From positions 62,001-126,000 of the forward strand of contig NZ_JAFEWC010000002.1 of the NCBI RefSeq assembly GCF_017355875.1: DNA of 64,000 nt, in the 5' to 3' direction. The DNA is from Aridibaculum aurantiacum (GTDB lineage Bacteria > Bacteroidota > Bacteroidia > Chitinophagales > Chitinophagaceae). Positions 1 through 64,000 of this stretch are shown in pieces. Every line of letters starts with the position of its first letter. Position 1 is the stretch's first letter. Under the pieces are notes generated by a model, which saw only the letters and a list, made by a program, of their open reading frames with translations, was not told the DNA's origin and made no database searches. The position numbers were made by a program, and so were the translations under genes.

Positions 1-69
1 CTTAAATACGAGCGCATGTACAGCCAGGTAGAAGGCTTTCCAAAACCACAGGATGAGCAAGGGACATAG
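1..69 (+). CDS. 3' end of an unidentified gene (partial)
   Basis: An open frame enters from the left edge and ends at a TAG after 22 codons. The visible tail is hydrophilic, runs from LKYERMYSQV to a PQDEQGT end, and carries no recognisable motif. It is on the same strand as the DUF1905 gene about 130 bases downstream. The frame could be chance, but the codon composition looks coding. The product cannot be named from this fragment. Confidence 0.4.
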   Translation, partial: LKYERMYSQVEGFPKPQDEQGT

Positions 70-201
70 TGCTGTAAAGACTTACAATAGGGACATGCAC
101 ATGAACGAGTGCTGGCTATATCATATATGCAGTAGAAGTTTATTCTTTATTTTGTTTTGTATCGGCTTGAGGTGCATGGTTTAAATAAAACGTACCACCA
201 G

Positions 202-501
202 ATGACTGGAAAAATAGAATACGCATTTACTGGAAGTATATGGCAGCATCTTCCTGCAGGTGGCTGGCACTTCGTTTCACTTCCAAGCGAATTATCTACC
301 GAAATCAGGAACAACCTTAAAAGCGAAGAAGAAGGTTGGGGGAGGTTGAAGGCAAGAGCAGCAGTTGGAGCATCTAATTGGGATACTGCCATCTGGTTCG
401 ATACAAAGAGAGGAACATACCTGCTTCCTATAAAAGCGGATATCAGGAAAAAACAATTGCTTACAGCTGGCGACCAGGTCCAGGTAGTGATATGGATCTA
501 A
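202..501 (+). CDS. DUF1905 domain-containing protein
   Basis: A 99-residue protein filling a single DUF1905 domain, a small beta-rich fold found alone or fused to YdeI-like domains. The N-terminus (MTGKIEYAF, then a GGWHFVSLP segment) and the later KRGTYLLPIKADIRKK stretch match my memory of this family. No catalytic residues are known, so no function is assigned. The frame can be extended upstream to a TTG at 157, but the added residues are not family-like and the ATG at 202 sits exactly where family members begin. It precedes, tail to tail, the histidine kinase on the other strand. Confidence 0.7.
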   Translation: MTGKIEYAFTGSIWQHLPAGGWHFVSLPSELSTEIRNNLKSEEEGWGRLKARAAVGASNWDTAIWFDTKRGTYLLPIKADIRKKQLLTAGDQVQVVIWI

Positions 502-556
502 ATATTTGCTTTAAATGAATCCATGTTCCAGTTCCTGTGCTACTGGATCTTCTAAC

Positions 557-2530
557 CTAAAGAGGCAGCTGGATAATGAACTTCGATCCTTCTCCAATTG
601 TAGATTTCGCTGTAATAGTGCCGGAATGATTTTCGACAATCTTTTTACAGATAGATAATCCTAAGCCTGATCCTTCATATTGGTTTTTGTTGTGCAGGCG
701 AAAGAATAAACCAAAGATCTTTTCGCTGTCACTGTCATCAAAGCCTATCCCATTATCGGCAATAGATATTTCAAGAAATTGCCTGGTAGTAGACGCTGCA
801 GGTTTATCAACTATAAAACTATGAGTGATGGTGATCCTGGGTGGTTCATCCGGCTTTGAAAACTTGAGCGCATTTGCAATCAGGTTTTGAAATAATTGGC
901 TCACTTGTGGAGCTATCACATTGGCTATGGGCAAGCCATCTGATGTTATTTCAGCATTTTTATCAGCAATACTTTCCGACAGAATTTCCTTCACTTCTGA
1001 TAATACGTTCTCTAAATCCGTTGGCGTTTTCTCCTGGTGTATATCAATAAAAGAAAACTGGAGAATATCCTCCATCATTTGTTGCATATGTGCTATGCTC
1101 TGAAATATTTTTTGCAAAGAGGTGTGGGATGCTTCCGTCAATTTGTCTTTTTCTGCTTTTAAAATTTTAGAAGCAAAAATGCCAATCTTCCTTAGAGGCT
1201 CTTTCAGATCATGACTTGTAATGGCTGCAAACTTTTGTAAACTTTCGTTCGACTTTTCAAGTTCAAGGGTCTTTTGCTTTAGCTCTTCTTCTATTCTTTT
1301 GATAGTCGTAATATCCTGCACTGTTCCTATCATCTTCACAGGTTTACCATCTTCAATGGTCACCAATCCTCTCGACCATATAACCTTCTCCTTGCAATTC
1401 CTGAGATACCTGAAAATGCAATCATAATTACCTGTTTGAAAAGAAAGATTAATTGCATCTTCTACCATTTTATAATCATCTCGGTGAACATGCTGCATGA
1501 ACTCTTCAAACTTCTCCAGTTCATTCATCTCAAAGACCTTATATATCTCGGGTGAATTGGTGGTGGATTTATTGCCATCAATAAACCATTCAAAACTGCC
1601 TATCTGTGCAATACTTTGCGCTTCCAGCAATTGGTCCTCCCTCGTTGCAAGTGCCTCACTCGTCTCCTTTTCTACAGTCACGTCAAAAGCTACTCCTATA
1701 ATTTCTCTTATGTCTCCGTTAGTCTCAGTTCTTAATGATGTTTCGTAAAACCTGATCCATTTGTAGTTGCCATTGGTATCTCTCATCCTGCATTCAAATG
1801 AACAGATCGAACCATCGACAAAAGAATGGCTTTGCCTGCATGTGAAGGCTTTCTCCCAATCAACCGGATGTATGACAGATCGGTAAAAGTTATCACTGAT
1901 AGATGCTACTTCCTCGTTACTATATCCTAAAAGATCACCCAGCTTATCATTAGAAAAAGTCTGTTTTTCCTGGTGAACATCGTAAACATATATGAAGCCC
2001 GGAAGCGCATTGGAAAGTTTAACCCTGAACTCTTCCTGTTCGTGTAGTTGGTCTTTTATGATGGTGATGTAAGTATTCGCTGAAGTGGTTGTAGTTGCCA
2101 TCAGGAAATCATCGATCTCTGCTAGTAGCGCTTCAATTTGTGTGGGATCATTATAAAACTTGAATGCGTAATGCTTGAATGATTTTCCTCTTACATGCGG
2201 CACCAACGTTAGGTCCTCTGCGGTGATGTCATATTTACCTACTATTTCCAATTGGTTGGATAACCATCTTTCAGTAGAAATAGATATAAATTCAGCAGCA
2301 TTGTTAGCAGCCAGGTAATTCAATATTTCTGTGATACCAGTGATAGTTATTTCTATCAATTCCTCATCAGAATAGTGGCTAAGGAATTTTAATAATGGAA
2401 CATCGTACTGCCTTGCATAAGCTAGTTGTTGTACTGAATATTGATAAAGATGCCCATCTAAAATAAACTGGGCAAAAGACGGCAGGTGTTGGTATTTATA
2501 TAATCCAGGTGATGAATTTGTTACTGACAA
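557..2530 (-). CDS. PAS-domain sensor histidine kinase
   Basis: A 657-residue predicted cytoplasmic kinase; no membrane segment is visible. It has an N-terminal region of about 160 residues without a clear match, two PAS domains (about 170-290 and 300-415), a short coiled linker, a HisKA domain with the H-box SHDLKEPLRK (His near 440), and an HATPase_c domain with N-box (Asn near 549), DNGIGF (Asp near 592) and GSGLGL. It should autophosphorylate and pass phosphate to a separate regulator, but no receiver domain is adjacent. The start is a TTG preceded by an in-frame stop; the next Met is far inside. A second kinase of the same class lies downstream of a 1.3-kb repeat-rich gap, so the two are probably transcribed separately. 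Confidence 0.85.
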   Translation of the reverse strand: MSVTNSSPGLYKYQHLPSFAQFILDGHLYQYSVQQLAYARQYDVPLLKFLSHYSDEELIEITITGITEILNYLAANNAAEFISISTERWLSNQLEIVGKYDITAEDLTLVPHVRGKSFKHYAFKFYNDPTQIEALLAEIDDFLMATTTTSANTYITIIKDQLHEQEEFRVKLSNALPGFIYVYDVHQEKQTFSNDKLGDLLGYSNEEVASISDNFYRSVIHPVDWEKAFTCRQSHSFVDGSICSFECRMRDTNGNYKWIRFYETSLRTETNGDIREIIGVAFDVTVEKETSEALATREDQLLEAQSIAQIGSFEWFIDGNKSTTNSPEIYKVFEMNELEKFEEFMQHVHRDDYKMVEDAINLSFQTGNYDCIFRYLRNCKEKVIWSRGLVTIEDGKPVKMIGTVQDITTIKRIEEELKQKTLELEKSNESLQKFAAITSHDLKEPLRKIGIFASKILKAEKDKLTEASHTSLQKIFQSIAHMQQMMEDILQFSFIDIHQEKTPTDLENVLSEVKEILSESIADKNAEITSDGLPIANVIAPQVSQLFQNLIANALKFSKPDEPPRITITHSFIVDKPAASTTRQFLEISIADNGIGFDDSDSEKIFGLFFRLHNKNQYEGSGLGLSICKKIVENHSGTITAKSTIGEGSKFIIQLPL

Positions 2531-2720
2531 GCTATTGGTATTTTAAAAAAAAAGAGAAACCGGCACAGGTAAAATGCCTTCTAAGATATAGCAGATGAAC
2601 AAGTATAAAGAAGGTTTGTTCGCTTTTGACGATGAAGGGTTGCATACAGGTTGTTTTGCCAAAGAATTTATATCTCATTCTTGCTTTTACTCAGGTGAAG
2701 CTTTGGTAATATGGCACACC

Positions 2721-2853
2721 TCCACCAGTTACTGCATAAGGGACATTAGGCCGGTTCGGTGTCGAGTGCAACGAGACATTCAAACATTGCGCAGCTTTGT
2801 TTGAAAGAAGCGGGTGGAGTCCCGTTGCAGTAACGAGGCCCTGCGGCCTGAGC
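2721..2853 (+). repeat. 133-bp dispersed structured repeat, copy 1
   Basis: Nearly identical to 3082-3214 and, inverted, to 63604-63736. It opens with GTTACTGCA (2728-2736) and closes with the complement TGCAGTAAC (2826-2834) followed by a GAGGCC/GGCCT hairpin. Inside are smaller hairpins (CGGG/CCCG; CAAAC/GTTTG). No open frame is conserved. It is probably a non-autonomous mobile element or structured repeat. Confidence 0.75.
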
Positions 2854-2863
2854 TGTTTCTTTA

Positions 2864-2991
2864 GTCACTTTTTGCTTCGCCAAAAAGTAACCAAAAAGGC
2901 GACCGGGAATGATATACAGCCCATTCCCGGAGTCTTACCATTTAGCTTTTGTACTACTGTAATGAAGAGCAGCGGGGCGTCGATGCATCGA
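2864..2991 (+). repeat. CCGGGAATG-hairpin dispersed repeat, copy 1
   Basis: The order of parts is GTCACTTTTTGCTTCGC, CAAAAAGTAACC, the palindrome 2903-2930 (CCGGGAATG, 10-nt loop, CATTCCCGG), a TTTTGTACTAC segment and a GGGCGTCGATGC end. The same parts recur at 3264-3396, 31551-31682 and 51239-51389 (inverted) and at 44292-44511 and 44984-45145 (direct). Confidence 0.75.
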
Positions 2992-3081
2992 CTGTTCGGC
3001 GAGCGCTATGCTTACATATGCTCATGATTGCGAGGTAAGAGGTAATCTTTGTTAAAATATCCAGTGGTTAATTCTCTTTAC

Positions 3082-3214
3082 TCCACCAGTTACTGCATAA
3101 GGCTCATTAGGCCGGTTCGGTGTCGAGTGCAACGAGACATTCAAACATAGCGCAGCTTTGTTTGTAAGAAGCGGGTGGAGTCCCGTTGCAGTAACGAGGC
3201 CATGCGGCCTGAGC
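3082..3214 (+). repeat. 133-bp dispersed structured repeat, copy 2
   Basis: Same length and orientation as copy 1, with only scattered substitutions (for example CTCATT for GACATT, and CATGCGG for CCTGCGG). The GTTACTGCA and TGCAGTAAC ends are intact. The two copies are 228 bp apart with copy 1 of the hairpin repeat between them. Confidence 0.75.
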
Positions 3215-3263
3215 ATACATAGGACTACAGGTATTGATCAGCAAAAAAACAGGCAGCCAACAG

Positions 3264-3396
3264 TTAAGGCATCAAAGATCAACTGCCATTCATCACCATG
3301 TACAAAAGCTCAATCGCGGGTAACCGGGAATGGGCCGTACATCATTCCCGGGGCCCTTTTTTTGGTTACTTTTTTTGGGCAAACAAAAAAAGTGAC
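3264..3396 (-). repeat. CCGGGAATG-hairpin dispersed repeat, copy 2 (inverted)
   Basis: The reverse complement of copy 1 with the palindrome at 3324-3351. It ends in GGTTACTTTTTTTGGGC and AAAAAAAGTGAC. The loop sequence differs slightly (GGGCCGTACAT) while both palindrome arms are kept. Confidence 0.75.
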
Positions 3397-3636
3397 AACA
3401 GCAAGCAGGAACAAAGTGAACTGCGACAAACTTGTTTATAATAATTAGCTGCTATAGACATCAGGGTCAGGCCGCATGCGCTCGGTAACATGGTGATGCT
3501 TTCAGGCAGGTGTATTTGCGAAAGACTTATATCGCCATTTAAAAGCAATCTGAAGAAGAATTTGATACAAGCCTTAGATGTTAAAGGCTTATGCTCAGGC
3601 CGCGTGGCCTCGTCATTGCGCCGCCGCTACACTTAT

Positions 3637-3660
3637 AAAGTCAAAAGTCAAAAGTCAAAA
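3637..3660 (+). repeat. Tandem AAGTCAA heptamer run
   Basis: Three consecutive copies of a 7-nt unit (AAAGTCA). The same unit recurs at 26794-26825 and 26909-26934. The function is unknown. Confidence 0.6.
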
Positions 3661-3828
3661 ACAGGCAGCTAAAAAATTAAGGTATTAGAGATCAATTGAC
3701 ATTCACCAAACTTGCCTAGCGGCAGGCAGTTGGTTAATTTATTGGACCAAGCAAAAAAAGCGACAACAGCAATAAGGATGATGAAGCTTGCACACTACAT
3801 AATTAACCACGCCCAATCATATAAACAA

Positions 3829-6132
3829 TCAATACTTCGATACAGGTAGCAGTATATAAAACGTAGCTCCTTTGTGCAATTCACCTGATGCCCAGATATA
3901 ACCCTGGTGATTATCTACTACTTTCTTCGCAATAGAAAGACCAACCCCTGTTCCTGAATATTCGGCCTTGCCATGCAGTCGTTTGAACATCCCAAATATT
4001 TGTTCAGCATACTGTTGCTCGAAGCCGATACCGTTGTCTCTAATTTCCACCTGGTGGTATTTTTTCTGTAGCTCATCAGCGGGGAGTTCAATATGTGTTT
4101 TTACATCCGCACCATTTACCAGGCTGTATTTGATAGCTATTTCAGGTGGCACTCCCGGCTTTGAATATTTAAGCGCATTATTCACCAGGTTGTAAAATAA
4201 CTGCTGAAGCTGGCGCTTGTTACCATGAACTACCGGCATTGTATCTACAGTAAACCTTGCTCCTTTTTCCTCAATGGAGAGTTCAAGGTCTGCAAGCACT
4301 TTTTGAACTTTTACATTCAAGTCTACCTGTGCCATTTCACGCGGCCGTTCGCTTACATGAGAAAATTCAAGGAGATCATCTACCAGTAGTTCTAATCTTT
4401 GAGCAGATGTTTCTATACGCTTCATCAGGTTGCTGGATGATTCATCTACACGTTCTGCTAGTTTCACTTTCAACCTGTCAGTAAACGTGCGGATCTTACG
4501 AAGTGGCTCCTTCATGTCGTGCGAAGCTGCGTGGGCAAATTCTTCCAGGCTTTGATTAGAGCGTTTCAATTCTTCTACCAGTCGCTCCTGTTGCAGCTGT
4601 GCTTCTTTTATAGGAGTTACATCCGTAAATACATGTATCAGGTTTTCGTGATCCATTCTTGACACACTTAGTTCCAACCACCGGTTTGTTAATTGGAAAT
4701 AGTATTGCGTAATAAAAGGTTCACCTGTTTCCAGTGTTTTTTTACACATCTGGAAATAAGGAGACTCTAAAAGCGCAGGCTCAATTTCAGAAGCGAGTTT
4801 AGTTAAATAAATATCCCTTGGTAAGCCTGCAATGGCAACTGCGGCATCATTAGCCAGGATGGTGCGACAGTCTATGATATTGCCATCGGTATCACGAACA
4901 AATTCTGTAACCGATATACCATTGGATGAGCCTGCAAGAATATTATCCAGCAGTCTTTTTTGCTCTTCTATTTTCTCTGCAGCAGTCTTTTGCTCCATAA
5001 CATCTTCAAAGGTTATCACCAGTCCATTATCACCAACCTTCACTGAAGAGATATCAAACCATGCATTCAGTCCTTCTCCTTTATACTTAATATCAAACCT
5101 TGCCGGTACTCCCGTTTCAATCACCTTGCAGTGCGTATCATAAATACCATTGGCAACTGCAGTCGGAAACAGTTGCCGCATCGTTTTTCCAAGTACTTCC
5201 TCTTCATTTTTCCCGATCATCTGCTTGAACATCTCGTTGATCTGGGTGTATTGCAGGTCTAATATCTTGCCTTCTTCATCTCGTATAGCCTCACAGGTAC
5301 ACACAGCATTAAGCGATGCATTGAAAATACTATTGAGATAATCTGATTGTTGTTGCAGAACTTTTTGTGATTCTTTCAACTCGGTTATGTCGCTAAGCAT
5401 AGCAAGAAAACCATCATCCAATTTTACAGTAGAAATACAAAGCCATTTCATCGAGCGTTCTACGTATTGTTCCCGTTGAATGGATGTTCCGTTTTCTACC
5501 ACCGATACATACTTTTCAAAAGCAGCTGGCGAGCCTAGCATTTGGAGTATCTCGCTAAACTTCATCTGTTCACCTTCTGCTTCTGTTAATCCCAGCAGGA
5601 TGTTACGTTGCTTATTGTAAACCCTTAGTTTGAAATCTTGAATTACACCGTCGTCATCTCGTATTGCCTCGAATACAGCTATGCCTATTGGTGCACTCGC
5701 TACTATCGATTCCATGGTTCGGCGTGTTGCCTGTTCTCTCTTTTCCGCCTCCCGCTGTGCGCCACGGTCACGGGTGATGCTAAGCACACCATGATTATGT
5801 GGCTGTCGAACCGTTTCGTAGACACGGTTGGTAAAATGAGCAACAAACGTATATTCCTTCACCTCACCACTTTCATATACATCCAGGTAGTGTTTAAAAT
5901 TTCCGGGGGCACTTTGTGCGGATGGTACACCATCCCGCAGCAGGCGTAGTCCTACCAGGTTTCCCTGAGGATGGCCAACACCTTCAATAGCCGCTTTATT
6001 AGCATAGCCTACTTCAAAATCTTCAACTGTTCCATCATCGTTCTTGATGGGAAACACCCATATCAGCGGGTCGGGCACAAGGAACAATACGGACGCCTCA
6101 AGGGAAGAAGTTTTTGGTTCAAGACTGATCAT
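3829..6132 (-). CDS. Multi-PAS sensor histidine kinase
   Basis: A 767-residue predicted soluble kinase with about four PAS-like sensor domains in series (roughly 15-125, 140-255, 265-385 and 395-510), each ending in an LSDITELKE- or FTDVTPIKE-type linker. They are followed by HisKA (H-box ASHDMKEPLRK, His near 538) and HATPase_c (N-box NLVNNALKY, then DNGIGF and GTGVGLS). The start is an ATG and no signal peptide or membrane segment is visible. No receiver gene is adjacent, so the partner is unknown. The kinase core resembles that of 557-2530, suggesting paralogues, but the sensor part is different. Confidence 0.85.
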   Translation of the reverse strand: MISLEPKTSSLEASVLFLVPDPLIWVFPIKNDDGTVEDFEVGYANKAAIEGVGHPQGNLVGLRLLRDGVPSAQSAPGNFKHYLDVYESGEVKEYTFVAHFTNRVYETVRQPHNHGVLSITRDRGAQREAEKREQATRRTMESIVASAPIGIAVFEAIRDDDGVIQDFKLRVYNKQRNILLGLTEAEGEQMKFSEILQMLGSPAAFEKYVSVVENGTSIQREQYVERSMKWLCISTVKLDDGFLAMLSDITELKESQKVLQQQSDYLNSIFNASLNAVCTCEAIRDEEGKILDLQYTQINEMFKQMIGKNEEEVLGKTMRQLFPTAVANGIYDTHCKVIETGVPARFDIKYKGEGLNAWFDISSVKVGDNGLVITFEDVMEQKTAAEKIEEQKRLLDNILAGSSNGISVTEFVRDTDGNIIDCRTILANDAAVAIAGLPRDIYLTKLASEIEPALLESPYFQMCKKTLETGEPFITQYYFQLTNRWLELSVSRMDHENLIHVFTDVTPIKEAQLQQERLVEELKRSNQSLEEFAHAASHDMKEPLRKIRTFTDRLKVKLAERVDESSSNLMKRIETSAQRLELLVDDLLEFSHVSERPREMAQVDLNVKVQKVLADLELSIEEKGARFTVDTMPVVHGNKRQLQQLFYNLVNNALKYSKPGVPPEIAIKYSLVNGADVKTHIELPADELQKKYHQVEIRDNGIGFEQQYAEQIFGMFKRLHGKAEYSGTGVGLSIAKKVVDNHQGYIWASGELHKGATFYILLPVSKY

Positions 6133-6522
6133 AAGATAGAAGCAATATTGTGTAACAGAATAACAAATTTAATTAAACAAATTTACATTAGCTGCCATAC
6201 CAGCAAGATGAATTACCGAGGCAGATGTACTTGCTTAATAATGGGTTTATAACGATAGGATTTTGAAAAACTGTACAATATAAGCAAGGTCTTTTTATAA
6301 TGTTCAGTAACATACAAGAAAGACTAAAACATCATCATCTACAGCTAAAGAATAGGCTTCAACAGCTATCGAAGCTGTGGTAAAATTAGTAATAGCAAAT
6401 ACTAAAGAAGCCCTGGAAAACCAGGGCTTCTTGTTTTAATTAAAGTATTTGCACTACATGCTTAACAAAACATGATCTTGGTGAAGCAATGCTGTGCAAT
6501 ATTCCTCAGATCATTAGCTCAC
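6133..6522. other. Intergenic region with terminator
   Basis: 390 bases between two minus-strand genes. It contains the terminator at 6408-6437 and a small perfect hairpin ACAGCT-ATCGA-AGCTGT at 6363-6379. No gene is seen. The part next to 6132 should hold the promoter of the downstream kinase, but no convincing -33/-7 pair could be picked out. Confidence 0.5.
6408..6437 (-). terminator. Intrinsic terminator after the nine-repeat T9SS protein gene
   Basis: Perfect 10-bp stem GAAGCCCTGG/CCAGGGCTTC with a 3-nt loop. On the minus strand it follows the stop of the T9SS gene by about 90 bases and is followed by a T-rich stretch. It also has a T-rich tail on the plus strand and could act in both directions. 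Confidence 0.7.
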
Positions 6523-9500
6523 TTATTGCTTTACAAATCGTTTCGTGTTGATCAATTGGTTGCTTTGCAGCAGGCTAATATTGTAAAGACCAGCAGAAAG
6601 ATGTGCAACCGGCAGTTCCAGTACAGTATTATTAACCGCGGCCTGCGCAACCTTCTTACCCGACATATCAGTTATGACTACTGAAGATCCATGCACCAAC
6701 TGCGGTAGTTGTATTTTCAACGAATGCGTAACTACCGGCTGCTCTATCACCATTACATGATTTACTGTAGCTACTACTTTTACTACCGCAGAATAACTTG
6801 ATTGACCATCTTTATCTACTTGTTTAATTCTATAGTAGTTGGTTCCACTTGGATGGTTAACATCATTGATAGTATACGTGTGGCGGCCTGATCCCCTGCT
6901 GGCTACAGTAGCGATGGTTCTATAGCTTGATCCATTGCTGCTGCGTTCTATTTCGAAGCGGCTGTTGTTTACTTCTTCTATGGTCCATTTTACTTCTACT
7001 CCAGTTAGTACATGCTTCGCCTGCACATCTATCCACGTTACAGGAAGTAGCACACCATTGAACATAGCAGTAGGAGCATTGGCCGTCAAATATGCAGGAC
7101 CTGTAGGAAACTGGTTGTACTCATATACGGTGAAGTAATAAACTTTTTCACGCTGCAGGTTGGTAACCGTTACATGATCAGATGTGCCGTCAAATACTAC
7201 AAAACTGTTTGTACCTACAGCCTGTCCTGTACCGAAGAAACTGTTAGCTGTATAAGTTGTTGTGTTAGCCGGAACAAAATCTGTAGGTGCGGCTTCTCTT
7301 GCCACCACAATCCTGCGCTGGCCGCTACCGTTTGTCCATCTTACTTCTACTGAAGTAGATGCAGGACTGTTGAACACAATGCTTTGTGCGGCAACCAGTG
7401 GAGGTCCAAGTGTTGTAACACTTCCAACAGCTGGATTGGCTAGTTGATACACCGGTCCATGCAAGCCATTCATTTCATACACGGCGAAGTGGTAGGTTGT
7501 TCCTGGTTCAAGATTGGTGGCGCCTACATTGGTACCTGCTCCTTTGAAGATGATAAACTGACCTGTGGTCAATGTCTGATTGCCGAATGCAGTACTTGCT
7601 GAATAGTTCACAAAGTCAACCGGCACAGCAGTTACAGGACTTCCTTTACGTGCTATCACAATCCTGTTCGATCCGTTGCCATTGGTCCAGGTAACGGTAG
7701 CAGTACTGCTGGTAATATTTGAAAACAATACATTGCTCGATTGAACAGTAGGAGCGTTAAGCGTGGTTCCTTGTGCACTTAAGAAAGCCGAGGTAAGATA
7801 AGTAATAGCAGATCCAGATCCATCTGCTTCGTACACTGCAAAATGATAAATAGTAGATTTTTCTAAACCTTTTATCTCTACAGAACTTGAGGAGCCGTTG
7901 TAGACCACGAATTCGCCGGGAAGCAATTGCGTTCCATTTCCAAAAGTTGTATTGCTGGTATACGTTGTACCATCTACAGGTGCCGCTGAAACGGGTGCGC
8001 CTTTTTTAGCAACAACAATTCTTTTTGTACCTGTACCATTGGTCCATTGCAGGGTTATGGCATTACCTTCTACTGCACTTATAACAGCAGCTGTGCATGG
8101 CTGGGTTGGTCTTACTTCAGTTGTTGTGCTGGAGCGGGGAACTGCAGTTTGCAGGTATACAGGGTTATTGTTGCCATTGTATTCGTATACGGCAAAATGA
8201 TACTGAGTATTTGGTTGCAGCCCTGTAACAGTAGCAGTGTTACCGGTAGAAGAATAAATTGAAAAGTTTCCGTTTCCTAAATGGTTGCCGGAACCAAAGA
8301 TCAAATTTGGTGTGTAGTATGTGAGGTTATTCAAAGTAGCATCTACAGAACTTCCTGCTTTAGCAATTACCAATCTCCTTCCACCATCACCATTGGTCCA
8401 GGTGATCTTAGCAGAATTACTCGTAACATCAGAAATAACAACATTGCTGGCAGCCAATGCAGGGGTAACAGAAGTAGACCTGCTGGAAGCAAGGAACTGG
8501 CTGGTAAGGTAATAGTTGAGGCCGCTGCTGATGGTATACTCGAATACTGCAAAGTGATAAACAGTATTGGGTGCAAGACCTTTCAATTGCAAAGACGATG
8601 CAGTCGAATTCGTAACAACATATTCTCCCGGCAGTATCTCCTGGCCGCTGGTAAGTGTGCTGCTTGCTGTATAGTTTGTACCATCTACAGGCACTGCTGA
8701 TACAGGTGCACCTGCACGTGCAATAACTATTCTTCTTGTGCCATTACCTGTTGTCCACGAAAGATCCATAGAAGCTCCATCAACAGAAGTAAAGGTCATG
8801 TTTGAAGCTGGAATGGTTGGTTTAAGTGTTGTAAAAAAGCTTCCTGTAGCTGGTGCAGTGGTAAGATAAACAGGGTTGTTAGCGCCATTGGCTTCAACTA
8901 CCGCTACATGGTAAGTTTTTTCTGGAGAAAGATTATTTACCGTGATCGTATTGCCGGTGTTGTAGTAAACAGCATAATTACCTGTACCCACCTGGCTTCC
9001 TACACCAAAGTTTGCATGTGCAGAATAATGTACCAGGTTTACAGGAAGTGCATCTACCGGCGAACCCTCACGTACCAGTATAATTCTTCTGTCGCCATTG
9101 CCTTTTGTGCATGTAATGGTAGCCTGGTTGCTGGTGATATTGGTGATGATGACATTGCTGGCTTCTACTGTAGGTGTAACCGCGGTAGACCTTGAGCCTG
9201 TAAGAAAAGAGGCTGTAAGGTAGCGGGTATTTGAGCCAGTGCCATCATATTCAAACACGGCAAAGTGGTATGTGGTGGAATGCTGCAGGCTCAGCAGGCT
9301 TATCTGCGAATTGGTGTTATTAGACAATACAAATTCACCCGGTGCTATTTGCTGGCCGTTACCGAAGGTATTGCTGGCTGTATAATTTTCACCATCAACA
9401 GGTGTAGCTGTAACAGGACTGCCGGCTTTTGCTATTACCAATCTTCTGCTACCATTGCCTGTAGTAAAAGCCATCTGGAATGTAATGCCGTCGATGTTTG

Positions 9501-10329
9501 AAAACGTCATTGCAGAACTAGCAACTGAAGGACGTGGTGCAGTGGTAAAACTTGCCGTGGGAGGTGTTGTAGTCAGGTATACAGGACCTGCGTTGCCATT
9601 GTATTCAAAAACGGCAAAATGATAAGTTTTGCCCGGCTCAAGATTGGTAGCGGTCACTGTTTCCGGTGTACTTGACATGAGCACATAATTGCCATTGCCC
9701 AAATGTGAACCTAAACCAAAACCAGGATTACCGTTGTAAGCCACCAGGTTGGTTGGGTTGGTATTCACTGGCGCTCCTTCTCTTATGACTACTATTCTAC
9801 GTGCTCCATTTCCTTTGGTAAAAGAGATCTTGATGCTGTTGCCGGTGATATTCGTGCCAGTGATATTAGAGGGTTGTACAGTAGGTGCACTGAGTGCAGT
9901 AACAGATGCGGTACCTGGATTGGTGGTTAGATATTCAGTCTGGAAACCGTCACCTGTATACTCGTAAATAGCCACATAATAAGTGTGGGACGGGGTAAGA
10001 CCAGTAAGTGTAAAACTGGTTGCGGAATTGTTATAAACAACATATTGCTCCGTGCCTAAGGCATCTCCATCGCCAAATTTAGCGTTAGCTGTATACGTTA
10101 CACCATTAACCGGTGTGGCCGTTACAGGTTGATCTTTCCTTACTACCACCAGGCGTTTAGTGCCGTTTCCATTGGTCCAGGTAAGGGTGGCCCTGTCACC
10201 GTCAATGGAGCTAAATGTAAGATTGGTGGCATTGGTGGTGGGGGGCGAAGCCAACACAGAAAGATTGCTGCAAAGGAGCAAAAGCAAAGTCATAACCACC
10301 GTGCTGGTGGTAGCAGTGAAAGTCTTCAT
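6523..10329 (-). CDS. Secreted T9SS protein with nine FN3-like repeats
   Basis: A 1268-residue exported protein. It has an N-terminal signal peptide (hydrophobic core TLLLLLCSNLSVLA, cleavage near 28) and nine fibronectin-III-like repeats of about 115 residues. Each repeat carries an NGNG-x-RRIV-x-x-x-x-G-x-PV core and a YHFAVYEYNG motif. They are followed by a different FN3-like domain (about 1085-1180, LPVTWIDVQAK to YYRIKQVDKDG) and a C-terminal type A sorting domain ending LSAGLYNISLL...RFVKQ. T9SS would carry it across the outer membrane and anchor or release it. The repeats alternate in two subtypes, so the unit of expansion was probably a pair. The role is likely structural or adhesive; no catalytic domain is seen. 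Confidence 0.85.
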   Translation of the reverse strand: MKTFTATTSTVVMTLLLLLCSNLSVLASPPTTNATNLTFSSIDGDRATLTWTNGNGTKRLVVVRKDQPVTATPVNGVTYTANAKFGDGDALGTEQYVVYNNSATSFTLTGLTPSHTYYVAIYEYTGDGFQTEYLTTNPGTASVTALSAPTVQPSNITGTNITGNSIKISFTKGNGARRIVVIREGAPVNTNPTNLVAYNGNPGFGLGSHLGNGNYVLMSSTPETVTATNLEPGKTYHFAVFEYNGNAGPVYLTTTPPTASFTTAPRPSVASSAMTFSNIDGITFQMAFTTGNGSRRLVIAKAGSPVTATPVDGENYTASNTFGNGQQIAPGEFVLSNNTNSQISLLSLQHSTTYHFAVFEYDGTGSNTRYLTASFLTGSRSTAVTPTVEASNVIITNITSNQATITCTKGNGDRRIILVREGSPVDALPVNLVHYSAHANFGVGSQVGTGNYAVYYNTGNTITVNNLSPEKTYHVAVVEANGANNPVYLTTAPATGSFFTTLKPTIPASNMTFTSVDGASMDLSWTTGNGTRRIVIARAGAPVSAVPVDGTNYTASSTLTSGQEILPGEYVVTNSTASSLQLKGLAPNTVYHFAVFEYTISSGLNYYLTSQFLASSRSTSVTPALAASNVVISDVTSNSAKITWTNGDGGRRLVIAKAGSSVDATLNNLTYYTPNLIFGSGNHLGNGNFSIYSSTGNTATVTGLQPNTQYHFAVYEYNGNNNPVYLQTAVPRSSTTTEVRPTQPCTAAVISAVEGNAITLQWTNGTGTKRIVVAKKGAPVSAAPVDGTTYTSNTTFGNGTQLLPGEFVVYNGSSSSVEIKGLEKSTIYHFAVYEADGSGSAITYLTSAFLSAQGTTLNAPTVQSSNVLFSNITSSTATVTWTNGNGSNRIVIARKGSPVTAVPVDFVNYSASTAFGNQTLTTGQFIIFKGAGTNVGATNLEPGTTYHFAVYEMNGLHGPVYQLANPAVGSVTTLGPPLVAAQSIVFNSPASTSVEVRWTNGSGQRRIVVAREAAPTDFVPANTTTYTANSFFGTGQAVGTNSFVVFDGTSDHVTVTNLQREKVYYFTVYEYNQFPTGPAYLTANAPTAMFNGVLLPVTWIDVQAKHVLTGVEVKWTIEEVNNSRFEIERSSNGSSYRTIATVASRGSGRHTYTINDVNHPSGTNYYRIKQVDKDGQSSYSAVVKVVATVNHVMVIEQPVVTHSLKIQLPQLVHGSSVVITDMSGKKVAQAAVNNTVLELPVAHLSAGLYNISLLQSNQLINTKRFVKQ

Positions 10330-10582
10330 AAACAGGTATTGTTGGTTGCGGCTGATTAACCGGTTACCCGGCTTTTTAGTGAGGCAAAACTACCTGCTGC
10401 TAATGCATGCGTAAATCACATAATGTGGTGTATTTACAGCAGAAAAAGAGAAAATAAACTGTTAGATGTGATACATATTTTCTTGCCGCTCATCAAGTGG
10501 AATTGGCAGAAAGGCACGAACGATGGACACTTTAATATCCAGTGTTTTTGAAAGTGCCATGGTGTAACAACCTCTGGTGTTG
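10330..10582. other. Promoter-side intergenic region of the nine-repeat T9SS gene
   Basis: 253 bases upstream of the minus-strand T9SS gene and downstream of the LytTR regulator gene. They include an imperfect dyad at 10411-10437 (GTAAATCACA and TGTATTTAC arms) that could be an operator or an RNA hairpin. No short gene is seen. Confidence 0.35.
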
Positions 10583-11335
10583 CTATGCCTTGAATTGCTC
10601 TACCAACTGCTGCAATCCTGTCTTCCCGTTCTCAAACTTATCGTTGTGGCAGTACACATAGTTGGCATCATAGCCGGTGATATAGTTGCGGTTCAGGATT
10701 ATGCTCCTGTTTATCTTGATGAAATCATTGCGCTTACCTGCAGGCATCAATTGTTCCACCACGTAACTTAAAGAACCACGTACGGGATAATCCAACCTGG
10801 TGCTCTTCGACCGCAGCTTTACATAATTCTTTCCCGCTTCTATGTAATAAACATCATCCCAAAGCACCTTGGTAGTGCGGGAACCAACTTTCACAAAGAA
10901 GTAATCAGGTGCGTCATTCGCCTTAGCGTTTCCATCCATTGCAGATTGTGTCCTGTAGCGCTCGAGCGCCAGTTGTATGGTAGCAAAAAGTGTTGCACTA
11001 TTTACCGGCTTTACCAGGTAACCATTTGGCTGTAGTACAATGGCGTCGTCTATTGTTTGCCGGTCGTTGTAAGCAGTAAGAAAAATGAAAGGCTTCTTTA
11101 TCGTTTCCCTGGCATATTTGGCGAGTGCCAGGCCGTTGTGTTCTTTGTTGCTATCCTGCAGGTTGATGTCGAGCAGTAGCAGGTCTACGGCAGATCGATG
11201 TATACTTTCTACAGCTTCCTGGTAAGTATAGCAGGTAGCTACTACGTCAAAGCCAAGATCGTCCAGGCTATAGCGCAGGTTTTCTGCAATGATGGCTTCG
11301 TCTTCTACTACTAATACTTTTATCTTATCAGTCAT
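10583..11335 (-). CDS. LytTR-family response regulator
   Basis: A 250-residue two-domain regulator. It has a CheY-like receiver (1-125) with the acidic pair ED near 11-12, phospho-acceptor Asp56 in LLLLDINLQ, a conserved Thr in FLTAYND and Lys in YLVKPVN, and then a C-terminal LytTR DNA-binding domain (about 148-250: VGSRTTKVLW, VYYIEAGKNY, KINRSIILN). LytTR domains bind paired direct repeats in promoters. The gene overlaps the upstream kinase gene by 8 nt on the same strand, so the two are almost certainly a co-translated two-component pair. Candidate targets include the divergent protease gene at 13114, but this is inference. Confidence 0.9.
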   Translation of the reverse strand: MTDKIKVLVVEDEAIIAENLRYSLDDLGFDVVATCYTYQEAVESIHRSAVDLLLLDINLQDSNKEHNGLALAKYARETIKKPFIFLTAYNDRQTIDDAIVLQPNGYLVKPVNSATLFATIQLALERYRTQSAMDGNAKANDAPDYFFVKVGSRTTKVLWDDVYYIEAGKNYVKLRSKSTRLDYPVRGSLSYVVEQLMPAGKRNDFIKINRSIILNRNYITGYDANYVYCHNDKFENGKTGLQQLVEQFKA

Positions 11336-12974
11336 AGTTAAGCGTTAGCTGGTAATGGTAAGGGTTGTTGTGAAGGGTTTCTATCTTAGCGGATATCTGC
11401 CTGCAAAGCATGTGAATGATCTGGCTTCCTAATCCCTCAGGCTGCTTTGGCTGTATCTCCCCATTGTCGTTGTAGGTAACAGTGATGCCATCTTCTTTTT
11501 TGCAGATAGCAATATTCAGTTCCACCAGGTCGGTCTTAGGTTGGCAATACTTGAGCGAGTTGGTTACCCATTCATTGATGATGAGCGATACAGGCAGGTA
11601 CCACTTCAGGGGCATCTGGTTTACCTCTACTGATATCTGCGTTACGATCTTGCCATCGTTCGACAGGCAGTTGATAGCCGAAGACATCAGGTGTTTGATG
11701 TGCTTTGCAAGATCCGGGTTCTGACTTGTTTCAACTAACTCATTGTTTAGCGAAGCAATGGCTTCTATGCGCAACATTGCCGCCTGCAGGTTGTTGGTAG
11801 TTTCGCGGTGTGTTGTCTTGCGTTCCTGCATCTGTAGCAGGCTAAACACCATGTGCAGGTTGTTCTTTACCCTGTGCTGAATCTCCTTGTTCATTACCTG
11901 CACCTGTTCTATCTTCTCGTCCAGCACGTGATTGGTAGCCGCCAGTTTCCTTGTCTGTACTTTATACCTTTTTTTCTGGCGCTGCAAGTGCAGGCTGAGT
12001 ACAGTAATGAAACCTAATAAAATGCTGAGTATCCATATTGCCGTTACCCATGTTCTCCGCAGGGTTGATTTGTACTCCGTCTTCCTCTTCTCTGCCTGTA
12101 ATTCGCTACGCAGCAGTGCTTCCTCCATGCTGGTTATATCTGCGTTGTTGTTTACCTGGTTTGCCAGCTGGTTGTGCATCTGCAGCATACTGAAAGCGGA
12201 GTCGTACCTGCCAGCGCCAGCATACAACTGTGACAGGTTAAGCGCATAGTACATCTTGTCGAGGGTGGCAGCATTGTCAACTACCTTCCGCAGCGAGTCT
12301 ACATGCGGCGAAGGAATATGGCGCCTGTAATGAACGTCGAGCCTGCTTTGCGCCAGGTAATAGTGATCCAGATAATTGTACGTATTGCTATCGTTAACGA
12401 TCCATGCTCTACTTGTAAGGTTGTTCAAAATAGAATCAGCCAGCGGGTAATTGCGTACCTCTGTACTTACCAATGCCATCTCCGAAGTAAAACCCAGTTT
12501 AGATCGTAAACTGTCTGGCAGTGGCTGTATCTCGTGGTATAGCTCCCGCAGTACCGATACACAATTGATGCTGTCTCCCATTTTGTCGTAAGCATGTGCC
12601 AGCAGGTGTTTTACATATAAATAGCGCCTGTGTACCTGTGGCATAGTGGCAAACAATGCAGCAGCCTGGCTGAAGTGGCTTATGGTGTTTTGCGGATCGC
12701 GGTTCCATGCATCAAATACCCGTCCTTTAGCAAAAATGGCTTCTGCCAATAAAAGCGTGTCGTCCGTTTCATCAGCTATTGCGCGGGCCTTGTCGTAGTA
12801 CTCGAGGCTTGTTTCAAAGTTTTTAAAACCCGTTTTGCCGGCGTATGCCTCATCTCCTTTATCCAGGTAAATAAAGAAGCTGTCCTTCAGGTTGGCTGGC
12901 AACTGCTGCCCACTTTTGCATGACATAAACAACACAACCAGCAGTAAGACAGCAAGAGGTTTAGCATTGAACAT
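11328..12974 (-). CDS. Lipoprotein-type sensor histidine kinase with helical-repeat sensor
   Basis: A 548-residue protein starting at ATG 12974; an in-frame TTG six bases upstream is less likely. The N-terminus has a lipoprotein-style signal (LLLVVLFMSC, Cys19). Residues 30-290 are predominantly helical and TPR-like. A membrane segment at about 305-330 is followed by a coiled coil and a HisKA_2-type kinase core with QHRVKNNLH (His near 367), an INEWVTNSLKY N-box, DNGE and a short G-box. HisKA_2 kinases typically pair with LytTR or other output regulators, and here the regulator gene overlaps the 3' end. A lipobox together with a second membrane segment implies a sensor domain held in the periplasm. 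The signal recognised is unknown. Confidence 0.85.
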   Translation of the reverse strand: MFNAKPLAVLLLVVLFMSCKSGQQLPANLKDSFFIYLDKGDEAYAGKTGFKNFETSLEYYDKARAIADETDDTLLLAEAIFAKGRVFDAWNRDPQNTISHFSQAAALFATMPQVHRRYLYVKHLLAHAYDKMGDSINCVSVLRELYHEIQPLPDSLRSKLGFTSEMALVSTEVRNYPLADSILNNLTSRAWIVNDSNTYNYLDHYYLAQSRLDVHYRRHIPSPHVDSLRKVVDNAATLDKMYYALNLSQLYAGAGRYDSAFSMLQMHNQLANQVNNNADITSMEEALLRSELQAEKRKTEYKSTLRRTWVTAIWILSILLGFITVLSLHLQRQKKRYKVQTRKLAATNHVLDEKIEQVQVMNKEIQHRVKNNLHMVFSLLQMQERKTTHRETTNNLQAAMLRIEAIASLNNELVETSQNPDLAKHIKHLMSSAINCLSNDGKIVTQISVEVNQMPLKWYLPVSLIINEWVTNSLKYCQPKTDLVELNIAICKKEDGITVTYNDNGEIQPKQPEGLGSQIIHMLCRQISAKIETLHNNPYHYQLTLNYD

Positions 12975-13047
12975 GCGCAAATCTATGCTTCCCGCATGTG
13001 TATAAACAACTCTTCCACCTCAAAACATATAGGGTTCCGCCTCAATT

Positions 13048-13065
13048 CGTCAAAATCACTTGACG
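13048..13065. promoter_or_regulatory. Perfect inverted repeat in the kinase/protease intergenic region
   Basis: CGTCAA, 6-nt spacer, TTGACG: a perfect 6+6 dyad 49 bases upstream of the subtilase ATG and 74 bases upstream of the divergent kinase gene. It is suited to a dimeric regulator. Binding by the adjacent LytTR protein is possible but unproven, since LytTR sites are usually direct repeats. Confidence 0.45.
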
Positions 13066-13113
13066 TTGCTCTCAAACTATACTTCTTTCACTTTCTCAAA
13101 ACAAAGAATCAAC

Positions 13114-15327
13114 ATGAAAAAACCTTTACCCAAAAGAAATGCACACCTGCTGCTTGCTATGGCGGCAATAGGTATTAGCATTAGCGCATCTGCACAATCT
13201 CCTGAACAACGTAAGCAGGTACAAGCTGCAAGTAATGTAGCAGCGCTTAATAAGCAGCTGGTAAACATCAACAGCAGGTTGCAACGAGATGAAGCAGCTG
13301 TACAAGCTTACCTGCAACGCACTCCTGGTGCTAAACGCTATTTCGAAAAGAATGGCTCCCTGTACTACATCAAGTACATAGATGCCCAGGGTAACCCGGT
13401 ATACATCAACACGAAGAATGTAGAGTCGTGCGATATGATTGGCGCCAACCAACTTCACCCGGGTGGCAGCGTAGGAGCAAACATTGATGGTACCGGTATG
13501 GTAGCAGGTATATGGGATGGTGGACAAGTAAGATCAACCCACGAACTGCTGGCAGGCAAGGTGACAATGCAAGCCGGCCAAACACTTAACAGCACCAAGG
13601 GAAACAACCACATGACGCACGTATCTGGAACCATGGTGGGAAAGGTATTGGCAAATCAACCATCGGCACGGGGTATTGCCTTTGGCGCCACTGCACGCAA
13701 CTACGACTGGACCAGCGACCAGGCAGAAATGACAGCCTTCGCTACAAGTGGTTTCCTTATTTCAAATCACTCGTATGGCCTGGCAAATGATAACACTACA
13801 CCTGTGTGGCAGTTTGGTGCATACGACCAGGAAGCGCAGCAGTGGGATGAAATAGCAAAGAATGCTCCGCTGTACCTGCCTTTTGTAGCAGCAGGAAACG
13901 AGCAGTCTGCAAATGGTAATATGACAAAGGCTGGTTTTGATCTTATCAGCGGTGCATCTGCTGCTAAAAACGTAATGACCGTTGGTGCACTGAATGGCGA
14001 CAGCACCATGAGTGATTACAGCAACTGGGGACCTACTGACGACGGAAGGTTTAAACCAGACCTGGTAGCGAAAGGCACAGGTATTAACTCATCAGAATAT
14101 GCTACAGACCAAACTTACAGCGGCAACGGTGTAAACTCTAGCGGTACATCGTATGCTACCCCTGCAGCGGCGGCAGTAGGACTGCTACTACAGCAATACC
14201 ATCACCAGCTTGCAGGCAGCTACATGCGTTCTGCTACACTTAAAGCTGTTATGATGCATACTGCACACGACCTGGGAAATCCTGGTCCTGATTACAAATT
14301 CGGATGGGGATTATTAAGTGCAGACAAAGCGGGTAACCTTATCAAAAAAGCAAAAACATCTGCCACTCCACAAGGAGCCATCATCACAGAGTTTACTACC
14401 AATCCTGCTAATGATGGTGTATCCGAAATACCTGTAACTGTAACAGCGGCCGGCAACGAGCCACTGATCGTGTCTATCGCATGGACAGATGATGAAGGTA
14501 CTGAGCAAACAGCTACTGATCCTGTAGATCAATCAACAGGCAGGCTGGTACACCACTTTGACTTTATGGTACGCCACATGGCTACGTTTACCGATACCCG
14601 TCCATGGAGACCAATGGGTATGGCTAATCGCACGCAAAATGCAGCCAAAGGAACAGCATGGTTTCAAAACGATAATAATAACTATCGCCAGGTGATCATC
14701 GAGAACCCTGTAGCCGGAGCAACTTATACCATCTACATCAGGAAGGCCTCTACCTCTCCTGCAGATGTTAAACCATTTTCTTTGGTTGTTTCTGGTACAC
14801 AGGCGTCTAGCCCACTACCTATAACCCTGGTGTCACTTACTGCTACTGCTGCAGGTGCAGACAACATCATCAGGTGGCAGACTGCCGGCGAAAGTGGAAC
14901 TACTGGCTATGATGTAGAAAAGAGCCTGGATGGTCGTAGCTTCTCTAAAATAGGTACAGTAACCAACACTGGTGCTGGTAGCCGTTATGAACTACGCGAT
15001 GGTAAACCTACTGCAGGCATCAACTACTACCGTTTGAAAGAAACCAAACAGTCTGGCAGCTTCGAGTACAGCGATGTAGTATTTGTAAAAAGAACAGCAG
15101 TACAGGCAGCTATTACCGTATCGCCGGTGCCTGCACGCAGCCACATCACTATCACCAATATCGACAGGAACCTGAACGGAACAGAAGCACGTATCAGTGA
15201 TGTAAGTGGTAAAGTGATCAAAACTTTCACAATGCAAAGCATGCAGGTGCTGGATGTGGCAGCTTTCCAACCAGGTACGTACGTACTAACCACACAAAGT
15301 GGAAGCATCAAGATTGTTAAGCAATAA
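13114..15327 (+). CDS. Secreted S8 (subtilisin-like) serine protease with T9SS sorting domain
   Basis: A 737-residue exported endoprotease. The signal peptide is MKKPLPKRN plus a hydrophobic stretch ending SASA. The catalytic triad is visible: Asp135 in AGIWDGG, His169 in NHMTHVSGT and Ser346 in SSGTSYATP, with the oxyanion-type Asn in the AAGNE motif. A beta-sandwich follows (about 415-560), then a LVSLTATAAG FN3-like segment and a C-terminal type A sorting domain ending VLTTQSGSIKIVKQ. The frame extends upstream to 13060, but the ATG at 13114 begins a proper signal peptide. It is divergent from the two-component pair and followed by a strong terminator, so it is probably monocistronic. Likely role: extracellular proteolysis. 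Confidence 0.92.
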   Translation: MKKPLPKRNAHLLLAMAAIGISISASAQSPEQRKQVQAASNVAALNKQLVNINSRLQRDEAAVQAYLQRTPGAKRYFEKNGSLYYIKYIDAQGNPVYINTKNVESCDMIGANQLHPGGSVGANIDGTGMVAGIWDGGQVRSTHELLAGKVTMQAGQTLNSTKGNNHMTHVSGTMVGKVLANQPSARGIAFGATARNYDWTSDQAEMTAFATSGFLISNHSYGLANDNTTPVWQFGAYDQEAQQWDEIAKNAPLYLPFVAAGNEQSANGNMTKAGFDLISGASAAKNVMTVGALNGDSTMSDYSNWGPTDDGRFKPDLVAKGTGINSSEYATDQTYSGNGVNSSGTSYATPAAAAVGLLLQQYHHQLAGSYMRSATLKAVMMHTAHDLGNPGPDYKFGWGLLSADKAGNLIKKAKTSATPQGAIITEFTTNPANDGVSEIPVTVTAAGNEPLIVSIAWTDDEGTEQTATDPVDQSTGRLVHHFDFMVRHMATFTDTRPWRPMGMANRTQNAAKGTAWFQNDNNNYRQVIIENPVAGATYTIYIRKASTSPADVKPFSLVVSGTQASSPLPITLVSLTATAAGADNIIRWQTAGESGTTGYDVEKSLDGRSFSKIGTVTNTGAGSRYELRDGKPTAGINYYRLKETKQSGSFEYSDVVFVKRTAVQAAITVSPVPARSHITITNIDRNLNGTEARISDVSGKVIKTFTMQSMQVLDVAAFQPGTYVLTTQSGSIKIVKQ

Positions 15328-15353
15328 TATTGCGGGGGTTCGTATACACCATG

Positions 15354-15383
15354 GGGCTGTTCCGAAAGGAGCAGCCCTTTTTG
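15354..15383 (+). terminator. Intrinsic terminator after the subtilase gene
   Basis: Stem GGGCTGTTCC/GGAGCAGCCC (one G-U pair) with a GAAA tetraloop, followed by TTTTTG. It lies 26 bases after the stop codon. Confidence 0.85.
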
Positions 15384-15478
15384 TTTGCCTGCTGTTATAA
15401 GGAATATTTATAGTGTCGCTTTTAATTTCTTAAAAAGACGGCTTCATTTCGTTGAAGACTATTAATAACTTTAAACGC

Positions 15479-16342
15479 ATGAAAACAATTCCGATCAGGC
15501 AAATTACCGCTACACATAGTGAGCAAAGTAATGCCGGTCGTTTTAGCATCCGAAAGGTGGAGCAAATTCTAAATGGCACCGACCTGCAGCATGATCTGCA
15601 TCGCCACAATTTCTTTTTCATTTTGTTATTACAAGCAGGCGATGGTATTCATGAAATTGATTTCACTCCACACAGAATTTCTGATAAATCTGTCTTTATG
15701 TTACGTCCGGGGCAGGTTCACGAACTCCAGCTAAAGGCAGGTGCAGCCGGTTATTTGGTAGAATTTGATACAGAGTTTTATCATCCATCCAATAAGCTAT
15801 CTGCACAACGTTTGCGAAAAGCAAGCAGTAAGAATTTCTGCGACTTTGATGAAACTCGGTTTAATAAAATTCATTCACTGTTAGCTAATTTATTTGAAGA
15901 GTATACCAATAAACTGGATGGTTACAGGGATGCCATAAGAGCTGGACTTGAAATGTTTTTTATTGAGTACGTTCGTCAAAGTGATGACGCTGGTAATACA
16001 GCTGCATCCAGTAATGAATATACACAGGAAAGGTTTGAAGAGTTTACAGACTTATTGGAAAAGAATGTTTCCATGCAGAAGCAGGTTACTTACTACACCA
16101 GTTCAATGAACCTTTCTTCTTACCAGTTAAATGAAATAACAAAAACAGCAGTTGGAAAAACGGCTTCGGCGATGATAGATGAATACATCCTGCTTGAAGC
16201 AAAAAGATATTTACTGGCTACACCAAACCAGGTGAAAGAAATTGCAGATCATCTTGGATACGAAGATGCTTCCTACTTTATCCGGTTCTTTAAAAAACAT
16301 ACAGGACTGTCGCCTGATGCTTTCAGAAAGAATTTTATATAA
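15479..16342 (+). CDS. AraC-family transcriptional regulator
   Basis: A 287-residue regulator with an N-terminal cupin-like ligand domain (HDLHRHNFFF, then LRPGQVHELQ) and a C-terminal double helix-turn-helix (LSSYQLNEITK; VKEIADHLGYEDASYFIRFFKKHTGLSPDAFR). The open frame starts at a TTG 27 bases upstream, but ATG 15479 gives the more usual start. Such proteins commonly bind paired direct half-sites two helical turns apart and activate transcription. Exactly such a motif lies just after this gene (16344) and again at 19740, so those are the best candidate targets. The inducer is unknown. Confidence 0.88.
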   Translation: MKTIPIRQITATHSEQSNAGRFSIRKVEQILNGTDLQHDLHRHNFFFILLLQAGDGIHEIDFTPHRISDKSVFMLRPGQVHELQLKAGAAGYLVEFDTEFYHPSNKLSAQRLRKASSKNFCDFDETRFNKIHSLLANLFEEYTNKLDGYRDAIRAGLEMFFIEYVRQSDDAGNTAASSNEYTQERFEEFTDLLEKNVSMQKQVTYYTSSMNLSSYQLNEITKTAVGKTASAMIDEYILLEAKRYLLATPNQVKEIADHLGYEDASYFIRFFKKHTGLSPDAFRKNFI

Positions 16343-16343
16343 A

Positions 16344-16399
16344 TCCTATTCAACTTCATAAGCGTCCTACCACACCCCCTTTTGCACATTCTACTTTTG
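16344..16399 (+). promoter_or_regulatory. Activator-type promoter, site 1 of a matched pair
   Basis: Half-sites TCCTAT (16344) and TCCTAC (16365) are 21 bp apart, and the proximal one extends as CGTCCTACCAC. A -7 element TACTTTTG sits at 16392-16399. No good -33 is seen; the proximal half-site covers that position. The same arrangement with identical distances occurs at 19740-19795, with 25 of 30 operator bases shared. Confidence 0.65.
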
Positions 16400-16436
16400 T
16401 GAGAGAAATATCATTACTCACAAAAAAATAATTAGC

Positions 16437-16661
16437 ATGAAAGCAAAGGCAAGAATTTTAATGTCGCTCAAAATATGGATGGTTATTTATCCTTCCATCA
16501 CAATGTTTTTATTCCTGTTCGGGCAACACCTGGCAGCGCTGCCATTGTACCAGCGAACATTTATCCTTACCATTTCACTGGTTCCTTGGATGATGTTTAT
16601 AGGTGTACCAGCTCTGGATTTTTTACTCAAACAGCTATCTCAAAAAACAGCTTCTAAGTAA
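16437..16661 (+). CDS. Small two-helix membrane protein
   Basis: A 74-residue protein with two strong hydrophobic segments (about 13-30 and 40-62) and a basic N-terminus. No family was recognised. The stop codon is only 2 nt before the start of the flavoprotein gene, so the two are co-transcribed and probably translationally coupled. The promoter at 16344-16399 serves both. The coupling suggests it works with the oxidoreductase, perhaps as a membrane anchor, but that is inference from position only. Confidence 0.7.
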   Translation: MKAKARILMSLKIWMVIYPSITMFLFLFGQHLAALPLYQRTFILTISLVPWMMFIGVPALDFLLKQLSQKTASK

Positions 16662-16663
16662 AC

Positions 16664-17665
16664 ATGTTGCCAAGACGTGATTTTATAAAACAAGCAGGTG
16701 TTTTGTTAGGAGGAATGATAGCTCACTGGCCATTGCTTAGCATTTTTAAAAACAATGAAATGAAAGAAAAACAATTTGATGTTATTACCGTCGGGGGCAG
16801 TTATTCTGGTCTTGCTGCCGCAATGGCTTTAGGCAGAGCATTGAGAAATGTATTGGTTATTGATGCTGGAAATCCATGTAACAAGCAGACGCCGCATTCG
16901 CATAACTTCCTCACTAATGATGGTAAGACACCGAAAGAAATTGCCACGCTTGCAAAACAGCAGGTACTGGTGTATGGCAGCGTAAGCTTCATGGAAGGTG
17001 TGGCAACGGCTGGTAAAAGAACACCAAATGGTTTTGAAGTTCAAATGCAATCAGGTGAGACGTTCACAGCTCGTAAACTTGTTTTTGCTACAGGCATAAA
17101 AGACACCATGCCCAACATCCCAGGCTTTTCAGAAAGCTGGGGTATCAGCGTGCTTCATTGTCCTTACTGTCATGGTTACGAAGTGCGGCAGCAAAAGACC
17201 GGCATCCTTGCCAATGGCGATACGGGTTTCGAGTTGTCATCACTGATCTCAAACTGGACTAAAGATCTTACACTTTATACCAATGGTGCATCTACACTTA
17301 CAGAACAACAAACACAAAAGCTGGATAAACATAAGATCAGCATTGTAGAAGCAGAGATCAGCAGGTTGGAACACAAGAACGGTTATATGGAAAATATTGT
17401 TTTCAAAGATGGAAAAATGGCGCCATTAAAAGTGATGTATGCCCGCTTACCATTTGTACAACATTCGTCTATTCCACAAGCGTTAGGTTGCGAACTTACA
17501 CAGGATGGATATATAATAATAGATCCTGCACAACGAACAACCATACCAGGCGTGTATGCCTGCGGCGATAACACTACACGTATGCGAACTGTTGCCAATG
17601 CTGTATCAATGGGTACAACAACAGGATTGATGGTGAACAAGGAATTGATTGAAGAAGAGTTTTGA
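16664..17665 (+). CDS. Thioredoxin-reductase-like FAD oxidoreductase with Tat-like signal
   Basis: A 333-residue flavoprotein of the thioredoxin reductase-like class. It has an FAD-binding GGSYSGLAAA motif (about 44-53), the redox-active-type CPYC (Cys166, Cys169) in HCPYCHGYE, and the C-terminal FAD motif GVYACGDN. The N-terminus is unusual: RRDFIKQAGVLLGG followed by a hydrophobic stretch matches a twin-arginine export signal, whereas thioredoxin reductases are normally cytoplasmic. FAD loaded before folding would fit Tat export. It could oxidise or reduce thiols in the periplasm. The gene is coupled to the small membrane protein upstream. Confidence 0.85.
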   Translation: MLPRRDFIKQAGVLLGGMIAHWPLLSIFKNNEMKEKQFDVITVGGSYSGLAAAMALGRALRNVLVIDAGNPCNKQTPHSHNFLTNDGKTPKEIATLAKQQVLVYGSVSFMEGVATAGKRTPNGFEVQMQSGETFTARKLVFATGIKDTMPNIPGFSESWGISVLHCPYCHGYEVRQQKTGILANGDTGFELSSLISNWTKDLTLYTNGASTLTEQQTQKLDKHKISIVEAEISRLEHKNGYMENIVFKDGKMAPLKVMYARLPFVQHSSIPQALGCELTQDGYIIIDPAQRTTIPGVYACGDNTTRMRTVANAVSMGTTTGLMVNKELIEEEF

Positions 17666-17981
17666 CCAGGTAGGTCTTGACCAGGGCACCAGGTAAAAGA
17701 CAATTGCGGCTTAACTCTGATCTAAGTTCTCTTTATTTTTTTAAAGCTAATTCACCACTCCTAACAATAAATTAAACTAGGTTCTGCACAAGCTAATATT
17801 GCAACTCATTTGAGATAGGGATTAATATGAGTGGCTTAATGTATAAAAAGCCAGGAAGAAAGCAAATATTTGCAATGTTTGATGTAATTGCTGCTTGTTT
17901 TAAATGCTTCACAAACCTACAATGGTATGATATGGCAAAAGGCTATCTAGAGATAAAAAGGATGGTTTCTTAAGAAGAAAT
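17666..17981. other. Intergenic region between convergent genes
   Basis: 316 AT-rich bases. A 48-codon open frame with an ATG occurs at 17827-17973 (plus strand, starting MSGLMYKKPGRK), but it has no ribosome-binding site or known motif and is probably chance. No clear terminator for either flanking gene was found. Confidence 0.35.
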
Positions 17982-18560
17982 CTACTTGACTTTAGTGGAT
18001 ACTCTTTTTCGCATCCGGCTAAGGGATACAGGCGTAATTCCCAGGTAAGTAGCAATATGATAAAGCGGCACCCTGTTAAACAGGTCTGGCCGCGTTTCCA
18101 ACAAACTTAGATAGCGTTCCTCAGGGCTTAAACTTTTAAAGTTGTCGAATGACACTTGCTTTTGTACAAGAAGTTCGCTATTTAACTGGGCAACCATGAG
18201 CTGGAGCTTTGGTATTTTTTCCAATAACTGATTATTTCTTTCTGTTGAGCCAAGTGCAATGATAGAGTTTTCAAGACAGGAAAGAAAGTATTTTGATGGT
18301 TCCTTTAGTGTATAGCTTATAGGTGTTATAGCCTGGCTTTCGGTATAAAAGTCAGTGGTTTTTTCTTCCCCGTCAATCAGGTAATAGCTCCTGACACAAC
18401 CCTGAAGAATAAAAAAACACTCCTTAGCATACTCGCCTTCTGATAATAGGATTGCATCTTTTCTATAGCTTCTAATTAAATTTTGTTCATGAATGATAGC
18501 TATTTCTTCGTCTGTAAGAGGCACATATCGGGTAATAAAAGAAATGATTTCATCCGTCAT
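17982..18560 (-). CDS. Crp/Fnr-family transcriptional regulator
   Basis: A 192-residue protein with an N-terminal cyclic-nucleotide-binding-like beta-barrel (DAILLSEGEYAKECFFILQG, then YYLIDGEEKTTDF) and a C-terminal helix-turn-helix (YHIATYLGITPVSLSRMRKR). The frame is open a further 83 codons upstream, but ATG 18560 gives the standard length and matches the paralogue at 26111-26689, also 192 residues. Members of this Bacteroidota group often do not bind cAMP, and the ligand is unknown. It is divergent from the NADP-dependent oxidoreductase gene, a layout that suggests it controls that gene. Confidence 0.85.
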   Translation of the reverse strand: MTDEIISFITRYVPLTDEEIAIIHEQNLIRSYRKDAILLSEGEYAKECFFILQGCVRSYYLIDGEEKTTDFYTESQAITPISYTLKEPSKYFLSCLENSIIALGSTERNNQLLEKIPKLQLMVAQLNSELLVQKQVSFDNFKSLSPEERYLSLLETRPDLFNRVPLYHIATYLGITPVSLSRMRKRVSTKVK

Positions 18561-18691
18561 GGTTATAGACTTATTCTTAAAAAAATAAAGGGAAAAAACA
18601 CTAACTGATGTTATCACAATACTACTATAAAAAAAAACATCAACACGGCAACTAATTAGCTTAAGATAATCTTTTTGGAAAACCTGCTTGA

Positions 18692-18699
18692 TAAGTTTG
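18692..18699 (+). promoter_or_regulatory. Probable -7 element (TAAGTTTG)
   Basis: Matches the Bacteroidota TAnnTTTG consensus exactly and lies 62 bases before the oxidoreductase ATG, within the 201-bp divergent intergenic region. The -33 element is not clear. Confidence 0.4.
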
Positions 18700-18761
18700 C
18701 ATTGTCTTAGAGGGAAATTGAATATTCCCGGAGAAGAGCAGAATAAATAAAAAGGTATAAA

Positions 18762-19712
18762 ATGAAAGCATTTACCAGAACAGTATACGGCGGCCCCGAC
18801 GTCCTTCAATTAGAAGAAGTAGAAAAGCCTTTGGTAAAAGAAGGCGAAATCTTGGTAAAAGTATTTGCCAATTCCGCCAATCCTGCCGACTGGCATATCC
18901 TTCGGGGCGAACCTTTCTTCGCAAGATTTACATTTGGTTTATTTAAACCAAAAGATAAAATCATTGGAGCCGATTTTGCCGGTGTTGTGGTAGAGGCAGG
19001 AAATAATGTAAAGCAGTTTAAAACCGGCGATCGTGTTTTCGGTGAAACACTTAAAGGCGGTGCATTTGCAGAGTATGTAGTTGTGCCTGAAACTTCCTGT
19101 GCCCTCATTCCTGGAGAGATCAGTTTTTCTGACATAGCAGCTGTACCGACTGCAGGTCTTACTGCCCTGCAGGCACTCATCACGCATGGGAAACTGAAGC
19201 ATGGTGAAACGGTGTTGATCAACGGTGCTTCTGGTGGTGTTGGGCATTTCGCTGTGCAAATTGCAAAAGCCTATGGAGCACATGTAACCGCTGTTTGTTC
19301 CAGTAAAAACATAGACTTTGTAAAGAGCTTAGGTGCTGACAAAGTGATTGCTTACGATAAAGAAATCATTCACCAGCACCAGGGAAAATATGATCTCGTA
19401 ATCGACACGAATGGCAATCTTCTTCATAAGGACTATAAGCGAATGGGTCAGCGAGGTGTCATGGTCGGCTTCACAACGTTAGGACATATGTTTGCGACAT
19501 TATTAAAGAAAGCTACAAGCAAATTCCCACTACTGCAGTTTAAAGCAGAAGCGAATACTGAAGATCTGCAAATACTTGCTTCTTTGGTGCAGGAAGGAAA
19601 AGTTACTCCGCATATTGAAAAGACATACTCTTTTGAAGATATTCCTGCAGCTATCAGTTACATTGAAGCCATGCGTACCAGGGGAAAAGTCGTAATGGTT
19701 TGGGAGGCTTAA
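18762..19712 (+). CDS. NAD(P)-dependent quinone-oxidoreductase-like alcohol dehydrogenase
   Basis: A 316-residue medium-chain dehydrogenase/reductase of the zinc-free quinone oxidoreductase type. It has an N-terminal GroES-like domain (MKAFTRTVYGGPDVLQL, ADWHILRGE, GADFAGVV), a Rossmann domain with the NADPH-binding loop INGASGGVGHFAVQ (about 146-159), and a typical C-terminal end (AISYIEAMRTRGKVVMVWE). The structural zinc cysteines are absent. Family members reduce quinones, enones or similar electrophiles. Divergent from a Crp/Fnr-like regulator, it may be part of an electrophile or redox response; the substrate is unknown. Confidence 0.88.
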   Translation: MKAFTRTVYGGPDVLQLEEVEKPLVKEGEILVKVFANSANPADWHILRGEPFFARFTFGLFKPKDKIIGADFAGVVVEAGNNVKQFKTGDRVFGETLKGGAFAEYVVVPETSCALIPGEISFSDIAAVPTAGLTALQALITHGKLKHGETVLINGASGGVGHFAVQIAKAYGAHVTAVCSSKNIDFVKSLGADKVIAYDKEIIHQHQGKYDLVIDTNGNLLHKDYKRMGQRGVMVGFTTLGHMFATLLKKATSKFPLLQFKAEANTEDLQILASLVQEGKVTPHIEKTYSFEDIPAAISYIEAMRTRGKVVMVWEA

Positions 19713-19739
19713 TTTGCTCCCGTTAATACTTGAGAAAAG

Positions 19740-19795
19740 TCCTATACAACTGAAAAACCGTCCTACCACTAGGGCATACCTGCAGCCTAATTTTG
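19740..19795 (+). promoter_or_regulatory. Activator-type promoter, site 2 of a matched pair
   Basis: TCCTAT (19740) and TCCTAC (19761) half-sites are 21 bp apart, and the -7 element TAATTTTG is at 19788-19795. The spacing from first half-site to -7 is 48 nt, the same as at 16344-16399. It drives the DUF4386 gene 61 bases downstream. Confidence 0.65.
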
Positions 19796-19856
19796 TTCTA
19801 TGATTTACATCTACCGTATGCTTTGATAAACATTTCCAACTCATAAAATTCTGAAA

Positions 19857-20609
19857 ATGCAACAAACAAAATCACCTTCCGTGAGGGAGGACAGGAATGG
19901 TATTGTCCTTTCTGTAAGGAAAACCGATAAGGTCAATGCTATCATCACCGGTTGTTTTTTTATTACGGCAACCGTTACGGCTATTACTGGTTTGAAATTG
20001 TATGATCCCCTGCTTGCCACCAGCGATTATTTACATCAAGGTGCAGTTCACTCTAATCAAATCATTTTAGGAGCTGTATTCGAGCTGCTTGTAATTGCGG
20101 CTAATTGTGGTACTGCAATCATGTTGTTTCCTTATTTAAAGGTGTACAACGAAAGGCTTGCTTCGGGGTACTACACGTTCCGCTTCCTGGAGTGTGTATC
20201 AATTTTTGTGGGTGTGATAAGTGTACTGTCTTTACTAACACTTAGCCAGTCTTATCATGCAAGCGCTGATGCTGATAAAAGCATTTATACCGCTATTGGT
20301 ACAATAGCCAAAGCCTTCCATGACTGGACATTTCTGCTGGGTCCCAAATTCTTCTTAGGTATAAACACCTTTATCTACAGTTATGTTTTTTTTAAAACCG
20401 AGCTTGTTCCCAAAAAACTTTCCGTGCTGGGGATGACAGGAGCTGTGCTGGTTTTTATTAATTCCCTTTTCACAATGTTCGGTTCTATCAGCCTGTTTTC
20501 TGCAGTAGACATTGCCACAGTTTTCCCTATTGCCATTTATGAAATGATACTTGCCGGGTGGCTTATTGCTAAGGGCTTCAACATTCACTATATCTCTCGA
20601 TATAATTAA
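19857..20609 (+). CDS. DUF4386 family integral membrane protein
   Basis: A 250-residue protein with about six hydrophobic helices and short loops, recognised as DUF4386 by length and motifs such as HSNQIILGAVFELL and KAFHDWTFLLGPKFFLGINTF (the latter split across a helix pair). The function of the family is unknown. It is preceded by the second copy of the activator-type promoter, followed after 53 bases by the beta-barrel gene, and paralogous to 25406-26149. The same putative activator would therefore connect it with the flavoprotein pair at 16437-17665. Confidence 0.8.
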   Translation: MQQTKSPSVREDRNGIVLSVRKTDKVNAIITGCFFITATVTAITGLKLYDPLLATSDYLHQGAVHSNQIILGAVFELLVIAANCGTAIMLFPYLKVYNERLASGYYTFRFLECVSIFVGVISVLSLLTLSQSYHASADADKSIYTAIGTIAKAFHDWTFLLGPKFFLGINTFIYSYVFFKTELVPKKLSVLGMTGAVLVFINSLFTMFGSISLFSAVDIATVFPIAIYEMILAGWLIAKGFNIHYISRYN

Positions 20610-20662
20610 AAGGTTATAACAGTTTATTTCAATCATTTATAAAACAAGTAAAACAAAACATT

Positions 20663-21334
20663 ATGCAATCACTTATCAAATCAATCACAGCAGTACTGCT
20701 GTTTATGACAGTCTCAATCATCTCATCTGCACAGTCGAATCGTTTCAGTATTTCACTAAACTCGTTGACTACAAATTTTAACTACGGAAAATCAAACACC
20801 GCATTGGAACCATACAAAAAGAACTACAAGGGTTTCCAGGCAGGCTTCTCTTACCAGGCTGGAATTTCACCAATGTTTTCTGTAGTGCCTGAACTGTATT
20901 TTGCGGTAAAGGGTGGTAGATTAAAGGAGAACAATCCGCTTACAGGTAGCAAATCAACGCTTAGAGTAAACAGCTTAGAGATACCAGTTTTAGCTCGGCT
21001 GCACTGCAATAAACTGTATCTCAATGCTGGTCCTTATGCGGGTTATAATGTAGGAGGTCGTTTGAAAATTGATGGTACGAATACATCACCTGAAACAACA
21101 GAGAAAGTTTCATTTGGTAACTCATCTGCAGACTTTAAACGTTGGGATTTTGGCTTCCAGGCAGGTGCCGGCTACAACTTCAATTTAAAGCAATCTGTAC
21201 TCACTCTGGATGTTCGCTATGGCTATGGCCTGGTAAATTTTTCCAGGGATATTGAACGCTATAACAGAATGCTAAACATCAGTGTGCAGGTTTCAAGACC
21301 CGGTAGAAAAACTGAAAAGCATAAACAGGGATAG
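20663..21334 (+). CDS. Outer-membrane beta-barrel protein (PorT-like)
   Basis: A 223-residue protein with a signal peptide (hydrophobic core then ISSAQS) and alternating beta-strand pattern: FQAGFSYQAGIS, FSVVPELYFAVKGG, SLEIPVLARL, LYLNAGPYAGYN, WDFGFQAGAGYNF, LTLDVRYGYGLVN. These are the hallmarks of the eight-stranded OMP_b-brl/PorT-like family abundant in Bacteroidota. Function is unknown; some relatives are linked to T9SS assembly. The gene at 23018-23701 is a clear paralogue, with the same strand order and the NPL and SLE-PVLAR motifs. It is followed 43 bases later by the CPBP protease gene. Confidence 0.85.
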   Translation: MQSLIKSITAVLLFMTVSIISSAQSNRFSISLNSLTTNFNYGKSNTALEPYKKNYKGFQAGFSYQAGISPMFSVVPELYFAVKGGRLKENNPLTGSKSTLRVNSLEIPVLARLHCNKLYLNAGPYAGYNVGGRLKIDGTNTSPETTEKVSFGNSSADFKRWDFGFQAGAGYNFNLKQSVLTLDVRYGYGLVNFSRDIERYNRMLNISVQVSRPGRKTEKHKQG

Positions 21335-21377
21335 TATTCTAAAAAGTGAACCCACTACCATCAAAAAAGTAATCGCA

Positions 21378-22256
21378 ATGAACATTTTCATAAACGCTCA
21401 GAAGCAAGTTAGAAGCATTTGGTTGGTAGCTATTTTCTTCATTGTATTGGCAGCATTCACAATCCCTTTGATAATCATTTCACAGCAATATGGCTGGGAA
21501 GTAACAATAGCACACCAGGCGATAATAGTAATTGCCGCCACCTTGTTTTGCCAATTAATGCGGAGGAAGCCAATGTCAGAATTAACGGGCGGGTTTAATT
21601 TGAGTGCGGTTAAAAATTGTTTGATAGGAATAGTAGCTGGTGCTTTATTAATGCTATTCCCGGCAATGTTCTTAATGATGTGTGGTTTTATTGATTGGCA
21701 GCTAGGAAGCGGAGATGTACTATCAATTCTCAACACAACGGGTGTGTTTATTTTGGTAGCCGTTGCAGAAGAGTTTCTTTTCAGGGGTTTTATTTTTCAG
21801 CGTCTCAGAAAGAGCACAGGTGTATGGATTGCTCAATTGATGATAGCCGCCTATTTTTTACTTACGCATATTAATAATCCAGGCATGACAGGCACCATTA
21901 AAATGCTTGCGTCCATCAACATCTTTATTGCCTCAATGATGTTTGGATTTGCCTACATTAAAACCAACAGTCTTGTCATGCCTATAGCAATGCATTTTAT
22001 GGCAAACTGGGTGCAGGGGACTTTATTAGGGTTCGGCGTCAGCGGCAATGAGCAGGCAAGATTGATGAAGCCATCCTTTGGCGATGCTCCCCAATGGTTA
22101 ACCGGTGGCAGCTTTGGGTTAGAAGCAAGTGTACCAGGTTTAGTTTGTGTTATTGTTACAACTTTTCTTCTTTACCGGTGGAAGCCAATACAGGCTATAG
22201 AACAGTCGGTAACTGGTAAGCTCAATGAAGAAAAAACAGTGACCCACTCCTTTTGA
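21378..22256 (+). CDS. CPBP-family intramembrane glutamic protease
   Basis: A 292-residue membrane protein with about eight hydrophobic helices. The CPBP (Abi/CAAX-like) motifs are present: EE in VAEEFLFRGFIFQRL, a His in YFLLTHINNPG, and HFMANW near the C-terminus. Family members cleave prenylated or other membrane substrates, or protect against bacteriocins. The open frame begins at 21282, overlapping the upstream gene, but ATG 21378 starts the natural N-terminus. The C-terminal tail after the last helix is hydrophilic. It is probably co-transcribed with its neighbours on both sides. Confidence 0.85.
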   Translation: MNIFINAQKQVRSIWLVAIFFIVLAAFTIPLIIISQQYGWEVTIAHQAIIVIAATLFCQLMRRKPMSELTGGFNLSAVKNCLIGIVAGALLMLFPAMFLMMCGFIDWQLGSGDVLSILNTTGVFILVAVAEEFLFRGFIFQRLRKSTGVWIAQLMIAAYFLLTHINNPGMTGTIKMLASINIFIASMMFGFAYIKTNSLVMPIAMHFMANWVQGTLLGFGVSGNEQARLMKPSFGDAPQWLTGGSFGLEASVPGLVCVIVTTFLLYRWKPIQAIEQSVTGKLNEEKTVTHSF

Positions 22257-22287
22257 TTTTAATCACTAAACATTTCAAACAATAAAT

Positions 22288-22884
22288 ATGAAGATTATCA
22301 TTGTTGGTGCCTCAGGCACCATGGGCAGCTATTTGTCTAAAGCATTCGAGAAAGAGCATGAGATAATTCGTGCAGATAGAAACAGTCCCGATGTTAAGGT
22401 TGACATAACCTCACCGGTAGCAATTGAAAACATGTTTAAAACTGTCGGTGCTTTCGATGCCTTGATCTGTACAGCTGGTCCCACTTATGTTGGTCCATGG
22501 AAAAATCTAACGGATAAAACTTTCCGCAATGGTGTAGAAGGAAAGATGATGGGACAGATCAACCTCGTTTTAATTGGGCAGCATTACATTAATCCTAAAG
22601 GATCATTCACACTCATCACAGGAGCTTTAACCCACGAGCCACAAAAGAATTTTGCAAATGCATCCGCAGCCAATGCCGCTGTTGAAGGATTTGTTCGTGC
22701 TGCAGCCATTGAATTAGAAAATGGAATACGCATTAATGCAGTAAGCCCAACAGTTATTGAAAGCTCGCCTCAATATTTTCCTTTCTTCCCTGGCGAAATA
22801 CCGGTAACAATGCAGCAACTTGAATATGGTTTTAGGAAAAGTGTATTTGGTGCAAATACAGGACAAATTATTAAGCCGTATTAG
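22288..22884 (+). CDS. Short-chain dehydrogenase/reductase, atypical active site
   Basis: A 198-residue Rossmann protein with the cofactor motif GASGTMG (7-13), Asp-rich VDITSP segment, ALICTAGP (NAG-equivalent) and RINAVSPTV near the end. The usual catalytic Tyr-x-x-x-Lys is missing: the corresponding place reads NASAANAAVEGF. I recall small SDRs of this length with the same substitution, so this may be a family trait rather than decay. Cofactor preference and substrate are unknown. It lies 31 bases after the CPBP gene on the same strand, probably in one operon. Confidence 0.8.
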   Translation: MKIIIVGASGTMGSYLSKAFEKEHEIIRADRNSPDVKVDITSPVAIENMFKTVGAFDALICTAGPTYVGPWKNLTDKTFRNGVEGKMMGQINLVLIGQHYINPKGSFTLITGALTHEPQKNFANASAANAAVEGFVRAAAIELENGIRINAVSPTVIESSPQYFPFFPGEIPVTMQQLEYGFRKSVFGANTGQIIKPY

Positions 22885-22930
22885 GCCTGTTGTACAGGTC
22901 ATACTTGCATTATTTAAGAAGCATTTCATT

Positions 22931-22976
22931 TCTTACCCAAAGTCAACGAAAGCCCACAAGTGTCCAACTAGTTTTG
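22931..22976 (+). promoter_or_regulatory. TCTTACCCAAAGTCAA box with -7 element, site 1
   Basis: Box at 22931-22949 and TAGTTTTG (-7) at 22969-22976, 42 bases before the beta-barrel ATG. An 18-of-19 match to the box occurs at 25321 at the same distance (38 nt) from its -7 element, and AACTAG precedes the -7 region in both. Confidence 0.55.
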
Positions 22977-23017
22977 GTACATGATGTAAATAAACTACAT
23001 CATTTAAAAAATACATT

Positions 23018-23701
23018 ATGTACAAGAAACTTCATGTAATAGTTGGAATGATGTTCCTTATTAGCAAAGCAATTGGCCAAACAAGCGAAGAGCATTTGGG
23101 CAAAGAGGTTAAAGAAAAATTCACTCCTCAATGTTACTTCGCCCCACTGCTTAACGTGGTGAATAGCAACCTGAACTATGGTAATGATAACTCATCAGTA
23201 GCTGGTAACAATAAGCAAAGCCTCGGTTTACAGGCTTGTGTATCTGTCCAGGCTGTTGTGTCTTCCAGGTTTTCAGTTTTGTCAGAGTTGTACTATATAA
23301 GGAAGGGGGGTAAGCTGCAAAGTAATAATCCGCTCACTTCTACAGAGGTTGCTTATCGTTTTAACAGCCTGGAATTACCTGTATTGGCTCGTGTTCATTT
23401 TGGTAGAGTTCATATAAATGCAGGACCTTCCATTGCATATAATCTTTCGGGTTCTGAAAAGACTAATGATCTCACTACAAAGATGTCTTTCAAGGAAGGT
23501 CGTGAAAGTTTCAGTCGTTTTGAGGCAGGCATTCAAATGGGTGGCGGCTATACATTTCCCTTCAAAAAGAAAAGTCTCATCCTCGACATCAGGTACAACT
23601 ATGGTCTTACCAACATCTCCTACAGCAAAGAAATGTTCAACAGGAATTTAGCAGTGAGCCTCATTTTGATCAAGCAAGGCAAGAAGGATAGTGGAAGGTA
23701 G
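23018..23701 (+). CDS. Outer-membrane beta-barrel protein (PorT-like), paralogue
   Basis: A 227-residue exported beta-barrel with a signal peptide (MYKKLHVIVGMMFLISKAIGQ). The strand pattern parallels 20663-21334: RFSVLSELYYIRKGGKLQSNNPL, NSLELPVLARVHF, VHINAGPSIAYN, FEAGIQMGGGYTF and LILDIRYNYGLTN, each present as a matching block. It probably arose by duplication of the neighbouring gene. It has its own promoter with the TCTTACCCAAAG box, so it is likely regulated apart from its paralogue. Function is unknown. Confidence 0.83.
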   Translation: MYKKLHVIVGMMFLISKAIGQTSEEHLGKEVKEKFTPQCYFAPLLNVVNSNLNYGNDNSSVAGNNKQSLGLQACVSVQAVVSSRFSVLSELYYIRKGGKLQSNNPLTSTEVAYRFNSLELPVLARVHFGRVHINAGPSIAYNLSGSEKTNDLTTKMSFKEGRESFSRFEAGIQMGGGYTFPFKKKSLILDIRYNYGLTNISYSKEMFNRNLAVSLILIKQGKKDSGR

Positions 23702-23739
23702 ATCACCTAAGGCGAATGGTAAGGAATAGAATTATGCTA

Positions 23740-23756
23740 TCACCTTATACAGGTGA
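23740..23756. other. Short hairpin TCACCT/AGGTGA
   Basis: A perfect 6-bp dyad with a 5-nt loop lies 48 bases before the S41 protease ATG and 39 bases after the beta-barrel stop. It could be a weak terminator or an operator; there is no T-run. Confidence 0.3.
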
Positions 23757-23803
23757 AGTCTGTACTTCATCATCTCAAAAAATCAAAATTTTAATCAAGT
23801 AGA

Positions 23804-25117
23804 ATGTACCAGAACAAAATAAAAGTCTTTATCACCTGCTTCTTCCTGTTGTTATTTATAAGCAACTTAAGCATCGGCCAGGTTGCGAATAAGCTTTCCA
23901 GCAGCCACCTCATCGACACAATCAATATGAAGCTGGAGAAGAATTACATTTTTCACGATAAAGCCAGGATGATCGCAGAGCATCTTCAGTCACGAGCAAA
24001 GAAGGGAGCCTACAACTCCCTATCAGCAGACCCGGAAAAGCTAGCTGCCATGATACAAGTTGATATCAACACAGTTCACCGTGATCCTCATATGGTGGTG
24101 CAGTATAACCCTGGTTGGGAAGGGCATTCACAAGACTACGCAGGTCCATCTGAGGAGGAACAGAAGTGGTTCGCAAACTTTGTGAAGGACAACAATTATA
24201 TGTTTAAGAAGGTGGAGCTTTTACCCGGTAACATAGGCTATTTGCCCTTTAATGTTTTTGTTGAACACGTACAAGAGGCCAAGCCAACCATAGCTTCAGC
24301 GTTGAGTTTTATAGCTAATTCCAGTGCAATCATCATTGATTTAAGAGAAAATACCGGTGGGGAACCCGAAATGGTAAGCCAATTGGAAAGCTATTTTTTC
24401 AAAGAAAAGACCCTTATGAATGTCATCATCAACCGATCGAAAGGTGACACTACTTTTTACTATGCCGATCCGGCTAAAACAGGCGGCCTGACCCTTACCA
24501 TGCCCATGTATATCCTTACCAGCAAGAAGACATTCTCCGGTGGCGAGGACTTCAGCTATGGCATGCAACAGGCCAAACGGGCAACCATCGTTGGAGAGGT
24601 AACCGGCGGAGGTGCGCACCCTACAAATCCTTTCTCAGTGGGGCAGGGCTTCATTGTTCATATTCCTTTTGGCCGTTCATCCAATCCTGTTACTAAAACC
24701 GATTGGGAAGGAACAGGAGTAATACCTGATGTGAAAGTTGAGTCTGCAAAAGCACTTATAAAAGCACAGGAGCTTATATTCAGAGAGCGTCAGGCAGCTG
24801 CTGAAACTGAAAAGGAGAAACAAAAGATGGAGTACCTGGTGAATGCGCTATATGTGAACCAGGATCTTGGTACGCTCCCCTTGGATCAGTTTGATAAGTT
24901 CGTCGGCACATACGGTCCTTTGGTTATCTACCGCGAGGGCAACAAGCTTTTTTGCAATCTATCAGGTAACATTTCTGAACTGGCGCATATCTCCAAAAAC
25001 CTTTTTGTGCTGGACGGTAATGCACAAATTGATTTCATCAAAGACAGCAATGGGGTGTACTCCAAGGCAAAATTATTTACCAGCCACGGAGGCGTGTTTG
25101 AAGAGTTGAGGAATTAA
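23804..25117 (+). CDS. S41-family serine protease (tail-specific protease-like)
   Basis: A 437-residue exported protein with a signal peptide (FLLLFISNLSIGQ). It has an N-terminal helical region and a C-terminal-processing-protease core: IIIDLRENTGGEPEMVS, the nucleophile Ser in TSKKTFSGGEDFSY, and TIVGEVTGGGAHPT. A roughly 110-residue C-terminal extension (from about 325) lies after the core. No PDZ domain is evident, as in interphotoreceptor-retinoid-binding-type S41 members common in Bacteroidota. Likely a periplasmic or surface peptidase with unknown substrate. Flanked by the beta-barrel and DUF4386 genes. Confidence 0.85.
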   Translation: MYQNKIKVFITCFFLLLFISNLSIGQVANKLSSSHLIDTINMKLEKNYIFHDKARMIAEHLQSRAKKGAYNSLSADPEKLAAMIQVDINTVHRDPHMVVQYNPGWEGHSQDYAGPSEEEQKWFANFVKDNNYMFKKVELLPGNIGYLPFNVFVEHVQEAKPTIASALSFIANSSAIIIDLRENTGGEPEMVSQLESYFFKEKTLMNVIINRSKGDTTFYYADPAKTGGLTLTMPMYILTSKKTFSGGEDFSYGMQQAKRATIVGEVTGGGAHPTNPFSVGQGFIVHIPFGRSSNPVTKTDWEGTGVIPDVKVESAKALIKAQELIFRERQAAAETEKEKQKMEYLVNALYVNQDLGTLPLDQFDKFVGTYGPLVIYREGNKLFCNLSGNISELAHISKNLFVLDGNAQIDFIKDSNGVYSKAKLFTSHGGVFEELRN

Positions 25118-25320
25118 AATAAAGCTTGCAGCGCAAGCATAAATGGCGCCAGTACAACGTTCACTCTTTTGAATAATTATTATCAATGTCCACCCCCAAA
25201 GTCTCCAATTGATGTCATCCAGGCTCATAAGCTTGTGATGACGTCGTTGGGGGTAATGCCGCATTCCTATCATCCGGCTTCTATCATACTTGAAGCTTTT
25301 TATTTTTCCTCAAGTAGTTT

Positions 25321-25366
25321 TCTTACCCAAAGTCAATGAGTTTGGATATACAGGAAACTAGCTTCG
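25321..25366 (+). promoter_or_regulatory. TCTTACCCAAAGTCAA box with -7 element, site 2
   Basis: Box 25321-25339 and -7-like TAGCTTCG at 25359-25366, 40 bases before the DUF4386 ATG. The geometry is the same as at 22931-22976. The -7 is one base off the TAnnTTTG consensus, consistent with dependence on an activator. Confidence 0.55.
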
Positions 25367-25405
25367 CTCTATCATGCATCTCTAATTCTTCAAAAGATAA
25401 AGTTT

Positions 25406-26149
25406 ATGAAAACAACTACTTCCATTAAAACAACTGCAAGAACTGCAGGCTTTCTTTACCTTCTCCAAATTCCTCTTGGTGTGTTTGGTATCGTTTATGT
25501 TCCACAAGCACTTATAGTCATTGGTGATCCAGGAAAGACTGTCTCTAACATTTTAGCCAATGAATTTATATTCAGGCTGAGTATTGTAAGTGCTATATTA
25601 TGTGCGCTGGTTACTATTGCAACAGCAGTTTATATCTATAGAGTTCTCAAGTCGATCAACAAGCAACAAGCAAGATGGATAGTAATATTTACAATTATTG
25701 TAGCTCCCATTACCATCCTTAATGAATTAAATAATGTTGCTGTTTTACTTTTATTAAAGTACCCCGAATATTCACCTGCATTTACTCCCGGGCAAGTAAA
25801 CAATCTTGTTTCTATATTTTTAGATATACACCATTATGGTCTCCAGCTAGCAGGAATATTCTTTGGACTGTGGTTATTCCCTATGGGTTACCTGGTTCTT
25901 CGCTCCACGTACATACCTAAGATCATAGGCATTTTATTAATGGTTACTTGTTTAGGCTACTTACTAGACTTCCTGATATTTTTCTTGTTGCCTGGCTTCA
26001 ATGTAATAATAAGTGAATACACTTGGCTTGGTGAAGTATTGATGGTTTTATGGCTGCTGATCAAGGGTGTAAATGCCAAAAGGTTTGAAAAGTGGCAGGA
26101 AGATCAAAAATTAGTTTTGCCTGGCAATCCTTTTCCTGATCCGGCTTAA
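25406..26149 (+). CDS. DUF4386 family integral membrane protein, paralogue
   Basis: A 247-residue membrane protein with about six helices; features of the family are the N-terminal TARTAGFLYLLQIPLG, IFLDIHHYGLQLAGIFFGLWLFPMG (a helix with charged His residues) and the LLIKGVNAKRF end. It is a paralogue of 19857-20609 but with a different promoter box. Its 3' end overlaps the convergent Crp/Fnr gene by 39 bases, so read-through would produce antisense RNA to that regulator. Function is unknown. Confidence 0.8.
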   Translation: MKTTTSIKTTARTAGFLYLLQIPLGVFGIVYVPQALIVIGDPGKTVSNILANEFIFRLSIVSAILCALVTIATAVYIYRVLKSINKQQARWIVIFTIIVAPITILNELNNVAVLLLLKYPEYSPAFTPGQVNNLVSIFLDIHHYGLQLAGIFFGLWLFPMGYLVLRSTYIPKIIGILLMVTCLGYLLDFLIFFLLPGFNVIISEYTWLGEVLMVLWLLIKGVNAKRFEKWQEDQKLVLPGNPFPDPA

Positions 26150-26689
26150 CGATTCTGGAGTAACACCTATATAGCTTGCTATTTGATATTGAGGAATTCG
26201 TTGAAATAGATCAGGCCTTGATTGTAATAAGTTTTGGTACCTCATGGTTGGGGTGTTAATTGTAAAAGCTTCTATTTTTTCCTGCTGTCCAGTAAACACG
26301 CTTTCCATTAGTTTCCTGGACACTGTTTCAAGGTTTGGAAACTTCTTATACAAGCCTTCTCCTTTCTGGCTGTTACCAATCAATAAAGCACAGTCTGTAC
26401 AACATTCAAGATAGTATGGCGAAGGGTTGTTGAGATTGATGTGCTGTAAGGATATTACCCATTGTTCATCGGAAAAGAAGTCGCTTGTTTTCTCCAGCCC
26501 GTCAATCAGGTAGTATTGCCGGACAATACCTTCCAAAACAAAATAAGTATCACTGGACACCTGGCCTTCTTTCAGTAGTATTGTTCCCTTTTCAAATTGT
26601 TGCAAACGCATAGTTTCATCTATAGCCTCAATTTCCTCTTCTGACAAAGGTTTGAATTTTGTAAAATGATTTAAAAGCTTTTTGTCCAT
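26111..26689 (-). CDS. Crp/Fnr-family transcriptional regulator, paralogue
   Basis: 192 residues, with the same length and architecture as 17982-18560. It has a beta-barrel sensor domain (KGTILLKEGQVSSDTYFVLEG, then YYLIDGLEKTSDFF) and an HTH (YQIASYIGVTPESLSRIRKR). ATG 26689 is the natural start. Together with 17982-18560 it brackets the oxidoreductase/DUF4386/beta-barrel/protease stretch. Targets are unknown, but the boxes at 22931 and 25321 are possible sites. Its 3' end lies inside the end of the convergent DUF4386 gene. Confidence 0.85.
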   Translation of the reverse strand: MDKKLLNHFTKFKPLSEEEIEAIDETMRLQQFEKGTILLKEGQVSSDTYFVLEGIVRQYYLIDGLEKTSDFFSDEQWVISLQHINLNNPSPYYLECCTDCALLIGNSQKGEGLYKKFPNLETVSRKLMESVFTGQQEKIEAFTINTPTMRYQNLLQSRPDLFQRIPQYQIASYIGVTPESLSRIRKRIARQN

Positions 26690-26793
26690 TTTTCTGGTGG
26701 TGGTTTAAAGAAGTCATAATTCCAAAGTCAAAGAAGAACCAACAAGTTAATGGTGAATTGTCAATGGTGAATAAAGATCTGATGCTCCCAAAT

Positions 26794-26825
26794 AAGTCAA
26801 AAGTCAAAATTCAAAAGTCAAAATA
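26794..26825 (+). repeat. AAGTCAA heptamer run
   Basis: Four units of AAGTCAA or ATTCAAA in tandem; the same motif is at 3637-3660 and 26909-26934. Confidence 0.55.
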
Positions 26826-26908
26826 AACCCGGCTGCTGGTCACAAATCAGACATCACAAAATCAGAAATCCCAAAATCTCCTTCCATTGTGTCTCTGTGG
26901 TTCTCAAT

Positions 26909-26934
26909 AAGTCAAAATTCAAAAGTCAAAATAA
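26909..26934 (+). repeat. AAGTCAA heptamer run
   Basis: Three units of AAGTCAA or ATTCAAA, nearly identical to the end of the run at 26794-26825. Confidence 0.55.
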
Positions 26935-27012
26935 GGATCTGCGGCTCGTACAACTCGGACAACTCAAAATCCGACATCCGAAGTCAATATACGGCATCAT
27001 TAATTCGAAAAT

Positions 27013-29862
27013 CTAATAAACCACCTGCTTCACCAGCACTTCTTCTTTCATTTGCACTTTTACTATCAGCGTACCCTTTGGAAACGGCTGCAGGTTGATG
27101 GTGCAATAGCCGGCGCCGGTAAGCGGTTGTGTTGCCAGTAGCTTTCCTTCTACCGTGTACACCGATACATGCAGTGCCTCGTTAGGCATGCGCAGGTGCA
27201 ATGATTGTCCTGCTACTATTGCTTCCAAGTTCTTGCTCTTATCGCTGCCAAGGCGGATAATCTTAGAGTATCCTGTAGCCGCTGTTGCTGATACGATCTT
27301 TAGTCTGTAGTAACTATCGCCTGTATTGCCGGCAGGCAGCGTAGCAGTGTACGTATTGCTGGCTGTACTGCTATGGGCAGTGGCAGCATAAGCAGCTCTA
27401 AAAGGTCCCTGAGGGTTGGTGGCAGTTTCAACTATATACATGTCACCTTTCTCCTCGGTAACCACTCTCCAGCTAAGATGGTGATAGCGGTTGACAGCCT
27501 TGCCCGTAAAGCTCACGAGGTGTACTGGTACGGGTGTAGTACAATAGTCAAAAGATATCTTAACGACCGCCTGGTTGCAGCTGTTGGAGCCATTGGTAGG
27601 TGCCCATGCACCGGGTGTAGTAGGGAATATAGCTCCGCGGCCACAATTGGCACAGATCCCCTGGTAGAGTACACCCATCGGATCGAACCTGCTGGTGCCG
27701 CCATCTACATGTTCGCCGGAGCCGCCCACCTGCCCAAAGAAACTGCCATACAGCTGCGAAGCTGCATCTTTCTGCAAGACGAAGAAATAGAAGTCGCTGC
27801 CATCGGTGGTGGACTGTATAGCGTTGGGTGTAACGGTCAGGCCGTTGGTGGAAGCAGTGGGATAAGGGCCTGCAGCCTCATTCATAGATCCTCCCCAACC
27901 GGTAAGGTACACATTTTCGCAGCCATCTACCATGAAGCCGGCAGTAGAAAGATTGGGTGCTGCTGTATTGGTGCCGAACCTCGTAGAATAGACATAGGCC
28001 GAAAGATCCGGCTGTAGTTTGGCTATAAACTGCTTACCACCAGTTTGCGAGAAAGCAGCATTCAACACGGGCCAATCGACGGTAGTGGTACCCGTCACAT
28101 ACGGGAAACCGGCGTTGTCAATCTTCAGCCCGTACAACATGTCGTTGCCCCACGTGCCTAAAAATGTTGTTCGGGCTAATGCTGTACCCGTAGGATTAAT
28201 TATAGAAACAAATCCGTCTGTAAGACCTCCCTGATATGAAGAAGCAATAATACCAGGTTGCGTGCCCGGAAGCCCACCGTTACTGGTTGTACTGCCTCCT
28301 ACGTATAGGTTGTGGCTGAAAGGATTAATTGCCACGGTAAACAAACCATCATCGCCACTGCCACCCAGGTAGCTGATGAAAACCGGAGTGCTTAGATCAG
28401 GAGACATTTTGATGATCGCCCCGTCCTGGGCTCCACCGCCAAAGAATGGTTGAAATGCCCCGGCAGTAACTGGGAAGTTGCTGGACTGGGTGCACGATGC
28501 CAGGATGATATTGCCGGCTATGTCCACCAGCACTTCGCTTCTTGAATCGTCGCCATAGTTGCGGCGGATAGAAACTGCGCCCATGGGCGGCTCGGCTCTG
28601 TGCTTGATGTTCACACCATCTGGTCCTGTTCCGCCAATCACCCTGCTGCCGATGAGTGCTGTTCCGTCAGCAGTGAACTTGGTGAGGAAGATGTCGCCAT
28701 TGCCACCAGGGCCTATAATCGGTGCAGTAGAGGGAAAAGTAGCGGAATTAGTATAACCGCTGATCACCAGGTTGCCCTGCAGGTCCGTAACCATGCTGTG
28801 TGGAAACTCGTTGCCGTTGCTGCCAAGGTAGGTGGCGTACTCCCGGTGGCTACCTGTTGCGTTCAGCTTTATAATTCCTATGTCGTAGCCGGGGATGCCA
28901 TTACTTGGCAGGCCGCCTGTAAAGCTATTTTGGTAAGCTCCTGGCGAAACAGGGTAGCCGCTACCCAAAACGATGCCTGCAGCAAAGGCAGTTCCTCCTG
29001 GTCCATAGGTAGCAGTATAGCCCCAGTTGTCAGCGGTACTACCAGTAAAGGTGGAAAAGACCAGGGTAGGATCGATAACAAGCACTTTAGTAGCGTCGTA
29101 TGAGCCTGCTTCAAATCGCAGTACATTCCCCTCAAGCCTGAAGTTACAGCTTACCTGTACCTGCCCGCCACCCTGTTGTTGGTAGGCATAAGGCGCCAGT
29201 TCCTTTACGTCGCCTACTGAAGTGCTGATGATGAGGTCGCCATTGTTGATGGCTAAACCACCTGCTCCATCAATCTTCATGGCTATGGTGCTTATGTCGG
29301 CGCCGGGGTGCACCAGCAGGTCGTACTTCAGCTGGCCGTTTGCTGAATAATATTTTACATCAATACAGGGGTAGATATTCCTAAAGGTGATGTGCTGGTA
29401 GATCTTACATCCGCCTGCCCACTTCGCAGGATCGTTACCAATAAAATAGTTGTTGTAACTGTTCAGCATCCCTTCGCGTGCAACTGTTGGTTCTGCAGCA
29501 TTGAGAAACTCTACATTGTAAGCGTGCGAACGCACCAGGGTGCCACCTGCTGGCGCCACGGCAGTGCCATGATGCACATCGGCAAGTCGCTGCAGGTCTT
29601 CGGGGTGATGTTGCAGCACGGTGAAACCCTTTTGCTCCAGGAAGAAAGCTCCCGCAGGCAGGTCTGCTTTAAAAAAGACGCTGTTATTCCACTGGCCCTT
29701 ATTTTCTACAAACTCGAAGCTGGCAGCATGCTGGGAAGTACCAGCCAGGGGCAACAGCAAAGAAAGAAATAGAACAAAATAAGTAAGGGTGTTGGCGGCT
29801 ATAGATTTTCGAGAGTACAATCTTGCAGCCGGGGCACAGGTGTGTTTAGGGTGACAGTTCAT
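27013..29862 (-). CDS. Secreted SBBP-repeat protein with T9SS sorting domain
   Basis: A 949-residue exported protein. The signal peptide has a long n-region (MNCHPKHTCAPAAR..., core YFVLFLSLLLPLAGTSQ). A domain beginning FEFVENKGQWNNSVFFKAD is typical of the N-terminus of SBBP proteins. Seven or so beta-propeller-like SBBP repeats follow, with motifs such as YLGSNGNEFPHSM, YLGGSGDDGLF, FLGTWGNDMLYGL and GSGEHVDGG. A LVSFTGKAVNRYHHLSW FN3-like domain and a C-terminal sorting domain ending KGTLIVKVQMKEEVLVKQVVY complete it. It is probably a surface or secreted structural protein, with no enzymatic motif. The 3' end is followed by simple-repeat DNA and no obvious terminator. Confidence 0.85.
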   Translation of the reverse strand: MNCHPKHTCAPAARLYSRKSIAANTLTYFVLFLSLLLPLAGTSQHAASFEFVENKGQWNNSVFFKADLPAGAFFLEQKGFTVLQHHPEDLQRLADVHHGTAVAPAGGTLVRSHAYNVEFLNAAEPTVAREGMLNSYNNYFIGNDPAKWAGGCKIYQHITFRNIYPCIDVKYYSANGQLKYDLLVHPGADISTIAMKIDGAGGLAINNGDLIISTSVGDVKELAPYAYQQQGGGQVQVSCNFRLEGNVLRFEAGSYDATKVLVIDPTLVFSTFTGSTADNWGYTATYGPGGTAFAAGIVLGSGYPVSPGAYQNSFTGGLPSNGIPGYDIGIIKLNATGSHREYATYLGSNGNEFPHSMVTDLQGNLVISGYTNSATFPSTAPIIGPGGNGDIFLTKFTADGTALIGSRVIGGTGPDGVNIKHRAEPPMGAVSIRRNYGDDSRSEVLVDIAGNIILASCTQSSNFPVTAGAFQPFFGGGAQDGAIIKMSPDLSTPVFISYLGGSGDDGLFTVAINPFSHNLYVGGSTTSNGGLPGTQPGIIASSYQGGLTDGFVSIINPTGTALARTTFLGTWGNDMLYGLKIDNAGFPYVTGTTTVDWPVLNAAFSQTGGKQFIAKLQPDLSAYVYSTRFGTNTAAPNLSTAGFMVDGCENVYLTGWGGSMNEAAGPYPTASTNGLTVTPNAIQSTTDGSDFYFFVLQKDAASQLYGSFFGQVGGSGEHVDGGTSRFDPMGVLYQGICANCGRGAIFPTTPGAWAPTNGSNSCNQAVVKISFDYCTTPVPVHLVSFTGKAVNRYHHLSWRVVTEEKGDMYIVETATNPQGPFRAAYAATAHSSTASNTYTATLPAGNTGDSYYRLKIVSATAATGYSKIIRLGSDKSKNLEAIVAGQSLHLRMPNEALHVSVYTVEGKLLATQPLTGAGYCTINLQPFPKGTLIVKVQMKEEVLVKQVVY

Positions 29863-30392
29863 ATGCAGTTTTGGTTACGAGCAGCGTTTGCTCTTGTACC
29901 AAATTAGCGATTTTCATGGTTCCACGGGTGGCGGTTGTGCAAGGCTGTAAAGCCGCCAATGAAAACAGGATGCGCTTTCTAAAATAGATCCAGCTACTGC
30001 AAGCAACTCAGCTATCATCAAATCAGCGATGAGCTATCAGCAAACAGCTGTCAGCAATCAGCATTCAGCGATTTGAAGTCCGACATCTCAAAATCAGAAA
30101 TCCCAAGATCAGAAATCTCCTTGTGGTTCAAAAATGTGAATGGTGAATTGTCAATGGTGAAAAAAGGATCTGCTGCTCGTGCCAAATCTAAAATCACAAA
30201 ATCAGCAATCAAAAATACCACCTGGCTCTTGACATAGCTATACCAGCGCCGTATCTTCCGTGGGAATTCCCACGGCAAACCAAGCTGAAACCCGACCAAG
30301 AGACGAACAAAACATAAAGCAGGTTTACAACTCCAGGCAGGCATCCGGGTCTCCACGGTGTGCCACTTTTCTCAACCATTAAAACTGTTCTA
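29863..30392. other. Intergenic region, simple-sequence rich
   Basis: 530 bases between divergent genes. The half near 30060-30220 is built from short phrases (AATCAGAAATCCCAAGATC, GTGAATGGTGAATTGTCAATGG) that also occur at 26750-26960. A GTG at 30360 could extend the downstream frame by 11 codons, but this looks unreal. A hairpin TGGGAATTCCCA is near 30262. No gene is seen. Confidence 0.45.
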
Positions 30393-31142
30393 ATGGGTAA
30401 ACAAAAACCAAGGTTTTTTATTGGCCGGATTGGTAACTGCGTGTACTATATGTGGCGTGACATCTATTGTATGCGGACAATACCAGAACACCCGCACCAG
30501 TGCGAAAAGGTGAAACTGCAAAGTGCCTACAACGGCAGGAGCACCAGCCTTGGTAAGCCATTCCGGGAGCTGTTGAACAGCGCCATCCCTTTTCCTCTTG
30601 ACATGAATATGCAGACGCACCTCCGGCTGTACCTGCAAAAGTGGATGAAGGCACAAGACACACCTGGCGCAATGCAAGGCATATCTCCCGCTTGGCAATG
30701 GGAGCTGTCGCTGAATGCTGACGCACCGCTGCCGTCCATATTGCGTGTGCCTATCCAGGTCTTACAGCCTCAACAGGATATACTGCGGCTGGAGATCCCT
30801 CCGCTGGTACCGACGGAAGCAATTAAAGCACCACTGGGAACGACAGCTGTACACTGGAAGATCGTAAGCGCCTGCTGCGATACACAGCAACTTGCTGCAA
30901 TGGGCAACAACATGTACGAGTTTACGATGATGTATGACAACCAGGCATTGCCGGGACAAACAATAGAACTGCCCCTGCAGTCGGGTGAAGGTCTACTTAC
31001 ACTGGTAGTTGTAGCACTTCGTTTTGAAACTGCCGGCATGCAGGTCACTGACAAGCGCTGGCTGCCATGTGATGTAGTGGGTGGAGTAGGTGGACGCGTT
31101 GCTGCTGTTTTAAATCCGCTTCAACGGGAAGCAGTTCTTTAA
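30393..31142 (+). CDS. Conserved hypothetical protein, 249 aa
   Basis: The protein starts MGKQKPRFFIGRIGNCVYYMW, with a short basic beginning, a GxIGNxVxY motif and an RDIYCMRT segment. I recall similar N-termini in Bacteroidota hypothetical proteins that often occur next to repeat DNA, but no function is known to me. There is no signal peptide or membrane segment. The middle is rich in Pro and Gln, and the C-terminal half is beta-rich with three Cys residues. It stands alone between repeat-rich regions. ATG 30393 is preferred over the upstream GTG. Confidence 0.6.
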   Translation: MGKQKPRFFIGRIGNCVYYMWRDIYCMRTIPEHPHQCEKVKLQSAYNGRSTSLGKPFRELLNSAIPFPLDMNMQTHLRLYLQKWMKAQDTPGAMQGISPAWQWELSLNADAPLPSILRVPIQVLQPQQDILRLEIPPLVPTEAIKAPLGTTAVHWKIVSACCDTQQLAAMGNNMYEFTMMYDNQALPGQTIELPLQSGEGLLTLVVVALRFETAGMQVTDKRWLPCDVVGGVGGRVAAVLNPLQREAVL

Positions 31143-31365
31143 TCAGGGTCATCCCTACGAAGAATGGATCTTCAATGCTAAATATTGACGCTTTGCCTAT
31201 GATCGTCAGTCATCCCGACGTAGGAGGGATCCCCTGCATGAATAGGTTTTACCTGTTTGAGTTTCACAAAAGGCTAAGAGATTTCTCTTCTCAAGTTTAA
31301 ATGAACAGTCATTCAAAACTCAGCAACAAAATGAAAACCGATCAAAGGTGCTGTCCTTTACATCT

Positions 31366-31489
31366 GTCACTTTCTTTGTCTTGAAACAAAGAAAGTAACC
31401 AAAGAAAATTCAAGAAAGGAACGATTACACCCCGTTCCTTTCCTTGTTCCTTGGTTAAGCGGTTGTACTACTGTGACCTCAGCAATAGA
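31366..31489 (+). repeat. Variant hairpin repeat (GGAACG stem)
   Basis: The architecture is that of the CCGGGAATG family but with different stems: TTTCTTTG/CAAAGAAA, then GGAACG/CGTTCC, then GGTTGTACTACTGTGAC. The GGAACG stem and following segment recur at 51080-51171. Confidence 0.6.
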
Positions 31490-31550
31490 ATTTCATGCGT
31501 GTCTCTTTTTGACATAAAGATTTCAAGTTGAAGCGGCTTGCCAACCACTC

Positions 31551-31682
31551 AAGGCATCAGTGGTCAAATGCTCTTCATCACAGCATTACATAAGCTAAAT
31601 AGTAAGACCCCGGGAATGGGCTGTATATCATTCCCGGTGCCCTTTTTTTGGTTACTTTTTTTGGGCACACAAAAAAAGTGAC
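31551..31682 (-). repeat. CCGGGAATG-hairpin dispersed repeat, copy 3 (inverted)
   Basis: Palindrome at 31610-31637, flanked by AAGGCATCA on one side and GGTTACTTTTTTTGGGCACAC plus AAAAAAAGTGAC on the other. Very close to the copy at 51239-51389. Confidence 0.75.
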
Positions 31683-31791
31683 AACAAGAATTGCTTTTCA
31701 TTACCAATGGTGAAAGCATACACCAATTGCATGATAAGGCCAGCCCTAAGCATTATCTCATTTACTTATATTTATCATCCAAACTACCTGC

Positions 31792-33600
31792 ATGACCAGA
31801 ACCTGCCTCCTGCTGCTTATCATGAGCATCGTCACTTCTACAGTAGATGCACAATCGGTTTCCTGGGCTCATAATCTTGGTTTGGCGCACAATCATTTCA
31901 TCTCGGCTTTGGCCACAACACCTGCCGGCGAGAGTGTTACCGCCATCAATAACCGCAAGGCAACTATGAGCCTGACAGGCTTATACATGGGCGACCTGGT
32001 CATACAGAAAAAGAGTGCACAGGGTAGCATGAAGTGGGAGAGATTGTTTCCGGCAACGGCGATCGTAAAAAGCATGAAGATCGATAACAGCGGAAACATC
32101 ATCATCACAGGTGGCTATAGTGGTGTGCTGCAACTTGGCAACTACAGTTTTTCTTCCGCAGCGTCGCCCAGTATGTTCCTGGCTAAACTAGATACCGCTG
32201 GCAACGTGCTGTGGGCGGTTGCCGAACAAACACTTACACATGCCAGCTATGGAGCAAGGCTGGCTATAGGAGGTGATAACGAAATTTACATGACCCTGAA
32301 CAGCTCCTTTCATGGAAGTTTTTCGAAGTATACACCTGCTGGTGTTTTGGCCTGGACTAAAATTGCTACAGGTGTAGAAACCTTTAGCGGTATAGCTGTG
32401 GATACCAATGGAGACCTGTACGTGACAGGCACCTGCGAGCGCAATGCAGTGTTTGATGCCATTGCGCCTGCTATGCCGGCGGCCAGTAGTTACTTTACCT
32501 TTTTGGCCCGCTACAATGCACAGGCGCAGGCACAATGGGTGGAACTGCAGCTGTATAATACGTTCGACACAAGAGATGAATTGTTGCTGCATAACAACCA
32601 CTTGTTCTGGATGCACCAGAGAAAGGTAAACGCCTCCGCCAGTGTTTCACTCACGCTTCAAAAATTCACTAGGCAGGGTTCAATGGTGGCAGAGATGACA
32701 CCTTTCAATGTGTCTTCGCTGGCGCTGCATAAGTTTATGGCTAATCGCTTTCTTATTACTTCAAAAGGTGAGATGGTTATTTCTTTAGCGGCAACTGATA
32801 CAGCGCGTATAGTGGTGCTCGATAGCCTGCTGACCTATCAGAAGGAGTTTCGCCTGGAGTCGAAATACATAGGTCTGGGACAGCTTGCTCCCATCTTTAG
32901 TTCGTACAACGATACGCTTGTTTGTGGCGGTAATTTTTCCGGGGCAACGGTGCAGGTTGGTAGCGTGGTAGTACCTAATGCCAATACGCCTGTTACGCAA
33001 AATGATATCTTCCTTACATCCTTTACGTTCGATACTGCTTCTTCGCTGCCGGTAAAGTGGATTGATGTATTGGCAGGCGTGCAACGAAAACAGGTGGTAC
33101 TGAAGTGGTCGGTAGCAGGTGAGGTGCGGAACACTGGTTTTGACGTGGAAAGAAAGACCAGTAACAGCAATTGGAAGAAGCTGGCATTTGTACCGGGATC
33201 GGGAACAAGTACAACTATCAACCGTTACGCTTACACCGATGCCAACGTTCCTACAGGAACTGTTTTGTACAGGCTGAAACAGGTAGATCACGATGATAAA
33301 TATGATTATTCTCCCGTGGTAAGGGTGAAGACAACCGGGCTGCCGGAAAATGCATTAACGGTGTATCCCAATCCTGTAAAAGATAAAGCTGCTATACATT
33401 TCACTTTAAAAGAAACCACTGCTGTGGATCTGTCTGTTTTTAGTGCAGCAGGAATCCGTCAAAGATCCCTCATTAGTGAAGTGCTGCTGGAAGGCAGCTA
33501 TGTAAGAACGATTGATTGCAGCGGCCTTGCACCGGGTGTGTACTTCCTTCGCCTGGTGGTGAATGGAGAAGTTAGCAGCTACCAGATGATAAAAGAGTAG
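31792..33600 (+). CDS. Secreted repeat protein with T9SS sorting domain
   Basis: A 602-residue exported protein with a signal peptide (LLLLIMSIVTSTVDAQS). The body has SBBP-like or beta-propeller-like repeats (SGNIIITGGYSGVLQLG, MFLAKLDTAGNVLWA, GDLYVTGTCERNAVFD). An FN3-like segment begins LPVKWIDVLAGVQRK. The C-terminal sorting domain is canonical: VYPNPVKDKAAIHF then LAPGVYFLRLVVNGE. No catalytic motif is seen. Its layout is the same as the SBBP protein at 27013-29862 though the sequences differ. It is most likely a surface component or secreted structural protein. Confidence 0.83.
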   Translation: MTRTCLLLLIMSIVTSTVDAQSVSWAHNLGLAHNHFISALATTPAGESVTAINNRKATMSLTGLYMGDLVIQKKSAQGSMKWERLFPATAIVKSMKIDNSGNIIITGGYSGVLQLGNYSFSSAASPSMFLAKLDTAGNVLWAVAEQTLTHASYGARLAIGGDNEIYMTLNSSFHGSFSKYTPAGVLAWTKIATGVETFSGIAVDTNGDLYVTGTCERNAVFDAIAPAMPAASSYFTFLARYNAQAQAQWVELQLYNTFDTRDELLLHNNHLFWMHQRKVNASASVSLTLQKFTRQGSMVAEMTPFNVSSLALHKFMANRFLITSKGEMVISLAATDTARIVVLDSLLTYQKEFRLESKYIGLGQLAPIFSSYNDTLVCGGNFSGATVQVGSVVVPNANTPVTQNDIFLTSFTFDTASSLPVKWIDVLAGVQRKQVVLKWSVAGEVRNTGFDVERKTSNSNWKKLAFVPGSGTSTTINRYAYTDANVPTGTVLYRLKQVDHDDKYDYSPVVRVKTTGLPENALTVYPNPVKDKAAIHFTLKETTAVDLSVFSAAGIRQRSLISEVLLEGSYVRTIDCSGLAPGVYFLRLVVNGEVSSYQMIKE

Positions 33601-33844
33601 GGATGGGGGCTGTTCTTAAAATATCGATTCGCATTATAAGAACCGAATTCATGTTACGTAAAGTAGAATGCAACATTTACTTGCTCTGCACAATCCAAAA
33701 TTCCTATAACGTGAATCCTCAAATTTCCTATCTTCCATCCTCCTTCCCCGGATACATCCCCCAATGTTTGCCTGAAGGAAGTTTTGCACAGCAGACACTG
33801 TGAAAGAAACTTTTTCCATTTTGATTAACTGCTAAAGATCACCC

Positions 33845-36253
33845 TTGGCCACAGCTTACTTAAATAAGAAATCACTTTCTGAAAGAGACATCTGCACGAA
33901 GTTTATCACACCTGCAATAGTTGCTGCAGGATGGGATGTTGATACACAGGTCCTGGAAGAAAAATCCTTCACCGACGGTAAAATATTTGTAAAAGGTAAG
34001 TTGACTGCAAGAGGCAAACGTAAAAGAGCCGATTACATCCTGTACTATAAGCCAAACATCCCCATTGCAATCATTGAGGCAAAAGATAATAATCATACAG
34101 TAGGTGCAGGGGTGCAACAAGCCCTTGAATATGCTCAGATACTAGATATTCCCTGTGTGTTCAGCAGTAATGGTGATGGCTTTGTATTCCACAACAGGAC
34201 AGCTAAAGGTGCTGGTATAGAAACTGATCTTGAGCTGGATCAATTTCCTTCACCGGATAGCTTATGGAAAATTTACCAACTATATAAGGGTATCACCAAG
34301 CCAGAAGAAGAAAGGATAATTGCACAGGATTATTTTACTGACGGTAGCGGCAGAAGTCCCAGGTACTACCAGCAGATCGCCATCAATAAAACTATTGAAG
34401 CTGTTGCCAAGGATCAGAACAGGATACTGTTGGTGATGGCGACAGGTACAGGCAAAACCTACACTGCTTTCCAGATTATATATCGCTTATGGAAAGCCGG
34501 TGTGAAGAAGCGGATACTTTTTCTTGCAGACCGAAACGCTTTGATTGATCAAACAAAGCGTGGAGACTTCAAGCACTTCAGGGATAAGATGACTGTGGTG
34601 AAGAACAGGGTAGTGGATAAGAGCTATGAAATTTACCTTGCCCTGTACCAAGGTTTGTCTGGAACCGATGAAACAGCAAATGCGTATAAACAATTCAGCT
34701 CTGACTTTTTCGACCTCATAATTATTGATGAGTGCCATAGAGGGAGTGCATCTGAGGATAGCGCATGGAGGGATATACTGAAATACTTCAACAAGGCTAC
34801 CCATATTGGCCTGACTGCTACTCCGAAAGAAACCACGACCATCTCCAACAGCGAGTACTTTGGTGATCCAATCTATACCTATTCTTTACGACAGGGCATT
34901 GATGATGGCTTTCTTGCACCTTATCGTGTAGTTCGAGTAGGATTAAACATAGATCATGAAGGATGGCGCCCTGAGAAAGGCAAGACAGATAAGCAAGGCC
35001 AACTGGTAGATGACAGGATTTACAACCGTCGAGACTTTGATAAATCACTTGTTGTTGATGAACGGACTGATACAGTGGCCAGGAAGGTTAGCGAGTTTCT
35101 ACGAGGGACTGACCGGTTTTCAAAGACCATTATTTTCTGTATTGATATTGATCATGCAGAAAGAATGCGTAAAGCAATGGCTCGTGAAAATGCAGACTTA
35201 GTAGCAGACAATTACAAATATGTAATGCAGATCACGGGTGACAATGATGAGGGAAAAAGGGAGTTGGACAACTTCATTAATCCTGAAGAAAGATATCCTG
35301 TGATTGCCACTACCAGTAAGTTGATGACAACAGGTGTAGATGCGCAAACCTGTAAGGTGATTGTGCTGGATAGTAATATTCAGAGTATGACCGAGTTTAA
35401 ACAGATCATTGGGCGCGGTACCCGCATCAATGAAGAGTTTGGTAAGATGTATTTTACCATAATCGACTTTAGAAATGTAACCGACTTATTCGCAGATCCT
35501 GCATTTGATGGTGATCCTGTTCGTGTAAAAGTAACTTCTGAAGGTGAAGACTTGGGGGATGTAGAAGACGAAGAAGAGCAGGAGCCATCAGACGATCCAT
35601 TGGATGAAAATGAAGGCTTGGAATGGGGAGAGGCAGATGAGCCTTTTGTTCCGGGTTCAGGAGAATTTATTGATAGGGAGCCTGCCCGGCGTGAAAAGGT
35701 ATATGTAAATGGAGTAGACGTTTCTGTTCTGGTAAGCAGGGAAATGTATTTCGATCACCAGGGCAAGCCGATCACGGTTTCACTGAAGGACCATACGAAA
35801 GAGATCATCAAAGATCAATATGCGTCGCTTAATGAATTTCTGCAGAAGTGGAATGATGCGGATAGGAAAGCTGCCATTATAAAGGAACTTGAAGAACAGG
35901 GTGTTTTGGTAGATGCCTTACTAGGTGCAGTTGACAAAGAATTAGACTTATTTGATTTGATCTGTCACGTAGCCTACGATCAACCACCACTTTCCAGAAA
36001 GGAAAGAGCCAACAACGTAAAGAAGCGCAACTACTTCACCAAATATGGAGAGGAAGCCCGGCTGGTGTTGGAAGCGTTACTGCAGAAGTATGCTGATGAA
36101 GGAGTGACCACCATTGAAAGTACAGAAGTACTTTCTTTGCACCCCTTTGATGAGTATGGTACACCACCGGAAATCATCAGGATGTTTGGTACAAAGGACA
36201 AATATTTTGAAGCCGTTAAAGACTTAGAAAAACAATTATATCAAATAGCATAA
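33845..36253 (+). CDS. hsdR: Type I restriction enzyme, R (endonuclease/translocase) subunit
   Basis: An 802-residue subunit that cleaves and translocates DNA in the HsdR2M2S complex. It has an N-terminal PD-(D/E)XK nuclease (Asp63 in RADYILYY, Glu78-x-Lys80 in IIEAK), an SF2 helicase with Walker A ATGTGKT (199-205), DECH in IIIDECHRG, the TAT motif GLTATPKE, and motif VI QIIGRGTRI. An acidic linker lies near 565-590, followed by an EcoEI-type C-terminal domain. The start is TTG at 33845: an in-frame stop is only 9 bases upstream and the family-like N-terminus (YLNKKSLSERDICTKF) begins right after. One nt separates it from the next gene, so this is the head of a multi-gene operon. Confidence 0.93.
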   Translation: MATAYLNKKSLSERDICTKFITPAIVAAGWDVDTQVLEEKSFTDGKIFVKGKLTARGKRKRADYILYYKPNIPIAIIEAKDNNHTVGAGVQQALEYAQILDIPCVFSSNGDGFVFHNRTAKGAGIETDLELDQFPSPDSLWKIYQLYKGITKPEEERIIAQDYFTDGSGRSPRYYQQIAINKTIEAVAKDQNRILLVMATGTGKTYTAFQIIYRLWKAGVKKRILFLADRNALIDQTKRGDFKHFRDKMTVVKNRVVDKSYEIYLALYQGLSGTDETANAYKQFSSDFFDLIIIDECHRGSASEDSAWRDILKYFNKATHIGLTATPKETTTISNSEYFGDPIYTYSLRQGIDDGFLAPYRVVRVGLNIDHEGWRPEKGKTDKQGQLVDDRIYNRRDFDKSLVVDERTDTVARKVSEFLRGTDRFSKTIIFCIDIDHAERMRKAMARENADLVADNYKYVMQITGDNDEGKRELDNFINPEERYPVIATTSKLMTTGVDAQTCKVIVLDSNIQSMTEFKQIIGRGTRINEEFGKMYFTIIDFRNVTDLFADPAFDGDPVRVKVTSEGEDLGDVEDEEEQEPSDDPLDENEGLEWGEADEPFVPGSGEFIDREPARREKVYVNGVDVSVLVSREMYFDHQGKPITVSLKDHTKEIIKDQYASLNEFLQKWNDADRKAAIIKELEEQGVLVDALLGAVDKELDLFDLICHVAYDQPPLSRKERANNVKKRNYFTKYGEEARLVLEALLQKYADEGVTTIESTEVLSLHPFDEYGTPPEIIRMFGTKDKYFEAVKDLEKQLYQIA

Positions 36254-36254
36254 G

Positions 36255-37070
36255 ATGGCAGCATTAAGTATTTCTGAAACTCAATTCGCCTTCACATATT
36301 TCCATAAGTTTAGCCTATTGAATAGGAAACAATCTTATCATTTTGTTTTTCCAACTTTAAAACAAGAAGGTAATCCTTTATCAGGTTATGCTGGGGCCGA
36401 CATTGTCATTAGTAAAAATCTTTTTATCCAATTTAAAGTGCCGGAATATTTAAAAACCGGTGGAACTTTAGAATTCTATAACTATAATGCCCGGGACCTG
36501 TTTGATCCTCCTTTTTTTAGAATGAGAGTAAAAAATAAACTTCTAAATGGAAAACCAAACTCTGGGCAGTATCAAATGCTGCAGCGTGCTGCAAGAAGTG
36601 GGAAGTCCGCTCAGTATATTTTCCCAGTTTTTAATAACGAATTTCAGAACGACAAACGGGATGACGCAGACTATTGGTTTAAAGACTTCTTTGACTTGGA
36701 ACCAAGCACTTCAATGCAGCGTTACTGTATTTCAGTTGATTTCTCTGATATGCTTACACCAGAATTTGATCTCGATAATGTAGATACTCATACCCTATGC
36801 ACTGATTATAAAACAGGAATGGGGGATGGGGACATTTATTTATTTTCGGAAGCAAAACATGTTAATGCGAGAAAGTTTAATTCAGCACTTACATATGACA
36901 ATATTTTAAATTGGGAGGAGGAGGGTGATTATACAATAAGAGAAACAGAAGATCAAGTACGAGAGATATTTGAAATAAACCAGAAGTTCGAAAGTCTTAG
37001 TGAAATACAGAGCTATTTGCTTAGTTTCTATGACATTTATTGGATGCCAATTGTGAAGATAGCAGCGTAA
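36255..37070 (+). CDS. Unknown protein inserted between hsdR and hsdM; D...QxK nuclease-like signature
   Basis: A 271-residue protein, AT-rich compared with hsdM. The segment FPTLKQEG, then GYAGADIVI (Asp49) and LFIQFKVPEYL (Gln59-Phe-Lys61), resembles the beta-hairpin active site of PD-(D/E)XK proteins that use QxK, as Mrr-type enzymes do. The later parts (FFRMRV, QYQMLQRAARSG, YIFPVFNNE) recall an uncharacterised family I associate with defence loci; this is from memory and not checked. No HTH or membrane segment is seen. Its start is 2 nt after the hsdR stop (one intervening base), so it is surely co-expressed with R. It could be a second nuclease, a modulator of HsdR, or an unrelated defence protein. 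Confidence 0.75.
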   Translation: MAALSISETQFAFTYFHKFSLLNRKQSYHFVFPTLKQEGNPLSGYAGADIVISKNLFIQFKVPEYLKTGGTLEFYNYNARDLFDPPFFRMRVKNKLLNGKPNSGQYQMLQRAARSGKSAQYIFPVFNNEFQNDKRDDADYWFKDFFDLEPSTSMQRYCISVDFSDMLTPEFDLDNVDTHTLCTDYKTGMGDGDIYLFSEAKHVNARKFNSALTYDNILNWEEEGDYTIRETEDQVREIFEINQKFESLSEIQSYLLSFYDIYWMPIVKIAA

Positions 37071-37108
37071 CAAATTAATTACAACAAAATAACATTTCTG
37101 AGAATAGT

Positions 37109-38542
37109 ATGTCTAACCTAACCTCCACCATAAAATCCATACAGGACATTATGCGCAAAGATGCCGGCGTTGATGGCGATGCGCAACGCATTTCCCAACT
37201 CGGCTGGATGCTGTTCCTGAAAATATTTGATACAAAAGAAGAAGATTGGGAAATTACTAACGACAATTATAAATCACCCATACCCAAAGACCTTCGTTGG
37301 CGCGAATGGGCTGCCGATGAAGAAGGCATGACCGGAGATGAATTACTCGGCTTCGTCAACAATTCCCTGTTCCCACGCCTGAAAGACCTGAAGCTACGGC
37401 ATAACAAAGATGCCGGTCTTATGGTAAAACAGGTGTTCGAAGACAGTTACAACTACATGAAGAGTGGTACGCTGCTCAGGCAGGTCATCAACAAGATTAA
37501 CACAGGCATTCAGCTAACCTCTAAATCCGAGCGACACCAGTTCAACGATATTTACGAACAAATACTCCGCGACCTGCAAAGTGCCGGTAATGCCGGGGAG
37601 TTTTATACCCCCCGTGCCGTTACACAATTCATTGTTGAAATGATTGCACCAAAGCTGGGCGAAGTAGTGCTTGACCCCGCATGCGGAACCGCCGGTTTCC
37701 TTACCAATGTTATTGACTATATCGAAACCCACCAGAAGGTAAAAACTCTCGAGCAGCGCCAGCAATTGCAAAACTGCATCACAGGTGTCGAAAAGAAACC
37801 GTTGCCCCACATGCTTGCCACTACCAATCTTATTTTGCATGGCATAGAGGTACCGGTTATACAACACGACAACCTGCTCAACCGTAGCTGGACCGAATGG
37901 AGCAACAAACACAGGGTCGATGTCATTGTTACCAACCCCCCTTTTGGCGGTATGGAAGAAGATGGTGTAGAAAATAATTTTCCTGCACAATACCGTACCC
38001 GCGAAACAGCCAACCTGTTTATGTCGTTGGTCATTCACCTGCTAAAAGATGGCGGACGTTGTGGGCTGGTATTGCCCGATGGCTTTTTGTTTGGCGAAGG
38101 CGTAGCCACCCGTATAAAAGAAAGCCTGCTCGAAAAGTGCAACCTGCATACCATAGTGCGATTACCCAATGGCGTGTTTGCCCCTTATACAGGCATTAAA
38201 ACAAACCTGCTGTTTTTTACCAAAGGCAAACCCACCAAAGACGTTTGGTATTTCGAACATCCTTACCCCGATGGCGTAAAGAACTACAATAAAACCAAGC
38301 CCATCAACATAAAAGAGTTCGACCTCGAAAAAGCCTGGTGGAACAACCGCGAAGAGAACCAATATGCCTGGAAGGTCAGCGCCGAAGAACTAAAAAAGCG
38401 CAACTACAATTTCGATATCAAAAATCCAAACAGCACCGAAGAACAACACCAATATACCAGCAGCGTATTAATTGATTTGCTCGGACAATCATTTGCCAAA
38501 AGCAACCAGTTACTAAAACAATTAAAAGAAGAATTGGTATGA
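37109..38542 (+). CDS. hsdM: Type I restriction-modification DNA methyltransferase, M subunit
   Basis: A 477-residue N6-adenine methyltransferase. It has an N-terminal HsdM_N helical domain (1-140) and then the methylase core with AdoMet motif DPACGTAGF (189-197), TPRAVTQF upstream of it, and catalytic NPPF (276-279) in VTNPPFGG. Together with HsdS it methylates the recognition sequence; with HsdR it makes the restriction complex. It lies 38 bases after the unknown gene. Its codon usage and GC content are clearly higher than in the genes on both sides, so the operon is a mosaic. Confidence 0.95.
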   Translation: MSNLTSTIKSIQDIMRKDAGVDGDAQRISQLGWMLFLKIFDTKEEDWEITNDNYKSPIPKDLRWREWAADEEGMTGDELLGFVNNSLFPRLKDLKLRHNKDAGLMVKQVFEDSYNYMKSGTLLRQVINKINTGIQLTSKSERHQFNDIYEQILRDLQSAGNAGEFYTPRAVTQFIVEMIAPKLGEVVLDPACGTAGFLTNVIDYIETHQKVKTLEQRQQLQNCITGVEKKPLPHMLATTNLILHGIEVPVIQHDNLLNRSWTEWSNKHRVDVIVTNPPFGGMEEDGVENNFPAQYRTRETANLFMSLVIHLLKDGGRCGLVLPDGFLFGEGVATRIKESLLEKCNLHTIVRLPNGVFAPYTGIKTNLLFFTKGKPTKDVWYFEHPYPDGVKNYNKTKPINIKEFDLEKAWWNNREENQYAWKVSAEELKKRNYNFDIKNPNSTEEQHQYTSSVLIDLLGQSFAKSNQLLKQLKEELV

Positions 38543-38624
38543 TACAAGGTGCAGTAACTCCGGTTAAGCATCGTTGCGTCGCATTTCGTTCATCTGATGT
38601 ACTACTATTAAACAGATAAGAAGA

Positions 38625-40007
38625 ATGAGTTGGAAGATTGAAAAGCTTGGAAACGTAATAACTCAAAGGAAAGAGTTTATAACGATAGACAATTCTGTTG
38701 AATACAAACGTTGCCGTGTTCAGGTTAACAGGAAGGGAGTTGTTTTAAGAGACATTGTAAAAGGCATTGCAATAAATACCAAGAAACAACAAGTATGCAG
38801 AGAAGGTGACTTTCTAGTTGCAGAGATTGACGCTAAAGTAGGAGGTTATGGTTTTGTTCCAAGTGAATTAGAAGGTGCAATAGTTAGTAGTCATTACTTT
38901 TTATTTGAATTAGATGAAACTAAGCTGTTGAAAGATTATTTAGCATGGCTTATTAAAACAGATATTATACAGGATCAAATTACTTCAAAAGGAAGTACAA
39001 ATTATGCTGCTATACGACCACATCATGTTTTAAACTTTGAAATTCCTCTTCCTTCCCTTGGCGAACAGGCAGTTATTGTACATAGGTTAAATATCATCAA
39101 TGAGGAGTATAGTTTACTTGATAAAGAACTTGACCAACAACAAACCTATCTCCAACTTCTCCGCCAAACCATATTGCAGGAAGCCGTACAGGGAAAACTA
39201 ACCAAACAAGACCCAACAGAGGAACCAGCAACCGAATTACTAAAACGCATAAAAGCCGAAAAAGAAAAACTAATAAAAGCAGGCAAGCTCAAAAAAGAGA
39301 AAGAACTACCACCAATAACAGAAGATGAAATTCCTTTTGAATTGTCGGAAGGATGGGCGTGGGTGCGAGGGGATGATGTGGCATCATTCATTGACCCACA
39401 ACCAAGTCATAGAACACCACCAGTGGTTTTAAATGGTGTGCCTTATATAGGAATGACGGAAGTGAGAGATGATGGAACAATAGATTTCGATAGTGCTAGA
39501 AAAGTGTCAGTAGAAGTTCTTAAGGAGCACAACAAAAGATATACACTTGAAGATGGAGATTTTATTATTGGTAAAATTGGAACTATAGGTGAACCTACGT
39601 TTTTACCTAAGCCTTTCAACTATACCTTATCTGCAAATATCATTTTAGTTCAACCATTTCGAAATAGTATAGACGCCCATTTTATTACTTACTATTTGCA
39701 GTCTCCTATAGCAATTGATTTATTAAAATCTCAATCAACTAATAGTACCCATCTTGTTTTTGGTATTAAAAAATCAAGAATGTTATTGTTTCCTCTTCCA
39801 CCTATGAAAGTACAAAAGGTTATAGTAGCCAAAGTACAGCAATTGCAACAGCAGCTAAGCCAGTTAGAAGCCCAGGTACAACAAAGCAGGCAATATGCGC
39901 AGCAGTTGTTGCAGAGTGTATTAAGGGAAGCGTTTGAACAAAGGGGTAAGGTGTATGAGATGGAGGAGGAACAGGTTTTAAATATGGTAGCGGAGGGAGA
40001 GGTATGA
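38625..40007 (+). CDS. hsdS: Type I restriction-modification specificity subunit
   Basis: A 460-residue specificity protein with two target-recognition domains (about 1-155 and 225-405) separated and followed by conserved helical coiled coils (EYSLLDKELDQQQTYLQLLRQTILQEAVQGKL at 160-200, given in part, and QQLSQLEAQVQQSRQYAQQLLQSVLREAF near the end, also in part). The first recognition domain is AT-rich and differs in composition from the conserved spacer, as expected from domain shuffling. The gene follows hsdM by 82 bases and overlaps the next gene by 4 nt (ATGA). The target site cannot be read from sequence. Confidence 0.92.
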   Translation: MSWKIEKLGNVITQRKEFITIDNSVEYKRCRVQVNRKGVVLRDIVKGIAINTKKQQVCREGDFLVAEIDAKVGGYGFVPSELEGAIVSSHYFLFELDETKLLKDYLAWLIKTDIIQDQITSKGSTNYAAIRPHHVLNFEIPLPSLGEQAVIVHRLNIINEEYSLLDKELDQQQTYLQLLRQTILQEAVQGKLTKQDPTEEPATELLKRIKAEKEKLIKAGKLKKEKELPPITEDEIPFELSEGWAWVRGDDVASFIDPQPSHRTPPVVLNGVPYIGMTEVRDDGTIDFDSARKVSVEVLKEHNKRYTLEDGDFIIGKIGTIGEPTFLPKPFNYTLSANIILVQPFRNSIDAHFITYYLQSPIAIDLLKSQSTNSTHLVFGIKKSRMLLFPLPPMKVQKVIVAKVQQLQQQLSQLEAQVQQSRQYAQQLLQSVLREAFEQRGKVYEMEEEQVLNMVAEGEV

Positions 40008-41455
40008 GTTACTTGGATAATTTAACTCCGAAAGAAAAAAGTGTCTTAAAAACATTTCCGTCGTTCCAACAATATTATGAGCTGGAAAAGGAAGAGTTTG
40101 AAAACCAAACTTCTTCAGATTTTTCTACCTACACATTAAAAGCTGAAAACATAATTTTTGAACATGATTATGGATTCACCGGAGAATTAGATTGTTTACT
40201 GGCTTTTAAGAATTGTTATTTTAAGACGGATGTAACCTTTCATAATGTTACTATAAAGAAAGAGATCAATTTTACACGCTGTTATTTTGATAATGAGCTT
40301 TATATTGACGAAACTTCGAAATTTGAAGGAGATTTTCATTTAATTGAAGTTTCAGTAAAGCGTCAGATGTATGTTAAGGGAGGGGATTTTGGTATTTGCA
40401 AGTGGACCTTGAAAGACAATGGAATATTGAAAATTAATGGAGGAAAATTTATTGATCTGAATATCGGTTATTGGGGCGCAAAATCTATTTTAAAACAATT
40501 GAGTTTTCATCTTCCTAAAGTTCATGGTGTTATAACGGTATCCGGAAATAAATCAAAAATTGAAAGATTAGATTTCTTTCAGTACAGTGCAAGCGTTTCC
40601 TTGTCAGTTGAAGATGTTTCAGTAAATAGTATAAGCTTCTATAGATATAGAAATGAAAAATCTTTAAGGTTATCCAATTTAAAATCCTTTGAAACTGATC
40701 ATCCTTCCCAATTCTCAGTTGTTGAATCCTATCTCGGAAAAGCGGAGTTTTACTCCATAAACTTTGAAGAGTTCAGAAGTATAAATTTTCTAGATGCGCA
40801 TTTTGTTGATACGATTTTTGTAAATGCACGATTTAGTAATTCCATTAATGCTTACAAAGGCCGACTCGTCGGCAAATCTGAGGAAGAGAGAGCTTTAATC
40901 AAAAAAATAAAGCTTTTAGAACAGAAAAGATCAGTTTTCAGAAAATGGTTTAAAAGGCCATCTTATGATCCCTCAATTATTGCTTATTATGAAAAGAAAA
41001 GGGAAATCCTAAGGCAATTGAAGTATGCGCTAAGTAAGCAAGGTGATACTATAAACGAGCAAAGGTTTCATTCACTAGAAATGAAAGCGCATGATCGATC
41101 ATTAACCTGGAGAAAAAACTTTTGGACAAAGCTAATTATTAAGGCAAGTTCATGGACTGGTGATTTCGGACAAAGTATTTGGCGACCGTTTCTTTTCTTG
41201 CTAGCAGGGCATCTATTACTATTTTACCTTTTGTTGCTTTGTGGAATGTTCAGTCATTTCTATTTTTCTTGGGCACAAAGAACTATGGATGGTTTCTGGC
41301 TTGGATTTCATGAATATTTTAAGCTAATCAACCCTTTGAGGAAGACGGACGAGACTTTTGCGGGAGGGTTCATACTGGTTGACATACTAATGAGGGTTTG
41401 GGCTTCTTATATGATTTATAATATTATTAGGGCATCAAGAAGATTTATAAAATAG
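40004..41455 (+). CDS. Membrane-anchored beta-helix-like protein fused into the hsd operon
   Basis: A 483-residue AT-rich protein. Residues 40-285 have a recurrent aromatic pattern with F at roughly every fifth position (FKNCYFKTDVTFHNVTI, INFTRCYFDNELYID, INFLDAHFVDTIFVNARF), suggesting a right-handed beta-helix of the pentapeptide-repeat kind. Then come a basic coiled coil (290-385: KKIKLLEQKRS, YYEKKREILRQLKY) and a C-terminal membrane part with two or three hydrophobic helices (about 398-425 and 452-475). It begins inside the hsdS stop (ATGA overlap), so it is translationally coupled. No enzymatic motif is seen. It may be a membrane effector or a protein unrelated to R-M that travels with the operon. 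Confidence 0.75.
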   Translation: MSYLDNLTPKEKSVLKTFPSFQQYYELEKEEFENQTSSDFSTYTLKAENIIFEHDYGFTGELDCLLAFKNCYFKTDVTFHNVTIKKEINFTRCYFDNELYIDETSKFEGDFHLIEVSVKRQMYVKGGDFGICKWTLKDNGILKINGGKFIDLNIGYWGAKSILKQLSFHLPKVHGVITVSGNKSKIERLDFFQYSASVSLSVEDVSVNSISFYRYRNEKSLRLSNLKSFETDHPSQFSVVESYLGKAEFYSINFEEFRSINFLDAHFVDTIFVNARFSNSINAYKGRLVGKSEEERALIKKIKLLEQKRSVFRKWFKRPSYDPSIIAYYEKKREILRQLKYALSKQGDTINEQRFHSLEMKAHDRSLTWRKNFWTKLIIKASSWTGDFGQSIWRPFLFLLAGHLLLFYLLLLCGMFSHFYFSWAQRTMDGFWLGFHEYFKLINPLRKTDETFAGGFILVDILMRVWASYMIYNIIRASRRFIK

Positions 41456-41462
41456 TAGTCTT

Positions 41463-41972
41463 ATGATTGGGAAAGAGGAGCAATTATATGAAATTTTGGG
41501 TGCTGCAAAAAAAGCGGCAATTGAATACAAAAAATTGACTGGTAAACCACTTGGGATTACAGGTGAAATAGCAGAGGTGGAGGTGGCTAGAATTTTCAAA
41601 TGCCAGCTTTGTATTGCAAGACAGGAAGGTTATGATCTGATTGGAGAGAAAGGAGAGAAGATTCAGGTTAAGGGGAGAGTTTACAATCATAACCATCGAG
41701 TGCCCTCTATCAATATAAATAAAGTATGGGACACAGTAACTCTGGTTTTGTTAAACCAAAACTACATCCCATTTTTAATTTTTAAGGCGAAGAGAAAAGT
41801 AATTGTTGATACATTATTAGTGCCGGGATCAAAAGCAAGAAATGAAAGGTTTTCAATGAGTGTTTCTAAATTTGTAAGCATTAGTGAGCTTATTTACGAG
41901 AATCGAAAAGCCAACTTAAATGGGGTGTCGTTTAGATTAATCAAGAGGTCTAAGAAGATTATTGAAGAATGA
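41463..41972 (+). CDS. Unknown protein with D...QxK motif (DUF6998-like)
   Basis: A 169-residue protein starting 7 bases after the previous stop. Key segments are LTGKPLGITGEIAEVEVARIF (Glu35, Glu38; shown in part), ARQEGYDLI (Asp58), EKIQVKGR (Gln68-x-Lys70), VWDTVTLVLLNQ and PGSKARNERFSMSVSKF. I recall a family with this exact order, probably catalogued as DUF6998, in which the D and QxK arrangement suggests a PD-(D/E)XK fold. It is the second such signature in this operon (see 36255-37070). Function is unproven. Confidence 0.7.
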   Translation: MIGKEEQLYEILGAAKKAAIEYKKLTGKPLGITGEIAEVEVARIFKCQLCIARQEGYDLIGEKGEKIQVKGRVYNHNHRVPSININKVWDTVTLVLLNQNYIPFLIFKAKRKVIVDTLLVPGSKARNERFSMSVSKFVSISELIYENRKANLNGVSFRLIKRSKKIIEE

Positions 41973-42031
41973 AGTGACAAGGCTAAAAAAAATAATTCCA
42001 ATCAATTCAAGCTATAGCAAATAAGTTAATA

Positions 42032-42685
42032 ATGTTTGTAGCATCCCCTTCTAACATTGCCGCTTCCTTCAACCGAATTGCCAATGATCTATTCAATAAC
42101 TACATCATCCAGGTAAACGATAACTTTTATCGCTTATTAGAAATTGAATTTTATTACAACGATTCTAAAGAGCATAACGATTCATATACCCACGGTCATA
42201 AGTTGCAAAAAAGATCAGGCTATTGGTATGTACATGGTTCAGGTATTGACATTGCCATAGGTAACGAACAAGCGTATGGTGGAATATTGCTTAGGAGCAT
42301 ACAGAAGCTACAGCCAGCTACTGCTAATACAAAGGAGCAATACAACTTTGGTCCACAGAACGTACTTACAGAACTCATTAGCGGCTTCAATAGCTGTATT
42401 GATGGAGCTCCAAATGTATTTGCATTAGTGAAGCCTGAAGAACATGGTATCACGATTGAACCAGTACCTGAAGAAGAGATTATACAATGTGGCAGGATAG
42501 GCTTATCAGCAAAGGATGAGCAGTACAGAGATTCATTGTACCGATACCTTATTCATCCACACCTTCCGCATAAAGAGAAAACAAAGATGGCTGAACTGCT
42601 ATATAAAAAGTGGAGTGCTAAAGAAGATCGTCTAGATAAAATAAAAGAGCTGTTGGGTAGTGAGTTCTTAAAGAAGTATAGATAG
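42032..42685 (+). CDS. Conserved hypothetical protein, 217 aa, end of hsd operon
   Basis: Follows the previous stop by 59 bases on the same strand. Motifs include FYRLLEIEFYYND, a SYTHGH His cluster, RSGYWYVHGSGIDIAIGN and YGGILLRSIQKL. The WYVHGSG-x-DI and GGILLR blocks are strongly conserved in character and weakly recall methylpurine-DNA-glycosylase-like proteins; I would not assign that. The C-terminal 60 residues are helical and charged. It could be the last gene of the defence operon or an independent gene. Confidence 0.65.
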   Translation: MFVASPSNIAASFNRIANDLFNNYIIQVNDNFYRLLEIEFYYNDSKEHNDSYTHGHKLQKRSGYWYVHGSGIDIAIGNEQAYGGILLRSIQKLQPATANTKEQYNFGPQNVLTELISGFNSCIDGAPNVFALVKPEEHGITIEPVPEEEIIQCGRIGLSAKDEQYRDSLYRYLIHPHLPHKEKTKMAELLYKKWSAKEDRLDKIKELLGSEFLKKYR

Positions 42686-43238
42686 ATAAGAACCAAAAGA
42701 TGCTAATAAAATTTCATTACCCCCCTTTATGTTCCAGCTGTTCCGCAGGGCCACCTCGAACTTAAGGATAAACGCCTGCCTGTCGGCAGACAGGTTGTTC
42801 TCCGTACAACCTGCTTTGCAAAAGCAGGGTAATGATAGGTTAGTGTATTGGCAAACCTTCGAAAAGCTGATGGTGACAAGCAGTTGTTGGCTCGCTGCTG
42901 TCAGCACTGCCGTACAAGAGTGCGACCCCGCAATGCTGACGGGGCAGGCTGCAACGATGATCAATCGGAGTTACTTCAGCTTGTACCATAAATTCCTTGT
43001 TAGCGCAAGTGTTCGTGTAGTCAGTTTCATTCTTCCGCAGGATCGCTAAATCAAACATGATAGCAGGATCCCGCAATACTGATGGGGTACATGCATCCGG
43101 CACAAGGATTAACTATTCTTTCATTTCATAAAAGCAACTACAACAATCTTCCTCCCCCGTAACATTTTTTGGATACATTCACTGCGTAGTTACTATTCAC
43201 CCGTTATTAAGCCAATACTTTAAACCTATCATTATCTC
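42686..43238. other. Intergenic region, 550 bases
   Basis: It contains the palindrome 42775-42794, an adjacent CCTGCTTT/AAAGCAGG hairpin near 42810-42828, and GC-rich stretches with partial symmetry. Three short open frames on both strands have no coding character. The last 80 bases should hold the promoter of the aspartic protease gene. Confidence 0.45.
42775..42794. repeat. CCTGCCTGCC-type palindrome, degenerate
   Basis: A 20-bp palindrome with arms CCTGCCTGTC and GGCAGACAGG: both arms have changed together relative to the perfect form at 44461 (compensatory), keeping the symmetry. Confidence 0.6.
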
Positions 43239-44252
43239 ATGCTTCAGCGCTATTGTTTCGTTGTTTTTGTTGTATGCATTTTTTCTTTTCAGTCGTATGC
43301 ACAAGGTGATTACATAACCAGTAAAGAGGGCAGGTCTATTTTAAATAGGCGGCAGGTGATTAATAATTGCCTGAAAGGGATGAAGAAAGACAAGAGCAAC
43401 CGTGCAGCTGTTTCGATATGCGAGTGCCAGGTGAATAAGATCGACAGGTATTTTACAGCCAAACAATACCGGGAGAATACCAGGCAAGGTGTGATAGATA
43501 TTGGCACTATGATAAAAAAGGACAGCGTGCTGGAAAAGCAGATGAATGCTTGCTATACCAATTCAGGCGTATCGGTATTGTTGCAGGCAGAAGGTTTTGA
43601 AGAAGAGTTTGTAGCGAGTTGTATCACGAGTGTGAATGCAAGCACGGAACGCAGTATTGATGCTAAAAAAGTAAATAGCTTTTGCAACTGCCAATTAAGT
43701 ATGGTAAAAGGAAAAAAGCTAACGGATGCACAAATGGAATCGCTCAGCAATCCTAATTCATTGTTGTTTTACGAGATGATGTACACCTGCGGTGATCCTT
43801 TTGAAACGAGTGATAACATCAACAGGGGCTGGAGTGCATCATCAGCAAGTGATATCAATGGACCGAATAGTGATACGATTCGGGTACTAACGTTGAACGG
43901 GCTGTCGTACATACAAATTAAAACCGGCAGTATGGTCCAGTTCTGGCTGCTGGATACCGGTGCCAGCGATATGCTGGTTAATAAAGACATGGAAGAAACA
44001 CTGAAGGCAGAAGGCTTGATTGGTCAATCTAATTACCTGGGCACTGCAGAGTATGAAATGGCAAATGGTATGATTGACACCTGCCGCCGTTACCAGGTAA
44101 ACAATATCCAGGTTGGAAGTTTCTCGCTTGACAACATCATAATAGCTGTTACTGACAAGGGTAAAAAGGTCATTGCAGGCAAAGGCATGCTAAATAAGTT
44201 TACCACCTGGTATTTAAATAATAAAGAAAACACACTGGTGCTAAGTAAATAA
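43239..44252 (+). CDS. Exported retropepsin-like aspartic protease
   Basis: A 337-residue protein with a signal peptide (FVVFVVCIFSFQSYAQG). Residues 25-190 form a Cys-rich helical domain with about six Cys (CLKG, CECQ, CYTN, CIT, CNCQ, CGD) that may be disulphide-bonded. The C-terminal part is a single-lobed aspartic protease: FWLLDTGASDML (Asp239 in DTGA), followed by flap-like and hydrophobic strands ending in AGKGMLNKFTTWYL. Such proteases act as dimers. The N-terminal domain is unfamiliar to me. It is flanked by repeat-rich regions, with no obvious operon partner. Confidence 0.75.
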   Translation: MLQRYCFVVFVVCIFSFQSYAQGDYITSKEGRSILNRRQVINNCLKGMKKDKSNRAAVSICECQVNKIDRYFTAKQYRENTRQGVIDIGTMIKKDSVLEKQMNACYTNSGVSVLLQAEGFEEEFVASCITSVNASTERSIDAKKVNSFCNCQLSMVKGKKLTDAQMESLSNPNSLLFYEMMYTCGDPFETSDNINRGWSASSASDINGPNSDTIRVLTLNGLSYIQIKTGSMVQFWLLDTGASDMLVNKDMEETLKAEGLIGQSNYLGTAEYEMANGMIDTCRRYQVNNIQVGSFSLDNIIIAVTDKGKKVIAGKGMLNKFTTWYLNNKENTLVLSK

Positions 44253-44291
44253 GTGTTGAGGTTTTTATAAAGGTGTGTAGCTGCTTCTTTT

Positions 44292-44511
44292 GTCACTTTT
44301 ACTTCGCTAGAAAGGAGCAAATATTCTTTTGCAAGCATTATGCTTTATTCAACCATTAAATATTTTCTTTTTTGCTTGTCCAAAAAAGAAACAAAAAAAG
44401 ACAGCCAAGAATGATATACAGCCCATTCTTGGCGGGGCCCTGATTTAGCTTTATTACTACCCTGCCTGCCGGCAGGCAGGTGTGTGAAAAGCAGTTGGGC
44501 CTTGATGCCTT
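44292..44511 (+). repeat. CCGGGAATG-type repeat, copy 4, with altered stem
   Basis: The palindrome at 44405-44432 reads CCAAGAATG...CATTCTTGG: two positions differ from the CCGGGAATG form in both arms, so pairing is preserved. It also includes the perfect CCTGCCTGCC/GGCAGGCAGG palindrome at 44461-44480 and ends GGGCCTTGATGCCT. Confidence 0.75.
44461..44480. repeat. Perfect 20-bp palindrome CCTGCCTGCC/GGCAGGCAGG
   Basis: Also perfect at 45095-45114 and 51271-51290; degenerate copies at 42775, 45013, 47052, 51135 and (partial) 3711-3729. Confidence 0.75.
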
Positions 44512-45012
44512 AATTATTAGCAAGGGGTTTTCCTTTTTTCACTTTACATTTTACATGTTACATTTTGCATTTGCCTAACTCATAAATCACAACTCCTCTC
44601 TCATCATTCATCCGTGTTCTCTTTTTTTTATTCTGCATTTGTTTCATTCATCATTCTGTTCTTAGACTTTTTCTTTCGACATCATAAAAACAGCGTCAAG
44701 AAAAATGACAGATACTGCGTTAAGAAAGAAAATAGATGTTATAAGAGTATGGAATTATTGATATCCGGTAAGTCCTACAAAAGCTTAATTACTGATAAAA
44801 GTTGTGACTTATTTTCTTTTAGCAGGAGAAGTCATTTTTAGCTGTTGTTATGGAGTCTTGAATTTTTGGTTCTTTTGTTTCAAGACAAAAGAACAAGCAG
44901 ATGTGGAATAGGTGTTACCCCTACAACCAAATTTGGTAGTAGCTTAAAACCTAATCCTACTACTTAATATTTAATCTTCTTCTGTCACTTTTTGCTTCGC
45001 AAAAATAACCAA

Positions 45013-45032
45013 CCTGCTTGCCGGTAGGCAGG
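45013..45032. repeat. CCTGCCTGCC-type palindrome, degenerate
   Basis: Arms CCTGCTTGCC and GGTAGGCAGG; inserted within the hairpin repeat copy 5, interrupting its AAAAATAACC/AAAGGCG part. Confidence 0.6.
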
Positions 45033-45094
45033 AAAGGCGCTCGATAATGATATACGACGCATTTTCGGCATTTGCTATCAAGTTGTAGTACTAC

Positions 45095-45114
45095 CCTGCC
45101 TGCCGGCAGGCAGG
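45095..45114. repeat. Perfect 20-bp palindrome CCTGCCTGCC/GGCAGGCAGG
   Basis: Identical to 44461-44480, at the same position relative to the surrounding hairpin repeat. Confidence 0.75.
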
Positions 45115-45256
45115 TGTGTGAAGATCATTGGGGCCTTGATGCCTTGATTGATCACAAGTAACTTTTAATTCATCATTCATCATTCATAATTCATAATTCG
45201 TCTCTCATCATCCATTGGTGTTCCTCCAGCTGGCGCAACAGTTCTGCAGCTGTTGG

Positions 45257-46837
45257 TCATATGTCCAGTTCACCTTCTGCATCCTGCTTCGGTCTATAAT
45301 ATTTAAAGAACAGCCAGCCGCCTACGATCCCGGATACCAAGCCCCCGACATGCGCGATGTTATTTACATTAGGAATGAAGAAGCCCATAAACAGGCTGAT
45401 CCCTGCAGTGCATGCAAGCAGCGTATACATAAACGTCTTCAGCTCCCTGGGAAAGATGCCGGTAAGCACCATAGCTACCAATATTCCATACAAACCAAAG
45501 ATGGCACCGGATGCACCTACGCTTAGTTCATAATCAGAGAATGCCATGGTAGCTGCCGACGCGCATAAACCGGTGAGTAGGAAGAAAAGAATTAGCCTCG
45601 CTCTTCCAATAACAGGCTCCACAAATAAGCCAGCCAGGTATAGTGAGAGCATGTTCATGACAAGGTGTACAATACTACCATGAAGAAAGACAGAAGTGAG
45701 CAGTCGCCAGTATTCACCTTGTCTCACGCCTGATCTAAACAAGCCACCCCACTCCACCAGTTTGGCGTTGTATACCTGCATCACATCGCTGCCTGACAGC
45801 ACTACCAGTGCATACACGATGAAGCAAATAAAGATTAACGCAGTTGTTGCATATGCATCACGGGTTGGTAGCCAAGACTGCAGGTTAAGGAGAAGGTCCT
45901 CCTTGATTGTATAGTTTTTACGAAAGAACCAGCGGGCCTTGTTCATATGGATGCCGGGAATTATAACCATTACGAACCATACAGCCATACAAATGGTCCA
46001 ACTGCCAAACACCCATGGCAACTTGTTGCCGGTGCGATGAGCAAATGTCCCTTCTATTGGTTTAAGCAGGTAGACCTTATGGTCGTCACTATAAGTTATG
46101 TACATATCGCTTTTGCGTGCAGCTGCCATGAATTCGTCCCTATCATTATTGTTGGGCAATTGCTCGAGGTAATTGAACTTAAAACTCTTGTTCTTGTAGT
46201 AGTCGTTCATGCTTCGCTCGATAAACGCGTTCCACTCCTGCTCCTTGTTAGCATCGGCGGTATGGCTTGATATACTGGTATGATAACTATAGGTGAGAAA
46301 AGCATGCGCTGGCTTTAGTGTATCCCCGAGGTGATTGCTCATCGGTACGGCAATGTAGATTTTGAAGTGAAGCGTTTCACTTCTTTTACCAGAATAGTAA
46401 GAGGAGTATTTTATTCCTGGATAATTATGCTGAATGACATAAAACCCTGGCTGGTAATACTTGGTTGAGGGCAACGTGGCTATGTCACTTACCATGTTCA
46501 ATGTTGTGAGTGTCCCGGTCGCCTTTTCTACATAATTAACAGACAGGCCAGCAGGCAATGCTATAGTGGCCATAGCAACCATATAGTACAAGCCACGAAC
46601 GCGACCATCATCCCGATCCAGCTTTAGTGCATGAACGCGTTTGCGGATCAATAGCATAACTAATAAAAATCCGAAGCAAATGGGTAACCACCACTCAAGA
46701 ACATCTTCACGAAAAACATTGACCTGTAGCAAAACAATAAATACCCAGTATACCAGGACATAGGTTGCGGTAAGTATTAGCGAGTACTTCGCCAGGGGAT
46801 AGAAAGCGAGGCGTAGTTTAGGTTGCAGCTTCTTCAT
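45257..46837 (-). CDS. Rhomboid-family intramembrane serine protease with N-terminal extension
   Basis: A 526-residue membrane protein. Two or more hydrophobic helices plus an extramembrane domain make up the first 300 residues (TLNMVSDIATLPSTKYY, a soluble stretch to about 255). The rhomboid core is C-terminal: GEYWRLLTSVFLHGSIVHLVMNM (in part), nucleophile Ser in SVGASGAIFGLYG, and the His in NNIAHVGGLVSG. Ser and His form the catalytic dyad within the bilayer. The extension is longer than in minimal rhomboids and its role is unknown. ATG 46837 is preferred to the TTG 15 bases upstream. Confidence 0.85.
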   Translation of the reverse strand: MKKLQPKLRLAFYPLAKYSLILTATYVLVYWVFIVLLQVNVFREDVLEWWLPICFGFLLVMLLIRKRVHALKLDRDDGRVRGLYYMVAMATIALPAGLSVNYVEKATGTLTTLNMVSDIATLPSTKYYQPGFYVIQHNYPGIKYSSYYSGKRSETLHFKIYIAVPMSNHLGDTLKPAHAFLTYSYHTSISSHTADANKEQEWNAFIERSMNDYYKNKSFKFNYLEQLPNNNDRDEFMAAARKSDMYITYSDDHKVYLLKPIEGTFAHRTGNKLPWVFGSWTICMAVWFVMVIIPGIHMNKARWFFRKNYTIKEDLLLNLQSWLPTRDAYATTALIFICFIVYALVVLSGSDVMQVYNAKLVEWGGLFRSGVRQGEYWRLLTSVFLHGSIVHLVMNMLSLYLAGLFVEPVIGRARLILFFLLTGLCASAATMAFSDYELSVGASGAIFGLYGILVAMVLTGIFPRELKTFMYTLLACTAGISLFMGFFIPNVNNIAHVGGLVSGIVGGWLFFKYYRPKQDAEGELDI

Positions 46838-47051
46838 AAACAGTAGCCGCAATATAACCCTGTTGTTGTATTTGTTTTGCGGCCGTGTTATGCGGGGTCT
46901 TACAACAGCGAGAACTTATAGTTATTAGTAACTGCCTTGCCGGTTGGCGCATTGATCACCCTGTTGGTAAAAGTGTTGCGGTATTATTGGTTGAAGTTAT
47001 AAAGAAGGTCCCAGCTCTCTGTAGTGTTGCGCAGGGCAATTACGAAGGAAA

Positions 47052-47071
47052 CCTGCCTGCCTGTAGGCAGG
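47052..47071. repeat. CCTGCCTGCC-type palindrome, degenerate
   Basis: Arms CCTGCCTGCC and TGTAGGCAGG; it lies about 30 bases before the transposase remnant. Confidence 0.6.
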
Positions 47072-47098
47072 ATCAAAAGCCAGTCTGTGACTGGTAGT

Positions 47099-47197
47099 GT
47101 TGATTCTATATTATCCAGACTTGATTATCTCCGGAATAATCCTGTTCGGGCAGGAATTTTAAAGAAGGCAGAGGAATATATTCTTGTGCGGCTGGGG
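47099..47197 (+). pseudogene. C-terminal remnant of a REP-associated tyrosine transposase (RAYT)
   Basis: The frame reads DYLRNNPVRAGILKKAEEYI, the highly conserved C-terminal motif of Y1/IS200-like REP-associated transposases (usually I-H-x-NPV-x-AG-x-V). Everything upstream (the HUH and Tyr regions) is missing, and a palindrome and unrelated sequence replace it. RAYTs move or domesticate short palindromic REP elements, and this remnant sits among many such palindromes. Confidence 0.75.
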
Positions 47198-47307
47198 TCT
47201 CGAATGGGACTCTGACAATTGAGGTCATGGTCAATTGAACATCTTGGCACTGTAGGGTCCCTTGGCAAATGCACGATAACTTTCAAGGAGAACCCGCAGG
47301 GACGAAA
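47192..47307 (+). repeat. MITE-like repeat, copy 1
   Basis: CTGGGGTCT at the start and AAGGAGAACCCGCAGGGAC at the end form imperfect inverted ends; the middle has TGTAGGGTCCCTTGGCAAATGCACGA. The same plan is found at 51540-51644, 63471-63587 and 63785-63908. Confidence 0.65.
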
Positions 47308-47313
47308 GGCCAG

Positions 47314-48204
47314 TTAGCTAACTTTTTGTTGATCGATGATGTCTTGCGTCAGCAGGCTACAAAATTTCTTCACGGCTTGCTTTTCGTATGCTTCTTTCAG
47401 TGAAATGATCATGGCGGTTCGGACCATATCGCTGCCCTTGATGGGTATGGTAACCAAGTCTTCCTCTTTCACGCTGGTTTGCACCAGGATACCGTGCCAC
47501 TTCCCTGTTTTCACTAGGTCTGTTATGGTAGGGATGTCATTCACTTCAATAGAGATTTTAGGGCTCAAACCACTCCTGTCAAATGCTTTGATTATAAAAT
47601 GGCTGGTACTGTCTCCTTTTGTCGATATCACCAAAGGAAGCTGGCAAATCTCTTCCAGTGTGATAGATGTTTTACCGGATAAGGGAGATGTTACGGAAGT
47701 AACGAAGGTCACAGCGGAATTAAAAAGAGGTTGATATTTTAAATGATGTGCATTGGTGGATTCGTTAAACACCAGGATTAAGTCTAATTCAAGCTGGTTT
47801 AGATCTTCAATCAACCCTTCAGAAGTGCCATATACAACACGAATATTAATACTAGGGAACTCACTGGCAAAACGAACCAACGCCGGGGTAAGGATACTGC
47901 GTAGTCCATAGGTAACCCCGATGGAAAGTGTGCCAACATTCAGCTCGTTCAAATCATTTAGCAATAACAAACCTTCATTCGCTTTATGGACACTTTGCGC
48001 GGCATAAGATGCAAACAGTGCCCCTGCTTCCGTAAGTGTTATCCGTTTCCCTATTCTGTTGAACAAAGGAGTATTGAGCTCTTCTTCCAGCTGTTTAATC
48101 TGTTGGGATAAGGTGCTTTGGCTTATATGCAAGCTATCGGCAGCTTCGGTAAAATTGAGCAATTCCTTTGCCTTCAGGAAGTATCTCAGCTGTCTTAGTT
48201 CCAT
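47314..48204 (-). CDS. LysR-family transcriptional regulator
   Basis: A 296-residue regulator with an N-terminal winged HTH (MELRQLRYFLKAKELLNFTE, then SQSTLSQQIKQLEEEL; 1-60) and a periplasmic-binding-like effector domain (about 90-290). It is divergent from the MFS transporter gene with a 101-bp gap containing a 34-bp dyad (48214-48247), a standard arrangement for LysR autoregulation and control of the neighbour. The effector is likely the transporter's substrate, which is unknown. Confidence 0.9.
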   Translation of the reverse strand: MELRQLRYFLKAKELLNFTEAADSLHISQSTLSQQIKQLEEELNTPLFNRIGKRITLTEAGALFASYAAQSVHKANEGLLLLNDLNELNVGTLSIGVTYGLRSILTPALVRFASEFPSINIRVVYGTSEGLIEDLNQLELDLILVFNESTNAHHLKYQPLFNSAVTFVTSVTSPLSGKTSITLEEICQLPLVISTKGDSTSHFIIKAFDRSGLSPKISIEVNDIPTITDLVKTGKWHGILVQTSVKEEDLVTIPIKGSDMVRTAMIISLKEAYEKQAVKKFCSLLTQDIIDQQKVS

Positions 48205-48213
48205 AATGTTAAT

Positions 48214-48247
48214 CGGTATTATCGATCATTCTTATCGAAAAATACCG
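48214..48247. promoter_or_regulatory. LysR-type operator dyad
   Basis: CGGTATT...AATACCG outer arms and TCGAT-N7-ATCGA inner arms form a 34-bp near-symmetrical site 10 bases from the LysR ATG and 59 bases from the MFS ATG. The inner arms fit the T-N11-A type sites used by LysR proteins. Confidence 0.6.
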
Positions 48248-48305
48248 TTTTACAAATCTATTCAGTCTTCCAAACTTTGCCTCGAGAAAATTAGAAAGAT
48301 CACCT

Positions 48306-49529
48306 ATGTCCTTAGAAGTACTAAAACCCTCTATCACAAAGAACGTTGCGTTAGGTTGTGCTCAAATTCTTTTGTGGGGCGGCTCGTATTTCATTTTATC
48401 GATCCTGGCGGAACCGATCATGCAGGAGACAGGCTGGTCATACCAGATGGTTTATGGCGCCCTTTCCCTGTCGCTGTTGATTTCAGGGTTGCTATTGCCT
48501 CGAATCGGAAAGATCATAGGTGAAAATGAGAAAAATTTTGTTTTGCCTTATGCAGGTATCATCATGGCTTTGGGTCTAACTGTCATTGGCTTTTCAGAAC
48601 ATTATTTCTTATTCCTGGTAGGTTGGACTATCGTAGGTGTTGCCATGGGAATGGGCTTATATGATGCACTGTTTGCTTCACTTGGAAAAAGCTACGGAAA
48701 GGCCACAAGCAGGGTAATTGTTCAGGTAACGCTGATTGCCAGCCTGGCTCCAACCATTTCCTGGTTTATTGTCTCGCTTCTGCTGAGTGACTACGGTTGG
48801 CGTACTGCCTGTTTTATATATGCGGCCATATTGCTCGTCACTATATTACCTATTCATCGATACACTTTACCTCCTGCAGGGAGCAAAGCCGCCATAAAAC
48901 CACAGCTGAATGATAAAAAGACAAATCCACACAAGCCTTTCCGTTCCAGGATCTATTACCTGTTGCTTGTAAATTTTACGGTTGGTGCTGTTTTGACAAC
49001 AGGTATTGTCATTCATTTGATTGACATTTTGCTGGATAAAGAGATGGCAATGGCAGCTGTAGTTAGTGCTGTTGCTTTCTTAGGGCCAAGCCAGGCAGGT
49101 GTTCGGGTACTGGAGTTAGTGTTCTCCAGAAATGCACCTGTTAAGACAGCCATCATTTCAGCTGTCATTACGCTCGTTGGCATTCTATTGTTATCGCTCA
49201 ATCCCAATTTTGCAATACCGGGAATCATTCTATTCGGTATGGGAAACGGTATGCGTTCTATTTTAAGAGGAACGTTGCCTTTAGCAATTTTCGGACAGGA
49301 AAATTATGCCGTCGCTGTAGGAAAACTTGCCCGAATGCCTTTGATCGCCCAGGCACTAACACCTTTTATCGGGAGCTTTTTGATAGAGCAGTTTAGCGTA
49401 ACGGTATTTCTCAATGCATGCTGCTTGTTGGCACTCATCAATATCGTTTTCTTTTTGATGGTGCCGAAACTAATGCCTCAACAAAATGAATCGAGGAGAA
49501 GCATTGCAGTTAGCATGGCCAATAAATAA
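48306..49529 (+). CDS. Major facilitator superfamily transporter
   Basis: A 407-residue membrane protein with about 12 hydrophobic helices and a hydrophilic central loop (about 190-215: PPAGSKAAIKPQLNDKKTNPHK region). MFS features include GRIGKxxGE-like loop LPRIGKIIGENEK between helices 2 and 3 and the charged loops between helices 8 and 9. The substrate cannot be told. It is controlled most likely by the divergent LysR regulator. The GNAT gene follows 47 bases downstream and is probably co-transcribed. Confidence 0.88.
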   Translation: MSLEVLKPSITKNVALGCAQILLWGGSYFILSILAEPIMQETGWSYQMVYGALSLSLLISGLLLPRIGKIIGENEKNFVLPYAGIIMALGLTVIGFSEHYFLFLVGWTIVGVAMGMGLYDALFASLGKSYGKATSRVIVQVTLIASLAPTISWFIVSLLLSDYGWRTACFIYAAILLVTILPIHRYTLPPAGSKAAIKPQLNDKKTNPHKPFRSRIYYLLLVNFTVGAVLTTGIVIHLIDILLDKEMAMAAVVSAVAFLGPSQAGVRVLELVFSRNAPVKTAIISAVITLVGILLLSLNPNFAIPGIILFGMGNGMRSILRGTLPLAIFGQENYAVAVGKLARMPLIAQALTPFIGSFLIEQFSVTVFLNACCLLALINIVFFLMVPKLMPQQNESRRSIAVSMANK

Positions 49530-49576
49530 AGCTGATTAGAATTATTACATAGAACACTTAATTAAATTTTTACAAA

Positions 49577-50092
49577 ATGGAACATAACTTCAGAAAAGCC
49601 ACTATGGCGGAGCTAGATCAAATATGGAGCATTCTACAACGAGCCATTGAACGCAGGAAAACGGACGGCAGCAACCAGTGGCAGGATGGTTACCCGAACC
49701 CGGAAGTTGTAAGGAATGACATTGACCAAGAAGTGGGTTTTGTATTGACGGAAGGAGAGACCGTAGTTGGATATACCGCAGTATTGATCAATGATGAACC
49801 AGAGTATGCCCATATAGAGGGGAAGTGGCTAACGGACGGTGATTTTGTAGTGTTTCACCGGGTAGCCATTTCTGAAAACCATTTGGGCAAAGGCTTAGCT
49901 AAAAAGATTTTAGCATTTATAGAATCGTATGCGCTCAGCAACAACATTTACAGCATTAAAGCGGACACCAATTTTGATAACGTTGCTATGATGAAGACGT
50001 TTGAAAAAGCAGGCTATGTTTATTGTGGTGAAGTATATTTTAGAGGAAGCCCAAGAAAGGCATATGAGAAAGTTTTGACTAAAGCTGCATAG
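49577..50092 (+). CDS. GNAT-family N-acetyltransferase
   Basis: A 171-residue acetyltransferase with a GNAT fold: VGYTAVLIND (beta-4), FHRVAISENHLGKGLAKKIL (the acetyl-CoA-binding R/Q-x-x-G-x-G/A motif as ENHLGKGLA), and FEKAGYVYCGEV near the C-terminus. The acceptor is unknown. It lies 47 bases after the MFS transporter gene and is probably part of the same LysR-controlled operon. Confidence 0.88.
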   Translation: MEHNFRKATMAELDQIWSILQRAIERRKTDGSNQWQDGYPNPEVVRNDIDQEVGFVLTEGETVVGYTAVLINDEPEYAHIEGKWLTDGDFVVFHRVAISENHLGKGLAKKILAFIESYALSNNIYSIKADTNFDNVAMMKTFEKAGYVYCGEVYFRGSPRKAYEKVLTKAA

Positions 50093-50396
50093 AAATCAGT
50101 GCAGCAAGGAGCGGTGCAATGGTGTTTGATCTTGTGTGTGTGCGCTTGGGCCAAAGTATTAAAAACAGGAAATGTAAACCATAGTTCTATTCGCCCGCAG
50201 CACTCTATTGCCTAGTGATAAGTTCAGGAAAATACCTCCTGTAAAAGCTTGCACTTAACAATTTGAGTTTATACTTTTACCTGCTGCTAATCCTTCCGTT
50301 ATAAGATCGTTCTGATAGTATTGCGAGTGCCAGGGAACATTCTACGACAGGCAACTACCAATAGGCATTTTCTTTCATCACTTAATACTTTACCAA
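50093..50396. other. Intergenic region, 304 bases
   Basis: Nothing gene-like was seen. ATTTGAG followed by TATACTTTTAC near 50260-50280 is a possible promoter for the lipoprotein gene (TTTG and a TAnnTTTA-like -7), though it lies over 100 bases upstream. Confidence 0.3.
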
Positions 50397-50963
50397 ATGA
50401 AAAGAAAACTATCAAACAGCCCATTTCTTTTGTGTGGATTGCTGCTGTTAGCGATTTCCTGCACAAAACAAGTAGCAAACGACGCCGCACCTGGAGAGGT
50501 GACGTCAAACGCTGCATTATCTGAAAAATCAAAGTCTGAAAATGACAAATCAGATCTGCTGAAATCGGTGAAACAGGCTACTTCCAGGTTCCATTCTACC
50601 ACCCAGGCATTGAAAGCCGGCTATGAGCGCGATGATCATTGTGTATCTCACCCTCTTCTGGGAGGCATGGGTTACCACTGGCTTAATCCTTCGCTGGTTG
50701 ATCCGGTGTTTGATCCCCTGAAACCTGAGGTGATACTTTATGCCACTGGTCCTGACGGTAACCTGCGCATGGTAGCGTTGGAATATATTGTAATAAATAC
50801 CGGGCAGCCGCATCCGAAGTTTGGCGATCAGCTACTGGATGTTGGTGGCGTACCACCGCTTGCAGCACAGGGCATAGATCACTGGAGCCTTCATGTTTGG
50901 TTATACGAGCACAATCCTCGAGGTATTTTCCAACCATTCAATCCTAATATCACTTGTCCTTAG
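50397..50963 (+). CDS. Lipoprotein of unknown function
   Basis: A 188-residue protein with a lipoprotein signal (LLCGLLLLAISC, Cys22) and a short Ser/Lys-rich linker. The globular part has GMGYHWLNPSLVDPVFDPLKPEVILYATGPDGNLRMVALEY (given in part: GYHWLNPSL, FDPLKPEVILY, RMVALEY), and a DHWSLHVWLYEHNPRGIFQP C-terminus. I recall a conserved family with the same HWLN, LDP-x-xPE-x-L-x-Y and HVW-x-W/Y-x-NP-x-G-x-F motifs in Actinobacteria and Bacteroidota, of unknown function. The repeated His residues suggest metal binding, but this is inference. It stands alone. Confidence 0.75.
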   Translation: MKRKLSNSPFLLCGLLLLAISCTKQVANDAAPGEVTSNAALSEKSKSENDKSDLLKSVKQATSRFHSTTQALKAGYERDDHCVSHPLLGGMGYHWLNPSLVDPVFDPLKPEVILYATGPDGNLRMVALEYIVINTGQPHPKFGDQLLDVGGVPPLAAQGIDHWSLHVWLYEHNPRGIFQPFNPNITCP

Positions 50964-50998
50964 AACTCAAAAAGAGTTTCCTTTTTCACGATCTTGTT

Positions 50999-51026
50999 CG
51001 GGGTGCTTTCAGGGGAAAGCGCCCCG
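50999..51026 (+). terminator. Hairpin after the lipoprotein gene
   Basis: 12-bp stem CGGGGTGCTTTC/GAAAGCGCCCCG (one G-U pair) with an AGGG loop, 36 bases after the stop. It lacks a T-run; a smaller AACTC/GAGTT hairpin with CCTTTTTC just before it (50964-50986) may do the terminating. Confidence 0.45.
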
Positions 51027-51079
51027 TGCTATTTAGGGAAACATAAATTCAAATGCCGACTTGTCAGTCTTTCCGTTGT

Positions 51080-51171
51080 CGAGAATGATTACACCCCGTT
51101 CCTTTCCTTGTTCCCTGATTAAGCATAAGTGCTACCTGCCTACCGGCAGGCAGGTTGTGACTTCAGCATAG
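51080..51171 (+). repeat. Variant hairpin repeat (GTTCC stem)
   Basis: GAATGATTACACCCCGTTCCTTTCC, then TTGTTCCCTGATTAAGC, a degenerate palindrome at 51135-51154, and TTGTGACTTCAGC. It shares its first and last thirds with 31366-31489. Confidence 0.6.
51135..51154. repeat. CCTGCCTGCC-type palindrome, one mismatch
   Basis: CCTGCCTACC and GGCAGGCAGG arms; inserted in the variant hairpin repeat 51080-51171. Confidence 0.65.
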
Positions 51172-51238
51172 GTTTTTCATGCATATTCCCTTTTTGGAAC
51201 TTTTTATATCATCGTTTTAAGCAGCTTGCTAACTTATC

Positions 51239-51389
51239 AAGGCATCAACGTCCCGCTGCTGTTTACAACACCTGCCTGCCGGCAGGCAGGGTAGTACAAA
51301 AGCTCAATAGTAAGACTCCGGGAATGGGCTGTATATCATTCCCGGTCGCCTTTTTTTTGGTTACTTTTTGGGCACACAAAAAAAGTGAC
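51239..51389 (-). repeat. CCGGGAATG-hairpin dispersed repeat, copy 6 (inverted)
   Basis: Palindrome at 51318-51345; a perfect CCTGCCTGCC palindrome (51271-51290) is inserted between the AAGGCATCAACG end and the GTAGTACAAAAGCTC segment. Closest to the copy at 31551-31682. Confidence 0.75.
51271..51290. repeat. Perfect 20-bp palindrome CCTGCCTGCC/GGCAGGCAGG
   Basis: Third perfect copy, within hairpin repeat copy 6. Confidence 0.75.
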
Positions 51390-51539
51390 ATCAAGAGGAT
51401 GAAAAGCCGGGTTCTATAACTCTGTAATCAACATGTCTTAGTAAGAGAGTAGAGTTAAGTATCGGAAAAACAGCAAGTAAATAAACCTTACTGTACAAAA
51501 ATCTGAGGAAAAAACAGAACACCTTTAGGAAACCATACT

Positions 51540-51644
51540 CGAGACCATGGTCTATAGAACACCTTGGTATTGAAGGGGACCGTGGCAAACGCACGATACC
51601 TTTTAAGGAGACACCGCAGCTTTTAAGGAGACACAGCAGGGATA
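51540..51644 (+). repeat. MITE-like repeat, copy 2 (degenerate)
   Basis: CGAGACCATGG start, TTGAAGGGGACCGTGGCAAACGCACGATACC middle (parts match 47192-47307), and a duplicated TTTTAAGGAGACAC-CGCAG end. Confidence 0.55.
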
Positions 51645-51757
51645 AACATGAAGACGTGTCATTCGCTTCCTTAAAACATCCAAGGAGAGCTGGGGGAGAA
51701 GTTGCTGGCGAGGAAAAGCTGGCGCTGGAAGTGTTAAACCAAAACACCAACAAGGCG

Positions 51758-51790
51758 TAAAAAAGAAGCCCGGCAGTTTGAACCGGGCTG
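51758..51790 (-). terminator. Intrinsic terminator of the small basic protein gene
   Basis: On the minus strand: stem AGCCCGG/CCGGGCT with a 9-nt loop followed by TCTTTTTT. It lies 15 bases after the stop of the 31-codon gene, strongly supporting that gene as a real transcription unit. Confidence 0.8.
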
Positions 51791-51804
51791 TCTTCGTTTG
51801 CACC

Positions 51805-51900
51805 TTAACGTGCTCTCTTTGTTAGCGCTTTAGCTTTCTTCTGTGCTGAGCTTTTCTTTTTAGTAGGCTTATTCTTTTTAGGATGAGCTGTTTTTGACAT
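51805..51900 (-). CDS. Small lysine-rich basic protein, 31 aa
   Basis: A complete frame from ATG 51900 to TAA 51805 encodes 31 residues starting MSKTAHPKKNKPTKKK and ending in TKRAR. About 40% of residues are Lys or Arg and there is no acidic residue. The codons show no sign of decay. The strong terminator placed right after it supports expression. It could be a nucleic-acid-binding peptide or a ribosome-associated protein of the histone-H1-tail type; it does not match bTHX as I remember it. No Shine-Dalgarno sequence is seen upstream, as is common in this phylum. Confidence 0.6.
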   Translation of the reverse strand: MSKTAHPKKNKPTKKKSSAQKKAKALTKRAR

Positions 51901-52384
51901 ACAATTAAAATTTAAAGGTTAGAATATTATTTACTTATGGCTCCAGCGTATGTTTCCCCGTTTCTTAAGATGCTTGTAGGAACGGCAACTTTACAACCAG
52001 TTTCAAAAAGTGGACGAAGATATGCTTATAAGGGTAAATACGCTGCTTGATCAATGATTGTCATGCCGCGGCCTCCTTGCTTCCCCAACTTTCGGTAGTG
52101 TCCCTTATGGCAAACCAGCTTTCCGTAGTGTCTCCAGCTCAGTTTTCGAAGTCTTCCGTAGGAACACCTCAATCTTCCCTGGCAGCAGGGTTATCCCGCA
52201 ACAGAATTACCACCTCCAGGGCAAGCTATTCACCTGGATGGGCGGGATACCGCATCAGCCTCACCTTTGATAGCAGCGGCATTTTCTCTATTCGCCGACC
52301 AGTCCAGCGGGACAATATTTGTTTTCAACATAGGGTGAACAACAAGTTGGCCCCCTTCTATTCTTATGTCATTATTTTGAACAT
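51901..52384. other. Intergenic region before the riboswitch
   Basis: About 480 bases. The first part is the promoter region of the small basic gene. Around 52080-52250 are the phrases TTTCGGTAGTGTCCC, TTTCCGTAGTGTCTCC and TCTTCCGTAGGAACACC, three loosely related units that resemble the CCTTCCGTACTGCAGGGTCCC part of the MITE-like repeat. No gene is seen. A promoter for the riboswitch transcript must lie near 52330-52380 but could not be identified with confidence. Confidence 0.35.
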
Positions 52385-52550
52385 GATACGGTTCCCGCCA
52401 CGGCGGGATTTAAAGGGAACCAGGTGCAAGTCCCGGACTATCCCCGTAGCTGGGAGCTCCTATCATGGTTGTCATCTTCAAGCCACTGTTCTTAAAAGAA
52501 CGGGAAGGCTATGAACAACGGAGCAAGTCAGAAGACCTGCCGCATTCAAT
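52385..52550 (+). ncRNA. Adenosylcobalamin (B12) riboswitch
   Basis: Conserved elements appear in order: the P1/P2-side GGTTCCCGCC-GGCGGG hairpin, GGGAACCAGGTGCAAGTCCCGGAC (in part), the CCCCGTAGCTGG loop, GCCACTGT, CGGGAAGGC, and the B12 box AGTCAGAAGACCTGCC (about 52526-52541). It lies 132 bases upstream of dut. The 52551-52681 stretch with a GCACTC-TATCCGC-GAGTG hairpin is the probable expression platform. When adenosylcobalamin is abundant it should lower expression of the dut-nrdB-nrdA operon. Confidence 0.93.
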
Positions 52551-52681
52551 TTAGTAACAATGCTTTCGGAGGAAAAGTAGGTACTGATCGTTACGCCCTT
52601 CTATCGGCTCAGCCTTCAGCTTCCTGCACTCTATCCGCGAGTGTTACAGTAATAAACTAACAAGATGAATTAATAATTATC
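52551..52681 (+). promoter_or_regulatory. Riboswitch expression platform / 5' leader of dut-nrdBA
   Basis: The leader contains CGGAGGAAAAGTAGG, TCGTTACGCCC, a CACTC-GAGTG hairpin (about 52627-52643) and an AT-rich run into the dut ATG. No T-tract terminator is evident, so control is more likely at translation initiation; this is inference. Confidence 0.5.
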
Positions 52682-53125
52682 ATGCTACATACAGATATAT
52701 CCATCATCAACCGATCAACCAATCCATTGCCTGAATATGCCACCGAAGGATCTTCAGGTATGGACATCAGGGCTTTTGTAAACGAGGTGGTGACTTTAGA
52801 ACCGCTGCAACGAGCTTTGATACCAACAGGTCTTTTTTTAGAACTGCCAGCTGGTTATGAAGCGCAGATACGCCCAAGAAGCGGCCTGGCCATCAAACAG
52901 GGAATTACCTGCCTGAATACGCCGGGTACCATAGATGCAGATTACAGGGGTGAGATAAAAGTGATCCTGGTTAATCTTTCGAATGAACAGGTAACCATCA
53001 ACAATGGCGATAGAATAGCGCAAATGGTGTTTCAGAAAGTGGAGCGGGTACAGTTGAGAGCGGTAGAAGAGATCAATGTTACCGAAAGAGGTGCAGGAGG
53101 ATTTGGACATACCGGCAAGAATTAA
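52682..53125 (+). CDS. dut: dUTP diphosphatase
   Basis: A 147-residue trimeric dUTPase with all five motifs: SSGMDIRA (1), [11 protein letters not shown] (2), [11 protein letters not shown] (3, with the catalytic Asp), [11 protein letters not shown] (4) and the C-terminal [11 protein letters not shown] (5). It hydrolyses dUTP to dUMP, limiting uracil in DNA and supplying dTMP synthesis. It is the first gene behind the B12 riboswitch and 29 bases before nrdB, so nucleotide reduction and dUTP removal are produced together. Confidence 0.95.
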
Positions 53126-53154
53126 AATACAGTTGAAATAACAATAAACGTTTT

Positions 53155-54129
53155 ATGGGATTATTTGATAAAAGAATTAATTACAAGCCATTCGAGTACC
53201 CGGAAGTATTGCAGTTTACTGAAGCAATCAACAAATCGTTTTGGGTACACTCAGAAGTGGATTTTACCGCTGATGTGCAGGACTTTCACTCTCACCTTAC
53301 CGAAAGTGAACAAAGCGCTATCAAGAACAGCTTACTCACCATTGCACAAATTGAAGTATCGGTAAAGTCTTTCTGGGGCAACTTGTACAATCATTTTCCA
53401 AAGCCGGAGTTGAATGGACTGGGTACCACTTTCGCCGAATGCGAATTCCGCCACTCAGAGGCCTATTCGCGTTTGCTGGAGGTTCTAGGCTACAATGATG
53501 AATTTGAAAAACTGATAGAAGTGCCGGTTGTGAAGCAGCGTCTGGCATTCCTATCCGGTGCATTAAGTAAGGTTAATTCAAGCGACCAGAGAGAATATGT
53601 CATTTCATTGATCCTGTTCACCATCCTGATTGAAAACGTATCCCTGTTCAGCCAGTTTGCTGTCGTGCTTTCTTTTACGCGGTTTAAAGGGCTGATGAAA
53701 AACGTAAGCAACATCATTGCATGGACGTCGGTAGATGAACAACTGCATGCAAACGCAGGTATTTATCTTATCAATAAATTGAGGGAGGAATATCCAGAAT
53801 TGATTGACGATGCTTTGATAGAACAAACAACCAACCTGATAACAGATTTCATCGAAATTGAAGAACAGATCATCGACTGGATCTTCCAGGAAGGCGAGAT
53901 TGATACGATCACGAAAAGCGACCTGTTGAATTTTATAAAATTCAGGGTAGATGAATGTTTGCAAAAAATCAATTTTCCTGAACAGTTCTTCATTAGCCAC
54001 AGTCAATACGAGCCGATGAAGTGGTTTGAAGAAGAAGTTTTTGCCAACAGCCTGGATGACTTCTTCGCTAAGCGACCGGTAGAATATACCAAGCACGATA
54101 AGAGCATTACGGCCAACGACTTGTTTTAA
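53155..54129 (+). CDS. nrdB: Class I ribonucleotide reductase, small (radical) subunit
   Basis: A 324-residue subunit that houses the diiron-tyrosyl cofactor. Metal ligands are visible in DFTADVQDF (Asp), AQIEVSV (Glu), AECEFRHSEAY (Glu-x-x-His, with the radical Tyr after His), and later EQLHANAGIY (Glu, His). Length is normal for NrdB. It works with NrdA, encoded 37 bases downstream, in an alpha2beta2 complex reducing ribonucleoside diphosphates. Activity requires oxygen, unlike class II enzymes, which explains the riboswitch control. Confidence 0.94.
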   Translation: MGLFDKRINYKPFEYPEVLQFTEAINKSFWVHSEVDFTADVQDFHSHLTESEQSAIKNSLLTIAQIEVSVKSFWGNLYNHFPKPELNGLGTTFAECEFRHSEAYSRLLEVLGYNDEFEKLIEVPVVKQRLAFLSGALSKVNSSDQREYVISLILFTILIENVSLFSQFAVVLSFTRFKGLMKNVSNIIAWTSVDEQLHANAGIYLINKLREEYPELIDDALIEQTTNLITDFIEIEEQIIDWIFQEGEIDTITKSDLLNFIKFRVDECLQKINFPEQFFISHSQYEPMKWFEEEVFANSLDDFFAKRPVEYTKHDKSITANDLF

Positions 54130-54166
54130 GCAATCACATTTAATTAGAACGCAAAAGATTTTCGAT

Positions 54167-55852
54167 ATGGATATTGTAACACCACTGATTTCTAAAACGC
54201 CCCTGACAGAAAAATACTGGTGGAAAAATGAAGAGAGTGAGCAGATGCTCAATCGTGGTTACCTGTTAAAAGGCGAAACGGTAGATGGCGCTATAGAACG
54301 TATTTGTAAGGCTGCTGCACAGCGGTTGTATAAACCTGAGCTAGCGGAGTCTTTTCGCGAAATGATCGAGCGGGGATGGATGAGTTTAAGCTCGCCTATT
54401 TGGGCTAATATGGGTACGGAGCGGGGGCTGCCTATTTCCTGTTTCAATGTGCATATACCCGACAATATTGAGGGCATTACACACAAGCTGGGCGAGGTGA
54501 TCATGCAAACAAAAATAGGCGGCGGTACTTCTGCTTATTTTGGCAGTTTGCGTGGTCGTGGCAGCGCCGTTACTGATAATGGTAAAAGCAGTGGTGCAGT
54601 TAGCTTCATGCGGCTGTTTGATACAGCCATGGACACTATATCGCAAGGTGGTGTAAGACGTGGTGCATTTGCAGCCTACCTCGATATAGACCACCCGGAT
54701 ATTGAAGAGTTTTTGAAAATTAAAAGTATCGGGCACCCTATCCAGAATTTGTTCAATGCTGTTTGCATACCCGATTACTGGATGCAGGACATGATCGATG
54801 GTGATATATCCAAGAGAGAAATATGGGCGAAGGTGCTGGAAAGCCGCCAGCAAAAAGGTTTGCCTTATTTGTTCTTTACCGACAACGTAAATAAAGAAAG
54901 GCCGCAGGTTTATAAAGATCATAACTATACCATCAACGCCAGCAACCTGTGCAGCGAGATCATGCTGCCGTCTAACAATGATGAGTCGTTCATCTGTTGC
55001 CTCTCTTCCATGAACCTGGAATTGTATGATGAATGGAAGGATACAGATGCGGTGCGCCTCGCTATCTTCTTTTTAGATGCGGTATTACAGGAGTTCATCA
55101 ACAAGACAGAAGGCAATTATTACCTGGCAAGTGCTAACCGCTTTGCCAAAAGGCATCGTGCTTTGGGATTGGGTGTTTTAGGATGGCATTCTTACCTGCA
55201 GAAAAACATGATCCCTTTTGAGGGTTTAAGATCCAAACAACTCACCACGGCCATCTTCAGCGATTTGCGCGAAAAAGCCGACAAAGCCTCGGCCGACCTT
55301 GCCCGCATTTATGGTGAACCGGATCTGTTGAAAGGATATGGTCGTCGCAACACTACCACTTTAGCGATTGCGCCTACCACTTCCTCATCGGCTATCCTGG
55401 GACAAAGCTCGCCAGGTATCGAGCCATTCAGCAGCAATTACTTTAAAGCAGGATTGGCGAAAGGTAATTTTATGCGCCAAAATAAATACCTGAAGCAATT
55501 GCTGGAGTATAAGGGAATCGATACGGAAGATATCTGGCGGAGCATTATGCTGAACCATGGTAGCGTACAGCACCTGAAAGAATTGGCCAGGGAGGAAAAG
55601 GATGTATTCAAAACCTTTAAAGAGATCAGCCAGTTGGAGATCATCCAACAAGCCTCCATCCGCCAGAAATACATCGACCAGGGACAAAGCCTGAACCTGA
55701 ACATACCACCTAATCTGCCGGTAAAAGAAGTAAACAAACTAATGATCGAAGCATGGCAGCTAGGCATTAAAACATTGTATTACCAACGCAGCCAGAGTGT
55801 ATCAAAAGAAATGGTGACAAACCTTGTTACCTGCTCCAGTTGCGAAGCATAA
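54167..55852 (+). CDS. nrdA: Class I ribonucleotide reductase, large (catalytic) subunit
   Basis: A 561-residue catalytic subunit. Visible are ISCFNVHIP (substrate-site Cys), GGGTSAYFGSLRGRGS, the catalytic NASNLCSEI (Asn, Cys and Glu of the radical active site), TTSSSAILGQSSPGIEP, the Tyr-Tyr pair of the radical pathway in TLYYQRSQS, and the mobile C-terminal CSSC reduced by thioredoxin. The length is short for NrdA because the N-terminal ATP-cone is absent, so allosteric dATP inhibition may be lacking or different. It is the last gene of the riboswitch operon, with a strong terminator downstream. Confidence 0.94.
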   Translation: MDIVTPLISKTPLTEKYWWKNEESEQMLNRGYLLKGETVDGAIERICKAAAQRLYKPELAESFREMIERGWMSLSSPIWANMGTERGLPISCFNVHIPDNIEGITHKLGEVIMQTKIGGGTSAYFGSLRGRGSAVTDNGKSSGAVSFMRLFDTAMDTISQGGVRRGAFAAYLDIDHPDIEEFLKIKSIGHPIQNLFNAVCIPDYWMQDMIDGDISKREIWAKVLESRQQKGLPYLFFTDNVNKERPQVYKDHNYTINASNLCSEIMLPSNNDESFICCLSSMNLELYDEWKDTDAVRLAIFFLDAVLQEFINKTEGNYYLASANRFAKRHRALGLGVLGWHSYLQKNMIPFEGLRSKQLTTAIFSDLREKADKASADLARIYGEPDLLKGYGRRNTTTLAIAPTTSSSAILGQSSPGIEPFSSNYFKAGLAKGNFMRQNKYLKQLLEYKGIDTEDIWRSIMLNHGSVQHLKELAREEKDVFKTFKEISQLEIIQQASIRQKYIDQGQSLNLNIPPNLPVKEVNKLMIEAWQLGIKTLYYQRSQSVSKEMVTNLVTCSSCEA

Positions 55853-55876
55853 ATAAGCAGGCTAAAAACATAACCG

Positions 55877-55924
55877 CAGGTTCCCTTTAATTGCACATGT
55901 AATAGAAGGGAACCTGTTTTTATT
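55877..55924 (+). terminator. Intrinsic terminator of the dut-nrdBA operon
   Basis: 11-bp stem CAGGTTCCCTT/AAGGGAACCTG, a long AT-rich loop of about 17 nt, then TTTTTATTT; 25 bases after the nrdA stop. Confidence 0.85.
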
Positions 55925-56245
55925 TGGGGGAAATGCTGATGTATAACCCCTTCCTTGTGAATCTATTAAATCAAACATGGTAAGAAGACTACACCACTTC
56001 GTACTACTACGATTAACAGCATGTAATTGTAGCCCGACGGAGGATATTCAACCAGGTGTTATTTCCTGCAGATATTGGGAGAACAGAGGATGGAGGGAGA
56101 ACAGGAACAGGTTTGAACAAGTATAGATGAAAACAGGAAGCGTATTGTGGCAATAACAAAAGTGTTACCTAAAGCAGCATAATACATTGTCAGTTATGCT
56201 GTCAATATTTATTTCATACATTGTGGATAGATGACAATACACACG
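55925..56245. other. Intergenic region on the left of the cassette array
   Basis: About 320 bases between the nrdA terminator and the first GTTG box. If the array is an integron-type structure, this is where an attachment site and possibly the array promoter would lie. A TGATGACAATACACACGTTGG-like context surrounds the box (56230-56250, in part). No integrase gene and no matching long palindrome half were found on this side. Confidence 0.35.
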
Positions 56246-56252
56246 TTGGCTG
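56245..56252 (+). other. Cassette 1 left box (GTTGGCTG), putative attachment site
   Basis: The exact complement of CAGCCAAC at 57375-57382, the box right after the stop of the cassette 1 gene. In circular form the two would pair as in an integron attC site. Recombination would be expected after the G at 56245. Confidence 0.6.
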
Positions 56253-57570
56253 TAACCAAATTTCAAACCTCATGGCAAAACGAGACCCAGAAAAAACTGC
56301 AAGAAACAAGGTTATTAAGGAACTAAAGGAGAAATTGAGAGCATTACTACCGAGTGTTTTAGAAGCAACAGGATTTGAATCAGAATACTCCCTACATGGA
56401 AAGATTGGAGGAAAGTTTGGCCAATATCTTGATATAAAAAATGTGGTAGTTGACTCTCCCCAACAGTTTATAGCACTTTGGCTTGACGGCTTCAAGAATT
56501 ACATAAGAAAAAACATTGACCCCAGATGGAGAGAAGGGAACAATCATTATGAGACTTACAAACTGTTACAGAAACACAAGGTTTTTCAAGACTATCTTTA
56601 CCTGTTTTTAGAAAGAACGTACATAAAGCATATAGATGCTCTTTCGAAAAAGAGACCTACTATTGAAGAAGCTGAAATATGGATAGGACAAGCAAATGCT
56701 AATTACGGTATTTTGGTGACACCAAGATTTAATGGAACTAATTGGGAAAATGACAAAAGTGAAATCAGACATTTCCCCCATAGATATTGGTCAATTGGTC
56801 ATATTTTAGCCACAGGCTTAGTTGTTCCTTTTAAGAATGCGAAGTTGGAGTTTAAAACGGTAGAAGAATACCTAAACTTTTTCACAAATGTTATAGTTAG
56901 AAATTCAGGCTCCGAGTACGAGTACAAGCTTGCTGAAATGTATTCAATATATGTTAATGCGGCTGAAAATCCTCATGAAATACCCTTGCTTATACCTGAA
57001 TTTCGATATGACGGTCTTGCCAAAAAGCACAAATACCGTCTTGACTTCACGATAATTGAAGCTTCACAGTTGAATAAGATAGGTTTTGAATTGTCTCCTT
57101 GGTCAACTCATGGATACTTGTCAAAAACAAAATCTATGTCTCAAGAACAAATAAATGATGTGGCAAAAGGGAATTTTGAAAATGAAATGTCGAAACATAA
57201 AAGCTACTTCAAGAAACATGGAATATTTGTCTTAATTTATACAGATTTCGATTTGAAGGATTTGGATTCTGTGTTTCGGGATATGGAACTTTATTTACGA
57301 CCAAAATCTGTAGGCAGTCAAATGAAATTCCACATCTTTAATGACTTTTTCAATGACCCACTTTGACTTGGCAGCAGCCAACATGCGTAATTGTGCAAAT
57401 GCGGCAGAATGTTGACAGCTTCGGCTGCTGTTCATTATTTCTGCTGCTGTTTCGGCGGTAGAATATCTATTAAACTTTAGTAAGTAATCATCAACAGCAG
57501 TATCTTTAGGCAAGCATTTGTTCAGGCTGAATGTTCCCTGAATACCACACCTGCACAAATACGTCCAACG
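56246..57570 (+). mobile_element. Putative gene cassette 1 (integron-type)
   Basis: Runs from TTGGCTG to the G before TTGCCTG. It holds one gene with a 26-nt leader and 8 nt between stop and right box, then most of an imperfect palindromic site. Matching ends differ in sequence from those of cassettes 2 and 3. Confidence 0.65.
56272..57366 (+). CDS. Cassette 1 protein: possible PD-(D/E)XK nuclease, defence candidate
   Basis: A 364-residue protein, AT-rich against the neighbouring nrd genes. The N-terminal part (1-80) is helical and charged (KELKEKLRALLPSVLEATGF, in part). The C-terminal part has IPEFRYDG, then YRLDFTII (Asp258) and IGFELSPWSTHGYL (Glu273), followed by a helical stretch and GIFVLIYTDFD, an order compatible with a restriction-endonuclease-like fold: Asp, then Glu on the next strand. 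I do not recognise the family. An upstream in-frame TTG at 56221 lies outside the cassette, so ATG 56272 is preferred. Function is unproven; defence is inferred from its neighbours and from the fold suggestion. Confidence 0.65.
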   Translation: MAKRDPEKTARNKVIKELKEKLRALLPSVLEATGFESEYSLHGKIGGKFGQYLDIKNVVVDSPQQFIALWLDGFKNYIRKNIDPRWREGNNHYETYKLLQKHKVFQDYLYLFLERTYIKHIDALSKKRPTIEEAEIWIGQANANYGILVTPRFNGTNWENDKSEIRHFPHRYWSIGHILATGLVVPFKNAKLEFKTVEEYLNFFTNVIVRNSGSEYEYKLAEMYSIYVNAAENPHEIPLLIPEFRYDGLAKKHKYRLDFTIIEASQLNKIGFELSPWSTHGYLSKTKSMSQEQINDVAKGNFENEMSKHKSYFKKHGIFVLIYTDFDLKDLDSVFRDMELYLRPKSVGSQMKFHIFNDFFNDPL

Positions 57571-57578
57571 TTGCCTGC
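57375..57578 (+). repeat. attC-like imperfect palindrome, junction of cassettes 1 and 2
   Basis: CAGCCAAC-ATGC, then GTAATTGTGCA (57387-57397) pairs with TGCACAAATAC (57552-57562; one mismatch), then GTCCAAC-GTTGCCTGC (57570-57578). About 155 bases of partly symmetrical spacer lie between. The layout follows R''-L''-spacer-L'-R' of attC sites, but at about 200 bp it is longer than usual. Confidence 0.65.
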
Positions 57579-59015
57579 AATGTTACTATGACACCCGAAC
57601 TTTCAATATTATTAGGCTCTGGATTTTCTGTGCCCGAGGGTTTACCGACAGTTTCGTCTATCAATAATAAACTTCGTAATCTTAAGGAGAACGACTTTTA
57701 TCTAACCTCAGCGCAAACAGCGGGATTTTATAATTCTGACTGGCGTGACCCTAATGACTGGTCTTCTTACACAGACAAACATTTTGCCCAAGAATTTACC
57801 ACCTTCTATCGAGATGTAGTTTTGAATGGCGATGTTGAGGCATTTAATTATGAAGTTTTCTACGACTATATTACCGACTTTTTAAGGTACAAGAAGGATG
57901 ATAATAGAATAAGCAAATTCTGTGATGAATTCCGAAAGCCATTTCACAAAAAAAGTTTCTTAGATGACGACCACAATCTTGTCTGGCGATTTTGTAAAAT
58001 TTTAAATCAGCTTGTAGCAGACTTGTTAGTAGTGCCACGTTTTTATGAAGACGTCAGCTATTTGAACTACCCACCATATGACCCATTTTTCGGGTTTATC
58101 AGAGAAAATTTGACAGACAGGACTGTCAACGTTCATACTTTGAACCATGATTTATTTTTTGACCATATGGCTAACAAGCATTCAGACCTTTGGCAAAACT
58201 TCACAGATGGTTTTTCTGAATATGGTTCGCCTTATTACGGTCAAATTTCGATAGACCACAAAACATCTGATGGAGTGATTCATAAAACTTACATGGTTCG
58301 ATTGAGATTTTATACTGGTGACTACGACAACAAATTACGTTTGTTCAAACTTCATGGCAGCATAGACAATTGTATACTTCACAATACAAGAACGGGTGAG
58401 ACAGTAAGAGTTAAACGAGGATTTGGAGTTACAGACTTTTACATGGAACGGTTTGATGAGGAAGCAAAAAAATACGCATATGAAGCCCCTTTTGCTGAAA
58501 ATGAGCCGGATTATTTAACAGGAACGACAGAAAAGATTAGACAATATAATCAACCCTTCTACGAGAACTTGTTTACTCATTTCAAAAAAAATCTTTTAAA
58601 CTCAAATTTGCTTCTTGTTATTGGATACGGGTTTCAGGACAAGGGAATTAATGAATTTATTGAAAACAATTTCCTTATTTATAACAAGCCAGTTGTAGTA
58701 ATAGACATAAATAAACCTAATTCGTATATTTTTCAAAAGTATCAAGACCAGATTACATTTTCTTCTAAAGGAGCTACAGGAGTTCCCTTTGAGGAATTTA
58801 TGTCTTGGAAAAAATGAAACACAGCAGGCAACATCGGCTTGCTGCTATTGAGGGGCGACGAATAGGCTGCCAGCTATAAATCGCCAATCGGCAGCAGTTT
58901 GTTCAGACGGAACACAGATGAACATTCAAAATAGACATTAACTTTTGTACATTTATCAGCAGCCGTTCTGGGCTGGATAAGCAATGAATACCGCCACAGC
59001 AGCAAGCCCTGTCCG
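57571..59015 (+). mobile_element. Putative gene cassette 2 (integron-type)
   Basis: Starts at TTGCCTGC; the gene begins 17 nt later and ends 6 nt before GCAGGCAAC (58824-58832), the exact 9-bp complement of GTTGCCTGC at 57570-57578. Confidence 0.68.
57588..58817 (+). CDS. SIR2-family NADase-like protein (cassette 2)
   Basis: A 409-residue stand-alone SIR2-like domain protein. NAD-site motifs are ILLGSGFSVPEGLPT (7-21), VHTLNHDLFFD (Asn186), LFKLHGSID (His256) and LLVIGYGFQDKGINE (342-356). The Asn and His needed for NAD hydrolysis in defence SIR2 proteins such as ThsA are both present, so depletion of NAD on phage infection is a plausible activity. No second domain is fused, unlike most defence SIR2s, so a sensor may be lacking or supplied by a neighbour. 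ATG 57588 begins just inside the cassette; the extended frame starting at 57531 would cross the junction and is rejected. Confidence 0.82.
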   Translation: MTPELSILLGSGFSVPEGLPTVSSINNKLRNLKENDFYLTSAQTAGFYNSDWRDPNDWSSYTDKHFAQEFTTFYRDVVLNGDVEAFNYEVFYDYITDFLRYKKDDNRISKFCDEFRKPFHKKSFLDDDHNLVWRFCKILNQLVADLLVVPRFYEDVSYLNYPPYDPFFGFIRENLTDRTVNVHTLNHDLFFDHMANKHSDLWQNFTDGFSEYGSPYYGQISIDHKTSDGVIHKTYMVRLRFYTGDYDNKLRLFKLHGSIDNCILHNTRTGETVRVKRGFGVTDFYMERFDEEAKKYAYEAPFAENEPDYLTGTTEKIRQYNQPFYENLFTHFKKNLLNSNLLLVIGYGFQDKGINEFIENNFLIYNKPVVVIDINKPNSYIFQKYQDQITFSSKGATGVPFEEFMSWKK

Positions 59016-59024
59016 TTGTGTGCA
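58824..59024 (+). repeat. attC-like imperfect palindrome, junction of cassettes 2 and 3
   Basis: GCAGGCAAC-ATC, GGCTTGCTGCT (58836-58846) pairs perfectly with AGCAGCAAGCC (58998-59008), then CTGTCC-GTTGTGTGCA (59015-59024). It is about 201 bp, the same size as the first junction, with a shared TTTGTTCAG-x-C-x-GAA segment inside. Confidence 0.68.
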
Positions 59025-59042
59025 ATCTTCAACCCTTTGATT

Positions 59043-59675
59043 ATGGAAAAAGATACAATGACAGCACGCCTAATTCTGAACTTGAACGGCGAAACCAAGG
59101 GATATGTACTTTGGAATGATACTGAAGCTTATTATGAAAAACTTCGGTCTGCCTATAAAGACATATCAGACAATAAAAAAAATGACTACCTATATTTTAG
59201 CTTCTTTACACTTTGCGCAGCAACCTTGGAGTACTCTTTGAACTTTCTATTGACGGATTTCTGTTTAAATCATTATGGACATGAGAACTATAAAGCTTAT
59301 GCAGAGGGTTATATTAATTTGCCTTTTGCCAAAAAGCTTCTAATGACACCAACAATTATTTCAAATGGACGATATACATTCAATACTAAAACGGCAACCT
59401 ATAAAACGTTATGTGAACTAATAACCTTAAGGAATAAAATACTGCATAATAAAGAGTTTCTGAAGACGTTTGACACACCACCAATGACGCTTGAAAACAA
59501 CCAAGAATCAGTCAACTTTGAAATTCTAAAAGAGCCCAATCATATAGACAGATTAAACAAGTTGTCTTGTTTGAACTATGGAAAAGCACTTGGACAATTC
59601 AAAAATATGGTCATGGATTTAGCTATAGCTCATGACTTGACAGAAAATGAAATCATAGTGAAAATTGCTAACTGA
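59043..59675 (+). CDS. HEPN-like protein (cassette 3)
   Basis: A 210-residue helical protein with RNKILH (Arg130 to His135), the R-x4-H motif of HEPN ribonucleases, in a LITLRNKILHNKEFL helix context that is usual for HEPN domains. A second, N-terminal helix pair and TLEYSLNFLLTDF precede it. HEPN proteins commonly act as RNases in defence and toxin-antitoxin systems, but many R-x4-H proteins are inactive. ATG 59043 is 27 nt after the cassette boundary; ATG 59058 is possible. A toxin without a visible antitoxin inside the cassette would be unusual. Confidence 0.65.
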   Translation: MEKDTMTARLILNLNGETKGYVLWNDTEAYYEKLRSAYKDISDNKKNDYLYFSFFTLCAATLEYSLNFLLTDFCLNHYGHENYKAYAEGYINLPFAKKLLMTPTIISNGRYTFNTKTATYKTLCELITLRNKILHNKEFLKTFDTPPMTLENNQESVNFEILKEPNHIDRLNKLSCLNYGKALGQFKNMVMDLAIAHDLTENEIIVKIAN

Positions 59676-59676
59676 C

Positions 59677-59720
59677 TGCACACAACAATCGTATTTGTGC
59701 AAGTGCGGCAGAATGTTGAC
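59677..59720 (+). repeat. Left half of an attC-like site after cassette 3
   Basis: TGCACACAAC-AAT, CGTATTTGTGCA and AGTGCGGCAGAATGTTGACAGC. Nearly identical over 35 bases to 57384-57420. Its inner arm is perfectly complementary to the inner right arm of the first junction site (57552-57563). Confidence 0.65.
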
Positions 59721-59771
59721 AGCTTCAGCTTTAGTTCATGACCAAGCGAAGGAACTAGTATGAACCTATAA

Positions 59772-60938
59772 TCACTTGCCAACTGCACTTTCCACCAGGT
59801 CCACCAATTGCCCTATCATGCGTGGCTCCAGCCAGCGGGTAACAATCACCAGGTCGTTTTTGCTATCAATTACAATAAAGTTTCCACCAAATCCTTCGGC
59901 TGCATATACAGTTTTGGATAGCTTTCCCAGGTGACCATCTTCATTGGTCCACCATAGCATGCCATAGGTTTTGTTAGCTGCTGTTGTTTCGGTTACTCCG
60001 TTCACCCATCTCTCTGAAAGCAACTGTTTTTCCTGCCATTTTCCCCGGCGGGCAAATAGCAAACCAAAACGTGCCTGATCCAATGTATTGATGAATATTC
60101 CGCCACCAAAATGGCCGCCGCCGCTTACGGATTGCATCATCAGGCCGTCTACATTCACAAATGAATTTTCATAGCCATACCAGCGCCAGGTAGAAGAGGC
60201 GCCAATCGGGTCCATGATCTTTTCTTTAAGCACCATCGGCAATGGCTTGCGCCACACTTGCAACAAGGCGTAAGCCAATGCATTTATCCGTACATCATTG
60301 TATTTGTACACAGTGCCTGGTTCATTCAGCTTTCTTGCCCGCCATTCATCGATGCTGCCGGTGCGCGGCGGACGATCGGCCCAGTCGCATATATCAAAGA
60401 GGCAGCCCGACCAGTCGGATGATTGGTGCAGCATATGCCGCCACGTGATCTTTTGATTATGTGCGCCTTCAAAGGTTTCATCCCATACATATTGGCTTAC
60501 CTTATCATCAAGGCTGCGGATCAAACGTGCATCCTCTGCAAGACCGGCAACGGTAGAGAGGTAACTTTTGGCAACGCTAAACGTCATGTCCATCCTGTCT
60601 ACGTCTCCCCACTGTGCGACGATAAACCCATTCTTAATGATCAAACCGGCAGGCTTACCGCGGTCTTTCATCGGGCCTATGATCTTGTAGTTGGGTTCGC
60701 GGGCATTAACGCCAAACGCCTTGATGTTAGCCAGCCGCATGTCGTAGTCCATGTTCACTTCGTTGTTGATGGCAAAGCGTACGGCACTATCAATAAGGGC
60801 TGCATCCAGCTTTAGCTGCTGAGGCGTCCTTGTCTGCCAAACCGAATCAGGGAAGTAGAGCTTTTGGCCATAGATTACCTGGAGACACAGGAAAGACAAT
60901 GACAGGAAAAGGATAGATCTTTTTACACAACTATTCAT
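59772..60938 (-). CDS. Serine hydrolase of the beta-lactamase (class C-like) family
   Basis: A 388-residue exported enzyme with signal peptide (ILFLSLSFLCLQVIYGQ). Penicillin-binding-type motifs are Ser121-x-x-Lys124 in TFSVAKSYLS, Tyr-x-Asn in TVYKYNDVRIN and a HFGGG-type third element near GGGHFGGGIFI. Such proteins include D-Ala-D-Ala hydrolases, esterases and beta-lactamases; the substrate cannot be told from sequence. It is convergent with the cassette array, whose right end lies 12 bases beyond its stop, and divergent from the membrane protein gene. Confidence 0.85.
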   Translation of the reverse strand: MNSCVKRSILFLSLSFLCLQVIYGQKLYFPDSVWQTRTPQQLKLDAALIDSAVRFAINNEVNMDYDMRLANIKAFGVNAREPNYKIIGPMKDRGKPAGLIIKNGFIVAQWGDVDRMDMTFSVAKSYLSTVAGLAEDARLIRSLDDKVSQYVWDETFEGAHNQKITWRHMLHQSSDWSGCLFDICDWADRPPRTGSIDEWRARKLNEPGTVYKYNDVRINALAYALLQVWRKPLPMVLKEKIMDPIGASSTWRWYGYENSFVNVDGLMMQSVSGGGHFGGGIFINTLDQARFGLLFARRGKWQEKQLLSERWVNGVTETTAANKTYGMLWWTNEDGHLGKLSKTVYAAEGFGGNFIVIDSKNDLVIVTRWLEPRMIGQLVDLVESAVGK

Positions 60939-61193
60939 ACTTCAAGGTAAGAGATTACCAACACACGAACATTCAATATGAGCCAGATTCTATTCTGCAA
61001 TGGAGATAGAAAAGTAGCGTGGATGAACTAAGCGGTTTACATTCTATTATGTCAATGGCAACTTCATGCTGTGCAGTTGATATAGTTGGTGATAAGAACG
61101 AACACAGAAACATAATGATGGCCGGTTGTCGATCGCCAGGGTTTTGCAATACTATTGCACCCCTAAATCCCTTAGTAAACCGCTTAGCTACCT

Positions 61194-61811
61194 ATGTCAA
61201 CCAAACAGCTTCATTACATATCAGGCCTCATCATTACTGTTTTCGTAGGCCTTCATCTATTCAATCATGTTTGCAGTCTATTTGGGCCAGCCAGGCATAT
61301 AGAAGTAATGACGTTCCTCAGACTGATTTACCGCAACCTTGTTGTTGAAGCCATTTTATTGATGGCGGTTTGTGTCCAGGTTTATTCGGGGCTAAAGCTT
61401 TTTAAACAGAATAGGAGAACGGCTACTGCTGCATTCGACAAGTTGCATATATGGTCGGGCTTGTACCTGGCTATATTCTTTGTTATTCATGTTAGTGCAG
61501 TTTTCACAGGGCGAATTTTTTTACACCTCGATACCAACTTCTATTTTGGAGTAGCGGGCATGAATAGTTTTCCGACAAGCTTGTTTTTCATCCCTTATTA
61601 TACCCTTGCCCTTCTTTCATTTTTTGGTCACATTGCTGCAGTGCATAATAAAAAAATGAAGCGGGATGTATTTGGTTGCAGGCCTGTTGATCAATCCAAA
61701 CTGGTATTAGCTGCCGGCATCTGTACAACGGTTGTAATACTATACGGCCTTACCAATCATTTTCATGGATTTGATATTCCGGCAGCTTATAATATAATGA
61801 TAGGAAAATGA
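61194..61811 (+). CDS. Polytopic membrane protein with conserved His residues
   Basis: A 205-residue protein with about five hydrophobic helices. His residues are placed within or near helix ends (LHYISG, GLHLFNHV, DKLHIWSG, FVIHVSAVF, FFGHIAAVHN), an arrangement suggestive of b-type haem ligation, as in succinate dehydrogenase-type or cytochrome b561-type subunits. No family was recognised with certainty. The start ATG at 61194 is preceded by 255 bases with no gene. It stands alone. Confidence 0.65.
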   Translation: MSTKQLHYISGLIITVFVGLHLFNHVCSLFGPARHIEVMTFLRLIYRNLVVEAILLMAVCVQVYSGLKLFKQNRRTATAAFDKLHIWSGLYLAIFFVIHVSAVFTGRIFLHLDTNFYFGVAGMNSFPTSLFFIPYYTLALLSFFGHIAAVHNKKMKRDVFGCRPVDQSKLVLAAGICTTVVILYGLTNHFHGFDIPAAYNIMIGK

Positions 61812-62109
61812 GCGAAAGCACAGTGAGTGCTGACGAAGGAGGCGTCCGCTGAAGTTTCTGGTTTAGATGTTTCTGGTTCCTGGTTTTTGTCATGCCGACG
61901 AAGGAGGCATCCCATCAAGTTTATAAACAAAAAAAGCATAGTGCTACCAGAACCTGTTCGCACTTCGTATCTCGTACCTGCTAAAATAGTTTGAAAGCAG
62001 GCCTGGTGTTTGAAGATCAGAAAAGTGGATCATCTGCGGGTTTAGCTGGATACGCTAGCGACTCGTGTTAAGGTGGTTGTAGCCTTTGGCTAAGCTCAAA
62101 AAGCGGTAG
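61812..62109. other. Intergenic region, 298 bases
   Basis: Two copies of a GACGAAGGAGGC-x-TCC phrase (61831 and 61900), with the sense GTCATGCCGACGAAGGAGGCATCCC resembling phrases at 31199-31235. A short AGCC-TTT-GGCT hairpin is near 62080. No gene is seen. Confidence 0.4.
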
Positions 62110-63387
62110 ATGAAAACAACATACTTTTTCCTGCTTTCCATAATCTTGTTTGCTGCCTGTTCCCCGGCCAGGAATACTGCTGCTCGTGGAAGAATTGCTT
62201 TAACCAATGTTACCATAGTTGATGTAAGAAATGGTGGCCTGCTTCCCAACCAGGCTGTAGTTATTGAAGGAGACAGGATAATCGAAACAGGGTACGCGTC
62301 CAGCGTGCGAATAGCGCGGGGTACTTCGGTTATTGATGCACAGGGTAAATACCTGGTACCCGGCCTGTGGGATATGCATGTACACCTTGAACTAGCCACC
62401 AAACAATCGCTGCCCTATTTTATTGCTTACGGTGTTACGGGGGTAAGAGACATGGGCGCCAATTCTCTTGATACGATAAAGCAGTGGAGAAATGAAATTG
62501 AGCAGGGTAAACAGGTAGGGCCGCATATCATTGCTCCCGGGCCTATAATAGACGGGCCGTTTTTTGTGAATGAACTGCGTGTAACGGTTAACACACCGGC
62601 TGAGGCACGCAAAGCCGTTGACTCGCTGGTAGCACTGGGAGTAGACTTTATCAAGGTGCATCAACAAATATCGAAAGATGCCTACCTGGCGCTGGCAGAC
62701 CAGGCTGCAAAACACAACATAGCTTTCGTGGGACACAAGCCTGCTTCACTGCCCCTGCAAGCGGTTATTGAGGCCGGGCAAAGCAGCATTGAACATGTGC
62801 TGTTTACACCAGGCCTAAACGACACTACTATCTCGATGATGAAAGATGCCGGAACATTCTTTACACCAACGCTATTGATAATAGACAAGATCGCACGCTA
62901 TAATGACTCGTCATTACGCAATGATAAACGCTTAGGCCAGGTTTCACCCATACTAAAACACCATTGGCAAAAGCAAACAGAAGCATGGGGCGACAATGTG
63001 AGCAAGACAGTGGAATACATGCAAAGTATGATGCCGGTCATGCAACAACGTACTGCCTCCATGCAAAGAGCCGGCGTTCCTTTACTAGCAGGAACAGACA
63101 TGGCCATCCCCTATGTCTACCCGGGAAGCAGCCTTCACGAAGAACTGGAGTTGCTGGTGAGGTCAGGTCTTTCGCCACTACAGGCGCTGCAGGCGGCAAC
63201 CATCAATCCTGCACGGTTTTTTAAAAAGGAAGCTGAAACTGGTTCTATACATAAGGGTAAGCGCGCCGACCTGGTACTGCTAAACGCAAATCCTTTACAG
63301 GATATATCCAATGCTAAAGATATCAACCTGGTAATCTTTAATGGGAAGGTGTATGACAGGAAAAGTCTTGATGCCATCCTGGAGTAG
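62110..63387 (+). CDS. Amidohydrolase-family lipoprotein (imidazolonepropionase-like)
   Basis: A 425-residue predicted lipoprotein (signal LLSIILFAACSPA, Cys17). The metal-dependent hydrolase core is intact: His90-x-His92 in WDMHVHLE, a Lys in DFIKVHQQI (the carboxylated-Lys position), His in AFVGHKPA, His in SSIEHVLF and Asp in LLAGTDMAI. It probably binds two metals. It ends with the usual N-terminal/C-terminal beta-sandwich (GSIHKGKRADLVLLN). Relatives hydrolyse imidazolonepropionate, dipeptides or other amides, and a periplasmic or surface location suggests a scavenging role. Substrate is unknown. Confidence 0.88.
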   Translation: MKTTYFFLLSIILFAACSPARNTAARGRIALTNVTIVDVRNGGLLPNQAVVIEGDRIIETGYASSVRIARGTSVIDAQGKYLVPGLWDMHVHLELATKQSLPYFIAYGVTGVRDMGANSLDTIKQWRNEIEQGKQVGPHIIAPGPIIDGPFFVNELRVTVNTPAEARKAVDSLVALGVDFIKVHQQISKDAYLALADQAAKHNIAFVGHKPASLPLQAVIEAGQSSIEHVLFTPGLNDTTISMMKDAGTFFTPTLLIIDKIARYNDSSLRNDKRLGQVSPILKHHWQKQTEAWGDNVSKTVEYMQSMMPVMQQRTASMQRAGVPLLAGTDMAIPYVYPGSSLHEELELLVRSGLSPLQALQAATINPARFFKKEAETGSIHKGKRADLVLLNANPLQDISNAKDINLVIFNGKVYDRKSLDAILE

Positions 63388-63470
63388 TTTGAGCATATTC
63401 ATTATTGTCAAAAGACCCCTTTGTAGTCGTACAATTGATTGGTTAAAATCCACAGGATAAGTAGTTATTG

Positions 63471-63587
63471 TCCGTCTGGGATCTTCGAAGGGACCTTATA
63501 CACTTTAGGATGGTCTACCGATGCCTTCCGTACTGCAGGATCCCTGGCAATGGCACAGGAGGCTTGAAGGAGACCCGCAAGGATTAA
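63471..63587 (+). repeat. MITE-like repeat, copy 3
   Basis: GTCCGTCTGGGATCTTCGAAGGGACC (in part) start, CGATGCCTTCCGTACTGCAGG middle (in part) and CTTGAAGGAGACCCGCAAGGA end. Confidence 0.7.
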
Positions 63588-63603
63588 ATTTTCTAAATAA
63601 ACA

Positions 63604-63736
63604 GCTCAGGCCGCATGGCCTCGTTACTGCAACGGGACTCCGTCCGCTTCTTTCAAACAAAGCTGCGCAATGTTTGAATGTCTCGTTGCACTCGACACCG
63701 AACCGGCCTAATGTCCCTTATGCAGTAACTGTTGTA
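63604..63736 (-). repeat. 133-bp dispersed structured repeat, copy 3 (inverted)
   Basis: Reverse complement of 2721-2853; identical over long runs (for example CAAACATTGCGCAGC and GTGTCGAGTGCAACG in complement). Confidence 0.75.
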
Positions 63737-63784
63737 GAGAGTAGAATAGTAGGAGCAAAAAATTTCATCAAGTAAATGAACATT

Positions 63785-63908
63785 TTTGTCCGTCTGGGGT
63801 CTCCGAAGGGACACCGGACAATCGAGGGATGATCTAACGAATGCCTTCCGTACTGCAGGGTCCCTGACATTCGCACAGTAGGCTTGAAGGAGACCCCGCA
63901 GGGACAAA
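63785..63908 (+). repeat. MITE-like repeat, copy 4 (best-preserved ends)
   Basis: Ends 63785-63804 and 63889-63908 are inverted repeats with 17 of 20 bases matching (TTTGTCC..GGGGTCTCC against GGAGACCCC..GGGACAAA). The 124-bp length and lack of an open frame fit a miniature inverted-repeat element. Confidence 0.75.
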
Positions 63909-64000
63909 GCTGTACGTCTTGTCACTAGCAGGATGACCTTGTGCATATAACAAAAATCAATCTTGAACAACAATAGATAGCTGCTGTCTAACCTCCAGCA

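Follow-up and report, generated by a model that had tools for sequence, protein, structure and literature searches.

The cassette array in the window

The window, the whole stretch of 64,000 nt analysed here, contains three single-gene cassettes between 56245 and about 59741. Each cassette has complementary ends, and an attI-like site is located at the head of the array. The three genes (56272–57366, 57591–58817, and 59043–59675) lie on one strand, and each is carried in a unit that starts with GTT and whose end complements its own start. The features are as follows.

56142..56247, + strand: attI-like site; aligns with the head sites of two arrays on contigs C1 and C3 of the same genome; no integrase gene adjoins it
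56245..57569, + strand: cassette 1 (GTT to next GTT); box pair, A/G at position 11, re-pairing at 12–15
56272..57366, + strand: gene 1, 364 aa, uncharacterised; open reading frame (ORF), family and PDB-sequence matches at chance level only
57368..57583, + strand: attC-like site 1 (R'' to R'), of the ~200 nt type; 7 further genome copies; folds
57570..59014, + strand: cassette 2; box pair, A/G at position 11, re-pairing at 12–15
57591..58817, + strand: gene 2, 408 aa, SIR2-like; PF13289 SIR2_2 and PADLOC SIR2
58818..59029, + strand: attC-like site 2; R and L arms
59015..59741, + strand: cassette 3, with truncated end; box pair, A/G at position 11, pairing at 12–13
59043..59675, + strand: gene 3, 210 aa, uncharacterised; ORF, family and PDB-sequence matches at chance level only
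59677..59741, + strand: half attC-like site that comprises the R''-L'' side and lacks the right half; 67 nt repeat D1

The box pairs of the three cassettes were found where the preliminary description had placed them, to within 1–2 nt. The boxes are GTTGGCTG at 56245 and CAGCCAAC ending at 57382 for cassette 1, GTTGCCTGC at 57570 and GCAGGCAAC ending at 58832 for cassette 2, and GTTGTGTGCA at 59015 and TGCACACAAC ending at 59686 for cassette 3. The A/G exception at position 11 is present in all three window cassettes. The inner arms were also said to pair across the junctions; 58836–58853 indeed pairs with 58991–59008, and the arms of site 1 pair in the predicted fold. The third site is a half site only (59677 to about 59741). 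Its repeat D1 shares 82% identity with the left end of site 1 and appeared as a short match in the genome-wide junction search. The array at this integrase-less locus has two full sites and one half site, and they depart from attC sites on two criteria. No Rfam family covers the sites in the scan of window positions 52000–64000. By reading of the ORFs, ribonucleotide reductase genes lie to the left of the array and a serine-hydrolase-like gene to its right. In a search for an empty site within the genus, the gene on the left flank was present in one of 10 genus genomes, namely the own genome.

All three genes had been called defence-type, and this stood for gene 2 only. A SIR2-like domain was found in gene 2 with Pfam SIR2_2 (PF13289, E 3.8e-6) and PADLOC SIR2 (3.7e-13), and the NCBIfam SIR2_antiphage model, with its cut-off of 500, scored only 11.5 bits. 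The 'nuclease' of gene 1 and the 'HEPN' of gene 3 came from reading alone, and the search of Pfam, PADLOC, NCBIfam, and PDB sequences gave nothing beyond chance for either gene. Among 195 family genomes, matches were obtained in one genome (the own) for gene 1, in three for gene 2, and in one (the own) for gene 3. The rarity of the three genes contradicts a fixed syntenic block in relatives. Convincing cassette ends were not found at the SIR2 relatives L205 and L206.

Sister arrays and anatomy of the sites

The first junction of the window matches seven places in the own genome with 79–87% identity over nearly its full length. They form two clusters, on contigs C1 and C3, in which 9 and 13 units have box pairs, and the window adds three; the pair rule overlooks some units, such as those at L010 13300–16700. 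The array strand carries the longer ORF in every one of the 25 own cassettes, and the cargo of the two sister arrays consists mostly of genes other than those of the window. The head sites of the window array (56142–56247), the C1 array (L009, ~4600–4708), and the C3 array (L010, ~4504–4610) are homologous. The C1 and window arrays are homologous over ~240 nt upstream, and both are without an adjoining recombinase. At the head of the C3 array, a tyrosine recombinase of 311 aa, P0001, ends 114 nt ahead of the first unit; five Phage_integrase genes were found in the own genome, P0001 among them. The array had been described as lacking an integrase, which is right for the window locus and wrong for the sister array on C3.

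Taken alone, the 8–10 nt box pairs are weak evidence: nine were observed in the 3.8 kb region, against 4.1 in Markov shuffles. The window boxes are regarded as real because the first junction recurs at seven places in two other arrays of the own genome, because a site of ~110 nt is common to the starts of three arrays, and because position 11 is a fixed A/G, with re-pairing at positions 12–14, across 168 cassettes. Boxes arising by chance were ruled out by the recurring junctions, the GTT-bounded repeats, the recombinase linkage, and the position-11 pattern.

Repeated units were found as well. A gene-less unit of 475 bp (L055) has four copies in four contexts, and two of them agree fully (100% over 475 nt), starting 1 nt ahead of GTT and including the next GTT. 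Three of the six pairings start 1–2 nt before GTT, and the other three start 12, 15, and 43 nt further left, where the preceding sites are alike. Another unit is common to the own C1 and C3 arrays (96.4% over 774 columns); the match begins 7 nt ahead of GTT and reaches the next one. The repeated unit runs from GTT to GTT. We infer that the cassette is the mobile unit, and the repeats match what insertion would leave. A cassette common to different species was not found in the repeat comparison.

The ends were compared over 168 distinct cassettes from 29 loci. At position 11, the left end has A in 162 cassettes, and the complemented right end has G in 128. Positions 12–14 re-pair in 77, 83, and 74% of the cassettes, compared with 39, 34, and 34% for randomly re-paired ends. 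The complementarity of own ends extends to 14 nt with position 11 as the fixed exception; that at positions 1–8 is set by selection, positions 9–10 are partly informative, and 11–14 are informative. The R''/R' ends are complementary and carry the GTT/AAC core, as expected for an integron. There are 117 distinct boxes in 170 cassettes, and complementarity is kept rather than sequence. The boxes of the 168 cassettes do not follow RYYYAAC/GTTRRRY: positions 5–7 are mixed, position 8 is G in 130, and position 4 is always R, which belongs to the selection rule.

For the inner anatomy, 136 of 272 sites were kept (GTTR in both boxes and a summed match of at least 18), and L098, L139, and L167 were then left out to give 132 sites from 29 loci. 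The distinct rows were 125 for the L-arm windows, 123 for folding, 121 for the A>G stems, and 110 + 11 for indels (L stem in 107 + 9). L-arm windows of 14 nt with at least 10 matches were found in 116 of 125 distinct sites, against 9 of 125 shuffled ones, and the right spacer exceeds the left by 2–4 nt in 110 of the 116. The L arms differ mostly by A>G, with at least one such change in 104 of 121 stems and two or three in 59; where there are several, they are most often 3 nt apart. In the folded bottom strand such positions form T-G pairs; in the top strand they are A-C mismatches. In the P0001-type sites, the L-stem changes are A>G 163, G>A 8, T>C 35, and C>T 3. The T>C changes favour the top strand and are evidence against a pure strand code.

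Similar measurements were made on canonical sites. The canonical control used 19 of 20 fetched regions, 7 of them with a chain of at least four; 31 of its 59 cassettes come from one array (L193), and its own rule (7 nt, gap 38–135) is unlike the main rule. The canonical L stems show A>G 17 and C>T 13 versus G>A 1 and T>C 1. Therefore, the A>G excess is no mark of the P0001-type system. The bottom strand folds better in 105 of 123 reconstituted sites, by 3.1 kcal/mol on average with DNA parameters, and in 110 of the 114 sites long enough for an arms-only fold. The canonical attC controls behave alike (32/37, mean 3.4 kcal/mol; arms alone 30/37). The difference is only 0.2 kcal/mol for window site 1 and 1.7 kcal/mol for window site 2. 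The view that a wobble code marks the system is weakened, as the canonical controls share both the L-stem wobble and the bottom-strand folding.

Two properties do separate the two kinds of site. First, extrahelical L'' bases occur in 27 of 30 distinct canonical sites, with 57 on the left and none on the right, and in both of two Calditrichia sites. The P0001-type sites have indels in only 27 of 107, 17 left and 14 right, and most of these sites lack one-sided extra bases of the attC kind. The sites of Rufibacter and Pontibacter (Hymenobacteraceae), with indels in 5 of 9 (6 left, 1 right), look partly canonical. Second, the position-11 dip is missing in the 59 canonical cassettes. According to excerpts of PMC2727003, all attC substrates known at that time share extrahelical bases, an unpaired central spacer, and a variable terminal structure, and the first extrahelical base directs strand choice.

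The recombinase at the arrays

The distance between recombinase and array was examined with a GTTR box having a partner of at least 9 nt as the criterion. Such a paired box begins no more than about 320 nt from the recombinase stop in 34 of 50 loci, compared with 1 of 22 loci of other recombinases. The 34 divide into 17 of 25 family loci (0.9 expected by shuffling) and 17 of 25 named loci (1.4 expected), with 0.7 expected for the controls. The named loci, which include Rufibacter, Winogradskyella, Seonamhaeicola, Zunongwangia, Flavobacterium, and Algoriphagus and one Spirochaetota MAG (L133) among the 25, come from a list of the 80 best loci out of at least 590. A further 28 loci of this list were left out, several being Bacteroidota whose genes are short or split. 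Loci with less than 1 kb downstream were skipped (5/30 family loci, 1/26 named loci, and 4/26 controls). A paired box near the gene is missing in 16 of the 50 loci; L047, L049, L054, and L131 have arrays further on, and L053 has neither a paired box near the recombinase gene nor an array further on. In the measured loci, the first cassette begins 34–300 nt downstream of the integrase stop; as in an integron, the attI-like site lies beside the integrase gene. Chains numbered 353 versus 175 in one shuffle, which is weak and is not taken as proof.

A P0001-type match at E <= 1e-40 was found in 43 of 117 family genomes, the own genome included, and the best match was at least 41% identical in 40 of those 43. 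At E <= 1e-75 the family profile matches 108 of 395 Bacteroidota genomes; arrays are not implied in all of them. P0001 (311 aa) is without the N-terminal domain, and the other members are of about 360–430 residues with one of 475 (30 family members). In a 26-row alignment, R246, K271, H338, R341, H364, and Y373 are invariant; we take them to be the catalytic residues of a tyrosine recombinase. The spacing from the catalytic-lysine motif to HxxRH is 65–68 residues in 30 of 30 members and 107 in the IntI controls (3 of 4 measurable). The alignment to IntI4 (2a3v) falls in two pieces, with ~24 query residues against 66 between them. With TIGR02249, the four IntI controls scored 431–488 bits in a single stretch, and eight P0001-type proteins 158–208 bits in two stretches. 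By these comparisons the family is without the ~40-residue additional region of IntI (I2). According to excerpts of PMC9668308 and PMC2426708, the definition of an integron includes the IntI additional domain near patch III, and the P0001 family does not have it.

Motif spacing and score separate the family from IntI only; Xer recombinases are alike in both. The best NCBIfam score of the recombinase is with the XerA model. One member, L127, scores above the NF040815 cut-off (226.9 vs 220); this model bears the name 'site-specific tyrosine recombinase/integron integrase'. The AlphaFold2 model of L017 (pLDDT 85) best matches IntI-DNA complexes and XerA. In a quick tree, IntI alone is a supported clade and the placement of the family is not settled; the family and IntI as a single clade, a group named after the first tree was seen, were not rejected (p-AU 0.488).

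The N-terminal domain of most relatives of P0001 is tentatively HARP-like, and this reading is weak. Its model (pLDDT 92.8) has SMARCAL1 HARP as the top PDB structure match (E 0.19, probability 0.80), and its six best viral matches include phage HepA-related (E 5.2e-3) and SWI/SNF-related (E 1.7e-3) proteins. Pfam gave DUF5710 in 17 of 33 members and HARP in 2 of 33 (best E 0.0016). In the profile search of PDB sequences HARP was not found, and the top match was a designed protein. The own recombinase P0001 is without this domain of its relatives and may be dead.

A proposed integron-like system of Bacteroidota

The claim of a non-canonical integron-like cassette array was strongly supported. 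The outcome that would have refuted it did not occur: the gene block is not conserved, and like sites hold other genes elsewhere. We propose, with a probability of roughly 0.75, that the window array and the recombinase family belong to an integron-like system of Bacteroidota, in which the window holds an outlying array without integrase. The proposal is built on features read in the sequences: the arrays, the matched ends, the attI homology, the recombinase linkage, the absence of I2, the site anatomy, and the repeated cassette unit. From these we infer recombination itself, a single-stranded substrate, strand choice, and a role of the N-terminal domain. The system very likely works like an integron.

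In the proposed mechanism, each cassette would consist of one gene and a recombination site. The excised circle would join the two cassette ends into a hairpin site, with an R stem of ~14 bp bearing the GTT/AAC boxes, an asymmetric spacer, an L stem, and a variable loop. A tyrosine recombinase of the P0001 family would act on the folded bottom strand at GTT, and cassettes would enter the attI-like site ~30–300 nt downstream of the recombinase gene on the same strand. The strand is probably marked by fixed wobble positions (R11, and L positions as in canonical sites) together with the spacer asymmetry. This mark would replace docking on extrahelical bases, for which IntI uses the I2 that is missing in the family, and the HARP-like N-terminal domain perhaps helps to read it. 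The C3 recombinase would act in trans on the window array, provided that this copy, without the N-terminal domain, still works.

The system shares with integrons the integrase gene with its adjoining attI, one-strand arrays of single-gene cassettes, attC-type R''/R' and L''/L' arms with spacer and variable loop, the GTT core, the GTT-to-GTT unit, and a bottom strand that folds better. It differs in that the P0001-type integrase is without I2, has an extra N-terminal domain in most relatives, and is on the same strand as the cassettes. Its sites are mostly 120–200 nt long, one-sided extra bases are missing in most arrays, and the R stem of ~14 bp has the fixed A/G exception at position 11. Of the features that define an integron through IntI and attC, two are absent.

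The same arrays could be explained by double-stranded recombination of the Xer type, with the hairpin as a side effect of inverted core sites. The recombinase has its best score with XerA and is without I2, as Xer enzymes are according to excerpts of PMC7790495 and PMC4792948, and it shares with XerA, XerC, and XerD the catalytic fold and the motif spacing. However, the boxes conserve complementarity and not sequence, and an attC-like bottom-strand bias has no clear reason in a double-stranded reaction. The P0001 family differs from XerA, XerC, and XerD also by its position at cassette arrays and by the N-terminal domain of most relatives, and the two Xer-like genes of the own genome (L173 and L175) are separate from it. 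We consider this explanation unlikely.

Less probable still, the window would hold a canonical CALIN, a cluster of two or more attC sites with IntI missing nearby. Its attC sites would simply have diverged, and a classical IntI somewhere would move its cassettes. Its plan, GTT/AAC boxes, hairpin, attI, and same-strand single-gene cassettes are those of canonical integrons, the bottom-strand folding and the L-stem A>G excess were seen in canonical controls too, and integrons have been reported from Bacteroidota. On the other hand, no IntI was found at E <= 1e-65 in 114 family genomes including the own, nor in 14 control genomes, whereas in another family the same model exceeded its cut-off in 32 of 80 genomes. 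On these IntI model searches, a classical IntI elsewhere was rejected. The left-arm extra bases of 27 of 30 canonical sites also stand against indels without side bias in 27 of 107 sites here, the 59 canonical cassettes have no dip at R position 11, and the recombinase at the arrays is of the I2-less type. Tandem genes with dispersed repeats, whose ends are alike by chance or gene conversion without mobility, would suit the modest excess of pairs in the window alone (9 vs 4.1) and are hardly credible beside the junction copies, GTT-bounded units, recombinase linkage, position-11 pattern, and common attI-like heads.

Integrons in Bacteroidota are not new as such, because excerpts of PMC8618304, PMC2426708, and PMC9024848 report integrons or intI genes in Bacteroidota or the Bacteroidetes/Chlorobi group; in the excerpt of PMC9024848, on IntegronFinder 2.0, one Bacteroidetes genome, that of Salinibacter ruber M1, is named with a complete integron. 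An 'integron-like' subgroup of simple tyrosine recombinases, in which the insertion is not fully conserved, is described in PMC8138268; it was compared by description only, and in the excerpt cassette arrays are not described for the insertion-less members. No description of cassette arrays with an I2-less integrase or with such sites was found in the literature searched, which did not extend to preprints and most subscription papers. There is about an even chance that the arrays represent a second integron class across Bacteroidota, with an I2-less integrase and hairpins without extrahelical bases, perhaps operating through the HARP-like domain and the R11 wobble. Such a class would either have survived from a time when IntI had not yet gained I2 or have been invented independently, and the tree does not decide between the two.

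Integrons are thought to have originated through gain of the I2 helix by a Xer-like recombinase, a step for which intermediates are lacking (excerpt of PMC7790495). An I2-less cassette system in a large phylum would allow the origin of integrons to be tested. The P0001-type arrays would also give access to a reservoir of cassette genes that may escape surveys based on IntI and canonical attC sites.

Surroundings of the own recombinase and arrays

In the stretch L010:3165-4493, in the region of contig C3, the genome's own tyrosine recombinase, P0001, is directly preceded by a GIY-YIG gene, which is placed where the N-terminal domain sits in the relatives of P0001. Because the GIY-YIG gene occupies this position, P0001 may be truncated. 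A block of about 260 nt is repeated upstream of the two sister arrays, that of C1 (L009:2909-3629) and that of C3 (L010:2454-2717). Within the window, a cobalamin riboswitch was identified by Rfam search at 52372-52558 (RF00174, 107.9 bits), 5' of the ORFs of a dUTPase-like protein and a ribonucleotide reductase.

Loci of other genomes

In Oceanirhabdus (L110, 2439-13379), repeats of 276-839 bp with 85-92% identity lie near a XerA-like recombinase, and no GTT/AAC box pair was found downstream of this recombinase. A chain of box pairs of the GTTAGGCGA type is located upstream of a further I2-less recombinase in the Firmicutes HGW-8 MAG (L136, 611-4552). One array, L055, carries four copies of a 475 bp cassette without a gene (at 7406, 9717, 16368, and 17606), possibly a promoter or spacer cassette.

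The Rufibacter array

The Rufibacter array (L112, 11296-18324) is composed of about 13 cassettes and adjoined by an I2-less recombinase. Its sites are mostly about 60 nt, and some have extra bases on the left arm. This array could be an in-between form.
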